Positions 1 through 64,000 of a stretch of DNA of 64,000 bases are shown one piece after another (position 1 is the stretch's first letter; every line of letters starts with the position of its first letter). This DNA comes from Eurosta solidaginis (taxonomy: Eukaryota > Arthropoda > Insecta > Diptera > Tephritidae). The stretch is taken from the NCBI RefSeq assembly GCF_040869045.1, contig NW_027136915.1, forward strand, positions 248,001 through 312,000. The letters are read 5' to 3'. The notes beneath the pieces were generated by a model. It saw only the letters and a program-made list of their open reading frames with translations, was not told where the DNA came from and did not search any database. The position numbers and the translations under genes are program-made.

Positions 1-287
1 TGACTTTAAAATTTTATAAACACACGTTCGAGATTTGAAATTTATTTCCTTTTTCTAACGTAAAATTCAAAGCTATATTTCTAAACGTATGGTAAAAACT
101 ACAGCGATCGTATTAGAAATCAAAGGCAGTTCCATTGTAACTTTTACCAAGTAGTCACATGCACAGTTCTCGACTCAGTTTCAAAAACACCTTAAATTAT
201 TTAATTCAAATTTTAAAGTGAGATAATCCTTGCCAATTTATGTATACAGAATATATATGGCGTTTTTGTTGTTATTAAAACAATAGT
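1..287 (+). repeat. Duplicated noncoding segment, copy A
   Basis: This AT-rich stretch is repeated at 5876-6163 with about 95% identity, beginning at the same bases (TGACTTTAAAATTT). The window starts at or inside the repeat, so the true left end is not visible. No coding potential is seen. It marks the left edge of a larger tandem duplication that also involves the CLASRP-like exon and the BEL fragment. Confidence 0.9.
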
Positions 288-1948
288 TTTATTTATATTA
301 AAGCTTTTATCATTTTTTTTTTTAACTTTGAAAAAACTCCGAACGCCATTCCTTCATTATATGACATTCGACTGCCTAGTCCACTGCCTTCCACTCTATT
401 CGCAACATAACCTCTACTTAAGCTGCCAAACTATATAGTAAACAATGGGCAGTTCTGTATGATAGACAACCCTCTAAATTATGCATGCAGAACTTGTCAG
501 AATAACAGAAAACGTCAACGGGATGAGAACACCTGAATATTAATTCCATCATGGCGTCTATCCATGATTCAATTACTAGATTTTTGTTCTCCAATTATGA
601 GAGAGTTTTGACACTCCCAAATTGAAAAATCTGGACGGGTTGGTTTTACGAAGTAAGGAAAACGGGGAATAATTCAATCCCCTTCAGTGAAATTGTAGTA
701 GACAAGTATCTTTGGTAGTATATTAGTAGTGATAATAAATTTGTAAATGCCAAAAGTTTTTGGGGAAATAATTAATAATAATTAATAATTAATTTTCGTG
801 ACAAATCCTGAATTGGGAAAATTTTGAAAAATATTTTGAGATAGCATGATTTTGAACAAGCAGCCGACTACTCAGCAGCCGCAATGAACTGACAAAAACA
901 AAAATAAAAGAAAATGGCTTATTGTCTTAGAACTTTATACCTACCTTGACTTTGACAGAAGAGTTAAGCTTTTGTTCGGTCCTGCTACACAGGGAGTATT
1001 CACCTTTTTATTCTGAAATTTCGGAAAGCTCTTTTCCGTTAAGTATTCATGGAAGCGTTCCGGATAAAGCGTTAATTTAGAATATTCGTAATACGTTCAT
1101 TTGATACTACTTCACGAGGTCGAGTATGCATAATATTCCAAATATAAGCCGATTCTCCAAATTCTAAAATGGATACGAATGTTCCAAACATACGGAATTA
1201 ATAGAACAGAAGGTCGACTTTTAATACGCGCCCAAAAATATCTAGAGAAGTGTCAAAAGAGGCGTATTGACCTCGATAACAATAATTCGAAGGCGGTAAT
1301 CAAAATTTTAGCTCGTTAAAAAAATATTGACGAAAAACCGAAAAATGTCCCCGGGTTGCATTTGCGGCCTCGCGTCGGTTGGGTGGGCTTTGGAGGGTAT
1401 TAATCCGTTGCGTATTATTATTATTTCGATGCACACTCAGATAAAAACACTTTAGAGGCTTAACTACAAGAAATACGGTTGTATCTGAAATTTTCTTCCC
1501 ATAAGCTTTAAATTCCCCTTTTAAGATTGCGGGATAAAAGCCGAAGAATTAATTTAAATTGTATTTTGACCTTGTGACCCACAATGACACTGTCAAGGCC
1601 ACCAATCATTCCTTATGAATCTAAAAAATCTGTATGTGATGCAATGAATTCCTATGCAGTGATTTTTTTAAACATACTCCTTTTGTGTGAATGAAGAATT
1701 ACATACAAACTGGTTTATCTGAACATAAGCATAGAGATACAATACTTGTTTTAGTAGTTATTAACATTTCAATGAACTTTATTATGAAGCAACGTTTTCC
1801 ATTTTATTATTCTGTTTATTGTCTTTTTAAATAGTTCAACCCTTATGATTACATTCATAAATATAAAGAGAAAACAAATTAACAAAAGAAATCGAGACAA
1901 TTACTACCCATCGAAGCTGTGCTGTCTTCTTCTCAGTATGCCTAGTCT
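288..1948. other. Noncoding, AT-rich; no gene seen
   Basis: No coherent reading frame is present on either strand. There is a short TTAATAATAATT-type repeat near 770-795. The last part lies just 3' of the CLASRP-like gene on the minus strand and could be its 3' UTR or flanking DNA. I see no mobile-element domain here. Confidence 0.6.
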
Positions 1949-3881
1949 CTAGTAATCAACGAGTTTCTTTAGCTTTGGTGGTGCAGATATTACAATGCGA
2001 TTTCGATTCGTATTATTACCAGTGCTAACGCTACTACTGTCAGTAGCAGCTTCATGTCTATTGTTGCCAGTTGCATCAAGTTGATGCCGCTCCTTGCCTC
2101 TATCTCTGTCCCTTTCCCTATCACGATCACGTTCCCGTTCGCGCTCCCTGTTCCTATCTCTCTCCCTGTCTCTATCGTGGCTCATTTCTTGAACGTGACC
2201 GTCTACTACGGTCCCGATCCCTATCACGATCGCGCTCCCTCTCTCTATCACGATCCCTCTCCCGTTCACGTTCTTCGTAACGTTGTGTGCGTTGTTGACG
2301 TGATGCACGCTCGCGACTCGTGTCACGATGCCAACGGGAACGTGATGCACTTCGACGCTGGCATCTAGAAGCGCTTCGACGACCACGCGAACGTGAGCGT
2401 CGTTCACCAGCCGCCGCCGCAGACCATTACGTTTGATTATAGGATTGACTGCGACTGCGTGAACGATGGGTGCGATCATGGCTTCTACTTCGTTTTTCTG
2501 ACCTATGCCGATGAGAATGTTGATGATGTTTTGCCGTTGCTTCTGTTGATTGCTGCTTATCTAACAGCTGTTGTTCACTAGAACCAGTTTGTGTTGGGTT
2601 ACTTTTTCTGTGGGATTCTTTTCCGTTGCTGTAACCATTGTTGTTGTACCGCTACTACTCGCCGATCTGCTGCGCCTTTGCGATGGTTGATTTGATTTAT
2701 TTGATTTTGCTCCTCCTGAAGCATCACTGTCCGAATACTTTTCGCTTGTCGGTGTACCATAACGATGGCGCAGTTCCGTTGCCTTCGTCTAAGTTTCAGT
2801 GCCATTTCCCGCATTTCATCCTCACGTTCCTGTTGCAATTGGCGTTCACGTTGCCATTTCTCGATTTCAGCACGTTTGTCTGCTTTGTATTGCTTGTTTA
2901 GTAAATTTTGCATTTTCCGTTTCAGCCTTTCGCGTAAATTCAAACGAGCGCTGCCTTGAGGCGTTGATAATGATGAGGATGACGTTGACTTTGGTTTCTG
3001 TAGCATTAGAAAAACTTGGATTGGTTTTCGCCAGAGCTGTTGTGCTATATTTGCCTGTTTGTTTACCAGTAATTGACATCGATGATGATGGCAAAGGGTT
3101 GGAGCGTTCAGAGGTAGTGTCCACATCCATACGTTCTTCACTGTCATTTCCATCACCAGCATCAGACGCTTTCTGTTTTGATATATCTTTATTGTCGGCA
3201 TTGGTATCAGATTCAGAACCGCTGTTAGAGCTTGAAGAATCATTACCCCTTTTTCGACCGTAGTAACGTTTTAGTGGCGGCGGTGGTGGTTCAACCACTT
3301 GTGGTAATATGTTCGTTACATTCGTACTACCAGTTGCGCCAATACCTTGTAAGGATGTTGATGTCAAAACCGATTGTGGATGCGGTGGTGCTGCCTTGGC
3401 CGCAACCGCTGTTGTCATGCCTGCAATTCGCGTTGATAGTGGATAGCTAATCATAGACGGTGCTGTAGTAGTAGTAGAAGTTATAACGACACTTGGAGCG
3501 CAAACCGGCAGAGCGCTAATAGGGGCTGCTTTGGTTTTTTCGTCTATTGTTGTAGCACCGGTTTCAAGTGTTGTAGCACGAGTTTTCGTTCGCGATCTTG
3601 AACGCGTGTGTGTACGGCGGTGATGTTGATCTACAGGCGATTTACGTTGCTTATAATCCAGTTTACGTTGTTGATCGGAATACCTGCTGCTGCTAGAAAC
3701 TGAGCGAGAGCTACGCCGTCTCGACCGATGTGATGAACTGCTTGTTGAGCGATAACGTCTTTTACGGGATACATCATGTCTACTACCACGTGACCGTGAT
3801 CTAGACCGTGAACCAGATATGGTGCTTGAGTGTCTGGAGCGCCGTTTTCTTCTTGAACGTGCATATGAACTAGAGCGCATC
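1949..3881 (-). pseudogene. CLASRP-like: CLASRP-like SR-related splicing protein, C-terminal part, decayed
   Basis: The minus strand encodes an Arg/Ser-rich protein. Order: an RS-rich start (3881-3640), a Ser/Thr/Pro-rich linker, then a conserved charged helix at about 2960-2800 with NLLNKQYKADKRAEIEKW and EREDEMREMALKL, and a long RS/RD/RE tail ending KLKKLVDY at 1949. The helix matches the C-terminal block of CLASRP (CLK4-associating SR protein), which regulates alternative splicing in the nucleus. A 3' splice acceptor (TTTTGTTTTAG) sits just before 3881, so this is an internal-to-last exon; the N-terminal exons are absent. The frame is broken near 3000, 2785, 2605 and 2185, and a TAA at 2427-2429 interrupts the RS region. 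These lesions make it a pseudogene unless several are sequencing errors. Confidence 0.8.
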
Positions 3882-3904
3882 CTAAAACAAAAACGGTATG
3901 CCAC

Positions 3905-4795
3905 GAAAAATCGTGCATAATCTCAGCCGATGAGATTAAGGCAACGACTCAAGCACTAAGAAAACCACTCAGAAAACATCCTGCGGTACAGAATACTTGC
4001 AATTAAAAATAGGGAACCTATTGATCGGAAGGGTGAAATCCTGTCACTCAACCCATACATCGACAAAGATGATATTATCGGAACAGGGGGGCGTCTAGGG
4101 GCTTCAAAAGACATGTCGTACAACGAGCGTCATCCGATCATCTTGCCTTACAATTGCAGGCTGTCTTGCGTTGCAGTCATGATGTTTCCCTTCATGGCGA
4201 GAATCAGCTCATGCTCCGCCTTATTCGAACCCAGTATTAGATTCCGAATATCAAGACAATGATCAGAGCCATCATCCACAATTGCAAAACTTGCATTATT
4301 CACAGGAAGCAGACGCAGTCCCAACTTATGGGCACCCTTCCCTGAGAACATACTACTTTTACCCGAGCGTTCACTAATACCGGGGTAGATTTCGAGGGCC
4401 TTTCGACACCAAAAGCTACCACGGTAGGGGATGTCGACTGTCCAAAGGCTACGTATGCCTCTTTGTCTGCTTCTCCACTAAGGCCATCCACTTAGAAGCC
4501 ACTAGTGATCTTAGTACTCCATACTTTCTCGCAGCCTTTGCGCGTTTTATCGCGAGAAGGGGATGTCCGAAAAACATCTACTCCGACAATGGTACGAACT
4601 TTGTCGGAGCTTCCAGATCTCTACGATCGAAATTCAAAGGCTTCCTGGCAGAAAGCGGAGACAAAAGAGTCTCCAGGTATAGCCATCAAGCATTAACTTG
4701 GCATTTTATTCCCGCCGGCGCTCCACATATGGGCGGCCTGTGGGAAGCGGGAGTGAAGAGCTTCAAAAGCCACTTCAAAAAGGTCGCTTCTTCAT
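3905..4795 (+). mobile_element. BEL/Pao pol fragment (RNase H end to integrase), broken
   Basis: Plus-strand translation in shifting frames matches the BEL pol at 52,670-53,560: a DEIKATT motif near 3924, the GGRLGASKD region near 4090, the DNGTNF integrase motif near 4590 and GGLWEAGVKSFKSHF near 4740. The copy has internal stops and small deletions. Its left edge abuts the intron upstream of the CLASRP-like exon with no LTR, and its right edge (GGTCGCTTCT) abuts the unknown gene at 4796, so both ends are rearrangement breakpoints. The same left junction recurs at about 6603. Confidence 0.88.
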
Positions 4796-5574
4796 GAATG
4801 AATGTTGCCTTTTGTTTGGGTTTAAATTTGATCTCACCAATTTCACGTACAATCGGCTTAATATGCGTACAAATTTTTGGTCGTTGATTAAGTTCCATTG
4901 CAGCTTTCGATTTTTTATAATTCAAAATATTCATAGCATTTTGACGTTGTGCGTAGAATAAATCATCATAGGGATTAACTTTTTTATCTGTTGTAACTGT
5001 ATCAGTTCCAGCAATGCTCATTGTTTTGGAAGTATCACCAACAACTTTGACCTCACCACCATCACCATTACCTGCACTTTTATTGGCATCATCTATAACC
5101 ATTCTTTGCACTACATTACGTAATTCCTCGCGTATCACTTCTGTATTAATTTTAAATTTCCTAGCTTGCAAATGACGCAATTTTGGTACCGTTTGTAGTA
5201 CCGTTGAAATACGTTCCTCCAAATTGTTGATACGTTGCTCTAATATTTGAAAATTCTCAACAATTAATTTATTCTTATTTGTTTCATTTAACATTTCCAG
5301 TTACTTCGATCTCTTGATTGTCGTCATCGTCGTCGTCCGGCAAGGATTCTGCACTGGTTGTTGAGCTCTTACCATTATCGATATGTGATTTTTCTTTTAA
5401 GCAACGTTCGATTAAAGCATCGATCTCTTCTTTGCGTATAAATTGATCGGTAACGCATAAATATTTTAAAATATTTTGAACTTCTTCGCGCACCAAACTT
5501 GTTATTGAGTAATTATTGTAGAAGTTCTTTTCCGATAGGCTTGTGCTCGAGTGTGGGCCATTAAAATCCATCAT
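4796..5574 (-). pseudogene. Unknown coiled-coil protein, truncated and frameshifted
   Basis: Reading starts with an ATG at 5574 (MMDFNGPHSS). The first 90 residues end in an acidic run (DDDDDDNQE). A second frame beginning near 5292 continues with a predicted coiled coil (QILEQRINNLEERISTVL) and a basic tail (KFKPKQK). The two frames probably belong to one gene separated by a 1-bp deletion in an A run near 5290. The 3' end is cut at 4796 by the BEL fragment. I do not recognise the family; helical coiled-coil content suggests a structural or complex subunit, but no function is assigned. Confidence 0.5.
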
Positions 5575-5875
5575 TGTTTTAAAGTTTGTTGTGTCAATGG
5601 TGTCAAACGTAATTGAATATTTCTTGGCGTACGATGATCGTTCGCTAAGCTAATTAAAGATCCTGCGTAGTTTAGCTCTATTTGTTGTTGCTGTTGCTTG
5701 GGTAGCTTTTGCTTTGCAGAATGGAAATCCCTTTCCATATACTAAATAATTCGCACGTTAATCTCGCTTTTATTGTTTGTCGTCCTTTTTGTTAATATAA
5801 TTAATTGATTTTTTTTCCTAGATTTTTAAATTTTTGTCACACTTTAAATTTAGCTTGTCAAACTTTGATGACAAA
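5575..5875. other. Noncoding; upstream of the unknown gene
   Basis: No coding region is seen. On the minus strand this is the sequence directly upstream of the ATG at 5574 and may hold its 5' UTR or promoter, but no core promoter motif is convincing. Confidence 0.5.
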
Positions 5876-6163
5876 TGACTTTAAAATTTTATAAACACAC
5901 GTTCGAGATTTCAAATTTATTTCCTTTTTCTATCGTAAAATTCAAAGCTATATTTCTAAACGTATGGTAAAAACTACTACGATCGTAGTAGAAATCAAAA
6001 GCAGTTCCATTGTGAATTTTACCAAGTAGTCACACGCACAGTTCTCGACTCAGTTTCAAAAACAACTTTAGATTATTTAATTCAAATTTTAAAGTGAGAT
6101 AATCCTTGCCAATTTATGTATACAGAATATATATGGCGTTTTTGTTGTTATTAAAACAATAGA
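5876..6163 (+). repeat. Duplicated noncoding segment, copy A'
   Basis: Second copy of the segment at 1-287. Unlike copy A it does not continue into noncoding DNA but jumps at ATAG (6160-6163) directly into sequence matching position 3458 inside the CLASRP-like exon. The four bases ATAG are present at both parental break positions, so the join looks like a deletion at microhomology. Confidence 0.9.
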
Positions 6164-6587
6164 CGGTGCTGTAGTAGTAGTAGAAGTTATAACGACACTT
6201 GGAGCGCAAACCGGCAGAGCGCTAATAGGGGCTGCTTTAATTCTTTCGTTTATTGTTGTAGCACCGCTTTTAAGTGTTTTAGCACGAGTTTTCGTTCGCG
6301 ATCTTGAACGCGTGTGTGTACGGCGGTGATGTTGATCTACAGGCGATTTACGTTGCTTAGAATCCAGTTTACGTTGTTGATCGGAATACCTGTTGCTGCT
6401 AGAAACTGAGCGAGGGCTACGCCGTCTCGACCGATGTGATGAACTGCTTGTTGAGCGATAACGTCTTTTACGGGATACATCATGTCTACTACCACGTGAC
6501 CGTGATCTAGACCGTGAACCAGATATGGTGCTTGAGCGTCTGGAGCGCCGTTTTCTTCTTGAACGTGCATATGAACTAGAGCGCATC
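6160..6587 (-). pseudogene. CLASRP-like: CLASRP-like exon, second partial copy
   Basis: This is a near-identical copy of 3458-3881: the same MRSSSYARSRRKRR start after the splice acceptor, the same RS repeats, and the same Thr-rich end where the exon is cut by the deletion joining it to segment A'. Scattered substitutions separate it from the first copy (for example RHSS to RRSS). The remaining two thirds of the exon, including the conserved helix, are missing, so it cannot encode a working CLASRP C-terminus. Confidence 0.88.
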
Positions 6588-6602
6588 CTAAAACAAAAAC
6601 GG

Positions 6603-7860
6603 TATGCCACAAAAAGTCGTGCATAATCTCAGCCGATGAGATTAAGGCAGCGATCTCTTGCCTCTTTGTCTGCTTCTCCACTAAGGCCATCCACTTAGAA
6701 GCCACTAGTGACCTTAGTACTCCATGCTTTCTCGCAGCCTTTGCGCGTTTTATCGCGAGAAGGGGATGTCCGAAAAACATCTACTCCGACAATGGTACGA
6801 ACTTTGTCGGAGCTTCCAGATCTCTACGATCGGAATTCAAAGGCTTCCTGGCAGAAAGCCGAGACAAAACAGTCTCCAGGTATAGCCATCAAGCATTAAC
6901 TTGGCATTTTATTCCCGCCGGCGCTCCACATATGGGCGGCCTGTGGGAAGCGGGAGTGAAGAGCTTCAAAAGCCACTTCGAAAAGGTCGCTTCTCTACAT
7001 AAATATACCATGGAGGAGTTCCAAACCCTTTTGTGCCGGATCGAGGCATGCCTAAATTCACGGCCTCTCATCCCTGCATCCAATGACCCAACGGACCTGG
7101 AGCCACTAACCCCAGGACATTTCTTAACTGGCAGCCATCTTCTGGTGCCACCAGAACCAGTTGCGAACGAAATTCCTGCCTCCATGATAAATAGATGGCA
7201 GAAGCTCAAGGCCCTCCATCAAACCTTCTGGCGGCTATGGAAAACCGAATATTTAACCGAACTTCAAAAACGAGTGAAGTGGAAGAATCCCAAAGAAAAT
7301 ATAAAAGTGGGAGACCTCGCTGTCCTCAAAGAGGACAACTTATCTCCCAACGAGTTGAAGCTAGGTAGAGTCGTCAACGTACACCCCGGCGAAGATAACC
7401 GAGTACGTGTTGTCGACCTCAGAACCGAGAAGGGTCAAGTCAGACGACCTTTGGTCAAACTGATCCTTCTTCCTACGGAGATAGATTGTGAGAGGACCAC
7501 GAGATCCTCTTAACAATCCTTCCGTTCCTCATTTCAGAAACATCAACCCCAGCTCTCGTTCACCCGGAACGAGGACAACCAACAACACAACCGCAGATCC
7601 GTTATCTGCCTTTATCTGAATTCGGCCCATTCTATTTTTTAATTTCCAAAACTAATGCATTCGGCCCATTAAATTTTTTTAATTTTCCAAAAAAGATACC
7701 ATCCCACAATTCACTCGCTCACCCCGAGCGAGGACACCAGAACCCTAACACAGACCCACGATCTGCCACAGAACGCAAATGGACGAGGCCAGCCGCACCG
7801 AAGCGGGGTTAGCACTCAGGATTCCAATATTATTCCTAACAAACACAGTAAACGTAATGT
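6603..7860 (+). mobile_element. BEL/Pao element 3' part: integrase C-terminus and 3' region
   Basis: It begins with the same CLASRP-intron/BEL junction as 3905 (AATCTCAGCCGATGAG), then lacks about 510 bp (the DEIKA motif joins sequence equivalent to 4455). From 6932 to 7516 an open frame covers the integrase C-terminal half: GGLWEAGVKSFK (third catalytic acidic residue), FQTLLCRIEACLNSRP, LEPLTPGHFLTGSHLL, and the terminal GDLAVLKEDNLSP domain, ending LPTEIDCERTTRSS and a stop. This is the BEL integrase end, used to insert cDNA into host DNA. A 3' region with small hairpins follows to about 7800. No LTR is recognised. Confidence 0.88.
7555..7732. repeat. Short hairpins in BEL 3' region
   Basis: Three perfect small inverted repeats: CTCGTTC/GAACGAG at 7555-7573, GCAGAT/ATCTGC at 7593-7609 and CTCGCTC/GAGCGAG at 7714-7732, each with a 5-nt loop. 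The first and third belong to one family and differ by a paired T-to-C and A-to-G change that preserves the stem. The same families recur at 54,210-54,497. Confidence 0.85.
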
Positions 7861-9084
7861 AAGTCTGTAATAAGGTTTTCTCAAACAAACATTAAGCTTA
7901 CAAAACGTTGGTGGGTCGCAAATTGTGTAAAATTAAGCTGAAGTAATCGACACGGCTCGTCACTTCAAGCTGATGAATGAAAGCTTTTAAAAATCTTCTA
8001 AAGAAAAGCGTGTTATAAATGGCCTCCCAAAACCCCTTATAAATAACAAGATATCTCGATTATCCAATAGATAGATTACCAAAAATGTTTTCTAACATTT
8101 CTCCAATTAAGGTGCATTTCAATTTAAGCAAAAAAAGAAAAAAAAATTTAAAAAAATTGATCCGAGACCCTCTTCAGTTATTTGTCATCGGTTAGAAAAT
8201 TGACCAAAATTGATCGTGACTTCAAACTTTTTAAATGGAGTTCTTGAGGATATTCTGAGTATGAAGCATGCGAATGTGATGTTTTTTTGGAGTATTTTTA
8301 TATAAAATTTACAAAAGATAGTTTTTGGAAAACATTAAAGGATTATCGAAACCAACTACGAAATTCCGAAGTTGTAGGTAGCCTACCAGCGATCTAACTG
8401 TCTCGAAAAAAAACCAAAGACTTGTCTACTTTCTACATGTAAATTATTGTCAAATTTCAGTAACTTTCAAAACCACATTAATTTAAAATGATCGTCAAAT
8501 TGTTTTTAAATATAACAACAGCTTTTCAAATTGAATACGAGAAATTTTCGACGCCGAAAACCGAGACATGGCTGACAGCGAATTTACAACTCAAATTTTA
8601 AAGGTACACTGTCAAATGTAATAGGACGTTTTTTAATGGAGAGATAAGTTTTTTTTTCACATAAGAAAAAAAAGGCGACATTTTTTTTTTGCCATCACTT
8701 AAACATCTCTCATACAATCTTGCTCCCTTGCTTTAAAAGTTCTGAATTTCGAACGTTCAGCTTTACAAGAACTGCGACAATTACATTTTTGGAATTAGTT
8801 TACGAACTGCATATACAACTTCCTTCGAGCTTGTTATTCAAATCGTTTTTATTAAGCACCTTTCATGCGGAGTACGGCAACTCCTGCAATGAACAATTTT
8901 CAATGCTAACAACAACATATGTACAAAAGCTTTTATTTTCATTAACACATCCTCTGCAATTGCCATTAATGCAGTGTATGACCAACACACTTAGATTAAA
9001 AAAAAAAACCAAAAACAAAAAACGACAAATTGTACATTCATTCAACCACTTGCGCGCTCCTACAATAAAACAAATTTGGCTCTA
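7861..9084. other. Noncoding; no recognisable feature
   Basis: AT-rich with A/T homopolymers (8130-8160, 8650-8690). An open frame exists at 8720-9190 on the plus strand, but it has no conserved motif and overlaps the cindr-like region antisense, so it is not called. The stretch nearest 9084 may be intron flanking the cindr-like exon. Confidence 0.55.
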
Positions 9085-9582
9085 CATACGATCTATCAAA
9101 TTGATGAAATTATCTGGAAAATACCAACTCTGTCATGTAATTCACCCTTCCACCAGCCCTTATTCGGCAATTCCATGCTTATACTCGTGATGACTTTCCC
9201 CACTTTCGATTCGAATTCGTCATCGTTTTGTGGCGCATATGGATATTCGACGCGACAATATTCACGCTGCCGTTTCGGTGGCAACGATGGCGCACCATCA
9301 TCTACCCATGTTGTATGATTGATTGTGCTTGCCGCGGCAATGGAGCTACTACTAATGCTGCTGTTATGCAACAAACCCTCTTTGGAATTATGAAAACTTA
9401 AACGATAAATTTTTGTTGTTGAACTAGTGCTGCTGCACGCTGCGGCATCTAAGTTACCCGATGATGTGGTTGTGCTGGTACTACTGGCGACATCACTTGA
9501 CTTATCCATCAATGCAGAGGCTGCAGCAGTGGTAGTAGCTGTTTTTTTTTTGATGTTGTTATTGTGATATTTCTTGTTGAGG
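9085..9582 (-). pseudogene. cindr: cindr (CIN85/CD2AP)-like SH3 exon, frameshifted
   Basis: The minus strand encodes a Ser/Thr-rich lead followed by an SH3 domain: YCRVEYPYAPQNDDEFE, VGKVITSISMELPNKGWWKGEL and RVGIF. The ALYDY-like YPYAPQNDDE, the WW pair and the end of the domain fit SH3 domains of the CIN85/CD2AP/Cindr adaptor family, which link receptor endocytosis and the actin cortex. After GIF one base is missing relative to the expected PDNF motif; the bases for DNF-INL follow in the +1 frame and a stop comes soon after. Only one SH3 of the multi-SH3 protein is present. It is a fragment; assignment to cindr rather than another SH3 adaptor is good but not certain. Confidence 0.72.
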
Positions 9583-10073
9583 TGTTAGGACCGGCTGATG
9601 GTCTTTTGCCAGCTCAAATTGGTGATGGTTCGATAACAGTAACCAAAATTTGAAGGAGAGACACCGATTCTATGTTTTAAAAGCACACGCTACCAACCTC
9701 CCTCGATCTAAATAGCAAATAGGAAAATAAAATTAGAATGAAAGCATATGTGAAAATATTGAGGACTGTAGCAAGAATGATAATTTCAAACTATATAACT
9801 CGAAGCATTTTGTAAAAACTATAATTTATCACTGATTTCAAATACTATTCCAAATTCAAACAATTTGGCAGCTTCGAACAATTTTCGAAGCTAAACCCTT
9901 CTAATATTTTATTTGAACACACAAGGGGATTTATTTACGTAATTCAATATGGTTAAGCCCAATTGGAACTCGTTACAATTTCTTCAATTTTTTTTGAAAA
10001 TCCACTTCGAATGATTTTTAGAACTTGAATTATCTTCCAAATTCAAAATATCCCTACCGTTTTATAACAGCGA
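9583..10073. other. Noncoding; no feature
   Basis: AT-rich spacer between the cindr-like and kinesin-like fragments. No frame with conserved residues was found on either strand. Confidence 0.5.
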
Positions 10074-10900
10074 TTACTTTCGAAATTCGAAACCTTTGAA
10101 GCTAGATTTATTTGACTCGCATATTCGGTAATTCTCGAAAAATTTACAGAACTTAATTATCTTGAAATCCGAATGAAACTCTTTGCCTTTTTCTTTGTCT
10201 GATTCTAATTCATTCACATGCGCAGTATGACGCACACTTTGCCGCATTTTATTATCCAACTGTCTAATTGATTTTCTTCTACTTGATAATTCGGATAAGG
10301 ATTCGCTTGATATTTCCATTCCTTCAGTCATTACCGAAAGTCGGCTGTAACGACGTAAAGCCTTATCCGGTTTGCAATTAATATCTATAAGCGAACCGTG
10401 CTGCAGGCGGTGAGATATACGGCGTGAGCGGCGCTTTTGATTTTTAGTGCGCTTTGACTCTTCTAACTCATCGGAAGCTATTCCCATAGTCGACTCAGCA
10501 CTAACTCATTCTCTATTAGGCACAGCCGGTACTTTGAAGACTGGACTACTTGTGACGAACAGTTGACATTTTAGATTTGTTTCTAAGATCGATGATCCCA
10601 GTATTGGTGAATCATTTATTTTCTCCAAGGGTGTGCTCTTGGATCGGCATTCTTACTCAATACCTCTTGTATAATACTCCTGTCTCAGCGCTAAGGGTTA
10701 TGAGGTTACATTATTATTTGCTGCCATTGGTGTAGAGCACGGCGTGTTTTCTGTCATTATAGTTCGCTGTCGAAAAATTTTTTACTTAGATCTTTTAAAG
10801 TCTCCATGAGCTGAGACATTTTTTTCTCCATAACATTTTCAATTGCTACCATACACTTCCGCACAACTGGACTACAACTCATAAATGCACTTGAGTTGTT
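10074..10900 (-). pseudogene. nod-like: nod-like kinesin, tail region, with stops
   Basis: Minus-strand frames give a coherent but interrupted protein: VVRKCMVAIENVMEKKMSQL near 10,860-10,800, then stops, then LKCQLFVTSSPVFKVP near 10,565, a stop, and a basic region (MGIASDELEESKRTKN, RRSRRIS, RRYSRLS, RRKSIRQ) to about 10,190. The CQLF block and clustered RR(x)SxR motifs resemble the DNA-binding tail of Drosophila nod, a chromokinesin that pushes chromosomes away from the spindle poles in female meiosis. At least four in-frame stops (for example between 10,770 and 10,660) show it is dead. It lies just downstream of the motor fragment on the same strand. Confidence 0.6.
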
Positions 10901-10949
10901 CCGTCATTCCCAAATATTGTTAATGACGATACATGTATACTTAAAATTG

Positions 10950-11296
10950 ACACTCAGTGAATCAAAAACCTTTTCATTATAAATTTCAATAAACGAGGCA
11001 TATATTCTAACCGGATTCGCTGTATTAGTTTCGGCGTTCGGGTCTGAGCTAAGTATTTCACTGAAACATCGTGGTATAATTCCTACATTCCTACCTTCAG
11101 GGCAATTCGAATTTAGTTCCACTGAATACGATTTCCCAGTTCCTGTTTGCCCATAAGCCAAAGCTGTGCAGTTGTATCCTTGCTTTACCTTGCCAACAAG
11201 GGGGCGGACATCCAAGAACAACTGCTCCTGAGTAGCCGTTGGTTTCAACACCTTATCAAAAGTAAATGGCCTACCGTCGACAACTAATCCCATCAA
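10950..11296 (-). pseudogene. nod-like: nod-like kinesin motor domain, N-terminal half only
   Basis: The frame reads VVDGRPFTFDKVL, TQEQLFLDVRPLV, then the P-loop GYNCTALAYGQTGTGKSYS, GIIPRCFSEIL and YASFIEIYNEKVFDSL. The P-loop (GQTGTGKS) binds ATP, and the CTALAYGQTGTGKSYS wording is characteristic of nod-type kinesins. Switch I, switch II (DLAGSE) and the rest of the motor are missing: the sequence runs into tail-like sequence within about 60 bp, so roughly 200 residues were deleted. It is in the same frame as the SRA1-like exon upstream, separated only by a TAA at 11,297-11,299. Confidence 0.75.
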
Positions 11297-11591
11297 TTAG
11301 TTGCTTGGATCGGATACGGTTGTATCCAGTGTAGAGTTAGATAATTCAAGGTTGAAGGGAGGCACGATTGGTTCATGATGAGATGGCGCTGCACATGCCA
11401 TTGGACGAGGGTTTGTGCCTGAATAACTTTCTGTTGACATTCCCTGAACTGGAAAGGCAACTCTTTTGTGCAAATAGAGTTTTGGTCGGCCTTGTGAGTG
11501 TGTTGCACTGTTAAAAGCTGGAGGATCATTCCATCCTGGTGTAAGCGAATGGTTTAAAAGGTGGTGGAATATGTGACGAATTATCCGCCAT
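11297..11591 (-). pseudogene. SRA1-like: SRA1-like protein, first exon, frameshifted
   Basis: An ATG at 11,591 opens MADNSSHIPPPFKPFAYT; after a one-base shift the next frame reads TPGWNDPPAFNSATHSQG and KLYLHKRVAFP. The GWNDPP motif followed by a basic KRVAFP block is the signature of the N-terminus of SRA1 (steroid receptor RNA activator protein) and the related Sec31 segment. The C-terminal SRA1 helical bundle is absent. A TAA at 11,297 ends the frame, and nod-like motor sequence follows in the same frame. It is probably one exon of a decayed locus; the family call rests on a short motif. Confidence 0.6.
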
Positions 11592-11827
11592 TACAACTGT
11601 CACAATCAAATTTATTAAAACTGATTATTTACTTCCATTTCAAACCAATTTGAACAATTCTAATAATTGGTCACAGAGTTAGGGGCACATTATTCTCTAC
11701 ATCTTTGCAGACTATTATAATTATTTGATTTGCATATTCTGTAGTCTTGTTTTATACCAGCTCAACTCATGTTTGCACCACATTCTGACCAATGACATCA
11801 TACATATCGTAGGCATTTGGAGCATCG

Positions 11828-12340
11828 TTAAAAAAAAAAGAAAAAAAAAAACAATACGAGATCGTTGAAACTTGAAGCACTCTTTGCCTTTTTTCGTACC
11901 TCCATTGCAACCACCAATGCACCCAACCATTCGCCCTCATCCCATGCATCTTCATGGACAAATTTGCAGAAATTTAATACCAATTGCCACGTGGGACATT
12001 GGGGTTTTTGGTATTGCGTTAGGTTGGTATAACCTTCAAGGGAAATATGCGTATCTACATCGTTCAATGTCTGTCTCTGTGCTGGGTACGCAGTTTTCTC
12101 TAATCCCGTTGGGTCAGTCCGCCGTAAAATAACCTGAAAGTAAAAAAAAAAGGGGAGAGAAAATCCATTACTAAATTTCGTCAATGGGCATCGCAGAGGT
12201 GTTACAACTGACAGCGCGGCCGACGCCGAAGTTGGAGCACCCTTTTGCGATGCCGGCATCTGTAACCTAAAACGAAATTCAACCTGACCAATGCGTTCCA
12301 TGCCCATTCTCCACCTGAAAAATAAAATAAAAGTAATCAT
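11828..12340 (-). other. Possible host exon pair, unidentified
   Basis: The minus strand is open across this region. A plausible intron occurs at about 12,165-12,127: GTAATGGATTTTC at the start and a pyrimidine run ending CTTTCAG. The downstream piece reads VILRRTDPTGLEKTAYP, QYQKPQCPTWQLVLNFCKF and EDAWDEGEWLGALVVAMEV, which looks like real protein but matches no family I can name. A T-rich 3' end (11,830-11,850) follows. It lies upstream of the SRA1-like exon on the same strand. Confidence 0.35.
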
Positions 12341-13510
12341 TAATGGAAAAGGAAAAAATGGTTTTATTTTTATAATAATATGTAGATAGAAAGAAAATAT
12401 TGCAATGTACTTATCATTCTAAGCCAACCGTGCTACATCAGGCGTAAAAAATGAAAGAATAAAGCAACGGAAGAAATCTTTCAATTAGTCCCGTTTGCTT
12501 CAATTCTGAGGAATTTACATTCTATACACGGTTGTGTATGAATGTGCACAATATGTTTTTCTTTGCTGCTAGTAAATATTTACCAGTGCACGGACATTTT
12601 TAAAAAACAACTCACACATTAAATCACATACCAAAACGTCTCACTACCACAACAATTTTCCAATGTACCAAAAAATACTGCCGCAAAAAGAACCGATTTC
12701 GGCATGTTATCGTTTACGTAAAACGTTTTCATTTTCGCAAAAATAACCGAATTCGGCATGTTATCGTTTACGTAAAACGTTTTTATTTTCGTTCAAATTA
12801 TTCAAAAACAAAACTGTGGAGGCCCCGGCGAGCGCAGAAAATATTCGCGTGCTCAGTTACTATATTTCTCTAATCAAAAATTTATTTCCTGTTTAAGCTC
12901 TTCACAAATTTTTCAAAATTGACTTGTTTGGCCAGTATCGCCTCCTAATGTTAGTTGGATGGGCTCGGCAATTCAATACTTTAAAATTATCGCAGTCTAC
13001 GTTTTCAGTGCGAAAATACTGATATATTGGTAGAATCTAAGTAGCAGAAGTCGTAGACGTAGTAGAAAATGAAGAATGGGTCAAAAAGGTATGTCAATCT
13101 ACCAATGCGGTAAAGTCCGTGCACTGACTGCCCATTTACTTGTACCAACGTATGTACATATATGCCGAGTTTTAAATGTACATTGTATTAGGGATGCATA
13201 AAATGATGCAAACGGGTACCCAAAAACCCGTTTCTGGCAAATCGGTATCGGAGCCAAATACACTTCGGGAAACGTGCCTTTTAGTAAAGACCATCAATAA
13301 AACAGGACTACAAGCGTAATTGGGAACAGTTGAACAAATAATCGAAGGGCAATACAAAAAAATGGTTCATTCGAAAAATTTTTCGCCTCGTCCAAAACGA
13401 AGATTTTATATTTTTTCTTTATATAGCATAAAATTTTGCTGACCAAACATTTTTTTTCTGTGGCCGGCAGGAAAGTTGTTGGTTTTTAGCACCAACAACA
13501 CAAATAACAA
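12341..13510. other. Noncoding; no recognisable gene
   Basis: No supported coding region. A near-duplicate phrase (ATTTCGGCATGTTATCGTTTA) occurs at about 12,695 and 12,753 with flanking GTAAAACG, a local ~57-bp tandem duplication. Weak similarity of 12,470-12,540 to 57,950-58,000 was noted but is too diverged to name. Confidence 0.5.
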
Positions 13511-14209
13511 TGACTCGCAAGATCCCACATTATACACTCTCTATCCGTTTCGGTAGCAAAATGTGAGTACCAAGCAACTTAAATGTCAATTTTTCTGCAG
13601 CACTAGTATGCCTGACTAGCTGAAGCGCTACCAGATGACACAAAAATAAAGAGAATAAGGCACTATAAGACCCAGGCACATAACGTGCGGGGAAAGAGGC
13701 CACGCACATAACGTACGCGAGATGAACATATTCTCGTAGGCATTTGGACATGTTTTCACTCTACTCACGCGCGAAATTACAAAAGCGCCCGATAATAGAA
13801 ATGGGGCTTGCTCGCCGCCGAACGCGTAAAATAGTCATAATAAATCAACAAGTTCCCTTTATTTTTTATTCCATCTTCTCTAAATATAATGACTCGCAAC
13901 TTAAATGTCAATTTTTCTGCAACACTAGTATGCCTGACTAGCTGAAGCGCTACCGGATGACACAAAAATGAAGAGAATAAGGCACTAAAGACCCAGGCAC
14001 ATAACTTGCGGGGAAAGAGGCCACGCACATAACGTACGCGAGATGAACATATTATCGTAGGCATTTCGACATGTTTTCACTCTACTCACGCGCGAAATTT
14101 CAAAAGCGCCCGATAATAGAATTGGGGCTTACTCGCCGCCGAACGCGTAACATAGTCATAATAAATTAACAAGTTCCCTTTACTTTTTATTCCATCTTCT
14201 CTAAATAGA
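13511..14209 (+). repeat. Tandem 5' monomers (~320 bp) preceding the knuckle-DUF1758 gene
   Basis: Two head-to-tail copies, 13,576-13,889 and 13,890-14,209, are about 95% identical; a partial third start is seen at 13,511. Each unit ends TTCCATCTTCTCTAAATA followed by AATGACTCG, the start codon and first residues (MTR) of the gene at 14,210. The units contain no long open frame. The pyrimidine-rich end before ATG could also act as a splice acceptor. Structure resembles 5' promoter monomers of some retroelements; promoter activity is inference. Confidence 0.8.
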
Positions 14210-15558
14210 ATGACTCGTTACGCTTCGCTTCGAAAGAGGACCGAGCGCCAGGCCACTCGTTATCCAAAGCCGTGCCATTTATGCGACGCGAAACATCCCA
14301 TCAAGTCATGCCCGATATACCGCGCGAAGTCCCCGCTGCAACGACTGCGCGAAATTATAAAGGCCAAGTACTGCCAAAATTGCCTCTCAATGGTACATCG
14401 CGCCCGAGACTGCACGAGTCAAGGCAGGTGCTGAAGATGTGGTAGCAACCATCATACCACGCTGCACCTGTCGATGGAGGACTTGTGGTCCGAGCCAGAG
14501 CCGCCGAAGAGCTGGAACCAGCTGGTCATGGAAGAAGAGGACGAAGGGTATGAGCGGATGCTCACTATGCAAGAGGTGGACGACGGGACGTTGGATGAGG
14601 CACTGTCTCTCCACGCATCCGAGTCGGCCTTTACCGACGAGCAACCTTTACCATCCGGGAGTGGAGCGGGCACCCATATAGCCCAATCAAACAGTAGGGG
14701 ATCGGACCCACGGCCGTTCCGACCCCTACTAGCCCACGAACAACGAGAAATCGGGGGATCGGACCCACGGCCGTTCCGACCCCTGTTAGCCCACGAAAGA
14801 CGGAGCCAAAGTGGCGCGGAACCACGGCCTTCCCGCACGCTCCATCAACGCCGAACGCGTAATCATACAAGCGGCCACGAACGCCGACTGGTCATGCGGC
14901 CACGCCAGCGACAACGCACGAGTACCAACGCCCGCAACCAAGAGAGTAGACGGGCCCCACGGCCGTGCCAGCTACGCGCCATACGCAATTGTCATGAGGA
15001 TAACCGGAACGGTAGACTGGCCACTCGGCCGCGCCAGCTACCGCAACACAGTTCCTTTAGGAACGGGATCATTGCAGCCCACGCTACAGCCGCTACGACC
15101 AATGGCTACTCTGGCGCCAACTGCGGCCGTGAAAGTGGGAGGCGTTTGCACCTCATCCGTGCACTCAATGACGCATGTTCCCCTCGCACAACATCGACCG
15201 TCGGCTGGCGCGAGAATTAGCACTGCCGAAGACCGACGCGGCCGGCGAAAGCGGCTGCTTTATTAGGTTCAGGGGCAAGCATGGACAGAGCAAGACGGTG
15301 ACCACACATGCAGTCTGCGTCCATGATTTCAAGCGCGTCAGCCCAACCTATCACGTCGACCCCCGCGTCGCGGCTCCATACGAGCATGTCCGATTGGCGG
15401 ATCCACAATTTTATGCTTCAACGCCCATCCGCCTCGTTCTCGGCGGCGACTTTTATGCCGACATTATGACGCCGGGCACGTTACCACCATCGTTTGGCTC
15501 GCTGCTGGCCCAAAGCACCATCTTTGGCTGGGTGCTTTCGGGGACACACCCGATCTAG
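14210..15558 (+). pseudogene. Zinc-knuckle + DUF1758 protein, copy 1, broken
   Basis: Starts MTRYASLRKR at the end of the tandem monomers. Domains: a knuckle-like CHLCDAKHPIKSC, a CCHC knuckle (CQNCLSMVHRARDC), a further CxxC...HHTTLH, an acidic and low-complexity middle with a tandem GSDPRPFRPLLAHE repeat (14,696-14,800), then a DUF1758 retropepsin-like domain ending LVLGGDFYADI and STIFGWVLSG. Lesions: TGA at 14,432 inside the knuckles, and frameshifts near 15,065, 15,140 and 15,185. The DUF1758 D(S/T)G position reads NDACSP. The protein stops five residues after the LSG motif, as copy 2 does, and no reverse transcriptase follows. It is a BEL/Pao-derived module standing alone. Confidence 0.8.
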
Positions 15559-16103
15559 CATACCCTAATGGCTATTTAGGATTATTTAGTTTAGTGGAAG
15601 TTTAAACATGTAAGTGGTACATTTTGATAAGAATTAATAGCCTTTATATTAAATAATATATTTTTAAATTTTTGAGCTGAAGGCAAATTTAAATAAAAAC
15701 ACAACTTTTTGTATTATAGTTGTATAATTTATTCTTGCTGATATTTCGGCTTTATTCTAAAGCCATCTTCGGGACTAGGGGTATAAAAAAAACAAACCAT
15801 TAGAACGTATTCTACATAATGTTTACGTATATACATATAATAAGCGACTTACTCATATAAATATGTTCGATCGACTAAATTAGCAATGGCCAAAAATCTG
15901 TGTTGAAGGTACAAAAAGCGAAAGCATGAAAAATAAACCAATGTACCGAATACCACAAATGTAAACAAATTTTCAAGAACAGTAAGTATAAACAAAAATT
16001 TTACAATAATAAAATACATGTAACAATAAGACATAACTTAGTATGTATATCAACCCCCTTTTGCTTAGTTGTTGTCTTGAAGTATGCTGGATGCTGAATA
16101 TTC

Positions 16104-17666
16104 TTATTTAAGTGAGCGCGGTGTATGTTGCTGTTGTTTCAAAATCAAATTGCGATAAGCACTCGCACAGTGGGCAGTGTCCATTTTAAAATTAATTCTT
16201 TTTTCACTAGGAGTGTTCAATATATGTAGCATTTCTAAGGTATAGCGTTTTTGGTAATGTTTTTCCTTCTCCAATATATTTACGTTCTCAAAATCAGGGT
16301 GATGTCCTGTATCTTTGCAGTGGGCAGATAGGGCCGTCTTATTTCCTGAAAAACTTTTCCTTAATTTTATGTTTGACCTGTGACCGGAAATCCTTGTCAT
16401 GAGCTTGAGTTTTGTTGTCCCCACATATACCTTCTCGCATACGCGGGACCCGTCGCCGTTGCATGGGATTCGATAAACTACGTCAGATTTCTCGAACTTG
16501 GGGATCTTATCCTTTATGTTATTAAAAACTTGCCTTAGTGTATTTTTGTACGTGAACGCTAGATTATAGCTATCCTTGTCGTACAGATTGGAGCTCCTTA
16601 TCCTCTCCGATAATCCTGGAACATATTCCATTGTCAAATACTTTTTGTTGGCCGCGTCCGTTCTTTTTTCTTCATTATTTTTCGTGGTATGAAAATTGTG
16701 GATAAGTCTATTTGTTAACTCTTTGGGAAAGTCGTTCTGTTCCAGGGTTACTTTAATTATCCTAATATTTTTCTCGTGGAAAACCTCATCACTGATTGTG
16801 AGAACACTTCTAATAAAATTTTTCGCCGGGTTTATTATTGTTCTTCTTTCATGCTTGGAGTTGTAGCTTATCAGCCTTCCAGAAGACGTTGGTTTCTGAT
16901 ACCAGTCAATATGTAACTTATTATTCTTTCTGACTATTAACGTATCGAGGTAGGGGAGTTGACCATCCCTTTCTGTTTCTACTGTAAATTGTATGTTCTT
17001 GTGGTACGTATTAAGCATGTGGAGCATATTTTGAATGTGTTCTTTTTTGACAACAGCAAAGATGTCGTCCACATATGTTGTTAGCAGCCTTGGTTTTTCT
17101 TTGGACTCTAGCTCAAATTTTGTCAGTAGCTCTTCCATAACTATATCCGCTATAACTGGCGAGGCTGGTGACCCCATAGGCATTCCTGACCGTTGCTCAT
17201 ATACTTTGTCATTATATTTAAAATATCTGTTTTCTTTTATGCAAAATTTAACTACTGTTAAGAAAAACTCTTTGTTCATCAACGTATATTCTTTGATGTC
17301 ATTCCACCTCGAGGCTATGATTTCAATCGCCAAATCAACAGGAATACTGGGGAATAACGAAACCACGTCAAATGACACCAAACTCTCATCGTCATAAATG
17401 TATGTGTCTTTGACCTTGTCTTTGAATTCTTTGGCATTTTCAACGTTGTATGTAGACGATTTCGTTATATTTTTGAGAACTCGGACAACATATCTGCATA
17501 AATTATAGGATGGGGCATCTATAGACGAACAAATCGGACGAAGGGGTATGCCTTCCTTGTGGATTTTTGGCAAACCGTAAATTCTGGGTGTGATAGCGAT
17601 TTTACACGTCAAATGGTTCTTTTCTTTTTCATCAATGCATCCATCATTGAACATCTTAAGTACCAA
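16104..17666 (-). CDS. Penelope-like reverse transcriptase + GIY-YIG endonuclease
   Basis: About 520 residues are open. RT motifs in order: YGLPKIHKEGIPLRPICSS, LVSFDVVSLFPSIPVD, GMPMGSPASPVIADIVME, and the catalytic YVDD at 17,064-17,075. The C-terminal third holds the GIY-YIG nuclease: VYRIPCNGDG...CEKVYVGTT, RISGHRSNIKL and a CxxH-type HC...HHPDFEN segment. In Penelope elements this enzyme copies the RNA and nicks target DNA. The true protein starts further upstream in another frame (17,700-18,326). The RT-EN frame itself shows no stop, so this is the best preserved pol region in the window after the DUF1758 gene. Confidence 0.9.
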   Translation of the reverse strand: MVLKMFNDGCIDEKEKNHLTCKIAITPRIYGLPKIHKEGIPLRPICSSIDAPSYNLCRYVVRVLKNITKSSTYNVENAKEFKDKVKDTYIYDDESLVSFDVVSLFPSIPVDLAIEIIASRWNDIKEYTLMNKEFFLTVVKFCIKENRYFKYNDKVYEQRSGMPMGSPASPVIADIVMEELLTKFELESKEKPRLLTTYVDDIFAVVKKEHIQNMLHMLNTYHKNIQFTVETERDGQLPYLDTLIVRKNNKLHIDWYQKPTSSGRLISYNSKHERRTIINPAKNFIRSVLTISDEVFHEKNIRIIKVTLEQNDFPKELTNRLIHNFHTTKNNEEKRTDAANKKYLTMEYVPGLSERIRSSNLYDKDSYNLAFTYKNTLRQVFNNIKDKIPKFEKSDVVYRIPCNGDGSRVCEKVYVGTTKLKLMTRISGHRSNIKLRKSFSGNKTALSAHCKDTGHHPDFENVNILEKEKHYQKRYTLEMLHILNTPSEKRINFKMDTAHCASAYRNLILKQQQHTPRSLK

Positions 17667-17689
17667 TTCGTTGTTCTTGTCTGTAATTT

Positions 17690-18689
17690 GTTCGTCGGGT
17701 CTCGTTTTAGAACTCGATAAGCGGAAATGTTATTTAATATGTCCTGCATTTTTCTTGAGTATTCCGTCCTGTCCATCACTACAGTGGTGTTACCTTTATC
17801 AGCACTGAGTACTAAAAGTTGTTTGTTATTTTTCAGAAATGACTTCGCGGAATGGAGTGTGTGGCATGTAAACTTATCTCGCAATGAGGTTGTATTTTTG
17901 GTTAAATTATCACCTATCAGAGCCGTTAGATTATTTCTTTCAATTTCTTGCCTCTCTTTATCTTTTACTGTTTGTATCGCATTTTCTCCATCCGCTATAA
18001 CTTGAAAAATCGGAAATTTTCCTTTCTCTAACGGCATTACATATTTTGGATCTAGAGATAGCAGCCATTGAATATCTTTTGGGATGTCTAAAGATGTATT
18101 ATTAAAAAACCATTTTGGTACCACCCTAATATTCAATTTATCTTGTTCTTTTTGTCTGAGGATTTCACACTTTTTTGTTTGTGTTTTTTTAACACGGTCC
18201 GTGAGATTATGCAACAGAAGTTCCTCACTTTGAAAAAATGTAGCTGAATGCTGAGAGTCGAGAGTATGCTCGATTAGGGCCTTTAAGCCAGTTATCTCTC
18301 TTCTCTTTGCTCTACTTTTCTCATGCTTAATACGTATGATAATGTTTAAAAGTTTTATTTGAACTTTGTCGATATATGTGGATATGATCTTGGCAAACTT
18401 ACATGGTATTTTCTTGCTGCATATGTTGTTGTTTCAAGTGGTATCGATGTTTTTTGTTGCGTTCTAGATGAAGTTGGGAGTTAAACTGCTTCTCTTGCAC
18501 CTCTCCAAGAATTTTGTTGATTCTGCCAATCTTGTTACATGTCGTGTGATTTGTTGGTAGCGTTTTATGGTTTGTACAATATCTAGAGGGAGAAAGATGA
18601 GAAATTTGTGGATGGACAGACTGTACGCATGAGTTCAACAGTACAAAATGTTCTTTATTACAAAATTCATAATGTAAATTCAAATTCAA
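17690..18689 (-). pseudogene. Penelope-like N-terminal region with a candidate intron
   Basis: Residues from 18,214 to 17,700 (HNLTDRVKKTQTKKCEIL, FLKNNKQLLVLSADKGN, VVMDRTEYSRKM) form the RT-preceding domain typical of Penelope elements; the frame continues upstream to about 18,330 without a stop. A separate exon-like frame at 18,689-18,402 ends at a GTAAGT donor; an AG at 18,326 gives a 77-bp interval close to the ~75-bp intron known from Penelope. The reading frame is not preserved across that joint in this copy. The frame also shifts near 17,690 before the RT. Confidence 0.65.
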
Positions 18690-18721
18690 ATTTCATTTTT
18701 TTGATATTTATCTGCGACCAT

Positions 18722-19963
18722 TTAGGCTCTAGATACTCCAGAAAGCACGAAGCCGAATATCGTGCTTTGCGCCAAGAGCGGGCCGAATGACGCTGGCAGA
18801 ACTTGATTTAGAATAATGTCGGCATATACGTCTGCCCCGAGAACTAGGCGAACTGGCGACGCGACGTAGAATTTTGGATCGGCGAGACAGATGTGTGTAT
18901 ACATAGCCGCGATGGCTCGATCCAGGCTGTGACTAGGCGCCACTCGGTGGAAATGTGGTGTGACGACGGCATGGGTCGCAATGCGTTTGTTATCGCCGTG
19001 CTTCCCCCGCAGACACACCACACAGCCTGTCTGGCTACCCACTCGAGTTTCGTCCAGCCGCAGATCCCGGACCAAGTCGGCCGATATGACGGTTGACGGC
19101 GAACAAACATCGATCAATGCTCGTAGTCGTCCTCCAGCTTCTATTTTGACGATAGCGGTCGGCGAAAGTGAGATCATGGGCCGCAGTACCGGTCCAGCGA
19201 TGGGGTCCAGCCCTGTACGTCCACTGCGGAACGTTAGCGGCGTCCTTAGCTGGCGAGTGGCAATGACCCCTCGAGAATCGGCGGCGGTCGACGTAGAGCG
19301 AGGCAGGCTAGTCGTGATGGCTTCGTGACGGCGGTTTGTGTTGTTGCTGGTCAGCTGGGGGCGTTGTCGTTGTCGGCGACGACGGTGAGGGGTTCTTTTC
19401 GACTGTTGGCGCTCATGTTGTAGCAGGGGTCGGAAGAGCCGTGGTTCCGATCCCCCTGATAGTCTGAAGGGCAGTGGTTCTGATCTATCGGAGAGTCGGA
19501 AAGGCAGTGGTTCCGATCTCTCTTGGACCATGCTGGCCGGTTGAGAATAGATGTCCCTCTCCGTGGTTTCTCGTTCCATCTCCTCCGCCTCAATATCGGA
19601 GGCGTATAGTGATAACGCCCCTTCGAGGTTCTCGCGTTCTTCCTCCTCTACCTGCACGCTCCACGGCTTATACGGCTCACGTGAGGCTTTGGCTTGCTCA
19701 TCCACGTGAAGGGTGGTGTGGTGTTTCTCGCCACATCGCCGACATCTCCCGTTGCTTGTGCAACCAGCCGTGCGATGCGCCATGGAGAGGCAATTGCCAC
19801 AATAATTGCCCAGAAGAGCTTCGCGCATCCGTTCCTCAGGCGTCTTTGAACGGTAGACTGGGCATAAACGGATCGGATGCCTAGCCGAACACAAATGGCA
19901 TGGGACCTTGAAATAGCTGGCCTTTTTTTCATATGCCTTGCGCAATTGGCCGTAGCGGGTCAT
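18722..19963 (-). CDS. Stand-alone zinc-knuckle + DUF1758 protein, copy 2, intact
   Basis: A complete 413-codon frame (an in-frame ATG at 19,984 would add 7). The chosen start, MTRYGQLRKAYEKK, matches that of copy 1. Residues 25-105 hold three knuckle-like motifs: CHLCSARHPIRLC, CGNCLSMAHRTAGC and CRRCGEKHHTTLH. Residues 110-285 are acidic then basic/low complexity with three SEPxPFRxL repeats. Residues 288-413 are a DUF1758 retropepsin-like domain of BEL/Pao type (ALIDVCSPSTVI; LVLGADVYADII; STIFGFVLSG). The catalytic D-S/T-G is D-V-C, so proteolysis is doubtful. No gag DUF1759, RT or integrase is attached. A splice-acceptor-like TTTAATTGCAG lies 5 nt before the ATG. It may be a retroelement-derived gene or a compact non-autonomous element. 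Confidence 0.82.
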   Translation of the reverse strand: MTRYGQLRKAYEKKASYFKVPCHLCSARHPIRLCPVYRSKTPEERMREALLGNYCGNCLSMAHRTAGCTSNGRCRRCGEKHHTTLHVDEQAKASREPYKPWSVQVEEEERENLEGALSLYASDIEAEEMERETTERDIYSQPASMVQERSEPLPFRLSDRSEPLPFRLSGGSEPRLFRPLLQHERQQSKRTPHRRRRQRQRPQLTSNNTNRRHEAITTSLPRSTSTAADSRGVIATRQLRTPLTFRSGRTGLDPIAGPVLRPMISLSPTAIVKIEAGGRLRALIDVCSPSTVISADLVRDLRLDETRVGSQTGCVVCLRGKHGDNKRIATHAVVTPHFHRVAPSHSLDRAIAAMYTHICLADPKFYVASPVRLVLGADVYADIILNQVLPASFGPLLAQSTIFGFVLSGVSRA

Positions 19964-20090
19964 GAGGCCTGCAATTAAACTCATTAAGCCATATTATATA
20001 CGTGTCGATTATTTTTCACAAAAAAATATCTGGTTGTGGCTGAGTGACGAGATTACCTCAAAATTGTGACTTATAAAATTTTTCAGAACC

Positions 20091-20256
20091 CGGTATACAA
20101 ATTTCGGTATACAAAATGAGGTATACAAAATTTAGAAACAGGTATACAAAATTAGGTATACAAATTTCAGAACCCGGTGTACAAATTTCGAACTTAGGTA
20201 TACAAATCCAGGTATACAACATTAGGTATACAAATTTAGGTATACAAAATTTAGTA
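20091..20256. repeat. GGTATACAAA microarray, 10 copies
   Basis: Ten units of the form (A/C)GGTATACAAAwTTTmG occur irregularly spaced at 12-22 bp. The GTATAC core is a palindrome and is kept in nine of ten units (one GTGTAC). Spacer bases vary between AGAACC, AG and AACTT. It lies upstream of the intact knuckle-DUF1758 gene on its strand (its start is at 19,963), so a regulatory role is possible but unproven. Confidence 0.85.
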
Positions 20257-20359
20257 GTATTTTAAAGTGCAGAGCCTTGCTATACATGGTGGTGATGTTT
20301 ACTATAAACCACCCTGGGCTCCCACCAACAAAAAATTTGTTCACAAAACTTTACAATGT

Positions 20360-20430
20360 CCATGCAAATGTGACTATGAATACAACCCATGACCGTAAAA
20401 TGACTAGTCAAATGACGAGAGCGTTTTTGC
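20360..20430 (+). repeat. ~70-bp repeat shared with 58,981-59,061 (inverted)
   Basis: The block from CCATGCAAATGTGACTA to GAGAGCGTTTTTGC matches the reverse complement of 58,981-59,061 at about 90%, with a 9-10 bp insertion in the latter. Nothing coding is seen. Both copies border transposon-rich DNA, so it may be the edge of an unrecognised element. Confidence 0.7.
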
Positions 20431-20499
20431 CAGGCACCAACAAGGTGCAAAACTTTGCTGGATTAATGTGTGGACATTATTACACTGGTGGTTAGATCG

Positions 20500-21506
20500 G
20501 TTATTACCCCTCCCTTGTACTAATTTTTCACCTCATACATTCATTCGTAAACGAGTTGGTCTACGTTCTGAATTGGTATTTCATTGAATAGCAACGTCTT
20601 ATTTGCTATTAACGATCTACCAGAATATTTGGTGCATTTGGCTTTTTGGCCTAAAATGGTGCAGGGTGAGTCAAGTGCTCATTAATTGCGGTCATGGGTG
20701 TAGGCATCACTGTTGATTAGTTATTAAAGGCATTTCCTGAATGAGAAATGTCATAATGAAAAATTCCACGAGGCGGTACGGTGGCATAGCAGAGATAAGT
20801 ATAGTAAATCGATTGTGATTTCTTTTTACTATTATTTTTTTAATTTCTTCTATTTTCAAGACAACTCCCTACTTTTCCTATTGCTGGCAGGAAAAAAATT
20901 TCGATTAATACTTCATTGTGAAAACTTCCAGCAAAAATTTTATCATAGCTAAAACTAATATTAAAACGACCAGTAAAGTGCTGTGCTAACTTCGTTGATT
21001 AATAAATATTTGAAAGGTTAAAAATAAAACTTGGCTGTACAAAAAAAGTGTATAAATTAGAACACAAAGTGCAGTAAATTAAAAGCTTTCATTTCTGCCT
21101 TTGAAAACGGTGAAAGTAAATGCAGCTGGTTTAATAAATATAAAAAAAGAATTGTTTGTGGGTATGAGTTTGAAGTGGCAATAAAATAACGATTACTTGG
21201 AAAATACACTTGTGCGAGTTCTTAATTTCAGCTGTTGCCGGAGGAAGCATATTCTATAGGGCGTTTCGTCATCATCAGCGCCCGTTAATGCGCCATTTCA
21301 GCCGTCCCCGCAACGTGTGACTCGTTGTTGTGCCCACTTCAGGTGGATGCGCAATTCATATCGCATATTGTAATAGCGAGCTCTCAAAAAACACAGTAAC
21401 AGCATATAATTATACTAGCTTCTGTGTGTGCAGCATCAGCTAACGTTTCATTTTTGTGGTCGCCGACGCATTACGACCATATTTGTGTGGTCAATTTGTC
21501 GTCAAT
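20500..21506. other. Noncoding; probable 5' flank of the Nak-like exon
   Basis: No supported coding region. The part from about 20,940 onward is AT-rich and runs without interruption into the Nak ATG at 21,507, so it may be a copy of that gene's 5' UTR or promoter. Confidence 0.45.
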
Positions 21507-21761
21507 ATGAAGAAAATTTTTTCAAAGTTCGATCAAAATGAAAAATTGGATATTTCCCACAATCACTCCACTTCGAAAGAAACCAATAGCTTTGTTGGCA
21601 AAGTGTTTACAGTGGGACGCGTAAGTGTGACCGTGGAAGATGTCTTGGCTGAAGGTGGCTTTGCCATGGTCTTCCTTGCAAAAGCCAATACAGGCAATAC
21701 AAAATATGTTGGCAAAGTGTTTACAGTGGGACGCGTAAGTGTGACCGTGGAAGATGTCTAG
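21507..21761 (+). pseudogene. Nak: Numb-associated kinase (Nak/AAK1)-like 5' exon with internal duplication
   Basis: The frame from the ATG at 21,507 reads MKKIFSKFDQNEKL, then VGKVFTVGRVSVTVEDVL and AEGGFAMVFLAKANTGNTKY. The GRVxVTVEDVLAEGGFAxVFLA wording is the start of the Nak/AAK1/BIKE kinase domain, including its glycine-rich loop; these kinases phosphorylate clathrin adaptors in endocytosis. Immediately after TKY, where the catalytic lysine exon should follow, a perfect 52-bp copy of 21,594-21,645 appears at 21,708-21,759, followed by a stop. The kinase domain is otherwise absent. It is a truncated, rearranged gene fragment. Confidence 0.72.
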
Positions 21762-21817
21762 AATCGTATGCATCAACAATGCGAACCATGTAAGCGCATT
21801 GTACAAGCGCATAAGAA

Positions 21818-21999
21818 ATGCTTTCATGTTTAGAAATAGCGCTTTCACAGCCACTTTTAGAATTTATTGACGGGATTGCCGATGAAATTGGAAATCAAAA
21901 GGAACAATTTTCCAGTACTTTGCTAAATCGTTTTCATGATGAAGTTTCCACCCTTTTCGGTGGTAGTCCAAAAAATAGAGGAACTACGAAGTGCATCGG
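21818..21999 (+). other. Possible exon of unknown gene ending at a GTATGT donor
   Basis: The frame reads QPLLEFIDGIADEIGNQKEQ and TLLNRFHDEVSTLFGG, ending at TGCATCGG with GTATGT at 22,000, a good fly splice donor. Amphipathic helix content suggests real protein, but I do not recognise it. It follows the Nak-like fragment on the same strand and precedes the oppositely oriented Sec8 pseudogene. Confidence 0.3.
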
Positions 22000-22344
22000 G
22001 TATGTTGTATGTGCATTCAATTTCCACTTTGTAATATTATTAGTATTTTGTATATATGTATATAGTAATAGCTAATAATTAACCGAACAGTCCTTTAAGG
22101 TGAATCACTAAAGGTTATGCCTGCGCATATCTTAATATTTTCATACATTATTTGTATATATGACGTGTTACTTATCATAAGCCTGCTTTTGCAATGGGCA
22201 ATTACGCCTTAATTTAAAAAACACAAAGGAAAGCACACTGATTTCTCTGTACATTTCGTTAAGCAAAACGAAGCCTTAATTATTTGAGCAAATAATTTCT
22301 ATCTCTATGGTTTGGCTAACTTAACACCAAAACAACAGAAAAAT

Positions 22345-25210
22345 TTAAACAACGATGCCAGTAGATGGTTTAGTACCCAAAATGTCTGATAAGTTTTGCT
22401 GATATGAAGCTAAAACATTTGCTTCTACTATGCCGCGCGCCTTACACGGTCATTGCAGTCCATTTAGATATTGCATTTCGGTAAACTGAGCTCCTTTCTC
22501 AACGATGTTAGTTAGAATATCATCTGGTTCCTTGCATAGCAACTCTTAAAGGTTTTCCGCCTAATCCAATGCCACTTCATACGATGCTGTACTATTGCTG
22601 AGTGTTTGTTATAATGCTAGCGCATTGCGACACATACGTTGCACTGTCGCCTGATCGATGTGCTCCAAATAGTTAGAGGCTTGAATAAGTATACGTGCGG
22701 CCAAGTGTGCTAATCCTTCAAAAATGTACCTCGTTTTGCGTGGATGTAGTGCCGCACTGAAGGCTTCATCCATTTCTGATAAACACTTAGTTACCATTTG
22801 CACCTGTCGGTCGGGCTCAAGAATATCATCGTCCTTGGTTCCCATAAAACGGTGGGATTTGTTGGCGGGCTTAGTTCGCAAATAATGGAAACATTGTACG
22901 CGTACGTCCAAATGTAACACCAACAAACATGTATTGGCTAATTCATCGATCTCCAGCTCTAAATTAGTTAATCCTTTAATTGTGCCATCCTTTATTGCTG
23001 TCGGATGTGTAGCCGTGCATTCGACCGTTAAGATGTTAAGGCCATTAACTAAAGGCTTGCGTAGTTCGTTCGCGAATTCCGATACGCGCCCAGAAAACCA
23101 TTCCATACTCTCTTGAAGTACGGCAAGTTCTTTTAGTACACTTATATCAGCTAAAATTTCTTGCGTGTAATACCACCTTAACCCAAGTTACTAGTAAGCA
23201 TTTCAGCTTCACGTATATTACGTTGTTCCACTTGTAGGGGACTTTCCTCCTCGGAGGCGTCGAAATTGTTACGTTGCAGCTTCTTGCTGTGTTTTACGCG
23301 GTGGCTAGACGACTTTAAATCGGTCCAATTGGGAAGTGGTTTTTAAAAACCGACTAATATCTTCATCCTTCAGCCAAGCTACACTGTAAATACGCTTATC
23401 CTCAGAGTTAGGCTGCACAACACCTCTATAAGCCGTTTGTGATATCTCGCGATATGTCTTCAATAGCGCGCGTACCATTTTCAAAAATTCATCAGAATAG
23501 CATGGCAATTCCTGTATGAGCGTTTTGGTCTCTTGCAAACGCCGTTCTACCATGGCAGTGGACTGCAGTAGTGGACAAGAAAAGCCCATTACTTTCACTT
23601 CTTCTGGCGTAATAATCATGCGCCAAGCATCCTAATTTTTCGATAGAGATTCGATGGTTAATTGCAAATTACGATAGTGCCCTTTGGAAAGGAACGTATC
23701 CTTAATGTAATTACCAATGAAGTCATGTGAACGGCATGGTTGTCCAGGTTTGCACTTATGAATCCTTCAACTTCTCGCATATAGGTCAGAAGTGGCAAAT
23801 ATACCTTCGTAATCACACTTTGATCGGCCTTACAATAAGCACTTTTCCCGGTGCTGTTTCGTATGCGCGAAATTGCCACTGCCACTGCCACTGCCGCCAC
23901 TTCCCAGTGCTGTGGCTGTCAGATTGTCATCTGTGGAGACATCAGAGGCTTTACGTCGATGCTCTTTTACGGTACCATCCCCAATTGTTTGGCCAGCACT
24001 CTGTTGCAGTGGAATGTGATGATTTATCAAATTTGAAGAGCGACTTTTTGGTGCTTGGAACTTTACGTCGGAGGAAATAAGAATTAATATTATTAGTTGG
24101 TTCAGCGAATGCCGACTGTGTAGCGTTATCACCGGAAGCATTTTGTATGTCCAAATAATCGGTTAACAGCAATCGTAGCACAGACTGTGATCTTGCCTAA
24201 AAATCAGTTAAATCGTATAGCTGTGGTCCGACCACAGCAGACCTTTGTCCTACGGACAAATAGTTTTCTAACAACAACGAATGTGTCGTCGCTATAGCTT
24301 TAAATTGTTTAACGATGACTTCAAGCAGTGTGAGTAAGGGATTATCGCGTCCATTTGTATTTAAATTGAGCGAAATTAAATGATACTTGGTTTGGCGCAC
24401 CACCTCCAGCAACGGTGTTTGAATTTGTACACGTAATACCTCAAACGAATCCGGTACTTTACTCAACATCCCAAAACTCGACTATAATGGAAATAAAATA
24501 GGTCATACTCAATTCTGGATCAATTAAGTCCGCATTTTCAATCACTTCGGACTTGTCTATATCGAATCCTTGAGTCATTTCCATAAGCGCTTTACGTACA
24601 TGTGCATTAGCTTCTGTTCGATCTGTGGGACGGCGAGCATCAATACTCCGCGTAAAACTCGAATTTAAACGGTTCGACTTGCTGCGCTGAAAAGTGGAGA
24701 ATGCTTCTGCAGCGGAATTTTTTGTATAGCTGCGTTACAAGCTCTTCATGTCTACACTGCAACAAACGTTTGCACGCACCCAGATTTTCCTTTACACCGT
24801 GTATACGTTCCCGGCTTGCTGTTATCTCGTTCGATACTTGACTGAATAATGACAAAACCTGAGTCAGTTGTTGGTCATGGCGTGATACTAAATCATTTAA
24901 ACGTTGATCGGAACGCTTGTATTCTTTTTCAATTTTGAGTTTTTCTTGTTGTCGCTCCTCCGTAGTCTCACTAAAGCCAAGTGACTTGATGACGTTGAGG
25001 AGGAATCCACAGCCCGACTCATCTTTTCCATATTTAACTCCGCGCGGAGGTTTTGTTGTGCTTTGTGTTACCTCATCGCTTGTAAATTTTAATTTATTCA
25101 AATCGATATTTAATTTTTGTTCATGCTGTGGCATAAACTGTTGAGACTTTTGTGATTGCTGATAGTAGTGACGCTGATTACTTGAGAAAATTGCTTTGCT
25201 GAAACGTCAC
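22345..25210 (-). pseudogene. Sec8: Sec8/EXOC4 exocyst subunit, nearly full-length pseudogene
   Basis: Minus-strand blocks follow EXOC4 order. N-terminus: KPPRGVKYGKDES, LNVIKSLGFSETTEERQQEK and EYKRSDQRLNDLVSRHDQQL (25,050-24,870). Middle: VKQFKAIATTHSLLLENY, LRLLLTDYLDIQN and KKSLFKFDKSSHS (24,300-24,030). Then YLPLLTYMREVEGF (23,800), MGFSCPLLQSTAMVERRL, AYRGVVQPNSEDKRIYS and AWLKDEDISRFLKT (23,590-23,340), and LLVLHLDVRVQCFHYL with RYIFEGLAHLAARILI (22,920-22,690). Sec8 tethers secretory vesicles at the plasma membrane. Lesions include a stop at about 24,198 where a Trp is expected, three stops after RNALAL (22,617 down), and several frameshifts. Intron-like gaps remain, so it is a DNA copy. 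Confidence 0.93.
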
Positions 25211-25231
25211 ATATTAGGTTGAAAGTTCGAC

Positions 25232-25553
25232 TTAACATGTTGAATTGTCAACGGTGGTTGTTTTTATTATTGTGTTTGTAGAAGATTTTGTATTGAACAG
25301 ACTACTTTTATTATTTACGGAATTTGAATTTGACTTTCCCAACATTAAATTCAAGCTAGCCGCTTTACTTTTGATGCTATTATTGCTAAATCGACGCTTT
25401 TTCAAAAGTGTCTTATTGAATGTCCCTTTCGTTTTTAATGAATATGAGAATTTCACTGGTATGGATAGTTTTTTAAATACAGGTATTAAATCACCATTGA
25501 AAGGTGAAGGAGCGCGTAAAGGCCGACAGTTGTGTTTCTCCCCCTTTTTTTAA
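25232..25553 (-). other. Ser/Asn/Lys-rich open frame upstream of Sec8 copy
   Basis: About 105 codons are open on the minus strand with low-complexity Ser/Asn/Lys content (KTLLKKRRFSNNSIKSKAAS, NSNSVNNKSSLFNTK). It lies directly upstream of the Sec8 pseudogene and could be its 5' region or an unrelated exon. No domain is recognised. Confidence 0.25.
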
Positions 25554-25731
25554 TATTTGAACATGCATTCAAGGCAACTTGATGCTATCGAAAAGTGCTT
25601 TTACTCCGTCTGTTTTCGATAAGGTTGTCAGTTCACTGGTTGAAATTCCACTAGATTTATAAGTTGGGCGGCTCACGACGTAGACTCATTAGTTTGGTCT
25701 TTCGTGAAGTGGAAGACAATAGAAAGGATTT

Positions 25732-26810
25732 TTAATTGGATGCCGCAGATTCTTCTGCCTCATCGCGATTGTAGGGCAAGATTATGAGTTTTACTAAGGG
25801 TCGGGTTATCTGGCATTTCATCGTCATGATATCGACCACTCTGACGCGATCGTCAGGTCCTGGGTGTAATTTGACCACCCGTCCGAGTCTCCATTCATTT
25901 GGAGACAAATTATCCTCCTTTATTACGACCAAGTCCCCGATTTTTAGGTTCGTTTTGGGAAATCTCCATTTGTTTCTTTTCTGCAGTTCAGAGAGGTATT
26001 CCGATTTCCACCTCTTGCAGAAGGAGTGATGTAGGGATTTTAACTTTTGGCATCGATTTATGATTGAAGCAGAGTTTTCGCTGGCGTCAGGTTCTGGTGG
26101 AGATAAGAGGTGTCCTCCTACCAGAAAGTGACCTGGGGTTAGTGGCTCCAGGTCTGATGCATTGTTTGACGCAGGGCTCAATGGTCGGGAGTTGAGGCAG
26201 GCTTCGATCCTGCATAGCAAAGTCGCAAACTCCCCAAAGGTGAATTTGCTACTTGACGCGATTTTTGTGAAGTGGCTTTTAAAACTTTTCACTCCCGCCT
26301 CCCACAGTCCCCCCATGTGAGGAGCTGATGCGGGAATGAAGTGCCACGATAAGGATTGATGGGAGTACTTGGATAGGGTGTTATCGCGGGCATTTTGTAG
26401 GAATTCCTTCATTTCCGCTTTAAGTGCTCTAGAAGCCCCGACAAAATTCGTGCCATTATCGGAAAACATTTTACTAGGGCAGCCTCTCCGCGATACGAAC
26501 CTCGCAAATGCTGCTAAAAATGATTGGGTGCTGAGGTCGGAGGTGGGTTCAAGGTGAATCGCTTTCGTTGCAAAGCAAACGAACAAGCACACATACCCCT
26601 TCGACACTCGACAACCTCGCCCTCGAAAGTTCTTCATATCGAAGGGTCCCGCAAAATCAACTCCTGTGTTTGTGAATGCCCGTGAGTACGTAGTTCTCTC
26701 CTTGGGTAAAATTCCCATTAGCTGGGTTTGAACACGTTTTCGGTAAATCGTGCATTCCTTGCAATTGTGGATTGTCGATTTTATCATGTTCTTGACTCGT
26801 GGTATCCAAT
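25732..26810 (-). pseudogene. BEL integrase domain (N-terminally deleted)
   Basis: The frame reads IHNCKECTIYRKR (zinc-binding CxxC), the first catalytic Asp in GVDFAGPFD, the second in FSDNGTNFVGA and the acidic residue in GLWEAGVKSFK. It ends with the C-terminal GDLVVIKEDNLSPNEWRLGR domain and a stop at 25,732. The HxxxxH half of the zinc site is lost in the deletion at 26,818, so strand transfer activity is unlikely. Confidence 0.88.
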
Positions 26811-26829
26811 ACTGAGGCGGCCGCCTGCC

Positions 26830-29360
26830 CTCATAATCCCCCTTTCATCTAAGAATGGGTTCAGTGGTAGTACCTCGCTCTTTGCTCCTATACGTTTTTT
26901 AGACTTTAAAGATGAATACTCCTCCCCATAATGCCTCTTTTGATAAATAATAGTCAGACGTTGGGCCGTTGCTTTTATTTCGCTTGACGAAATTGAGCAA
27001 GACTTCGACTGAAATGAGGCTCTTGTTTTTGGGTTAGTGCTTTGAAAGAATCTCCAGACGTAGGATAGTACTTTCAAAGCTCTCGAGAGGTCAGAAAATC
27101 TTGTGAGGATATCAGAGTCGGTATCTACTATTGATGAGTGTACCTGGACCCGCTTTTCTTCTGACGTGGTGGTATATTCTGTTTCTTGGGTAGTCCAATT
27201 TGAACTATCTTCATGAAGCCAAGACGGGCCCTCCCACCACAGGGCTTTGTTTATAAGATCTTCAGCGGGTATACCTCTACTTGCGAGATCTGCCGGGTTT
27301 GATGCCGAGTCGACATGAAGCCAGTTTGCTTTCCCTAATTTGTCGATTATTTTCGTCACCCTATGGGCAACGAAAGTGGACCACGAGCATGGGGGCTTGC
27401 GAATCCATGCAAGGACGATTGTCGAATCCGTCCATAGATAGGTTGTAGGGTTGTTAAAATTAAGATTTTTCGCGACTGACTGTACTATTTCTGCTAGCAG
27501 GAGCGCACCACATAGTTCAAGGCGGGGCAGAGATATAGTCTTCACCGGGGCTACCCGGGTTTTTGCGTAGAGCAGATTTACGAACACATGATTATCAACT
27601 TGTACCCTCAGGTATATTGCGGCTGCATATGCTTTCTCGGAAGCATCGCAGAAGCCATGTAGTTCGCTGCTCGCTACCGGGGAAAACTGTACCCAACGTG
27701 GTATACGAATGCTTTCAATATGTCTGTAGCTTTCTAAAAAATCATGCCATCTATCTAATATCGCGGGAGACACGGCTTCGTCCCAGCCCGTGCCTTCCAG
27801 CCAAATACCTTGCATAATGATTTTCGAGGTAATAATAAATGGCCCTAGCCAACCTAGCGGATCAAATAATTTTGCTATAGCAGATAATATTGTTCTCTTT
27901 GTGAACACGACTTGGTTATCGATGGGTTTTGCAGAAAAATAGAAATAGTCAGAGTGGGCATTCCATCTGATCCCTAACGCTTTAACCATGCTAGCATCTT
28001 CAAAATTTAAAAAATTTTCGTTTAATAAATGCGATCTTGGAATACCTTCCAGTAGTTGGTCGCAATTGGAAGTCCACTTCCTGAGGGAGAAGCCGGCTGA
28101 TTGTCATGCCGCTTGGATTTCGTCCCTTGCCTTCGTGGCGGTGGCAATGGTGTGTCCGCCCGCTAAAACGTCGTCGACATACATAAACTGTCGTAGGATG
28201 TCCGATGCGATGGGATAGGTTTCCTCGACGCCCTCTGCTAGTTGAAGAAGGGTCCTTATGGCCAGGTAGGGCGCGCAGTTTACTCCGAAGGTCACCGTCT
28301 TCAATTCGTATATGCTGATGGGTTCGCTGGTGGATGACCTGAAGACGATGCGTTGATACCTGGTGTCCCTGGGCTCTAGCAATATCTGCCGGTACATCTT
28401 TTCGATGTCACTGTTGAATACGTATCGGAACAATCTCCAATGGAGTATGAGAATTGTTAGATCACTCTGAAGGACTGGGCCTGAATGAAGGACATCATTT
28501 AAACTGATTCCATTAGCAGTGGGACAGGAGGCGTTAAAAACAACTCTCACTTTAGTGGTGGTGCTTTCTTCCTTAATGACTGCGTGATGGGGTAAAAAAT
28601 AGGTATCGCATGTATCTGCCGGAACATGCTCTTCTACTCGTGCCATATGAGCTAACGTTTCATATTCTGATACGACTCGGTTATATTCTGTCTGCAATTC
28701 GGGATTTTTCGCTAACCGGGTTTCATTTCTGAAAAATTGTGAGCACGCGCTCTTTAGCGACGGTCCTAATGAGATACCCTTTTTAAAATCCTGCTTAAAA
28801 GGCAAAGACACGATATATTTGCCATCCTCATTTCTTTTGGCGGTTTTTTGATACAGCTCCTCGCAGTAATTTTCGTCTTTGGTATAAATATGGTTTTTGG
28901 GAATGTCCTCCAGCTCCCAAAATGACGCTATTTGTTTGTCCAGCGATACCTCATTAAAGAACGACACACACCTGCCGGCTAGGCTGGCCGTTTCCGTTTG
29001 GCCAGTTAATATCCAGCCAAATACTGTTTCCTGCGCAAGGAGGGTGCCTAAAACATTTTTTCGTATACCGCCTAGCATTATCTGCGCGTAAATATCCCCA
29101 CCCAAAATAAGATCTACTTGTTCATTTACGAAGAACCTCCGATCTGCTAGCACCAAGTCCGGGAAGAATAGGTGTGTCGTGGGGTCAATTTGACAGGTTG
29201 GCAGATTGCCGGTGAGCTGGGCTAAAACCAATGCTGTAGTGTGTATGCGTACACTCGGGTTTATTGATGACCGCAACTGAATGAAGCATGCCTCTTTCAC
29301 TTGGGCTGACACCGTGTTGTTTATCCCTGACACTTGTGCATTTACCTTCCGACAGGGCAA
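26830..29360 (-). pseudogene. BEL protease end, reverse transcriptase and RNase H
   Basis: The upstream part has the DUF1758 end (LILGGDIYAQIM, LLAQETVFGWILTG). RT motifs include FLPHHAVIKEE, VRVVFNAS, FNSDIEKMYRQI and the catalytic FMYVDDVLAGG near 28,175. After a TGA at about 28,103 the same frame continues into the connection (WNAHSDYFYFS, LFDPLGWLGPFII) and RNase H (FCDASEKAYAAA, LELCGALLLAE, WTDSTIVLAWI). It would copy element RNA into DNA if the stop were absent. Confidence 0.9.
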
Positions 29361-29743
29361 TCCTTCTCTTAAGTCGTTCCGAAATGAACGAGCACTCTGA
29401 TCCGGAGTCTATTAAGGCGCGGGCCGAAAAGTTTTCGTTGTTATAAAAGATATTGACTTACGCAGTACCTAATAGAACCCCCTTGCTTGTATTCGCGAAA
29501 CAGGAATTGAAGTTGGTTGGTTGATTATTTGCCGTGGCAAACTGACGGTGGGCCTGAGCCTGTGCCGAAGTAGATGGTCTTTGATCTAACTGTGCTTGTT
29601 GGGTTGTGGTTGGTCTTGCACTCGTGCCCGCATTTTGTTGAATATGCAGGAGTGTATGATGCCTGAGATGGCAAATGCTACAATTAAAGGAGCACGTACA
29701 TTTGGATACTGTGTGTTTCGCTGAGAGGCAATTCAGACACCCC

Positions 29744-30775
29744 CTACTGTCTTTGGCATTGTGCCAGCTTGTGGTTATTTTTCTTACAGCATCTGCAAGT
29801 GTTTCTAGCTACATTTGCTTGGTAGGCGCCTACTTTCTTTTGAGACGAATCACTATTATGTTTGGGTGGTGGTTGTTTGGGAGCTTTGGTATTTTTGCTA
29901 CCTGTTAATCCCGAGACTGTTTCCAAGGTCTGGAACCTATTCGATAAAAATTTATCCATATCTTCCCATTTCGATATTTCAGTTTTATTCTCTATGGTCT
30001 GTTCCCATAAAGCTAGCGTACTCTCGGATAGTTTGGTGGAGCATAGATATGTGAATATCGCATCCCAATTGCCTATGTCAATTTGATGAGCTTTTAGAGC
30101 TGAGATGCAGTTATTTATTTCCCGCTGAAGTGTTTTAATCGCGGTGCCACACTCACTTTCTACGCTTTCAAGATTGAATAATATTTTTAATTGGGTATTG
30201 ACGAGAATTCGTTTATTCTCATATCTTTCCCCTAAATTCTTCCACGCTGTGTCGTCAAACCCATCGTTTGTAAGGGGGCATTTTTTAACTATATCCCTTG
30301 CCTCACCCTGCGTTTTTTGGTTGAGGTGAAATAACTTCTCAACTGGGGTGAGGCGCTTATTTCGTATGTATATTGCCGTGAACATGTCACGGAACGTTGG
30401 CCAAGAGAGGTAGTCACCTTTGAATACATCCGTATCGCACGGAGGTAGTCGCATGCTGTGTTCTGGGTCAGGTGTATCTTCTCCCTCTTTATCGCGTTTA
30501 TTTAGTTTTGCTATTAGTTCAGCCATGGTTGAACTGCCGCGTACATATACGGAATACGTTGCCTGGTATTTAGGTTTGGCCTGCGCTAACACCTTTTTCT
30601 CTGCCGGTTCAGAGTATAAGAGATCCTCATAAGCTAGCTTTGCCTTTCTCCAATTATTTTTTAACTCTTCTTGGTGAATGGCTAGAGTATATTTTGTGTG
30701 TTCAGCTTGAGGTCTGTTGTTGAACTCAGCCTCAAACTGTGCCACCTCATCAGCTGCTTTAATGAATTTCTCCAT
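29744..30775 (-). CDS. BEL gag (DUF1759) open frame
   Basis: An ATG at 30,775 starts a 343-residue frame with the DUF1759 gag core: RLPPCDTDVFKGDYLSWPTF, FHLNQKTQGEARDIVKKCPL, NKRILVNTQLKILFNLESV. It ends in the first knuckle (CRCCKKNNHKLAQC). Further knuckles (CLNCLSAKHTVSKC and CxxC...HHTLLH) follow in another frame. Gag would form the intracellular particle. The frame itself is intact; the shift into the remaining knuckles is a mutation or an unusual frameshift. Confidence 0.85.
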   Translation of the reverse strand: MEKFIKAADEVAQFEAEFNNRPQAEHTKYTLAIHQEELKNNWRKAKLAYEDLLYSEPAEKKVLAQAKPKYQATYSVYVRGSSTMAELIAKLNKRDKEGEDTPDPEHSMRLPPCDTDVFKGDYLSWPTFRDMFTAIYIRNKRLTPVEKLFHLNQKTQGEARDIVKKCPLTNDGFDDTAWKNLGERYENKRILVNTQLKILFNLESVESECGTAIKTLQREINNCISALKAHQIDIGNWDAIFTYLCSTKLSESTLALWEQTIENKTEISKWEDMDKFLSNRFQTLETVSGLTGSKNTKAPKQPPPKHNSDSSQKKVGAYQANVARNTCRCCKKNNHKLAQCQRQ

Positions 30776-31055
30776 ATCGTTTGATATTTAACAGAGAATA
30801 GCTACTATGCAGAGCCTAATTAGAAAATTTAAGTTTGATGCTCAGAAGCAAAGGGAAGGGTTTCAATAACCTAACACCACCACTCAAAAAAAAAAATTTT
30901 ACGCAAAAGAAAAATTTTGGAATCACCTCTTTATGATTTTTTTAAATTTATTATAACCAAATATATATATGTATATGCAAGAAAGTGTTATGTTCAGCTC
31001 TTCGCCACTGAATACCAGATTTTATGAAAAATAATTATATACGTGTGTGTGATAT

Positions 31056-32992
31056 AAGTAATGACAAAGTATATGAGCAACGGTTAGGAATGCCTATGGG
31101 GTCACCAGCCTCGCCAGTTATAGCGGATATAGTTATGGAAGTATGCAGCCACCGTGGTGTGATGGTAGCGTGCTCCGCCTATCACACCGTATGCCCTGGG
31201 TTCAACTCCCGGGCAAAGCAACATCAAAATTTTAGAAATAAGATTTTTCAATTAGAAGAAAATTTTTCTAAGCGGGGTCGCCCCTCGGCAGTGTTTGGCA
31301 AGCACTCCGGGTGTATTTCTGCCATGAAAAGCTCTCAGTGAAAACTCATCTGCTTTGCAGATGCCGTTCGGAGTCGGCATAAAACATGTAGGTCCCGTCC
31401 GGCCAATTTGTAGGGAAAATCAAGAGGAGCACACCGCAAATTGGAAGAGAAGCTCGGCCTTAGATCTCTTCGGAGGTTATCGCGCCTTACATTTATTTTT
31501 TTTTTTAGTTGTGGAAGAGATACTGACAAAATTTGAGCTAGAGTCCAAAGAAAAACCAAGGCTGCTAACAAAATATGTGGACGACATCTTTGCTGTTGTC
31601 AAAAAAGAACACATTCAAAATATGCTCCACATGCTTAATACGTACCACAAGAACATACAATTTACAGTAGAGATGGAAAGGATGGTCAACTCCCCTACCT
31701 CGATACGTTAATAGTCAGAAAGAATAATAAGTTACTTATTGACTGGTATCAGAAACCAACGTCTTCTGGAAGGCTGATAAGCTACAACTCCAAGCATGAA
31801 AGAAGGACAATAATAAGCACGGCGAAAAATTTTATTAGAAGGGTTCTCACAATCAGTGATGAGGTTTTCCACGAGAAAAATATTAAAATAATTAAAGTAA
31901 CCCTGGAACAGAACGACTTTCCCAAAGAGTTAATAAATAGACCTATCCACAATTTTCATACCACGAAAAATAATGAAGAAAAAAGAACGGACACGGCCAA
32001 CAAAAAGTATTTGACAATGGAATATGTTTCAGGATTATCGGAGAGGAAAGGAGCTCCAATCTATACGACAAGGATAGCTATAATCTAGCGTTCACGTACA
32101 AAAATACACTAAGGCAAGTTTTTAATAACATAAAGGATAAGATCCCCAGGTTCGAGAAATCTGACGTAGTTTATCGAATCCCATGCAACGGCGACGGGTC
32201 CCGCGTATGCGACAAGGTATATGTGGGGACAACAAAACTCAAGCTCGTGACAAGGATTTCCGGTCACAGGTCAAACATAAAATTAAGGAACAGTTTTTCA
32301 GGAAATAAGACGGCCCTATCTGCTCACTGCAATGATACAGGACATCACCCTGATTTTGAGAACGTAAATATATTGGAGAAGGAAAAACATTACCAAAAAC
32401 GCTATACCTTAGAAATGCTACATATATTGAACACTCCTTGTGAAAAGCGAATTAATTTTAAAATGGACACTGCCCACTGTGCGAGTGCTTATCGCAAGTT
32501 GATTTTGAAACAACAGCAACATACACCGCGCTCACTTAAATAAGAATATTCAGCATCCAGCATACTTCAAGACAACAACTAAGCAAAAGGGGGTTGATAT
32601 ACATACTAAGTTATGTCTTATTGTTACATGTATTTTATTATTGTAAAATTTTGGTTTATACTTACTGTTCATGAAAATTTGTTTACATTTGCGGTATTCT
32701 GTACATTTGTTTATTTTTCATGCTTTCGCTTTTTGTACCTTCAACACAGATTTTTGGCCATTGTAAATTTAGTCGATCGAACATATTTATATGAGTAAGT
32801 CGCTTATTATATGTATATACGTAAACATTATGTAGAATACGTTCTAATGGTTTGTTTTTTTATACCCCTAGGCCCGAAGAGGGCTTTAGAATAAAGCCGA
32901 AATATCGACAAGAATAAATTATACAACTATAATACAAAAAGTTGTGTTTTTATTTAAATTGGCCTTCAGCTCAAAAATTTAAAAATATATCA
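31056..32992 (+). mobile_element. Penelope-like element, copy 2, 5'-truncated and split by a SINE
   Basis: It begins inside the RT (NDKVYEQRLGMPMGSPASP, 31,062-31,120), is interrupted by a SINE (31,142-31,505), and resumes with LLTKYVDDIFAVVKKEH to the GIY-YIG end (TGHHPDFENVNILEKEKHYQ) with a stop at 32,543. A 3' region matching copy 1 runs to about 32,992. Frames are broken near 31,680 and 32,045. DNA identity to copy 1 is about 97%, so both inserted fairly recently. Orientation is opposite to copy 1. Confidence 0.92.
31142..31505 (+). mobile_element. tRNA-derived SINE inserted in Penelope copy 2
   Basis: A tRNA-like head carries an A box (TGGTGTGATGGT, 31,155-31,166) and a B box (GGTTCAACTCC, 31,199-31,209), the internal promoter of RNA polymerase III. 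A ~290-bp body follows and the element ends in a T run. It is flanked by 12-bp target duplications, TAGTTATGGAAG (31,130-31,141) and TAGTTGTGGAAG (31,506-31,517), one mismatch apart. Removing it restores continuity with copy 1 of the Penelope element. It encodes no protein. Confidence 0.9.
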
Positions 32993-33225
32993 TGTAAATG
33001 GTACTTTTTCCGAAATAAATGAAGTTTATATGAATGGCAAGAAATATATCATACGGTTTCCATTAATTTTTCTTATCGTCCTAGCTCTAGGTCACGGCGA
33101 AGGCAAGGATGATGCCGTCGCGAATCCGGCGCGCACGTTTAATTTTAGAATCTAGTTTTAAGACAAATCGTGGTCGAGGACGCTCGGGCGGAGTCTGGGA
33201 TGTTGCGTATCGCAAGGGGCCGTCA

Positions 33226-33624
33226 TGTTTAGGCCAGACGCCTAAATTCTTATTAATTTGCGCCACCCTAATAGCACCATATTATCGACGACTAGTTCGC
33301 CCACATGCGTGTATAGGTGTATATGGATAGGGTTATGTTGTCCGCACACATATACATGCATGCCATTAAAACTGTGTGGGGAAGCTTCCCCTTAAAACCG
33401 GAGACTTTTTCCACGGTTCAACGGTTGTCCTCGATAAGGCAACCGTCTACTTTTCCAGCGAGCGTTGTGCGAACCACAGCTACCACCGTCCGACGAGCCC
33501 GGCCACACATTCTTATAAAATGTAAATTATTGTTCTAATTTAACTTTCACTATAATAAAGAAATTATTATAACGAGAAATATCTCTCGCCTTTCTTTTTC
33601 TTTTCATTTAAATTTATCCCAAAC
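33226..33624 (+). repeat. BEL-type LTR, solo or truncated
   Basis: Starts TGTTTAGGCC and is preceded by GTTGCGTATCGCAAGGGG, the same purine-rich lead-in that precedes the LTR at 59,725. It shares scattered blocks with the LTRs at 47,746 and 59,725, including ATTATAACGAGAAAT near 33,569, but is well diverged. The right end is uncertain. Sequence upstream (33,060-33,225) is probably the 3' internal tail of the same element, so this is a 3' LTR remnant. Confidence 0.65.
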
Positions 33625-33625
33625 G

Positions 33626-33675
33626 CAATTGTGGTGCCTCCACTCCGTTGCCGAGTTTGCGACACACCACAATTG
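33626..33675. repeat. 11-bp perfect inverted repeat
   Basis: CAATTGTGGTG (33,626-33,636) and CACCACAATTG (33,665-33,675) are exact inverse complements separated by 28 bp. The pair sits at the junction of the BEL-type LTR and the foldback element. It may be the end of a small element or chance. Confidence 0.7.
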
Positions 33676-33685
33676 TACAGTATGT

Positions 33686-34465
33686 GTCACACCCATTTCA
33701 CAAAGTTTTTTTCTAAAGTTATATTTTGCGTCAATAGACCAATCCAATTACTATGTTTCATCCCTATTTTCGTATTTGGTATATTATTATGGCATTTTTT
33801 TCATTTTTAGTAATTTTCGATATCGAAAAAGTGGGCGTGGTCATAGTCGGATCTCGGCCATTTTTTACACCAATATAAAGTGATTTCAGATAAGTACGTG
33901 AAATGAGTTTAGTGAAGATATATCGATTTTTGCTCAAGATATCGTGTTAACGGCCGAGCGGAAGGACAGGCAGTTGAATGTGTATAAAAATTGGGCGTGG
34001 CTTCAACCGATTTCGCCTTGTTTCACAGAAAACAGTTATCGTCCTGGAATCTAAGCCTCTACCAAATTTCACAAGGATTAGTAATGTTTTGTTCGACATA
34101 TGGCACTATGACGATAACCGTTTTCTGTAAAAGAGGGCGAAATCGGTTGAAGCCACGCCCAGTTTTTATACACATTAGATCGCCTGTCCTTCCGCTCGGC
34201 CGTTAACACGGTAACTTGAGCAAAAATCGATATATCTTTACTAAACTCAGTTCACATAATTATCTGAACACACTTTGTATTGGCATAAAAAATGGCCGAA
34301 ATCCGACTATGACCACGCCCACTTTTTTGATTTCGACAATTACGAAAAATGAAAAAATGCCATAATTCTGTGCCAAATACGAAAAAAGGGATGAAAAATG
34401 GTAATTGCATTGGTTTATTGACGCAAAATATAACTTTAGAAAAAAACTTTGTAAAATGGGTATTG
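33686..34465. mobile_element. Foldback element, two ~350-bp inverted arms
   Basis: The left arm (about 33,686-34,042) and right arm (about 34,100-34,465) are inverse complements at roughly 88-90% identity, with a ~60-bp spacer. Matching phrases include GGGCGTGGTCATAGTCGG with CCGACTATGACCACGCCC, and GGCCGAGCGGAAGGACAGG with its complement. No coding frame of note exists. RNA from it would fold into one long hairpin. Confidence 0.88.
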
Positions 34466-35080
34466 AAATATTTAAATTTATAAAACGAAATGTTTGTGGT
34501 TTGAATGTCTGAACATCAATTAATTTATTAAACAAATTCTTTTTATTTTATAGATACATTCTTAACCTACCCATTCATAATTACCTTAATACTAAAAATA
34601 TGTACATTTGTATTAACACTAATCATACATGTAAATTTTTATACACGGTATGCATACATGTAGATTTGTAAGCATGATATGCTTACCTGTAGATTTGTAT
34701 GCATAGTCTGGATACATGTAGATTTGTATTCACACTATGCATACATGTAGATTTGTATGCATAGTCTGCATGCATGTATATTTGTATGCATGCTATGCAT
34801 ATATGTAAATATGTATGCATTCGTCAGCAAATCGGTATTCTGTCTGGTTAATTCTCATGATTGGTTGTATGTAAATACTTTGGTGAGAAACTAAAATTGA
34901 TAATAAGCAGAATTTATTATTTGTGAACAGACAAGGGTTTCATATTCGGCATTCTATTGATGTTAGGTAACCGCTGTGTTAGGTCAATAATTTGTATAAT
35001 ATTGTAATACGATTGAGCTGTTAAAAATGTATTGCATAGGAGTTCATGATGTGTAATGCCGAAAAATGTATTGCATAGGG
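34466..35080 (+). repeat. Gypsy LTR fragment (same family as G1/G2)
   Basis: The block from AATATTTAAATTTATAAAACG to TGTATTGCATAGG matches 41,889-42,472 and the complement of 63,290-63,860. It includes the array of ATGTAGATTTGTATGCAT-type units (34,620-34,830). The left end was replaced by the foldback element and no internal region follows, so this is a truncated or solo LTR. Confidence 0.88.
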
Positions 35081-35479
35081 CTATACCATCCGCCTTAGAA
35101 AAAGAGGATTATATAATTGTTTTGTGAACAATTGTATAAGACTCTTTGTTTGCATTTAGATGATTTTTATATTTTACTGTAACTTAATATTGTACTGAAA
35201 GAGTTTTGGATTTAATTTCTGATTTGCTGACCTTCATACTTTTATTATTTGCATCTTACATATATTTTTTTTTGTTTTTTGTACAAGTCCCTTTTTTTCA
35301 AAATTTAAAATTTTTAGATATAGAAATTTTTAAATTTTACTTATTTTATTTATTTTATTTGTTTTATTGCCGGATTCTAAATATGTCGACCCATCTAAAA
35401 TCCGCTTCTTTTTAAAAGTTTTTATTAAATAATTGGGTAAATTGGAATGATTATTTGTTTTAAATTAACAAAAGATATT
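35081..35479. other. AT-rich; probable 3' end of the mdg1-like element
   Basis: No coding region. This follows the integrase stop of the mdg1-like element on the minus strand and may contain its 3' LTR remnant, but no matching 5' LTR could be paired by eye. Confidence 0.4.
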
Positions 35480-36651
35480 TTAAATGGGTTTAAGTCTATT
35501 CTTATGGACTATTATTTCTTTTGTTTTGTTTGTACTATCTCTATTTCGTATGCTATTAGGTATTAACGTATAATTATTATTTTTGTCTATACTTTTTACT
35601 TTATAACTTCCTTTGTACTTATTATCTAGCTTATGGCTAGCTTCTCCTCTTACTAATACTAAATCTCCTAATTTTATTTCCTTACTGGTGCTACTTTTGT
35701 CGTAAGTGACTTTTTGTTTTTCTTTAGCTTCTTTCACTAATTTTCTAGCTCTTTGTTGTGATATTTGAAGTATATATTTAATTTCCTTATCATATGCCTC
35801 GTGATTATATACTGGACTTATTTTATTCTCGTTTAAGAGTTCGTACATCGGGGGATTTTTCGCAAATATAAGCTCGTAAGGGCAATATCCGTGTACGGTC
35901 GATGGGGTCGTGTTGTAGAAGTACGCGAAATATTTTAGGTATTCATCCCAATCATCTTTGTCACTGGATATGTATGAACGTACATATTCATTAAACGTTC
36001 TATGACTACGCTCTACAGTGCCCAAAGTTTGATGATGGTATGATGTTGAGCTTTTGTGCTCAACTTTTAGCAATTTGCACAGCTCTTCGAATAATTTATT
36101 TTTGTTTCGGTTTCAATATCTGTTAGGATTGTTTTCATGGGACCATAAATCAAACTGAAATGCTCGAATATAGCTTTAGCAACTGTTATCGCATGTTTGG
36201 TCGAGACTGGGATTGGTACCAAGTATTTTGTGAGATCGCATATAATGGTAACTGCGTATTCGTTTCCGTTTATTGACCTTGGCAATGGTCCTACCGTATC
36301 GATCTGTACTATATCGAAACCCCTAGGAGGTGTCTCCGTTATTGTCATTGGCTCTTTTATATGCTTATTTGTTTTATTCTTCTTACAGTGGATGCAGTTA
36401 TTTACGTATTTCTTTATGCCACCTCGCATATTTTTCCAGCAATAGCTTTGTTTGATTTTCTTTATCATGCGATTTATTCCTGGGTGGCCACCACTAATAG
36501 GATCGTCATGATATTTCTGCAGAATTTCTCTAATTTTCCCGGGACTAGTCACGTACACAACCTCTGGGGTTAGTGCAATTGTTAATTTTTTGAGAACCCT
36601 ATTTCCTAATTCAATAAATTTGCCTACTCGAGTATAATTACTTTTAAACAA
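35480..36651 (-). pseudogene. mdg1-like integrase
   Basis: The zinc site HDDPISGGHPGINRM...CIHCKKNK and the catalytic core (VQIDTVGPLP; KTILTD; TVERSHRTFNEY) are recognisable. One frameshift near 36,080, just after the second catalytic Asp, splits the domain. The C-terminus reads GDLVLVRGEASHKLDNKYKG and ends NRLKPI. The enzyme would insert the element's cDNA. Confidence 0.88.
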
Positions 36652-36659
36652 TTAGTCCC

Positions 36660-37472
36660 CTAAGGACAACTGTATCTTTTCAAGTCATAAATTGGCGGCT
36701 TATTTTCGAGCCTGATAAAGAATTGTCCTAAGTCAATTTTATCATCTACAATTAGGTTCCTTGTATTTATAGTGCTACAAATTTTCTTTCCCTTTTTGAA
36801 ATATAATTTCGAGGGATTGAAAACGAGCCTGACATGTCTTTTTACTTCAAATTTATTTAGCGCTTCATATGTTTTGGGGTTCTCAGTGTGACTTTCTTGA
36901 ATTTTAGCATTATTTTTTATATTTTTAGCTGTTGATCTAGTTGTGACTTTCATTATTTTGCATGCTTCCACTGACATTTCTTTTAAATTTGTTATGTTAA
37001 TGCGAGAAAATGCGTCCGCGATGTGAGTTTCTTTTCCAGCAATGTACTCCACTTCGAAATCATACTCCTCTAAATCAAGTCTTATTCGTGATAACTTAGA
37101 TGAAGGGCTTTTCATCGAGAAAAGGTATGTTAAGGGGCGATGGTCGGTTTTAATTTTGAATTTTCTGCCATAAACGTATGGTCTGAAGAAGGTTATGGCC
37201 CAATGGATTGCTGCTAGTTCTTTTTCTATTGTAGCTTTATTTGTTTCGCCTTTTGTGAAGGATATAGAAGCGTAAGCAATTGGTAACTGTTTGGCGTCAT
37301 ATTCTTGGCTAAGGACTGCTCCGCAAGCATACCCACTAACGTCTGTTGTTATGCAGAATTCTTTATTGAAGTCGGGGTATTGCAAAGGTTTTGGGCTGAT
37401 TAATGCTTCCTTTAAATAGACAAAAGCTTTTGACATTCTTCTACCCAGTCGAAGGAAATGTTCTTTTTGCAA
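36660..37472 (-). pseudogene. mdg1-like RNase H
   Basis: Motifs FCITTDVSGYACGAVLSQE, NKATIEKELAAIHWAITFF, GRKFKIKTDHRPLTYLF and the tail EYIAGKETHIADAFSR give a complete RNase H. It joins the RT across a frame break near 37,475. It would degrade the RNA strand during reverse transcription. Confidence 0.88.
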
Positions 37473-37479
37473 AGCCTAG

Positions 37480-38277
37480 TTAATTTTCTTCAGTATTCTG
37501 CGAAATTCGGTACAAATCTTTGTAATAATTGCAGAACGCTACGAATCTTTTAACTTCATCTGCTGTTTTTGGTGTTGGGTAATTTTGAACTGTTTCAAAT
37601 TTGCTTGGGTCGGGTAGTATTCCCTCGCTTGTGCATTTATGTCCTAAATAAGTTACCTCTTCGCTGAAGAATAGGCGTTTATCTGGATGCAATTTTAAGT
37701 TGTATTTCCTACAAGTAGAGAAAACATCTCTTAAGTTTTTCAGCATGTGTTTTTCTGAACACCCTAGTACAACTAAATCATCCATATATAGAAATGCTTG
37801 TGATGGTTTGAGGCCTGCAAATGCCAGTGTCATCATTCTTTGGAATGAGTTTGGTGCTACTTTTAATCCATAGGGTAGTCTTTTAAATCTATATGTACCA
37901 TTTTCTGCTGTGAACGAGGTTATATCTCTAAAATCTTGGTATAATTCTATTTGGTGGAAACCCGACATAAGGTCAAGGCATGAAAAATATTTTGCTCTTC
38001 GAAGTTGGTCTAAAATATCGTCAATTCTTGGAAGTGGGAATTTATCCGCTGCTAGTTTTTTGTTTACTTGTCTGTAGTCAACTACCAGTCTCGATCTTTT
38101 TTCAGTATTACCTGGTAGTGATTTTTTTGGTACCAGTAAAATTGGGCTATTATACTCTGATATTGAGGGTTCTATAATGTCATCTTCGATCAATTTATTA
38201 AACTGTTGGCTTATTTCCCCTTTTTGTGTCTCGGGCAATCTATAGTTTTTTATGTATACTTTTGTGTCATCTTTCAT
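37480..38277 (-). pseudogene. mdg1-like reverse transcriptase
   Basis: About 265 residues are open: PILLVPKKS, LVVDYRQVNKKLAADKF, GFHQIEL, FKRLPYGLKVAPNSFQRMM and the catalytic YMDD at about 37,778-37,789, then LKLHPDKRLFFSEEVTYLGH. The frame ends early at EEN. The start of pol lies beyond a stop near 38,472. Confidence 0.88.
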
Positions 38278-38699
38278 GTGTAATTTTTGCTTATAAAAAT
38301 TATTAGAGGAAATTGGTTCTGTTTCCAGTGCAAATATGTCTATGAATTCTGTGCATAATGAGGTTAGTTGTGAATTGACAAATTTCGGGAAATTTTTAGT
38401 TAATATTTTTAATTTTTCTGTGTTATTACCCTGTTTAGTGTGTGTGTTAGTTTTAATTAAATTGTAGTCATCTCAATTTTCAGTATGTATTTTGTAATTT
38501 GGAATAGTTGTGTTTTTATGTGTGGTGTTTATAATTCTAACAAAAGTTTGTTCTTTATTTGTGATTGTGTTCGCTATGAAAATGCCTTCAGATAATTGTT
38601 GATGGGGTATGAAGATGGTTTTATTATCAGTTATCACTGTTACTTCTCTAATGACTTCAGATCTAGCAGGGATCGTAATTGTGTTAGCGGAAAGGTAAT

Positions 38700-39080
38700 T
38701 TGTTAGGTACATGGTCTTAGGATTAGTTTATCCTCTGTTCTGCCATAATATTGAATACAATTATATTTCTTTATAAAGTCCAAACCTATTATTTCATCGC
38801 ACGGTATTGGAAAGACGTCTCCTACGACGTGAAATTTATGATAAATTAGAAGGCCATCGCCTTTTAAATCAGCTTTAATTGTGCCTAATGTACTGGTTAT
38901 ACCCTGACCAATGCCCTTTAGGTCTGTTATTTGTTCTGTATTTATTTTTGTATGATTAAGTACTTGATACTATTTAATTATGGAGATATCTGCTCCTGTG
39001 TCTACTAAAAAATTTGAAATTGAGTTATTTAAAGATGTTTTTGTAGATATATAACTATTTAAGTGTAAATTTAGTACACC
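38700..39080 (-). pseudogene. mdg1-like aspartic protease region
   Basis: In the minus frame near 39,005-38,980 the motif LVDTGADISII is visible, the D-T-G active site of a retropepsin, followed within a few codons by a stop. The remaining sequence continues in the same frame with GLDFIKKYNC near 38,790. It would cleave the polyprotein. Confidence 0.75.
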
Positions 39081-39087
39081 TATTTTC

Positions 39088-40262
39088 CTATCTACTGATT
39101 TTGAAGTGGAGTTTCTTGGTTTTCCTGCTGGGTAAAATTTCGCACGTTACGCGTCTGATTGTACTGTCTGTTGTCATTTTGGGTTTGTGCTCCTCTTTGG
39201 GCATTATTATTTGTTCTCGAATTATTATTGTATCTCGGATGTGGTCTAAATCTTCTGCCTCGGTAACCTCCACGGAAATTACTTCGATATTGATTTTGTT
39301 GCCGGATATTTAAAATTGTGTTCGAGCTGCCTGTGATTTCCGTGCAGCTGTTTGTGAATTTTGAAATTGCGTCGTTCATTGTTGTGAACGTTCCCGCTTG
39401 CATAATTATTTTCACTTTATCATTGGAGCAGTTCTTGCACATAGCTTAGACTGCTGCTTGGGTAGCATATCTTGTTGCCAACTCTGGGTTTAATCCGTCC
39501 GAGATATAGGCTCCCTCCAATGACCTAGTTATCTTTTCTATCTCTTCAGTGTATTGATTTGCAGTTTTGCTACGCTGTTGGATATTCAGAAGTTTTGCTG
39601 TCAAAACTTCTACTGATTCGCCTTTGATTGCAGTTTTTAATTTTAGTTTTATTTGTGCGATTGTATTCTCATTACTTATGAAATTTCTTGCCGCGCCTTT
39701 TAGCTTAGTCTTTATCATGGTTATAGCTATGGCTTCATGATTATCCTTGATTTGGTCGAGGATATCGAGGGCATCTAAGAAACTATGCAAATTTTCAGGC
39801 TTGCCTTCAAACTCTGGCAGCACTGATGAGGCGGTTTTGATGAATTCTACTACGGTTTGTTGCATTGTGATATTTATGAGTGGGATTTCCAGTGGTTTAT
39901 TTTCTTCTATTGACGAAGTGTGACTCAATGCTGGTGATGGGGTGCGAATTTGGGTCAATTCAATTAGAATTGAGTTAAAGTCAATTTGGAGTTTTTCTTC
40001 TACTGTAGTTGGTATAGTTATTTCTATGTTGTATCTAGCTAAAGAGGATACCAATTTGTCTCGCTTGGTGTTCTTTAGTGAGTATATTATTTACCCTATT
40101 GATTTCTTGTCCTATATTATTTAGGGCTTCTACGATCGTGTTTAAGTGTTTCACTATAGTTTCTGGCTTTGTCGTGATGTTTTTATTTATGCACTTGTAT
40201 GCTTTTTCTGCCTTAATTTTCTCTTCGGATAACGCTTCAAAGATTTGTTCCCATTTGTTCAT
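39088..40262 (-). pseudogene. mdg1-like gag
   Basis: A start at 40,262 (MNKWEQIFEALSEEK) leads through two frames into FEGKPENLHSFLDALDIL and a basic Arg/Gly/Asn-rich end (FRGGYRGRRFRPHPR). No CCHC knuckle is present; the basic tail probably binds RNA, as in this group. Frame changes near 40,050 and 39,444. Confidence 0.75.
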
Positions 40263-41010
40263 TTATATCTTGGGGAAGCATGAGTGAGAAAAAAAATTCT
40301 AAATTTGAAGGGTTTTTATGAGGACGAGTTAATCATTCCAATTTACTGAGAAAATGTTTACGTTAATTTGTACTGAGAATATTTTTATTTATTTTTTATT
40401 TCTTAATTCTCTAATTTTTTCTTTTAATTTTATTCTATCTTCCTTATTGGTTATAATATTTAATAATTTAAAAGTTTCAGCTATTTCCTTCTTTTTTTTT
40501 AAATTGTTTACCTCCCCGTTTTCTTCTTCTTTTTATTGGTGTTCTTTAGTGAGTATATTATTTACCCTATTGATTTCCTGTCCTATATTATTTAGGGCTT
40601 CTACGATCGTGTTTAAGTGTTTCACTATAGTTTCTGGCTTTATCGTGATGTTTTTATTTATGCACTTGTATGCTTTTTCTGGCTTAATTTTCTCTTCGGA
40701 TAACGCTTCAAAGATTTGTTCCCATTTGTTCATTTCTATCTTGGGGAAGCGTGAGTGAGAAAAAAAATCCTAAATTTGAAGTGTTTTTTATGAGGACGAG
40801 TTAATCATTCCAATTTACTGAGAAAATGTTTACGTTCATTTGTACTGAGAATATTTTTATTTATTTTTTATTTCTTAATTCTCTAATTTTTTATTTTAAT
40901 TTTATTCTATCTTCCTTATTGGTTGTAATATTTAATAATTTAAAAGTTTCAGCTATTTCCTTCTTTTTTTTTTAAATTGTTTATCTCCCCGTTTTCTTCT
41001 TCTTTTTATT
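40068..41010 (-). repeat. ~472-bp tandem duplication spanning gag start
   Basis: Sequence 40,068-40,540 is repeated at 40,541-41,010 with about 96% identity, including the gag start MNKWEQIFEALSEEK (second copy at 40,533-40,733) and a lysine-rich coding-like segment. Junction phrase: TTTTTATTGGTGTTC. It probably arose by replication slippage or unequal exchange after insertion. Confidence 0.88.
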
Positions 41011-41753
41011 GTCGGGGAAGGTATTATAGGAATTTCTTCCTTCTTGTAAAGTTTGTTTCGTCGCCGATACTCATCTATTTTAATCGGTGTTGGACCTTGC
41101 TTAGCTGTTTTATTTTTTTTTTAACTTCTTCTGCGATTTTTATAAATTCCTTAATGGTGTCTTCGCACTTTTTAAAAATTTTATGAAAATCTCCTCAGTT
41201 TTTATTTCTTGCATACTAAAGGAGATAGCTGAGCTTTTTCTTTTTTTGGTTTGAATTAAAAAAAAATTGTTCAAAATTCTACATATATATATTCTTCCTA
41301 TTTTTTTTTTTTTGATTAGATATAAGTCCTATTTTGCTCATAGTTTAGCGTCCATAAAGGCCGCCCAATTTGTTTCAAAATATACTTATGATATGCCGCT
41401 TTTCGCCAATCATGATGCCAGTTTAAATCGTAGTGCAAAGTTGTATACCGTCAGTCGAGTTGAAATATTATTCCATTTCTTCTATGCGCATCCAACTGTA
41501 TCCAAATTTGTGTGTCGCCAGTTTGGTTGAAATGTTATTCCACTTCTTCTATGCGCAATCAGCTGCGTCCAAATTTGTGTGTCGCCAGTTTGATTGAAAT
41601 GTTTTTTAAAAAACCTAATATCCGTTAATGCTCCTTGTCCAAGTAAAATATTCGCCAGTGTTCTTCATCTAGTATTCGCCAGTGCTCTTGATTAGTGTAA
41701 AAATTATATTGCTAGGACTTTTTGTTAGTCCTCTTTGGCACTAATGTGTGCCC
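41011..41753. other. Mixed remnant sequence with a 72-bp direct repeat
   Basis: A lysine/arginine-rich coding-like stretch on the minus strand (about 41,110-40,990) belongs to the mdg1-like element. At 41,447-41,600 a unit containing TTCTTCTATGCGCA and AATTTGTGTGTCGCCAGTTT is repeated twice in tandem (~72 bp). Two CGCCAGTG(T/C)TCTT phrases follow near 41,655 and 41,680. No gene is supported. Confidence 0.6.
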
Positions 41754-42931
41754 ATTAAATTTTGTAATATATTTAATATTTTAATATTTGACAAAAACTT
41801 GGCAGGATATCTGTTCAGCAAGATCTAGCGAATTTTGCTTAATGAGCAAATTTTCAGCTAATTGAAGATCAGGCTGGCAGGATCGCCATGCAATATTTAA
41901 ATTTATAAAACGAAATGTTTGTGGTTTGAATGTCTGAAAATCAATTAATTTATTAAACAAATCCTTTTTCTTTTATAGATATATTCTTAACCTACACATT
42001 CATAATTACCTTAATACTAAAAATATGTACATTTGTATTAACATTAATCATACATGTAAATTGGTATACACGGTATGCATACATGTAGATTTGTAAGCAT
42101 GGTATGCTTTCTGTAGATTTGTATGCATAGTCTGCATACATGTAGATTTGTATGCATAGTCTGCATGCATGTAGATTTGTATGCGTGCTATGCATATATG
42201 TAAATATGTATGCATTCGTCAGCTAATCGATATTCTGTCTGGTTAATTCTCATGATTGGTTGTATGTGAATATTTTGGTGAGTAACTAAAATTGATAATA
42301 AGCAGAATTTATTATTTGTGAACAGACAAGAGTTTCATATTCGGCATTCCATTGATGTTAGGTAACCGCTGTGTTAGGTCTATAATTTGTATAATATTGT
42401 AATATGATTGAGCTGTTAAAAATGTATTGCATAGGAGTTCATGATGCGTAATGCCGCAAAATGTATTGCATAGGTGGGCATAGACGCTTAATGCTACAGT
42501 GTGACACCTACCATATTAAGTAGAAGAAAATGAAAAAGTTCTGCAGGGCGAAATCGAAAGCCCTTGGAATCATGGCAGGAATACTGTTCGTGGTATTACA
42601 TATATAAATTAATTAGCGGTACCCGACAGATGATGTTCTGTGGCACCCTGGTCCACATTTTGGTCGAAATCTCGAAAACGCCTTCACATATACAGCTACC
42701 ACAACTCCCTTTTAAAATTCTTATTAATACTGTGGCGCCTATACTTGTTGTCAATACACTGTACTTTTATATTATTTCTTTTGAACAAATATGCTAAGAG
42801 TTTTTTGTAAAAATATTGAAAAGACTTTTTTGGTGATTAAAAAAGTTTAGTTGTTCAGAAAATATTCGTTTGTGTAAAAATTAATTTCTTAAAGATATTA
42901 TTTAAGTGAATCCTTTTCTAAGGCACTTAAT
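41754..42931 (+). repeat. G1 LTR with embedded satellite-like block
   Basis: The region contains the palindrome-rich array (42,050-42,220) and, at 42,480-42,735, a block resembling a diverged monomer of the 45,130-46,720 satellite (complement of GAGATTTCGACCAAAATGTGG, TTTTAAAAGGGAG). It ends just before the tRNA-primer site. The left boundary is uncertain. Confidence 0.75.
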
Positions 42932-42944
42932 TGGTGACCCCGAC
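42932..42944 (+). promoter_or_regulatory. G1 primer-binding site
   Basis: TGGTGACCCCGAC directly follows the LTR and precedes gag; this sequence is the common minus-strand primer site of many insect gypsy elements. The identical site in G2 is at 62,809-62,821 on the minus strand. Confidence 0.75.
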
Positions 42945-42969
42945 AGAGCTTTGTGAATATTTTTCAAGC

Positions 42970-43895
42970 ATGTTCAACTCTCCACAACTAGCGCCAATAA
43001 CCAGAAGTTTCGCGAGCCGTGGTTTATACGAATCCGAACAGCCACAACTTTATCAGCATGAAATGGAACAACAAGAGGAACATTTTGCTGATGCATCCAA
43101 CATCATGGTCAACCCATCAAGTGCAGCAGCAGCCGTGTTAATTAAATCACAGCCACCAAAACTACAAGGATATGCAGTAACTAATATCCATTCATGGTTT
43201 ATTCGACTAGAAGCATACCTTCAGATTCATGGTTTGCAGCAGGATGAAGATAAGTTTAACGCCACCATCGTCAATTTAGATGAGCGCTTTTCGATCAAGC
43301 TTATGATGTTATCGACAATCCACCAATCAGCAACAAGTTCGGAGTCCTTAAATAAACTCTCATTGATAAATTTTCAGCGTCATCTTTAACTCGTCTAGAG
43401 CAATTGTCCTCCGGTATACAATTAGGTGACAACAAACCAAGTCGTATGTTGACACAGCTTCAAAGAACTAAGGTTACGCGTGATCAACAAATTATAAAAG
43501 ACTTTTGGCTGCAACCTTTACCAGCTGCAGCACGTGCAGTAATTGTTGGTGTAACTAAAACCCAACCGTCCATGTCAGTTGAAAGCCTTGCTAAAATTGC
43601 TGATGAGATAATTGACACTATGCGTAACAGCATTATTGAAGCTGTAGGCACGCAACAACATGTCGAAGCTGTTCACAACAGTAGTAATCGCCATAACCAC
43701 GATCGATTTTCACAAATTGAGCAGCCCATTGATCGTTTGGAAAGTAAACTTAATCAGTTACTCAGAAGCGATGCTCAAACTTCAAAATTATCATCGCCTG
43801 TTAACATAAAAACTGCCGATGTGTGCTGGTATCACACAAAATTTGGTGAAAAAGCAAATCAGTGCCAGAAACCCTGTTCTTATCAAAAAAACTAG
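42970..43895 (+). CDS. G1 gag, two overlapping frames
   Basis: The first ATG at 42,970 opens MFNSPQLAPITRSFAS; the first frame continues PPKLQGYAVTNIHSWFIRLE to a stop at 43,387. The second frame (-1 relative) carries LEQLSSGIQLGDNKPSRML to the zinc-binding CWYHTKFGEKANQCQKPC and ends TAG at 43,893. The frame change must lie between 43,356 and 43,386 and includes an A-AAT-TTT heptamer (43,368-43,374). The same arrangement is in G2. Gag would assemble the particle and bind RNA through the single knuckle. Confidence 0.82.
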
Positions 43896-43932
43896 CTTCG
43901 TCGACGACGTCATTTGATAGCGTCGTCGATGA
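43886..43932 (+). promoter_or_regulatory. Programmed -1 frameshift signal, gag to pol (G1)
   Basis: The slippery heptamer A-AAA-AAC lies at 43,886-43,892 in the gag frame, directly before the gag stop TAG. Five bases later a 12-bp stem (43,898-43,909 with 43,921-43,932; one G-U pair) closes an 11-nt loop. A -1 slip gives continuous reading into the protease frame. Heptamer type, spacing and stem all fit a canonical retroviral -1 site. G2 has the identical signal at 61,821-61,867 on the minus strand. Confidence 0.9.
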
Positions 43933-44990
43933 TCAAATTGAAGCAAGCTCTGGACTTTCTAACAACTTGTTTTTTTTTTCGAAACTTCTTTTTATCACAG
44001 ATCGCTCCACCAAACGCAAGTTTTTAATCGATACTGGCGCAGATGTTTCCTTGATTTCTTCCTCGGGTATTGGAAATTTGACAAGAACTTCTCCCGTACT
44101 TTTCGCAGCAAACAACAGCCCTATTCCAACTTTTGGCACCATTCGAATACTGATTGATTTTGGACTTAAACGAAAATTCGAATGGACGTTTGTAATAGCA
44201 TTCACGCATTACAATATAATTGGGGCTGATTTTTTAAATAATTTCGGGTTAGTTGTTGATGTTAAAAACTCGTCTATCGTCGATGCACTCACTAAATTTC
44301 AAACGAAAGGTGTCAACATGTTAAGCAAAAATTACAGTTCAATCAAGACGTGTGATTCATCCTCAACCTATAGTCAGCTCTTAGCTGAATTTTCTGACAA
44401 AACTCAGTTAAACAAAATTTCATCGTCTTCATCTACGGCAACCGAGCATGTAATTGAAAGACATGGTCCACCTGTCACGGCAAAACCTCGTCGACTCACT
44501 GACGAGAAATTGAAAGCTGCAAAGGAAGAATTTTTTTTCCTTGTGCAGCTTGGCATATGTAGACCATCGAGGAGTTCGTATACCTCACCACTTCATATGG
44601 TTCGTAAACCTAACGGATCTTGGCGGCCTTGCGGGGACTATAGAGCACTCAACGCACAAACGATGCCAGATAAATAACCCTTGCCACACATACAAGACAT
44701 TAGTAATATTATGTACGGAAAGTGTATTTTTAGTAAAATCGATTTAAATCGTGCTTATAATCAAATTCCGATTAGAACGGAGGATATTCCGAAGACGGCT
44801 ATCATAACACATTTTGGCCTTTTCGAGTTTACACGTATGACATTTGGCCTTTGTAACGCAGCACAGACATTCCAGCGTTTCATGCATGAAGTTTTATCAG
44901 GTTTAGAATTCACATTTTGCTATCTGGATGACATTTGTGTAGCGTCGTCATCATCAGCTGAACATTTACAACATTTGCGTAAAGTTTTTA
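43893..44990 (+). pseudogene. G1 protease and reverse transcriptase, truncated
   Basis: The frame entered by the -1 slip contains a retropepsin (FLIDTGADVSLISSS, NIIGADFLNNFGLVVD) and the RT start (LVQLGICRPS, SPLHMVRKPNGSWRPCGDY). A TAA at 44,675-44,677 replaces the Tyr codon expected before PLPHIQDI; the frame then continues to [15 protein letters not shown] and the catalytic YLDD (44,921-44,932). The sequence is cut at about 44,990. The stop is shared with G2. Confidence 0.9.
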
Positions 44991-46735
44991 TATTCAGTTG
45001 AGCAGAGCTCACAGAGCATATTAACTTTGATTGGATAACGGTTGGTTGTAAAGGTATAAAGGAATCGAGATAGATATAGACTTCCATATATCAAAATCAT
45101 CAGTATCGAAAAACAAGTAAGGAAGGCTAAGTTCGGGTGTAACCGAACATTACATACTCAGTTGAGAGTTATGGAGACAAAATAAGGGAAAATCACCATT
45201 TAGGAAAATGAACCTAGGGTAACCCTGGAATGTGTTGTTTGTACGATATGGGTATCAAATGAAAGGTGCTAATGAATATTTCATTCATTCATTTCATTTT
45301 AAAAGGGCGTGGGCCTTAGTTCTATAGGTGGACGCCTTTTCGAGATATCGCCATAAAGGTGGACCAGGGGTGACTCTAGAATTTGTTTGTACGATATGGG
45401 TATCAAAAGAAAGGTGTTAATGAGTTTTTTAAAAGGGCGTTGGCCTCAGTTCTATAGGTGGACGCCTTTTCGAGATATCGCCATAAAGGTGGACCAGGGA
45501 TGACTCTAGAATTTGTTTGTTCGATATGGGTATCAAATGGAAGGTGTTAATGAGTATTTTAAAAGGGAGTGGGCCTTAGTTCTATAGGTGGACGCCTTTT
45601 CGAGATATCGCTATAAAGGGGGACAAGGGGTCGCACTAGAATCTGTTTGTACGATATGGGTATCAAATGAAAGGTGTTGATGAGTATTTTAAAAAGGAGT
45701 GGGCCTTAGTTCTATAGGTGGACGCATTTCGGGATATCGCCATAAAGGTGGACCAGGGGTGACTTTGGAATTTATTTGTACGACATGGGTATCAAATAAA
45801 AGGTGTTAATGAGTATTTTAAAAGGGAGTGGGCCTTAGCTCTATAGGTGGACGCCTTTTCGGGATATCGTTATAAAGGTGGACCACGGGTGCCTCTAGAA
45901 TGCGTTTGTACAATATGGGTATCAAACGAAAGGTGTTGATGAGTGTTTTAAAAGGGAGGGGGGGCATTAGTTCTATGGGTGGACGCCTTTTCGAGATATC
46001 GCCATAAAGGTGTTCCAGGGGTGACTCTAGAATTTTTTGTACGATATGGGTATCAAATGAAAGGTGTCAATGAGTATTTTAAAAGGGAGTGGGCCTTAGT
46101 TTTATAGGTGGACGCCTGTTCGAGATATCGCCATAAAGGTGGACCAGGGATGAATCTAGAATTCGTTTATACAATATGGGTATCAAACGAAAGGTGTTAA
46201 TGAGTATTTTAAAAGGGAGTGGGCCTTAGTTCTACGGGTGGACGCCTTTTCGAAATATCGATATAAAGGTGGACCAGGGTGACTCTAGAATTTGTTTGTA
46301 TGATATGGGTATCAAATAAAAGGTGTTAATGAGTATTTTAAAAGGGAGTGGGCCTTAGTTCTATAGGTGGACGCCTTTTCGAGATATCGCCATAAAGGTG
46401 GACCAGGGGTGACTTTAGAATTTATTTACGGTATGGATATCAAATGAAAGGTGTTAATGAGTATTTTCAAAGGGAGTGGGCCTTAGTTCTATAAGAGGAC
46501 GCCTTTTCGGTATATCGTTATAAATGTGGACCAGGGTTGACTCTAGAATGCGTTTGTACATTATGAGTATCAAACGAAAGGTGATAATTATAATGAGTAT
46601 TTTAAAAGGGAGTGGGCCTTAGTTCTATAGGTGGACGCCTTTTCGATATATCGCCATAAAGGTGGGCCAGGGGTGACTCTATAATGTGTTTGTACAATAT
46701 GGGTGTCAAATTAGGGTGTCTATTTAGGTGCAGGA
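44991..46735. repeat. Satellite-bearing element: ~150-bp tandem array
   Basis: After a ~190-bp lead (TTGAGCAGAGCTCACAGAG..., and GTTCGGGTGTAACCGAAC, a 6-bp-stem hairpin at 45,132-45,149), about eleven units of ~145-155 bp follow to 46,720. Conserved unit phrases: TACGATATGGGTATCAAATG, AAAGGTGTTAATGAGTATTT, GGGCCTTAGTTCTATAGG, ACGCCTTTTCGAGATATCGC. Divergence between units is about 5-12%. The array separates the broken ends of G1 and G2. No protein is encoded. Confidence 0.92.
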
Positions 46736-47745
46736 GAAATCGCATCATTTCGAACAAAAACATGCGTGGAATTCATTAAATTTTAATTGACAAAAGGCTT
46801 TTTAACTGTATGATGTGCCGTATCCGATGGACGCATGGATCGCATTATATCTGTTAAGTTTTTTACGAACTCGATCTGTGGAATGAATTTACTGTCGGTA
46901 AATATTTCACCCGGCAGCCTTAATGAAGCACCAAAAACCATTTCAGCAGGGCTGGCTCCAGTATCCATCGTTCTATTAAACCATTCGCTTGCGGATGATA
47001 AGCTGTTGTTTTAATATGGTTGATTCCAAGAAGTTTTGATAACTCAGTAAAAAGTGTGGATGTAAACTGCCTTCCTTGATCGGAAGTAATGCGAATTGGT
47101 ACTCCAAACCTTGAACACCAATCACTTACGAGTTTGCTTGCTACAGTTTCCGCGCTGATATCAGTAATTGGAAAAGCTTCAGGCCATCTTGAGAATCGAT
47201 CAATAACAGTAAGACAATAACGATATCCATTTGATGGGGGTAAAGGACCAATTAAATCAATATTAATGTGCTCAAAGCGCTGAGATGGAAGTACGTACCG
47301 ATGTAAAGGTGTCCATGTGTGTGTTTGTATTTTTGCGCGTTGGCAATTGATGCAGTTTTTAACGAAAATTGCAATATCTTTTTGCATGTGCGGCCACACG
47401 AAACGTTCACGAATGGTTTTAGAAGTAGCTTTGATACCGGTGTGTGCTAAGTTGTGTATTTTTGCAATTAAATTATCTCTGCAAGGACGTGGTATGAAAG
47501 GCCTTACATAAGATGTAGAAAAGTCGCAAACGATAGGATTGGACAACTGCGGAAAGTTAAAAGGTTTGAGCTGAAGAGAGGTTGTTTTAGACTCAAGAAA
47601 AACTTTTATTTCCGCTCATTTGCGCTGTTCTTTTGCTATAGTATCAAAATCTATAACTGTACTCATCGACTGCAAAGCATTTACTAGGGATAATGTATCA
47701 GCTGTAATGTTATCTTTTCCCGGAACATGTTTAATGCATGTTGAA
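46736..47745 (-). mobile_element. Gypsy element G2, 3' part: RNase H end and integrase
   Basis: Minus-strand frame: the RNase H tail CIKHVPGKDNITADTLS (47,735-47,685), then integrase with HHCC zinc site ([22 protein letters not shown]), DDE-core motifs [16 protein letters not shown] and [15 protein letters not shown], and [11 protein letters not shown]. Truncated at about 46,735 where the satellite begins, with a stop at 46,783 and a shift near 46,940. It continues upstream across the BEL insertion at 60,206. Confidence 0.9.
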
Positions 47746-48239
47746 TGTTTAGGCAGGATGCCTAACTTTTCCGCATCTGATTGCGACCACCCCAATGCAA
47801 CTCTGCAAATCGATACTCGATACTCGAATTAATTTATAACCACCCACACCATCGCCCTCATGCATGTGCATGCATGTACAGGCACGTGTATGTGTGCTTT
47901 TTGTCAGTACTCATGCATATGCATGTCGGGGTTGATGTGTGGGTGCCTTTCCCCTCCAAAACGGTGGATTTTGCGGGTCAACGGTTGTAGCTTGCTATAC
48001 AACCGGCCTCTTTGATTTCAACAGCCAACGCGTACACATCTGCCGCCAGCGATCTCTGCCGTAGTCACATATTCACAAGGTAATATATTTTCCTGTATAT
48101 TTGTTAGCTACCCAATAAAACATATCATTATAACGAGAAATCTCGTATTCTCCTATTTTTATTTCCACACGCCATATTCCCATTGAGATCGACCCCGGTG
48201 CGCCCACCTCTCCAGGATTAGACGCACAGCGGCCGAACA
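47746..48239 (+). repeat. 5' LTR of the BEL insertion
   Basis: 494 bp, from TGTTTAGGCAGG to GGCCGAACA (TG...CA ends). It is about 98% identical to the LTR at 59,725-60,205, from which it differs by a 12-bp indel and a handful of substitutions. Directly left lies TTGAA (47,741-47,745), repeated directly right of the other LTR. TTTGGTCC follows as the start of the internal region. It would supply promoter and polyadenylation signals (AATAAAACATATC near 48,114). Confidence 0.95.
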
Positions 48240-49143
48240 TTTGGTCCTATCTCACCAGGAATTGGAAACAGCACCTTAACAATACAGTCCACAACATAAT
48301 TAGCCCGAAAAATTCGTCAGGAAAAGTAGTTTGCCACCAACAAAAAAGTCTATTATTTAATACCAACGTCAAAACACTGAGCAAGCGACAGCCAGCGGAA
48401 GCCACTGCATCACACAAACTACTTGCCACATAAGCACCACTATACAAATCGCCATAAAAAGCCAGAGTAAGTGCAATATTTCTTGCCACATTTTTTTTGG
48501 TTGGTTAAAAACAATAAATAAAAAGTGCGAAAAATCATTTAAAGTGCCATACGTGATTGTAGTTAACCGCGAAAAGTGTGAAAAAACTGTGTAGTGCCAA
48601 AAAAGAAAATAAGTGCAAACGCGTTGCATTAACGTCGGTTAAGACTCCTTGTGACTATCTGGTCTGTCCCCCCACCAGCGGTAAGGCTCTCCAGACACAG
48701 CACAGGGAAGAGGTGCACATAATCTCACTTTCACAAAAATTTCACGCCATTTGACTGCGGAAAAATTTAATTTCTTTTGCGTCACTATTATTTTCACTAA
48801 TTTCCTTAATCAATCTTGTTACACAGTTTTTTGTTCTTTGTTGCATAAGATCTATTTCACGGTTTCACACTTTTCGTCGAGTTTATATCAACGCGCGCAC
48901 TTAGTATACAATACAATTTAACTTGGAAGTGGCGAGTGGCCCCCTTTATTTACACAAAACACATTGGTGTTGCTTCCCCCTGCTCCCTGTTTTACGGCAC
49001 AATAGTCTGCAAAGTCAGACAAAAATAAACAAATTAAAAGTAATAATCAATTCTGCGTAATTTTAATAGTTGTTGGTTGGGTGTTTCGCTCAGGTTTTTT
49101 CAAGTTTATATCCCTTGGTTAATTCGCTTTCCACTTTTCAACC
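48240..49143 (+). other. BEL leader, noncoding
   Basis: Starts TTTGGTCCTATCTCACCAGGA, the usual opening of the internal region after a BEL 5' LTR and probable primer site. No long frame. A possible splice donor (CAGAGTAAGT, about 48,466) is seen but untested. Runs to the gag ATG at 49,144. Confidence 0.65.
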
Positions 49144-52100
49144 ATGAACATGGACTCCTACATTAGATTGGCCGATCGAATAATCGAATTCGAGGCCGAT
49201 TTTAATGATATCAATGCGGCTCTGCACACTATACACACTCTTGCAATACAGCAAAAAGAGTTGCAAGCTAAGTGGGACAAAGCAGAGAACGCCCTAGAGG
49301 AGTTGCTTGGCTCTGACACGCTCGACGCAAAGAAAATTGCAGCGGTCAAGATCAAGCATAAAGCGGCATATGCCGTATTCCTAAGATGCATGCCGAACAT
49401 GGCTGAACTTCAAGCCAAATTGAAGGAGGAAAAAGATAGGGCAGTCAAACCTGAGGGAGAACGTGCGCGCGAACATAGTATCCGCCTGCCAGCTTGTGAT
49501 ACTGAGGTGTTCAAGAGCGACTACCTATCTTGGCCAACGTTTCGTGACCTGTTCACGGCCATATACAAAAACAACAGTCACCTAAGCCCGGTAGAAAAGT
49601 GGTTCCACCTCAATCAGAAAACTCAAGGTGAGGCAAAGGACACCGTCAAGAAATGTCCCTTGACAAATGAAGGCTGCGAAACAGCCGGGAAAAACCTATG
49701 TGAGAGATACGAGAATAAGCGGATTCTCGTAAACTCTCAACTACAAATTTTGTTTAATCTAAAAAAGATAGATAGCGAGTGCGGCAGCTGTATCAAAACC
49801 TTACAGCGCGACATAAATAATTGCTTGGCATCTTTAAAAACACATCAGATCGATGTTTAAAATTGGGATGCGATTATTACCTATTTATGTTCGACGAAAT
49901 TACCTGAAAATACGTTGGCTCTCTGGGAGCAGAGCATTGACCACAAGACGGACATATCCAAGTGGGAGGATATGGACAAATTCTTGTCAAATCGTTTCCA
50001 GACACTTGAAACCGTGTCTGGTTTTACAGGGAATGCCACTTCTAAAGTGCAAAAATCAAACACGTCGCGCCAGTCGACGGAAAACCCTACAAAAAGACTT
50101 GGTGCTTTTCAAACCAAAGTAACCAAGCAAACAACAAAATCAATGTGTAAAATGTGCAAATCTACGGAGCACAGATTACGCAACTGTTCACGCTTTTGCG
50201 ATTTAAACCCGGTAGAAAGGATTAAATTCGTCAAATCCACAAATGGCTGCCTGAATTGTTTATCCCCAGGACACACAGTGACGAGGTGCACCAGTTCATA
50301 CAACTGTTCCAAATGCCACTCTCGTCACCACACGCTCCTGCATGCGGACACACTTCAGCAACCGGCGGGACGAAATCCCTTCAAAGATGCGGATAATGCC
50401 CCACCAACTTCGGCACAGGCAAGGAAAAGACAGGAATCGGGACAACCACCTTCCTCTGCAAATCAGAATGTCAAATCCTGCCATGCCAATTCCAGCACAG
50501 GCGTGCTATTAGGAACTGCTCGCGTACACATTCACCATAATGGTACCGACTTCTCCGCGCGGGCATTAATTGATTCTGGGTCTGAATGTTCCTTTATAAC
50601 TGAAAGACTGAAACGCAGAATCAATTTGCCAGCGAGGAAAATGCATGCCCATGTTTCAGGCATCACAAATGCGGTGTCAGCTCTGGTGAAAGAAGCATCC
50701 AACATCGAACTACGTTCACCAGTGGATCCCTGCTTCAGCCTGACTACACCCGTACTAGTTCTAACTAAACTCACTGGGAATCTTCCATCCTGCCATATCA
50801 ACGCAATGACTATGCAGGCATTCCCAGACTTAGTTTTGGCAGGCAAGAGGTTCTACGTCAACGAAGACGTAGACCTCATACTTGGCGGAGACATATATCC
50901 CCAAATTATAATGAGCGGTATAAAGAAGAATGTGTTAAACACACTCTTAGCCCAAGAGACAGTGTTCGGTTGGATAATAACCGGTCGTATCGAATCACCG
51001 AATCCAACGAAGAGCATTATGTCTTTCTACAACGAGGTTGCGTTAGACAACCAACTCAAAGCTTTCTGGGAGGTAGAAAATGTACACAAAAATAAAATAT
51101 TAAATGAGGATCAAAGGTACTGCGAACAACTATTTAAAGAAACAACGCAGCGAAGTGAGAATGGAAGGTACACCGTGTCACTACCATTCCGGCAGGATTA
51201 CCCTAACAATATTAACTTAGGACCATCCCTGAAGCGTGCATGCTCTCAATTCTTCCGGAATGAGGGGCGGCTAATAAAAAACCCAGACTTAGGTAAAGAG
51301 TATGTTCGAGTGTTGTCAGAATATGAAACGCTCGGACATATGAGAAAAACTGAAAAGAATTTTCCATCCGACGATTCGGATAATTATTTTCTGCCCCACC
51401 ACGCCGTTATTAAAGCGGAAAGTACCACTACAAAGGTACGCGTAGTATTCAATGCCTCGAGCCCTACGGCCAACGGGAAGATCCTAAATGATATTATACT
51501 CCCAGGCCCAGTTCTACAAGCCGATCTACCCATCCTCATATTACGGTGGAGGCTATACCGTTTCGTCTTCAATAGCGACATCGAAAAGATGTATCGGCAA
51601 ATTTGGGTGAACGAAAATCACACCAAATTTCAACGTATTGTGCATCGCACTTCCCCGAATGACCCTATTAGTCTTTACGAATTAAAGACGGTTACCTTCG
51701 GAGTGAATTGCGCTCCATATCTCGCGATAAGAACGCTCCTACAACTGGCTGACGACGTCGCAAATTCACACCCTACAGCGGCTAACATACTAAGAGAGAG
51801 TATGTACGTAGATGATGTTTTATCTGGAGGACACACAATAGCGTCAACCATCAAAGCAAGAAAAGAGATTCACGAAGCCTTACACTCAGCTGGCTTTCCA
51901 TTACGCAAGTGGACTCCAAACTGTAAGGAAATTCTAAAGGACATCCCCAAAACGGACTTGCTCAGCGAGGATTTCTTAGCGTTCGAAGAAGCTAGTTCGG
52001 TAAAAGCCCTGGGAATACGATGGAACGCTCGCTCAGACGTATTTTATTTCAAGGCAGGAACCCTGGAAAATGGTGCAAACATCACCAAACGAGCAGTCCT

Positions 52101-52270
52101 ATCCGCTATAGCCAAACTTTTCGACCCTTTAGGCTGGCTTGCGCCTATGGTCATTGTGGCAAAAATACTCATGCAGAGTATTTGGTTGGAAGGCACCGCT
52201 TGGGACGAACCAGTATCTACCTGTACCTGCACCTGTGGACGGATTCAACGATCGTCCTCGCATGGATAAG
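49144..52270 (+). pseudogene. BEL gag-protease-reverse transcriptase polyprotein
   Basis: One frame from ATG 49,144 with a single TAA at 49,858-49,860. Gag DUF1759: RLPACDTEVFKSDYLSWPTF, FHLNQKTQGEAKDTVKKCPL. Knuckles: CKMCKSTEHRLRNC, CLNCLSPGHTVTRC, CSKCHSRHHTLLH. DUF1758 protease: ALIDSGSECSFIT, LILGGDIYPQII, LLAQETVFGWIITG. RT: FLPHHAVIKAE, VRVVFNASSP, FNSDIEKMYRQI and MYVDDVLSGG (YVDD at 51,805-51,816). The frame ends after WDEPVS because of the RNase H deletion. This is the best template for what the stand-alone DUF1758 proteins have lost. Confidence 0.92.
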
Positions 52271-54078
52271 GAAACCGCCCTGTTCCTGGTCAACCTTCGT
52301 CGCACATCGGATCACCAAGATCATCGACATGGTCGGACATAGGGACTGGTTGCACGTGAACTCAGAGTCCAACCCAGCAGATTTAGGTAGCAGAGGAGTA
52401 CCTGCGTCTGAATTGGTCAACAATTCGTTGTGGTGGCAGGGACCTTCTTGGCTGCAAGAAGACACTTCCCAATGGCCAGCACAAGAAAGTGACTACATCA
52501 CCTCCGTAGAGGAAAAGAGGGCAAAGACCTGCGCAACAACAACCGTCAATCCTACCGATATTCTTCAACGTTTTTCCGACCTACCTAGGGCTCTACGGGT
52601 CTTATCATACGTTATGAGGTTCTACCGAAGAACCCACCCCGAAACAAAAAATTCATTCCAGGTCATGTCGCACTTAATCTCCCCTGATGAAATTAAGGCC
52701 ACTACACGACTTTTAATTAAGATCTATCAGAAACAACATTATAGTTCCGAATATAATTATCTAAAGGCCGGAAAACCAATAGGAGGGAAAGTGCAATACT
52801 TTAACTTAATCCCTACTTAGACCAAGATGGCATCATTCGGGTAGGAGGGCGACTCGGGGCGTCAAAGGACTTAGCCTTTAATGAACGCCACCCAATCCTC
52901 CTCCTATACAACTGCAGGTTATCCCGTCTTACAGTCCTAATGTTTCATCAACAAAGTCTGCATGGGGAAAATCAACTCATGTTGCGTCTGATACGCACCC
53001 AATACTGGATACCTAACATCAAAACCATGATTAGGGCAACCATTCATAATTGCAAAACCTGCACTATTCACCGAAAACAGGCGCAGTCCCAACTCATGGG
53101 TACCCTTCCCTGCGAACGGACTACTTTTACCCGCGCGTTCACCAATACCGGGGAAGACTTTGCGGGGCCTTTCGACATCAAAAGCTACCGCGGTAGGGGA
53201 TGTCGACTGTCAAAAGGCTACGTATGCCTTTTTGTCTGTTTCTCCACTAAGGCCATCCACTTAGAAGCCACTAGTGACCTTAGTACTCCCTGCTTTCTCG
53301 CAGCCTTTGCGCGTTTTATCGCGAGAAGAGGATGTCCGAAAAACATCTACTCCGACAATGGTACAAACTTTGTCGGAGAGTCAAGATCTTTACGATCCGA
53401 GTTTAAAGCCTTCCTGGCAAAAAGCCGAGACAAAACAGTCTCAAAGTACAATCATCAAGCATTAAGCTGGCATTTTATTCCCGCCGCTGCTCCACATATG
53501 GGCGGCTTGTGGGAGGCGGGAGTGAAGAGCTTCAAAAGCCACTTCAAAAAGATCGCGTCTCCCCATAAGTACACCATGGAGGAGTTCCAAACCCTTTTGT
53601 GCAGGATTGAGGCGTGCCTCAACTCGCGCCCACTTAGTCCAGGTTCGAATGACCCAACGGATCTGGAACCACTAACCCCAGGACATTTCCTACCGGCAGC
53701 CACCTACTGGCTCCGCCAGAACCAGAGGCTAGTGAAAGCTCTGCCTCGATGATAAATCGGTGGCAGAAACTCAAAGCCCTCCATCATACTTTCTGCAAGC
53801 GATGGAAGGCGGAATATCTATCCGAACTTCAAAAACGAGTGAAGTGGAAGCATCCCAAAGAAAACATACAAGTGGGAGATCTCGCCGTCCTCAAAGAGGA
53901 CAACTTATCTCCCAACGAATGGAGGTTAGGACGAGTCGTCAATGTACACCCCGGCGAAGATAACCGAGTACGTGTAGTCGACCTCATGACCGAGAAGGGT
54001 CAAGTCAGACGACCTTTGGTCAAACTGATCCTTCTCCCTACGGAGATCGATTGTGAGAGGACCACGGGCTCCTCTTAA
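52230..54078 (+). pseudogene. BEL RNase H remnant and integrase
   Basis: LWTDSTIVLAWIRKPPCSW marks the second half of RNase H. After a frameshift near 52,800 the integrase follows: zinc site (HQQSLHGEN; CKTCTIHRK), catalytic Asp in GEDFAGPFD, Asp in YSDNGTNFVGE, Glu in GLWEAGVKSFK. A one-base loss near 53,690 shifts the frame before the C-terminal GDLAVLKEDNLSPNEWRLGR domain, ending at 54,078. Confidence 0.9.
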
Positions 54079-54209
54079 CAATCCCTCCTTTCCTCCCCAT
54101 CCCTCTTTTCAAAATCTACCCTAACCTAACGCAGATCCTCTATCTACCACAGAACCTAGATGGACTCAGCCCATTCTACCCTTAAGCTTCCAAAGCAAAC
54201 CCAAATTCA

Positions 54210-54497
54210 CTCGTTCTCCCATAACGAGGACACCAGAAACCATCCCATTCACTCGTTATCCCATAACGAGGACATCATAAAAGCCTAACGCAGAAGGGCG
54301 AACCGATCTGCCACAGAACCTAAAGGCGTTCAGCCCATTATCTTTCTTAATGCCCAGCTCTCGTTCACCCCGAACGAGGCCAACAACCCGCTTAACCCAG
54401 CTCTCGTTCACCCCGAACGAGGCCAACAACCCGTATAACCCTGCTCTCGTTCCCCCGAACGAGGCCAACACAATCCTGACGCAGATCCCCAATCTGC
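54210..54497 (+). repeat. Series of small hairpins in BEL 3' region
   Basis: Stems CTCGTTCT/ATAACGAG (54,210, one mismatch), CTCGTTAT/ATAACGAG (54,252-54,270), CTCGTTC/GAACGAG (54,360-54,378; 54,403-54,421; 54,446-54,463) and GCAGAT/ATCTGC (54,481-54,497; weaker one at 54,131). Loops are 3-5 nt. Stem variants are compensated on both sides. Confidence 0.88.
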
Positions 54498-54572
54498 CAC
54501 ACAACACAAATAAAAACCACCCGCTCCCCGAAGGTCGCTGGTTTTACTACATATGCATTAAATTTGACTTAC

Positions 54573-55337
54573 GATTCACGACCTTCTTCGTTCATATGGG
54601 CATTTGGATTGAAATTGTTTACTTGGAGCTCTTGCGAATCTTCATCAGTATTATGACTTGGAGTATTACGAGTGTAAACTCATCATCATCTTTCGGGTCT
54701 GGTGCATAAGAGTCCTAAACTCATTTGAATATTAATAAACATTTGGCATACCAATCGAATATTTTATTCGGAGATACATACCTCCTCATCTTCAACTTTT
54801 GGCATATCTGGCGAGTAATAGAGCGTTTGTGCTGGCTGAGTTTGTACACTGTTCATTAGTTGGTTTTCTTGATGTTGGAAATTTTTAGCATTTCGTATAA
54901 TTTATTGCATATCGGCAAAAGTTAGATGAAAGGGCAAAGGTGGTACTGGTACATCCGTATTATTTGAAATAGCTTGTCTCATTTCCGGTAATGTCATATT
55001 GTAAGAAAATATGGGTGCAGGGTTTGAGGTGGATGGTGCATCAGGGTTATTGGCATTAACTGCATTGCCGCTCATATTATGAGTGAATAACATAGACCCG
55101 CCAGCGGCGGCAGCACTATTCGCACCCATAGCAGCAACAGCTGCGGCTGCATTTTGTCTTTGAAGAGCTGCCTGCAAATTCTTTCTTGTCAAGAATAGGT
55201 TTGCGTTCATGTTGTACAGAACCACTTCGCATTCCACTGGCTAAACATTTTTGTAGACGACAAAATTGACAGCGATTTCGATGATGTTTTGGTAACTTCA
55301 CAATTCATAGAACCACAACATCGATATCCCAATTGTT
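54573..55337 (-). pseudogene. Hr78: Hr78-like nuclear receptor, DNA-binding domain end and hinge, with intron
   Basis: The minus strand encodes [18 protein letters not shown], then (after one extra base) [19 protein letters not shown] and VQHERKP, the second zinc finger and C-terminal extension of an NR2C/NR2D-type receptor such as Hr78. A Gln/Ala/Asn-rich hinge follows in another frame, with an in-frame TAA at about 54,903, to DMPKVEDEE and a GTATGT donor (54,781). A 67-bp intron (54,781-54,715) leads to a second exon (54,714-54,573; DSYAPDPKDDDEFT) ending at GTAAGT; it contains a frameshift. Such receptors bind hormone-response DNA. Retained introns show a genomic copy. Confidence 0.78.
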
Positions 55338-55340
55338 TGC

Positions 55341-56966
55341 GGTGGAACGGCATCAAAAAAAATCAACAACTCTCACAAAACAGAGAAAGCCGTCAACAAG
55401 CAGTTCAGATGACTTTTTTAATGACGACTCAAACGATGAATCATACAAAGAGGATCTAGAAGATGAGCTAGACAAGATGTATCGTGCAATTGCTAAAGAT
55501 AGCGATTCTAATTTTTCGGATGAATCTAAAATTGTCACCACACGCCCCATAAAGCGAGTTAAACAACAACCACAGCAACGCAAAACTCCTATTGGGCCAC
55601 CGAATGCCTCTACAACGCCACGTCCAACTGCCTCTACCACGCCACGTCCAACTATCACAACAACGCCACGACCAACGTCTACAGTCGCCCAAAAAAGTCA
55701 GCCTTCACAATTGCTACTTCTCAGAAAATCCTTTGCTGCTAATGTAAATCGTTCGATTGAGCCTATGGCAGGTGTTAAGCGTGCTCGTAATGATTTAGAT
55801 ATCAGCGATAGTGACGCAGATGTATCGGGCATCGCGCGGAAACGCTTCTTATTAGCAAAGTCATCATCAAATGTGGCAAGCGGTAGAGATAATGAACAAC
55901 AGCAACAACATAATAAAACTTCAAATTCCAGCGAGATTACTATGCTTATGAGAAAGACGAATCAACAACAACGGCAAACTCTAAATGGTAGAAAAATAAT
56001 TAAGTTAAAAACGGATGGTCTTGCATTATTGGAGGAACCAAAACGAAATACAACAACAAGAATTATAGAAAAGCGTACATTAATGGATGGTAACTGTGTT
56101 ACATTGAGGATGACGCAGCAACCTAGATTTCTACAAACTGTGCGTAGTAATAATAGTAATATTAAAACTACAGCAAAATCTTCCACACAAACATCAACTT
56201 CAACATCACGCACTCTTATAACAATGCCAAAGAAAATGCAACATGCGCGCCGTCTGTCTTTACCAAAACGTCGAAGTACGTCATCTGCTATTACGAAGCC
56301 GATACCAAAGTCTACAGTCAAGCGTAAATCAACAAATGAGAGTATTGAGGAAAATAAAGCAATAGAAGCAGAACCCCTCTCAACAACTATAGAGGATTTT
56401 GAGACTATGCCCACTTTCACAATAGTCAATATAAACGATATAATTAATAAAAAAGGAGATGTACTAATTTCGAAAAGTGACAAAACACAGAAATTAGATG
56501 ACAACGATATGTCAGATGATTACGCTTTGGTAGAAAACAGAAAACCTGATGACTATTCTCCTGTTAAGCCGGAACGTCGCAAATTTGTGCCGCCCATTAA
56601 AAAAGCAAGTGGCGATGTTCGCCTGCCTAGAAGTCCTATGACCACGTCAACAAAAAGCCACCAACTCCGAAAATTCTCAATCACATACTTACAAAAAAAA
56701 AATCATCGCCAACTAATCCCAATTCATCCCCTAATAGTAATAAAGTGAACTCAAGTATTTCGTCTGATAAGCCCGCACCACGTATACTTAATTCCGTAGT
56801 AGTAACGAAAAAAAAAAAAAAAACTCAACCTGTCAAACCGATGATAGCAAATTTTGATGATTCAGATAATGAAGATTCATATCAATTTTCATTAGATGGA
56901 GATGAGGATATGGGTGGGTTAGATGAAGATAAGGACGATACAAACGATCCAACTAATTTTGTATAG
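55341..56966 (+). CDS. Unknown nuclear-type low-complexity protein, one frameshift
   Basis: A long plus-strand frame (about 470 codons) begins at or before 55,341 and reads KQRKPSTSSSDDFFNDDSND, acidic DLEDELDKMYRAIAKDSD, Thr/Pro repeats (TTPRPT x4, 55,612-55,680), basic and Ser-rich stretches, and FTIVNINDIINKKGDVLI. A frame change near 56,650 leads to PPTPKILNHILTKKK, a related KPAPRILNSVVVTKKKKK, and an acidic end (DDSDNEDSYQF) with stop at 56,964. Acidic/basic alternation suggests a chromatin or nuclear protein; no family recognised. The start may lie in a lost upstream exon, since the Hr78 breakpoint is at 55,338. Confidence 0.6.
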
Positions 56967-57702
56967 GTATCAGCAACTGTAAAGCTTTTTCAATAACACG
57001 TCGATCTAATAAAGTTTGTATTTGCGCAACTGCTGTGGCAGGACTATGCATGGGATCCATATTGAGATTTAGATTTTGCGTATTATTGTTATTTGCACTG
57101 TTGGTGAGATTTTGTAAGCATTGTGGGCTGCTATTATCCAAATAATCATCATCATCATCAATCTCCACCGCCAGTCACCTAAAAGGAAAATAGAAAGACA
57201 AAAAAATTAATTAATAAAGAGAAATAAAATTCAACAATGAAAATTAAAATAAAAGCCTGGACGTATTGTTTTTCATACCCTGTATCTGAGTAATAGTATC
57301 ATTACTGCCACGTCCTAAAACTGAATTGACAAGCGCTTCCGGAATACGTATTTGTTCTTCCACTGTAGTACGAGCTGTTGAGGCCAAACGTTGTGCTACT
57401 GCTGCAGCTTGGGCTAATGCTTGTGAAATATTAGCAGCCCCTCCGCCACCAGCGTTACTGCCATTTGAATTATTATACTCATTTCCCGGGCTGGTAAAAC
57501 GTTTCATTTCTGGACCGGAATCGTTGTCTTCATGAGAACGCTTAAAACCTGCACCCGGTGTTGGTGATGCAGCCACACCTGCGCTATTTTGCTGTGAGGC
57601 ATTTGGCTGTATCGTTGCCGCTATCTGTTTGGCACGTTGCAGTGCAGCAGCAAAGGCCTGCGATTGATTTAGGTTAGAGCGTGCTCCAGCAAATTCACTC
57701 AT
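56967..57702 (-). pseudogene. Psi-like: Psi/FUBP-like KH-domain RNA-binding protein, 5' exons
   Basis: ATG at 57,702 opens MSEFAGARSNLNQSQAFAAA, then ALQRAKQIAATIQP, FKRSHEDNDSGPEMKRF and EEQIRIPEALVNSVLGRGSN. The A(L)QRA(R/K)QIAA block, the KR..ED.....KR box and a first KH domain with GRGS are typical of FUBP/KSRP/Psi single-stranded nucleic-acid binding proteins. A donor after ATACAGG (57,278) and an acceptor (TTTTCCTTTTAG) before 57,178 define a 100-bp intron. The second exon is frameshifted at a GAT run near 57,160 and is cut at about 56,967. The other KH domains are absent. Confidence 0.68.
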
Positions 57703-59100
57703 TTTATATATATATGGATTTTTTCACTAATCTCAAAATAGTTTCTTCCCAAGTAAATTTATGGGTTTCACACTACAAATTCTATTAGATAATACTTTGA
57801 AACAATATATTATGTACCGTGATGCCTTTTTCACTTGAAAAAATCAATTATATTCTGTTTTAAGATAAAATCGCAAAAATTTAACAGACACCACATGAAT
57901 TCTTTCACGTAAAATCAGATGAATGAAGAAACGGCGAAATAGATCGAATGATTTATTTACCGTTTGTTTCAATTCATTTGAAATTTGCACTCTCTACACG
58001 GGTATGAATGTTCATTTTTCTGTTGTCTTCTACCGTTGGCATATTTGTAACCAACGTACGTACATATGTATGTATGTATTCCTACTTGGTTCGGCATATC
58101 ATATTAGTGCTGCATCAAGTGACGCACACTGGTACCGAAAACCCGCAAAAGAAACAAAATCGGGATCGGCTTTTTTGACCCGGGCAGTCACAAAACATGC
58201 TTACGCAAAAAAAAAATATATACAGGCAAACACCTCCTTCAAAATTAATTGCTCTCATTTACAAACAAAAAAAAAAAAATTTTTTCTTTTGGATGTTTGA
58301 TTTTTTTTTTGCCGTCGGTACTGTCTGCTTTTTGGCGGGGGGGTAGGAATTGTTGTTTCTCAACAACAAACATCACAAACAGTCATTATAAGGGCTCGGT
58401 ACAAAAACAATCCGAGTCCCGAAATTAAAGAATCCCGACAAGACAAAATCCCGAAATGGGAAAAGTGAACTGTTTCTACCGGCCTAGTGTGCTACTGCCC
58501 CAGTGACCTAGTTTCTTTTCAAGGGCAAGCAAGTACCTGTATGTACATATATATACTCGCACACCACAAATTCACCATACCAGCTGTCAGCTAACCAAGA
58601 AATACACGACAGAGTTGCATGGTACATTTAACATAATGGTACGTGCAGATAGAACGCGTCATGAAGAACGCATCGCCAATCTGCATGTAAGCACCGGCAG
58701 TTGGTACATTTTCCAATTTAATTACGATGCCCGCTCTTCGTCATGAGCTGTCGCACAAAATTAAATCAATACCGTCGTCAACCTCTCCGGTTCGTTTTAA
58801 ACTCGTTTTAGTCATATAGTTTAACGTACGGTTGTTAATAAAACACCACGCGTATCACGAAACCAAGTAATTTTGCGCGGGTGGCTTGGAATCACGTCCG
58901 CTCCAACCTCCCACACACCGCAATCTTGCTGGTTTTGTTGAAATACATAAGCTGCTCGAAATCACAGCACTAACTACTTTGCAAAAACGCTCTCGTCACT
59001 CCACGTCAGTTGACTAGTCATTTTACGGTGATAGGTTATATTCGTAGTCACATTTGCATGGGCGTGGGTAGGTTTTGTAGCGTAATAATATAATACACAA
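57703..59100. other. Noncoding; 5' flank of the Psi-like copy and unidentified sequence
   Basis: No supported gene. It contains CCCGAAAT-type phrases (58,420-58,460), ATGTATGTATGT runs near 58,060, and at 58,981-59,061 the inverted copy of the 20,360 repeat. It lies between host-gene sequence and the BEL 3' tail, so a breakpoint back into BEL should exist between about 57,800 and 59,200. Confidence 0.5.
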
Positions 59101-59223
59101 CTGACGAAATACATGCGCTGCAGCGAAAACGCGCATCACCCAACCAACCTCACGGCCACTCGCCCTGGCACATCCATAAAATGCCACAGTCGCCCTGAGA
59201 GCGAGACGACCACGTTATACGCT

Positions 59224-59433
59224 GGAACGGAGACCTCGGCCTCTTCGTCCAACCCAGAAAAACCTCAAAACCCTCCAGTCTGGAACGGAGACCTCTGCCT
59301 CTTCGTCCAACCAACAAAAAAACCGCAAATCTGGAATGGAGACCTCGGCCTCTCCATCCGGACCGAAAAAAAAAAACCAAAGAATAACAAACAATGGTGC
59401 CACTCTGGAACGGAGACCTCGGCCTCTTCGTCC
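59224..59433 (+). repeat. Four copies of a 27-nt hairpin
   Basis: Units at 59,224-59,250, 59,282-59,308, 59,333-59,359 and 59,407-59,433. Each has the stem GGA-a-CGGAGA with TCTTCGTCC and a loop CCTCGGCC-like; the third has TGGAGA with TCTCCATCC, changing both sides. Spacers differ in length and sequence, so only the hairpin is conserved. Confidence 0.88.
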
Positions 59434-59724
59434 AGCCTTACTGGCCATCGACAATTCACATATTACATTCTGAATTTCTATATTTAAGAATTATGTATAA
59501 TTCAATGGCAAGAAATATTCACTTCACTGTTCATAACCGCTAATTCTTTCATCTTAGCTCAGGTGGCATGCTAAGCAAGTCGAAAGGCATTCCCGGCCAT
59601 GTTGCGTCGCAGACGAACTCTTCACTTAGATTAAGTTTAGTGTGTAAGTCTTATAATAATTTTTCTCGTTTCAGCGGAGGTCATTGGCGGAAAACGATGT
59701 TGCGTATCGCAAGGGGGGCCGGCA
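59434..59724 (+). other. Probable BEL 3' internal tail before the 3' LTR
   Basis: Noncoding. Ends GTTGCGTATCGCAAGGGGGG CCGGCA just before the LTR; the purine run is a plausible polypurine tract for plus-strand priming. The same lead-in precedes the LTR-like sequence at 33,226. Confidence 0.6.
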
Positions 59725-60205
59725 TGTTTAGGCAGGATGCCTAACTTTTCCGCATCTGATTGCGACCCCCCAATGCAACTCTGCAAATCGATACTCGATA
59801 CTCGAATTAATTTATAACCACCCACACCATCGCCCTCATGCATGTGCATGCATGTACAGGCACGTGTATGTGTGCTTTTTGTCAGCACTCATGCATATGC
59901 ATGTCGGGGTGCCTTTCCCCTCCAAAACGGAGGATTTTGCGGGTCAACGGTTGTAGCTTGCTATACAACCGGCCTCTTTGATTTCAACAGCCAACGCGTA
60001 CACATCTGCCTCCAGCGATTTCTGCCGTAGTCACATATTCACAAGGTAATATATTTTCCTGTATATTTGTTAGCTACCCAATAAAACATATCATTATAAC
60101 GAGAAATCTCGTATTCTCCTATTTTTATTTCCACACGCCATATTCCCATTGAGATCGACCCCGGTGCGCCCACCTCTCCAGGATTAGACGCACAGCGGCC
60201 GAACA
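59725..60205 (+). repeat. 3' LTR of the BEL insertion
   Basis: 481 bp, TGTTTAGGCAGG to GGCCGAACA, about 98% identical to 47,746-48,239. TTGAA follows at 60,206-60,210, matching the five bases left of the 5' LTR. Immediately after it the interrupted gypsy pol resumes. Confidence 0.95.
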
Positions 60206-61858
60206 TTGAAAATTGGCCTATGAAATCTAAGTGACGAATTTGACGAGGTGTTGATGAGTCTTGTTTTTTCAAGAAAGCAAATGTTAACGGTTTGCGATCT
60301 GTCCAAATGACAAAATCGCGTCCTTCTAAAGCATATATAAAATGTTTTACAGCTAAATATATTGCCAATAACTCACGATCATATGTGCTATATTTTTGTT
60401 GAGCAGCAGATAGTTTTTTCGAAAAGAAAGAGTCTGCTTACATTGCTCGAAGTGATGTTTTGTTTCTGGCGTCCATGCAATTAGGCTTTTGTCTTTTTTC
60501 TTGTTTCCTGGAATTAACTTGATAAGGGGTTGTTGATGTACAATTGCAAGCGGAATGAATCTCCTATAAAAATGTATCATGTTCAGAAAACCTTTAAGTT
60601 CAAAAACTTTCGTGGGTATCGGATAATTCACGATGGCTTCAATTTTTGCTGGATTTGGTGCTATGCCTGTACTGGAAATCACATGTCCTAAGAAAAGTAT
60701 TTCAGACTTTCCAAATTCACATTTTGAGGGATTAATGGTGAGGCTAAAGAGACGCATCCTTTCAAAAACTTTACGCAAATGTTGTAAATGTTCAGCTGAT
60801 GATGACGACGCTACACAAATGTCATCCAGATAGCAAAATGTGAATTCTAAACCTGCTAAAACTTCATGCATGAAACGCTGGAATGTCTGTGCTGCGTTAC
60901 AAAGGCCAAATGTCATACGTGTAAACTCGAAAAGGCCAAAAGGTGTTATGATAGCCGTCTTCGGAATATCCTCCGTTCTAATCGGAATTTGATTATAAGC
61001 ACGATTTAAATCGATTTTACTAAAAATACACTTTCCGTACATAATATTACTAATGTCTTGTATGTGTGGCAAGGGTTATTTATCTGGCATCGTTTGTGCG
61101 TTGAGTGCTCTATAGTCCCCGCAAGGCCGCCAAGATCCGTTAGGTTTACGAACCATATGAAGTGGTGAGGTATACGGACTCTTCGATGGTCTACATATGC
61201 CAAGCTGCACAAGGAAAAAAAATTCTTCCTTTGCAGCTTTCAATTTCTCGTCAGTGAGTGGACGAGGTTTTGCCGTGACAGGTGGACCATGTCTTTCAAT
61301 TACATGCTCGGTTGCCGTAGATGAAGACGATGAAATTTTGTTTAACTGAGTTTTGTCAGAAAATTCAGCTAAGAGCTGACTATAGGTTGAGGATGAATCA
61401 CACGTCTTGATTGAACTGTAATTTTTGCTTAACATGTTGATACCTTTCGTTTGAAATTTAGTGAGTGCATCGACGATAGACGAGTTTTTAACATCAACAA
61501 CTAACCCGAAATTATTTAAAAAATCAGCCCCAATTATATTGTAATGCGTGAATGCTATTACAAACGTCCATTCGAATTTTCGTTTAAGTCCAAAATCAAT
61601 CAGTATTCGAATGGTGCCAAAAGTTGGAATAGGGCTGTTGTTTGCTGCGAAAAGTACGGGAGAAGTTCTTGTCAAATTTCCAATACCCGAGGAAGAAATC
61701 AAGGAAACATCTGCGCCAGTATCGATTAAAAACTTGCGTTTGGTGGAGCGATCTGTGATAAAAAGAAGTTTCGAAAAAAAAAACAAGTTGTTAGAAAGTC
61801 CAGAGCTTGCTTCAATTTGATCATCGACGACGCTATCAAATGACGTCGTCGACGAAGC
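60206..61858 (-). pseudogene. G2 protease, reverse transcriptase and RNase H start
   Basis: Entered by the -1 shift at 61,867-61,861. Protease FLIDTGADVSLI; RT SPLHMVRKPNGSWRPCGDY, a TAA at 61,076-61,078 shared with G1, then [37 protein letters not shown] and [15 protein letters not shown] further frame change near 60,360 precedes RNase H (YALEGRDFVIWTDRKPLTFAF). It is interrupted at 60,206 by the BEL insertion. Confidence 0.9.
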
Positions 61859-62783
61859 TAGTTTTTTTGATAAGAACAGGGTTTCTGGCACTGATTTGCT
61901 TTTTCACCAAATTTTGTGTGATACCAGCACACATCGGCAGTTTTTATGTTAACAGGCTATGATAATTTTGAAGTTTGAGCATCGCTTCTGAGTAACTGAT
62001 TAAGTTTACTTTCCAAACGATCAATGGGCTGCTCAATTTGTGAAAATCGATCGTGGTTATGGCGATTACTACTGCTGTGAACAGCTTCGACATGTTGTTG
62101 CGTGCCTACAGCTTCAATAATGCTGTTACGCATAGTGTCAATTATCTCATCAGCAATTTTAGCAAGGCTTTCAACTGACATGGACGGTTGGGTTTTAGTT
62201 ACACCAACAATTACTGCACGTGCTGCAGTTGGTAAAGGTTGCAGCCAAAAGTCTTTTATAATTTGTTGATCACGCGTAACCTTAGTTCTTTGAAGCTGTG
62301 TCAACATACGACTTGGTTTGTTGTCACCTAATTGTATACCGGAGGACAATTGCTCTAGACGAGTTAAAGATGACGCTGAAAATTTATCAATGAGAGTTTA
62401 TTTAAGGACTCCGAACTTGTTGCTGATTGGTGGATTGTCGATAACATCATAAGCTTGATCGAAAAGCGCTCATCTAAATTGACGATGGTGGCGTTAAACT
62501 TATCTTCATCCTGCTGCAAACCATGAATCTGAAGGTATGCTTCTAGTCGAATAAACCATGAATGGATATTAGTTACTGCATATCCTTGTAGTTTTGGTGG
62601 CTGTGATTTAATTAACACGGCTGCTGCTGCACTTGATGGGTTGACCATGATGTTGGATGCATCAGCAAAATGTTCCTCTTGTTGTTCCATTTCATGCTGA
62701 TAAAGTTGTGGCTGTTCGGATTCGTATAAACCACGGCTCGCGAAACTTCTGGTTATTGGCGCTAGTTGTGGAGAGTTGAACAT
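61859..62783 (-). CDS. G2 gag, two frames
   Basis: Same organisation as G1 gag: start MFNSPQLAP (62,783), frame change between about 62,397 and 62,366, the CxxH...C knuckle, and the gag TAG at 61,858-61,860 after the A-AAA-AAC heptamer. Only a few residues differ from G1 (for example YFSSM/YYSSM, VHNSS/VHSSS). Confidence 0.85.
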
Positions 62784-64000
62784 GCTTGAATAATATTCAC
62801 AAAGCTCTGTCGGGGTCACCAATTAAGTGCCTTAGAAAAGGATTCACTTAAATAATATCTTTAAGAAATTAATTTTTACACAAACGAATATTTTCTGAAC
62901 AACTAAACTTTTTTAATCACCAAAAAAGTCTTTTCAATATTTTTACAAAAAACTCTTAGCATATTTGTTCAAAAGAAATAATATAAAAGTACAGTGTATT
63001 GACAACAAGTATAGGCGCCACAGTATTAATAAGAATTTTAAAAGGGAGTTGTGGTAGCTGTATATGTGAAGGCGTTTTCGAGATTTCGACCAAAATGTGG
63101 ACCAGGGTGCCACAGAACATCATCTGTCGGGTACCGCTAATTAATTTATATATGTAATACCACGAACAGTATTCCTGCCATGATTCCAAGGGCTTTCGAT
63201 TTCGCCCTGCAGAACTTTTTCATTTTCTTCTACTTAATATGGTAGGTGTCACACTGTAGCATTAAGCGTCTATGCCCATCTATGCAATACATTTTGCGGC
63301 ATTACGCATCATTAACTCCTATGCAATACATTTTTAACAGCTCAATCATATTACAATATTATACAAATTATTGACCTAACACAGGGGTTACCTAACATCA
63401 ATGGAATGCCGAATATGAAACTCTTGTCTGTTCACAAATAATAAATTCTGCTTATTATCAATTTTAGTTACTCACCAAAATATTTACATACAACCAATCA
63501 TGAGAATTAACCAGACAGAATATCGATTAGCTGACGAATGCATACATATTTACATATATGCATAGCACGCATACAAATCTACATGCATGCAGACTATGCA
63601 TACAAATCTACATGTATGCAGACTATGCATACAAATCTACAGAAAGCATACCATGCTTACAAATCTACATGTATGCATACCGTGTATACCAATTTACATG
63701 TATGATTAATGTTAATACAAATGTACATATTTTTAGTATTAAGGTAATTATGAATGTGTAGGTTAAGAATATATCTATAAAAGAAAAAGGATTTGTTTAA
63801 TAAATTAATTGATGTTCAGACATTCAAACCACAAACATTTCGTTTTATAAATTTAAATATTGCATGGCGATCCTGCCAGCCTGATCTTCAATTAGCTGAA
63901 AATTTGCTCACTAAGCAAAATTCGCTAGATCTTGCTGAACAGATATCCTGCCAAGTTTTTGTCAAATATTAAAATATTAAATATATTACAAAATTTAATG

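Follow-up and report, generated by a model that had tools for sequence, protein, structure and literature searches.

Host-gene pieces between pol and the 3' LTR of a BEL retrotransposon group in Eurosta solidaginis

The BEL element described here very probably belongs to a young and large BEL group whose members have a cargo zone for host-gene sequence between pol and the 3' LTR. It was found in a 64,000-nucleotide stretch of the Eurosta solidaginis genome (contig NW_027136915.1, positions 248,001 to 312,000), which as a whole is called the window. The cargo differs among copies, may join several genes, and is mostly antisense to gag-pol. In the window element, the cargo zone was assigned by sequence comparison to pieces of four genes, namely eggless/SETDB1, Hr78, a gene termed U, and Psi (Table 1). 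LTRs and cargo moved together to separate target sites.

Table 1. Features of the window element and its target site duplication (TSD); positions refer to the window
Feature	Position	Strand	Remarks
Left TSD, TTGAA	47741..47745		within minus-strand gypsy copy
BEL 5' LTR	47746..48241	+	
BEL leader	48242..49144	+	
BEL gag-pol	49145..54078	+	several frames, not intact
BEL 3' UTR	54080..54521	+	43-bp tandem repeats at 54353-54470
eggless/SETDB1 piece	54522..54803	-	antisense to BEL, intron-like stretches retained, 91% to native locus L035
Hr78 exons	54782..55349	-	antisense, without three native introns
Gene U, internal piece	55350..56939	+	sense; relative of Teleopsis LOC119672745
Second Hr78 piece	56940..57166	-	antisense
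Resident antisense segment	57167..57277	-	intron-like sequence and acceptor-like site (TTTTAG, then GTGACTGGCGG)
Psi exons 1-2 and 5' leader	57278..57919	-	antisense, native intron absent
Segment in some family copies only	57920..58320		
Resident BEL 3' region	58321..59220		common to copies with other cargo
Tandem repeats, resident 3' region	59222..59445	+	
BEL 3' end, purine-rich tract	59461..59724	+	
BEL 3' LTR	59725..60205	+	
Right TSD, TTGAA	60206..60210		

The original prediction, made from the sequence of the window, had bounded 12.46 kb as one insertion, and this was confirmed. TTGAA was found on both sides, the two LTRs with TG...CA ends aligned with 477 matches, 4 mismatches, and 15 gap columns, and joining the 60-bp flanks with a single copy of the TSD restored an open gypsy frame (..HLDFIGQFSTCIKHVPGKDNITAD..). 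Host sequence was present between pol and the 3' LTR, as had been claimed. The end of gag-pol had been placed near 54,540 and was corrected, as pol ends at 54078 and the 3' UTR continues to approximately 54521. Pfam domains Integrase_H2C2 and rve were detected in the ORF at 52805-53752. We take the element to belong to the BEL superfamily, a label that follows the original prediction and recall, with the type of reverse transcriptase judged by eye. TSDs of BEL/Pao elements are 4-6 bp long; the TSD of the window element lies within this range, and two TG..CA LTRs are present.

The cargo was found to be spliced in part. The reading of an Hr78 fragment with introns was rejected, as three native introns are gone from the Hr78 part, and the intron-like stretch credited to Hr78 (54522-54803) belongs to eggless/SETDB1. 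The antisense orientation of Hr78 was correct; a second piece had been overlooked. In the native gene, the two Hr78 pieces adjoin with a 4-bp overlap. The Psi-like 5' end is antisense as proposed and consists of two joined exons with the intron missing; KH domains were present in the native Psi locus. The sense gene (U), previously unassigned, is in sense as stated and corresponds to an internal part of the Teleopsis relative, with modest similarity to the Teleopsis protein (29-44% over parts). A protein search with U retrieved three annotated copies at other loci (genes P0001-P0003). Identity to the native genes was 91% for eggless, 96% for Hr78, and 97% for Psi. No domain was detected by Pfam in the window cargo pieces, and the Psi piece had no match in PDB or in a phage collection. 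The Hr78 and eggless pieces overlap by approximately 20 bp of similar sequence (54782-54803). Within the resident antisense segment, parts of the interval 57161-57254 gave matches in which neither Hr78 nor Psi was included (26 of the 40 genome matches listed). The sequence at 58321-59724 was classified as resident, since it was also found in a copy carrying different cargo.

The composite recurred elsewhere with the same junctions. BEL/eggless, eggless/Hr78, and Hr78/U were present in all eight other loci tested; further junctions were shared by six loci (two junctions), four loci (one), and three loci (one). These loci are distributed over three contigs of chromosome size (C3, C5, and C6) and two others (C43 and C53). 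Three composites are bounded by LTRs and have TSDs of their own (C53, GGCG; C3:190.46M, GCCGA; C5:170.94M, TCTAT), and a relative carrying only Psi is flanked by ATATC (C3:132.57M). K2P distances of the LTR pairs were 0.0020-0.0109 (5/5 pairs measured). No matching TSD was seen at C6:136.44M, despite near-identical LTRs, or at the tandem pair C6:27.70-27.73M; the 5' LTR at C6:37.94M is cut short. Since the junctions are common to all eight loci, three of which have their own TSDs, the element already contained the host DNA when it inserted. This bears out the first option of the original prediction, transduction before insertion, with BEL/host and host/host junctions repeated at separate target sites. 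As in gene-transducing LTR retrotransposons, host sequence is enclosed by LTRs at these sites. Entry of host DNA into the window element alone after insertion, via repair or recombination, was rejected as extremely improbable on the same evidence, although other host-gene fragments are also present in the window outside the element. There is likewise hardly any chance of an assembly chimera. The junctions were judged from the assembly and not from reads, but they recur on C3, C5, C6, C43, and C53. Gene models P0001-P0003 span some of them; these models were apparently built from the same assembly and are therefore not independent evidence.

Cargo is modular among the copies. One copy (L013) has Psi without Hr78/U, and two (L015 and L016) have Hr78/U without Psi. 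Compared with the window element, the composite copies have LTRs that differ by 9-16% (gaps counted), whereas most of their cargo segments are 95-99.6% identical, so that recombination must be invoked.

A first look across the genome gave 1815 candidate copies of the group, 40 of which were scored. A further 21 BEL copies of the same family and of relatives (pol 67-99% identical) were inspected, and 17 of them hold or share an identified cargo domain. Judged by these domain matches, host-gene capture extends beyond the window element to other BEL copies. The domains include HDAC6, DHX15, GART, RhoGAP, WDR5, GST, C2H2, and others, and 13 of the 16 named pieces are antisense to gag-pol. At C6:37.94M, read in two stretches, the order is pol, HDAC6, a FEM1-like piece, a zinc finger, and the 3' LTR. 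A 3' UTR running straight into the LTR, the arrangement expected if host DNA were confined to the window locus, was absent in 21/21 other copies (1.5-2.2 kb viewed); this check used the LTR and 3' end of the window element, so diverged LTRs in distant copies could escape it. The cargo of L044, L046, and L048-L052 is held by BEL relatives with only 67-72% identical pol. The single-copy cargo of L062 and L063 may alternatively represent a host gene next to a 3'-truncated BEL. Some labels are based on weak matches (FEM1, PDB E-value 2.3e-4, with ankyrin in L054; Kelch, E-value 1.4e-4), and the SET domain of L034 scores below its cutoff. Positions 1-267 of L034 are presumably PPR/PTCD1-like; no Pfam match was obtained for them. 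Cargo of L013 (5040-7860), L052, L058, L059, and L061 was matched to no gene. L055, which lies downstream of L048, showed no recognisable cargo or LTR; its sequence enters a tandem repeat also found in L051.

Signs of passage through RNA, either spliced exons or lost sense introns, were found for Hr78, Psi, and L034. In L034, a BEL copy of eggless-Nse2, two segments in sense to BEL are precisely gone, namely the 61-bp intron of Nse2 and 49 bp of the form GTAAGT...TACTAG, while antisense intron-like stretches of eggless are retained; this pattern, with sense GT-AG segments lost and antisense ones kept, indicates passage through RNA. A further loss in L034, approximately 237 bp of the native eggless sequence, lies at a short repeat where no splice-like borders were seen, so splicing does not explain every loss. 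The original idea that antisense introns survive in BEL RNA agrees with eggless and is wrong for Hr78 and Psi, both of which are spliced. It is quite unlikely that the cargo arose by read-through (3' transduction) of genomic DNA beside BEL copies. The eggless-Nse2 cargo, which preserves the gene order of the native locus and has intron-like stretches in antisense, would fit such an origin, but the spliced state of Hr78 and Psi speaks against it, as does the position of their native loci on two separate contigs (C5 and C3). No BEL copy was matched at the native eggless-Nse2 locus (3.3 kb of L035).

Loading of a BEL master copy by other machinery, whether LINEs that make processed copies or a Helitron, followed by amplification of BEL, is considered unlikely. 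Spliced pieces are compatible with LINE-made copies, and the RacGAP-like piece of L033 has a repeat of 8-10 bp (GTGATGCATA) on either side, an arrangement that a separate insertion could also explain. Against this, no poly(A) tails were seen at the edges of Hr78, U, and Psi, pieces are directly joined with strand swaps inside one cargo (Hr78-U-Hr78), and the pieces occupy one zone in many copies. The edges of the window cargo are the BEL 3' UTR and the resident 3' region. For capture by the BEL group itself, reverse transcriptase may switch at short shared sequences from element RNA or cDNA to packaged host RNA and back. Antisense cargo may be favoured because fewer poly(A) signals and splice sites would then be introduced in sense, and subfamilies may reshuffle cargo through recombination.

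An antisense C2H2 zinc-finger ORF between pol and the 3' LTR is open in 4/4 copies, which were picked because the ORF had been seen in them. Its dN/dS was 0.30-0.48 (6/6 pairs). In L015, one finger histidine is replaced by tyrosine. Among the candidates scored, no homolog was found at E <= 0.001 with the single sequence or a four-row alignment. It is a doubtful proposal that the group keeps a permanent antisense transcription unit close to the 3' LTR, with host exons swapped in behind its acceptor, and that the element is thus a retrotransposon with exchangeable antisense cargo, directed at host control or sheltering from it. The first exons of the unit would encode the selected zinc-finger protein, followed by an intron and the acceptor, and BEL sense RNA would thus bear antisense host-gene stretches, including those of chromatin regulators such as eggless/SETDB1 and HDAC6.

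Among LTR retrotransposons, the capture of host genes is best documented for those of plants. In a maize survey of 425 LTR elements, at least 189 gene-fragment captures were reported, and, under the conditions of the survey, no element combined fragments of two or more standard nuclear genes (PMC2774510). Transduction and abnormal template switching were proposed for plant captures (PMC2774510, PMC13317346). Like the plant elements, the window BEL is bounded by LTRs, contains host-gene fragments, and was spread by retrotransposition; unlike those of the maize survey, it joins pieces of four genes and is an animal BEL element. Maize Bs1, a single LTR element in which sequences transduced from different host genes are combined (PMC7264820, PMC13317346), sets a precedent for multi-gene elements, whereas the Eurosta BEL has many copies with varied, mostly antisense cargo. 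Transduced genes are usually in sense (PMC7264820), in contrast to the orientation bias of the BEL group. Retand and related plant Gypsy elements have antisense ORFs between pol and the 3' LTR (PMC11963269, PMC7264820), and most such ORFs are of unknown origin (PMC7264820). The long pol-3' LTR region, the tandem repeats there, and an antisense ORF with a putative DNA-binding domain are common to these elements and the present case, in which the antisense ORF is conserved in the four chosen copies. The Eurosta element is not of the Gypsy lineage with a TRP28 domain; it is a BEL element with a C2H2 domain and host genes in the same region.

Tan et al. 2016 reportedly found mostly single retrocopies in LTR-mediated retroposition of metazoans. 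The cargo described here differs from such retrocopies in comprising several genes and in having spread with complete elements. Metazoan LTR-mediated retroposition yields intron-less host copies with flanking LTR regions (PMC8232201). Bdelloid LTR retrotransposons, with their varied ORF3 (PMC5408684), are likewise animal elements with diverse ORFs beyond gag and pol, but their DEDDy ORFs were judged likelier swapped between retroelements than host-derived (PMC5408684). In mosquitoes, Bel-Pao elements have captured the glycoprotein of a chuvirus (PMC7642597, PMC10084718); they belong to the same superfamily, and the gene that they acquired is viral and not from the host. In the literature searched, which left out most subscription papers, no report of an animal BEL group with repeated, multi-gene, mostly antisense capture was found.

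Public gene models P0001-P0003 match BEL cargo, and the annotation of Eurosta solidaginis is thus affected. Steps of capture can be dated, as young copies with different cargo and the native donor genes are present in the same assembly. One BEL region hosts both antisense captures and an antisense ORF like those of the plant elements. If the proposed antisense unit exists, antisense cargo may supply small RNAs that silence either the donor genes or the element.

The window corresponds to C43:248001-312000 of the genome assembly of Eurosta solidaginis (1,907,799,307 bases, 569 contigs). This assembly was searched, and cargo positions 54522-57919 of the BEL element were read by comparison with native loci of the same genome (see table). 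As originally predicted, TTGAA stands on both sides of the element, and the gypsy frame is restored, its flanks being open once the element is removed in silico. The gag-pol end had been placed too far downstream, near 54,540; pol stops at 54078 and is followed by 3' UTR repeats. Native locus L035, in which MBD and Pre-SET domains are present, and its counterpart in the window are taken to be eggless. Hr78 and Psi, the names of the original prediction, are presumed for the respective pieces and native loci; the best PDB match of the DNA-binding part of the window Hr78 piece is NR2C2, and KH domains were found in L014. An ORF at 55285-56748 is 94-97% identical to three E. solidaginis proteins. 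Public gene models P0001-P0003 (named mucin-2-like, proteoglycan 4-like and putative mediator subunit 26) match the captured gene U in BEL cargo; by their ends, P0001 fits the copy at C5:170.94M and P0002 that at C6:136.45M.

Features of the window and of related BEL loci (L, genomic locus; C, contig with position; orientation relative to BEL gag-pol)
Feature	Position or locus	Orientation	Remark
LTRs of window element	47746-48241, 59725-60205		
eggless piece	54522-54803	antisense	native L035
Hr78 pieces	54782-55349, 56940-57166	antisense	native L017
U piece	55350-56939	sense	
Resident segment	57167-57277		
Psi piece	57278-57919	antisense	native L014
Histone deacetylase/HDAC6	L038, continued in L053	antisense	
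FEM1-like	L053	antisense	weak match
Multi-finger C2H2	L039	antisense	putative host piece
GST	L045	sense	long open GST-type frame at 1796-2350, within BEL cargo
DHX15	L051	antisense	
GART parts	L046, L049	antisense	
NHL repeats	L046, L048	antisense	
RhoGAP	L060	antisense	
WDR5-type WD40	L062	antisense	
Kelch	L063	antisense	
RhoGAP + C1 (RacGAP-like)	L032, L033	antisense	eggless group; in L033 1768-3194 a cDNA piece in eggless exon, bordered by repeated GTGATGCATA (8-10 bp)
zf-Nse (Nse2)	L034	sense	eggless group
TSD	C53		GGCG
TSD	C3:132.57M		ATATC
TSD	C3:190.46M		GCCGA
TSD	C5:170.94M		TCTAT
Second copy of same BEL group	1-7840		fused to antisense host-like sequence
Duplicated unit therein	1-286/3453-3947/4456-4791 vs 5876-6994		two internal deletions
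Host gene fragments	9096-9584, 10904-11296, 24640-25206		minus strand; SH3, kinesin motor, Sec8 N-terminal domain
Inverted gypsy stretches	41753-44989, 60764-64000		99.5% identity over 3237 bases
130-bp satellite	45296-46711		adjoining gypsy copy
Same satellite	L010 349-793, 8287-8889		around internally deleted C53 BEL copy

The junctions were compared with those of eight other loci. The second composite sought elsewhere was found: the BEL/eggless, eggless/Hr78 and Hr78/U junctions recur in all eight, with an A-run of varying length at Hr78/U. The U/Hr78 and Hr78/resident junctions are present in six; the remaining two (L026, L031) are short search loci ending within U, and in L057, the continuation of L026, this part is deleted. 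The resident/Psi junction occurs in 4/8 loci and the Psi/next junction is complete in 3/8. L013, which was left out of this comparison, contains Psi and lacks eggless, Hr78 and U. Comparison of the flanks at C6:136.44M gave no matching TSD. The two elements at C6:27.70-27.73M stand in tandem, with one broken LTR in common. LTR-pair divergence (K2P) was 0.0020-0.0109 in the five pairs measured. Common junctions, separate TSDs and low LTR divergence therefore indicate that the cargo moved with the element, and recently.

The Hr78 fragment had been described as containing introns. Hr78 is indeed present, but the introns found at three places in native L017 are all missing, and the intron-like part is eggless; the Psi intron, at one place in L014, is also missing. 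Being antisense to BEL yet spliced, Hr78 and Psi would most simply have entered as spliced RNA or cDNA. At C5:120.82M, L034 carries eggless and convergent Nse2 in the same arrangement as native L035. Compared with the latter, it has exactly lost two segments that are sense to BEL: a 61-bp GT...AG intron of Nse2 and, inside the antisense eggless exon, 49 bp of the form GTAAGT...TACTAG. It keeps eggless stretches bounded by GT...AG; these lie antisense to BEL and are called intron-like from borders and reading frame, not annotation. Such a pattern is what one would expect of host sequence, genomic or unspliced, that rode in BEL RNA. About 237 bp of native eggless are missing at a short repeat, a loss that splicing does not explain.

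Composite copies were scored by segment against the window element. Cargo segments are mostly 95-99.6% identical, except U1 in C6:136.45M (90.6%), and the 5' LTRs only 81-91%, gaps counted, which means that the cargo and the LTRs have had different histories. Identity to native eggless is 91-92% in composite copies and 93-96% in L032-L034; for Hr78 it is 95-97% and for Psi 97%. These graded identities are consistent with stepwise capture, the order of which is not proven because eggless includes introns and is under weaker constraint. L015 and L016 carry Hr78/U without Psi, whose place is taken by an antisense zinc-finger ORF. This C2H2-finger ORF (about 151-166 codons; L015, L016, L034, L053) has dN/dS of 0.30-0.48 in all six pairs of the four copies, and a tyrosine replaces one finger histidine in L015. 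A homolog search gave none at E <= 0.001 in the scored candidates. The ORF is read as a putative resident accessory gene under selection. It was not seen in the window element, where Psi occupies that place.

Further copies were read downstream of pol for 1.5 or 2.2 kb each: 15 loci located by a match to the final bases of the 3' UTR (L038-L052) and six new copies hand-picked from the 40 best pol matches (L058-L063). Pol is 90-99% identical to that of the window element in L038-L042 and 67-96% in L043-L052, which are more distant or mosaic. None of the 21 copies matched the window element's 3' end or LTR within the stretch viewed. An identified domain, or cargo at least 90% identical to a copy having one, was found in 17 (14/15 and 3/6, respectively); domain and cargo comparison gave no identity for L052, L058, L059 and L061. 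GART (L046, L049) and RacGAP (L032, L033) are presumptive labels. L058 (C2) and L059 (C4) are 99.9% identical over 2185 bases, and L060 and L061 97% over 1286 bases. At C6:37.94M the order, read in two stretches, is pol, HDAC6, FEM1-like, zinc finger, resident 3' region and 3' LTR. The single copies L062 and L063 are possibly a broken BEL beside a gene instead of cargo. Thirteen of 16 named pieces are antisense (two-sided binomial p 0.021), the pieces not all being independent because eggless and Nse2 came together; dropping WDR5 and Kelch leaves 11/14 (p about 0.06, worked by hand).

Elsewhere in the window, the host-like part of the second BEL copy was labelled by eye as an SR-rich gene and another gene. 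The downstream inverted gypsy stretch lies just past the BEL insertion.

A survey of maize reports 425 LTR elements that hold gene fragments; under the conditions it used, none combined two or more standard nuclear genes (PMC2774510). Both transduction and abnormal template switching are covered by a review on plants (PMC13317346). In a BEL/Pao survey, among the terms looked for, the sole 'captur' passage in the accessible text concerns env (PMC3118150). The literature search, with most subscription papers outside its scope, met no report of this BEL group or of repeated BEL host-gene capture.

The cargo lies inside the LTRs, was carried to separate sites, is spliced or RNA-passed, and is modular. 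The two Hr78 pieces abut in the native gene with a 4-bp overlap, and eggless-like sequence stands at their outer ends. The Hr78-U-Hr78 layout would follow from exit and re-entry at a single Hr78 site, or alternatively from a circular or tandem intermediate. For the capture itself, we infer that BEL reverse transcriptase would switch templates in particles containing host RNA.
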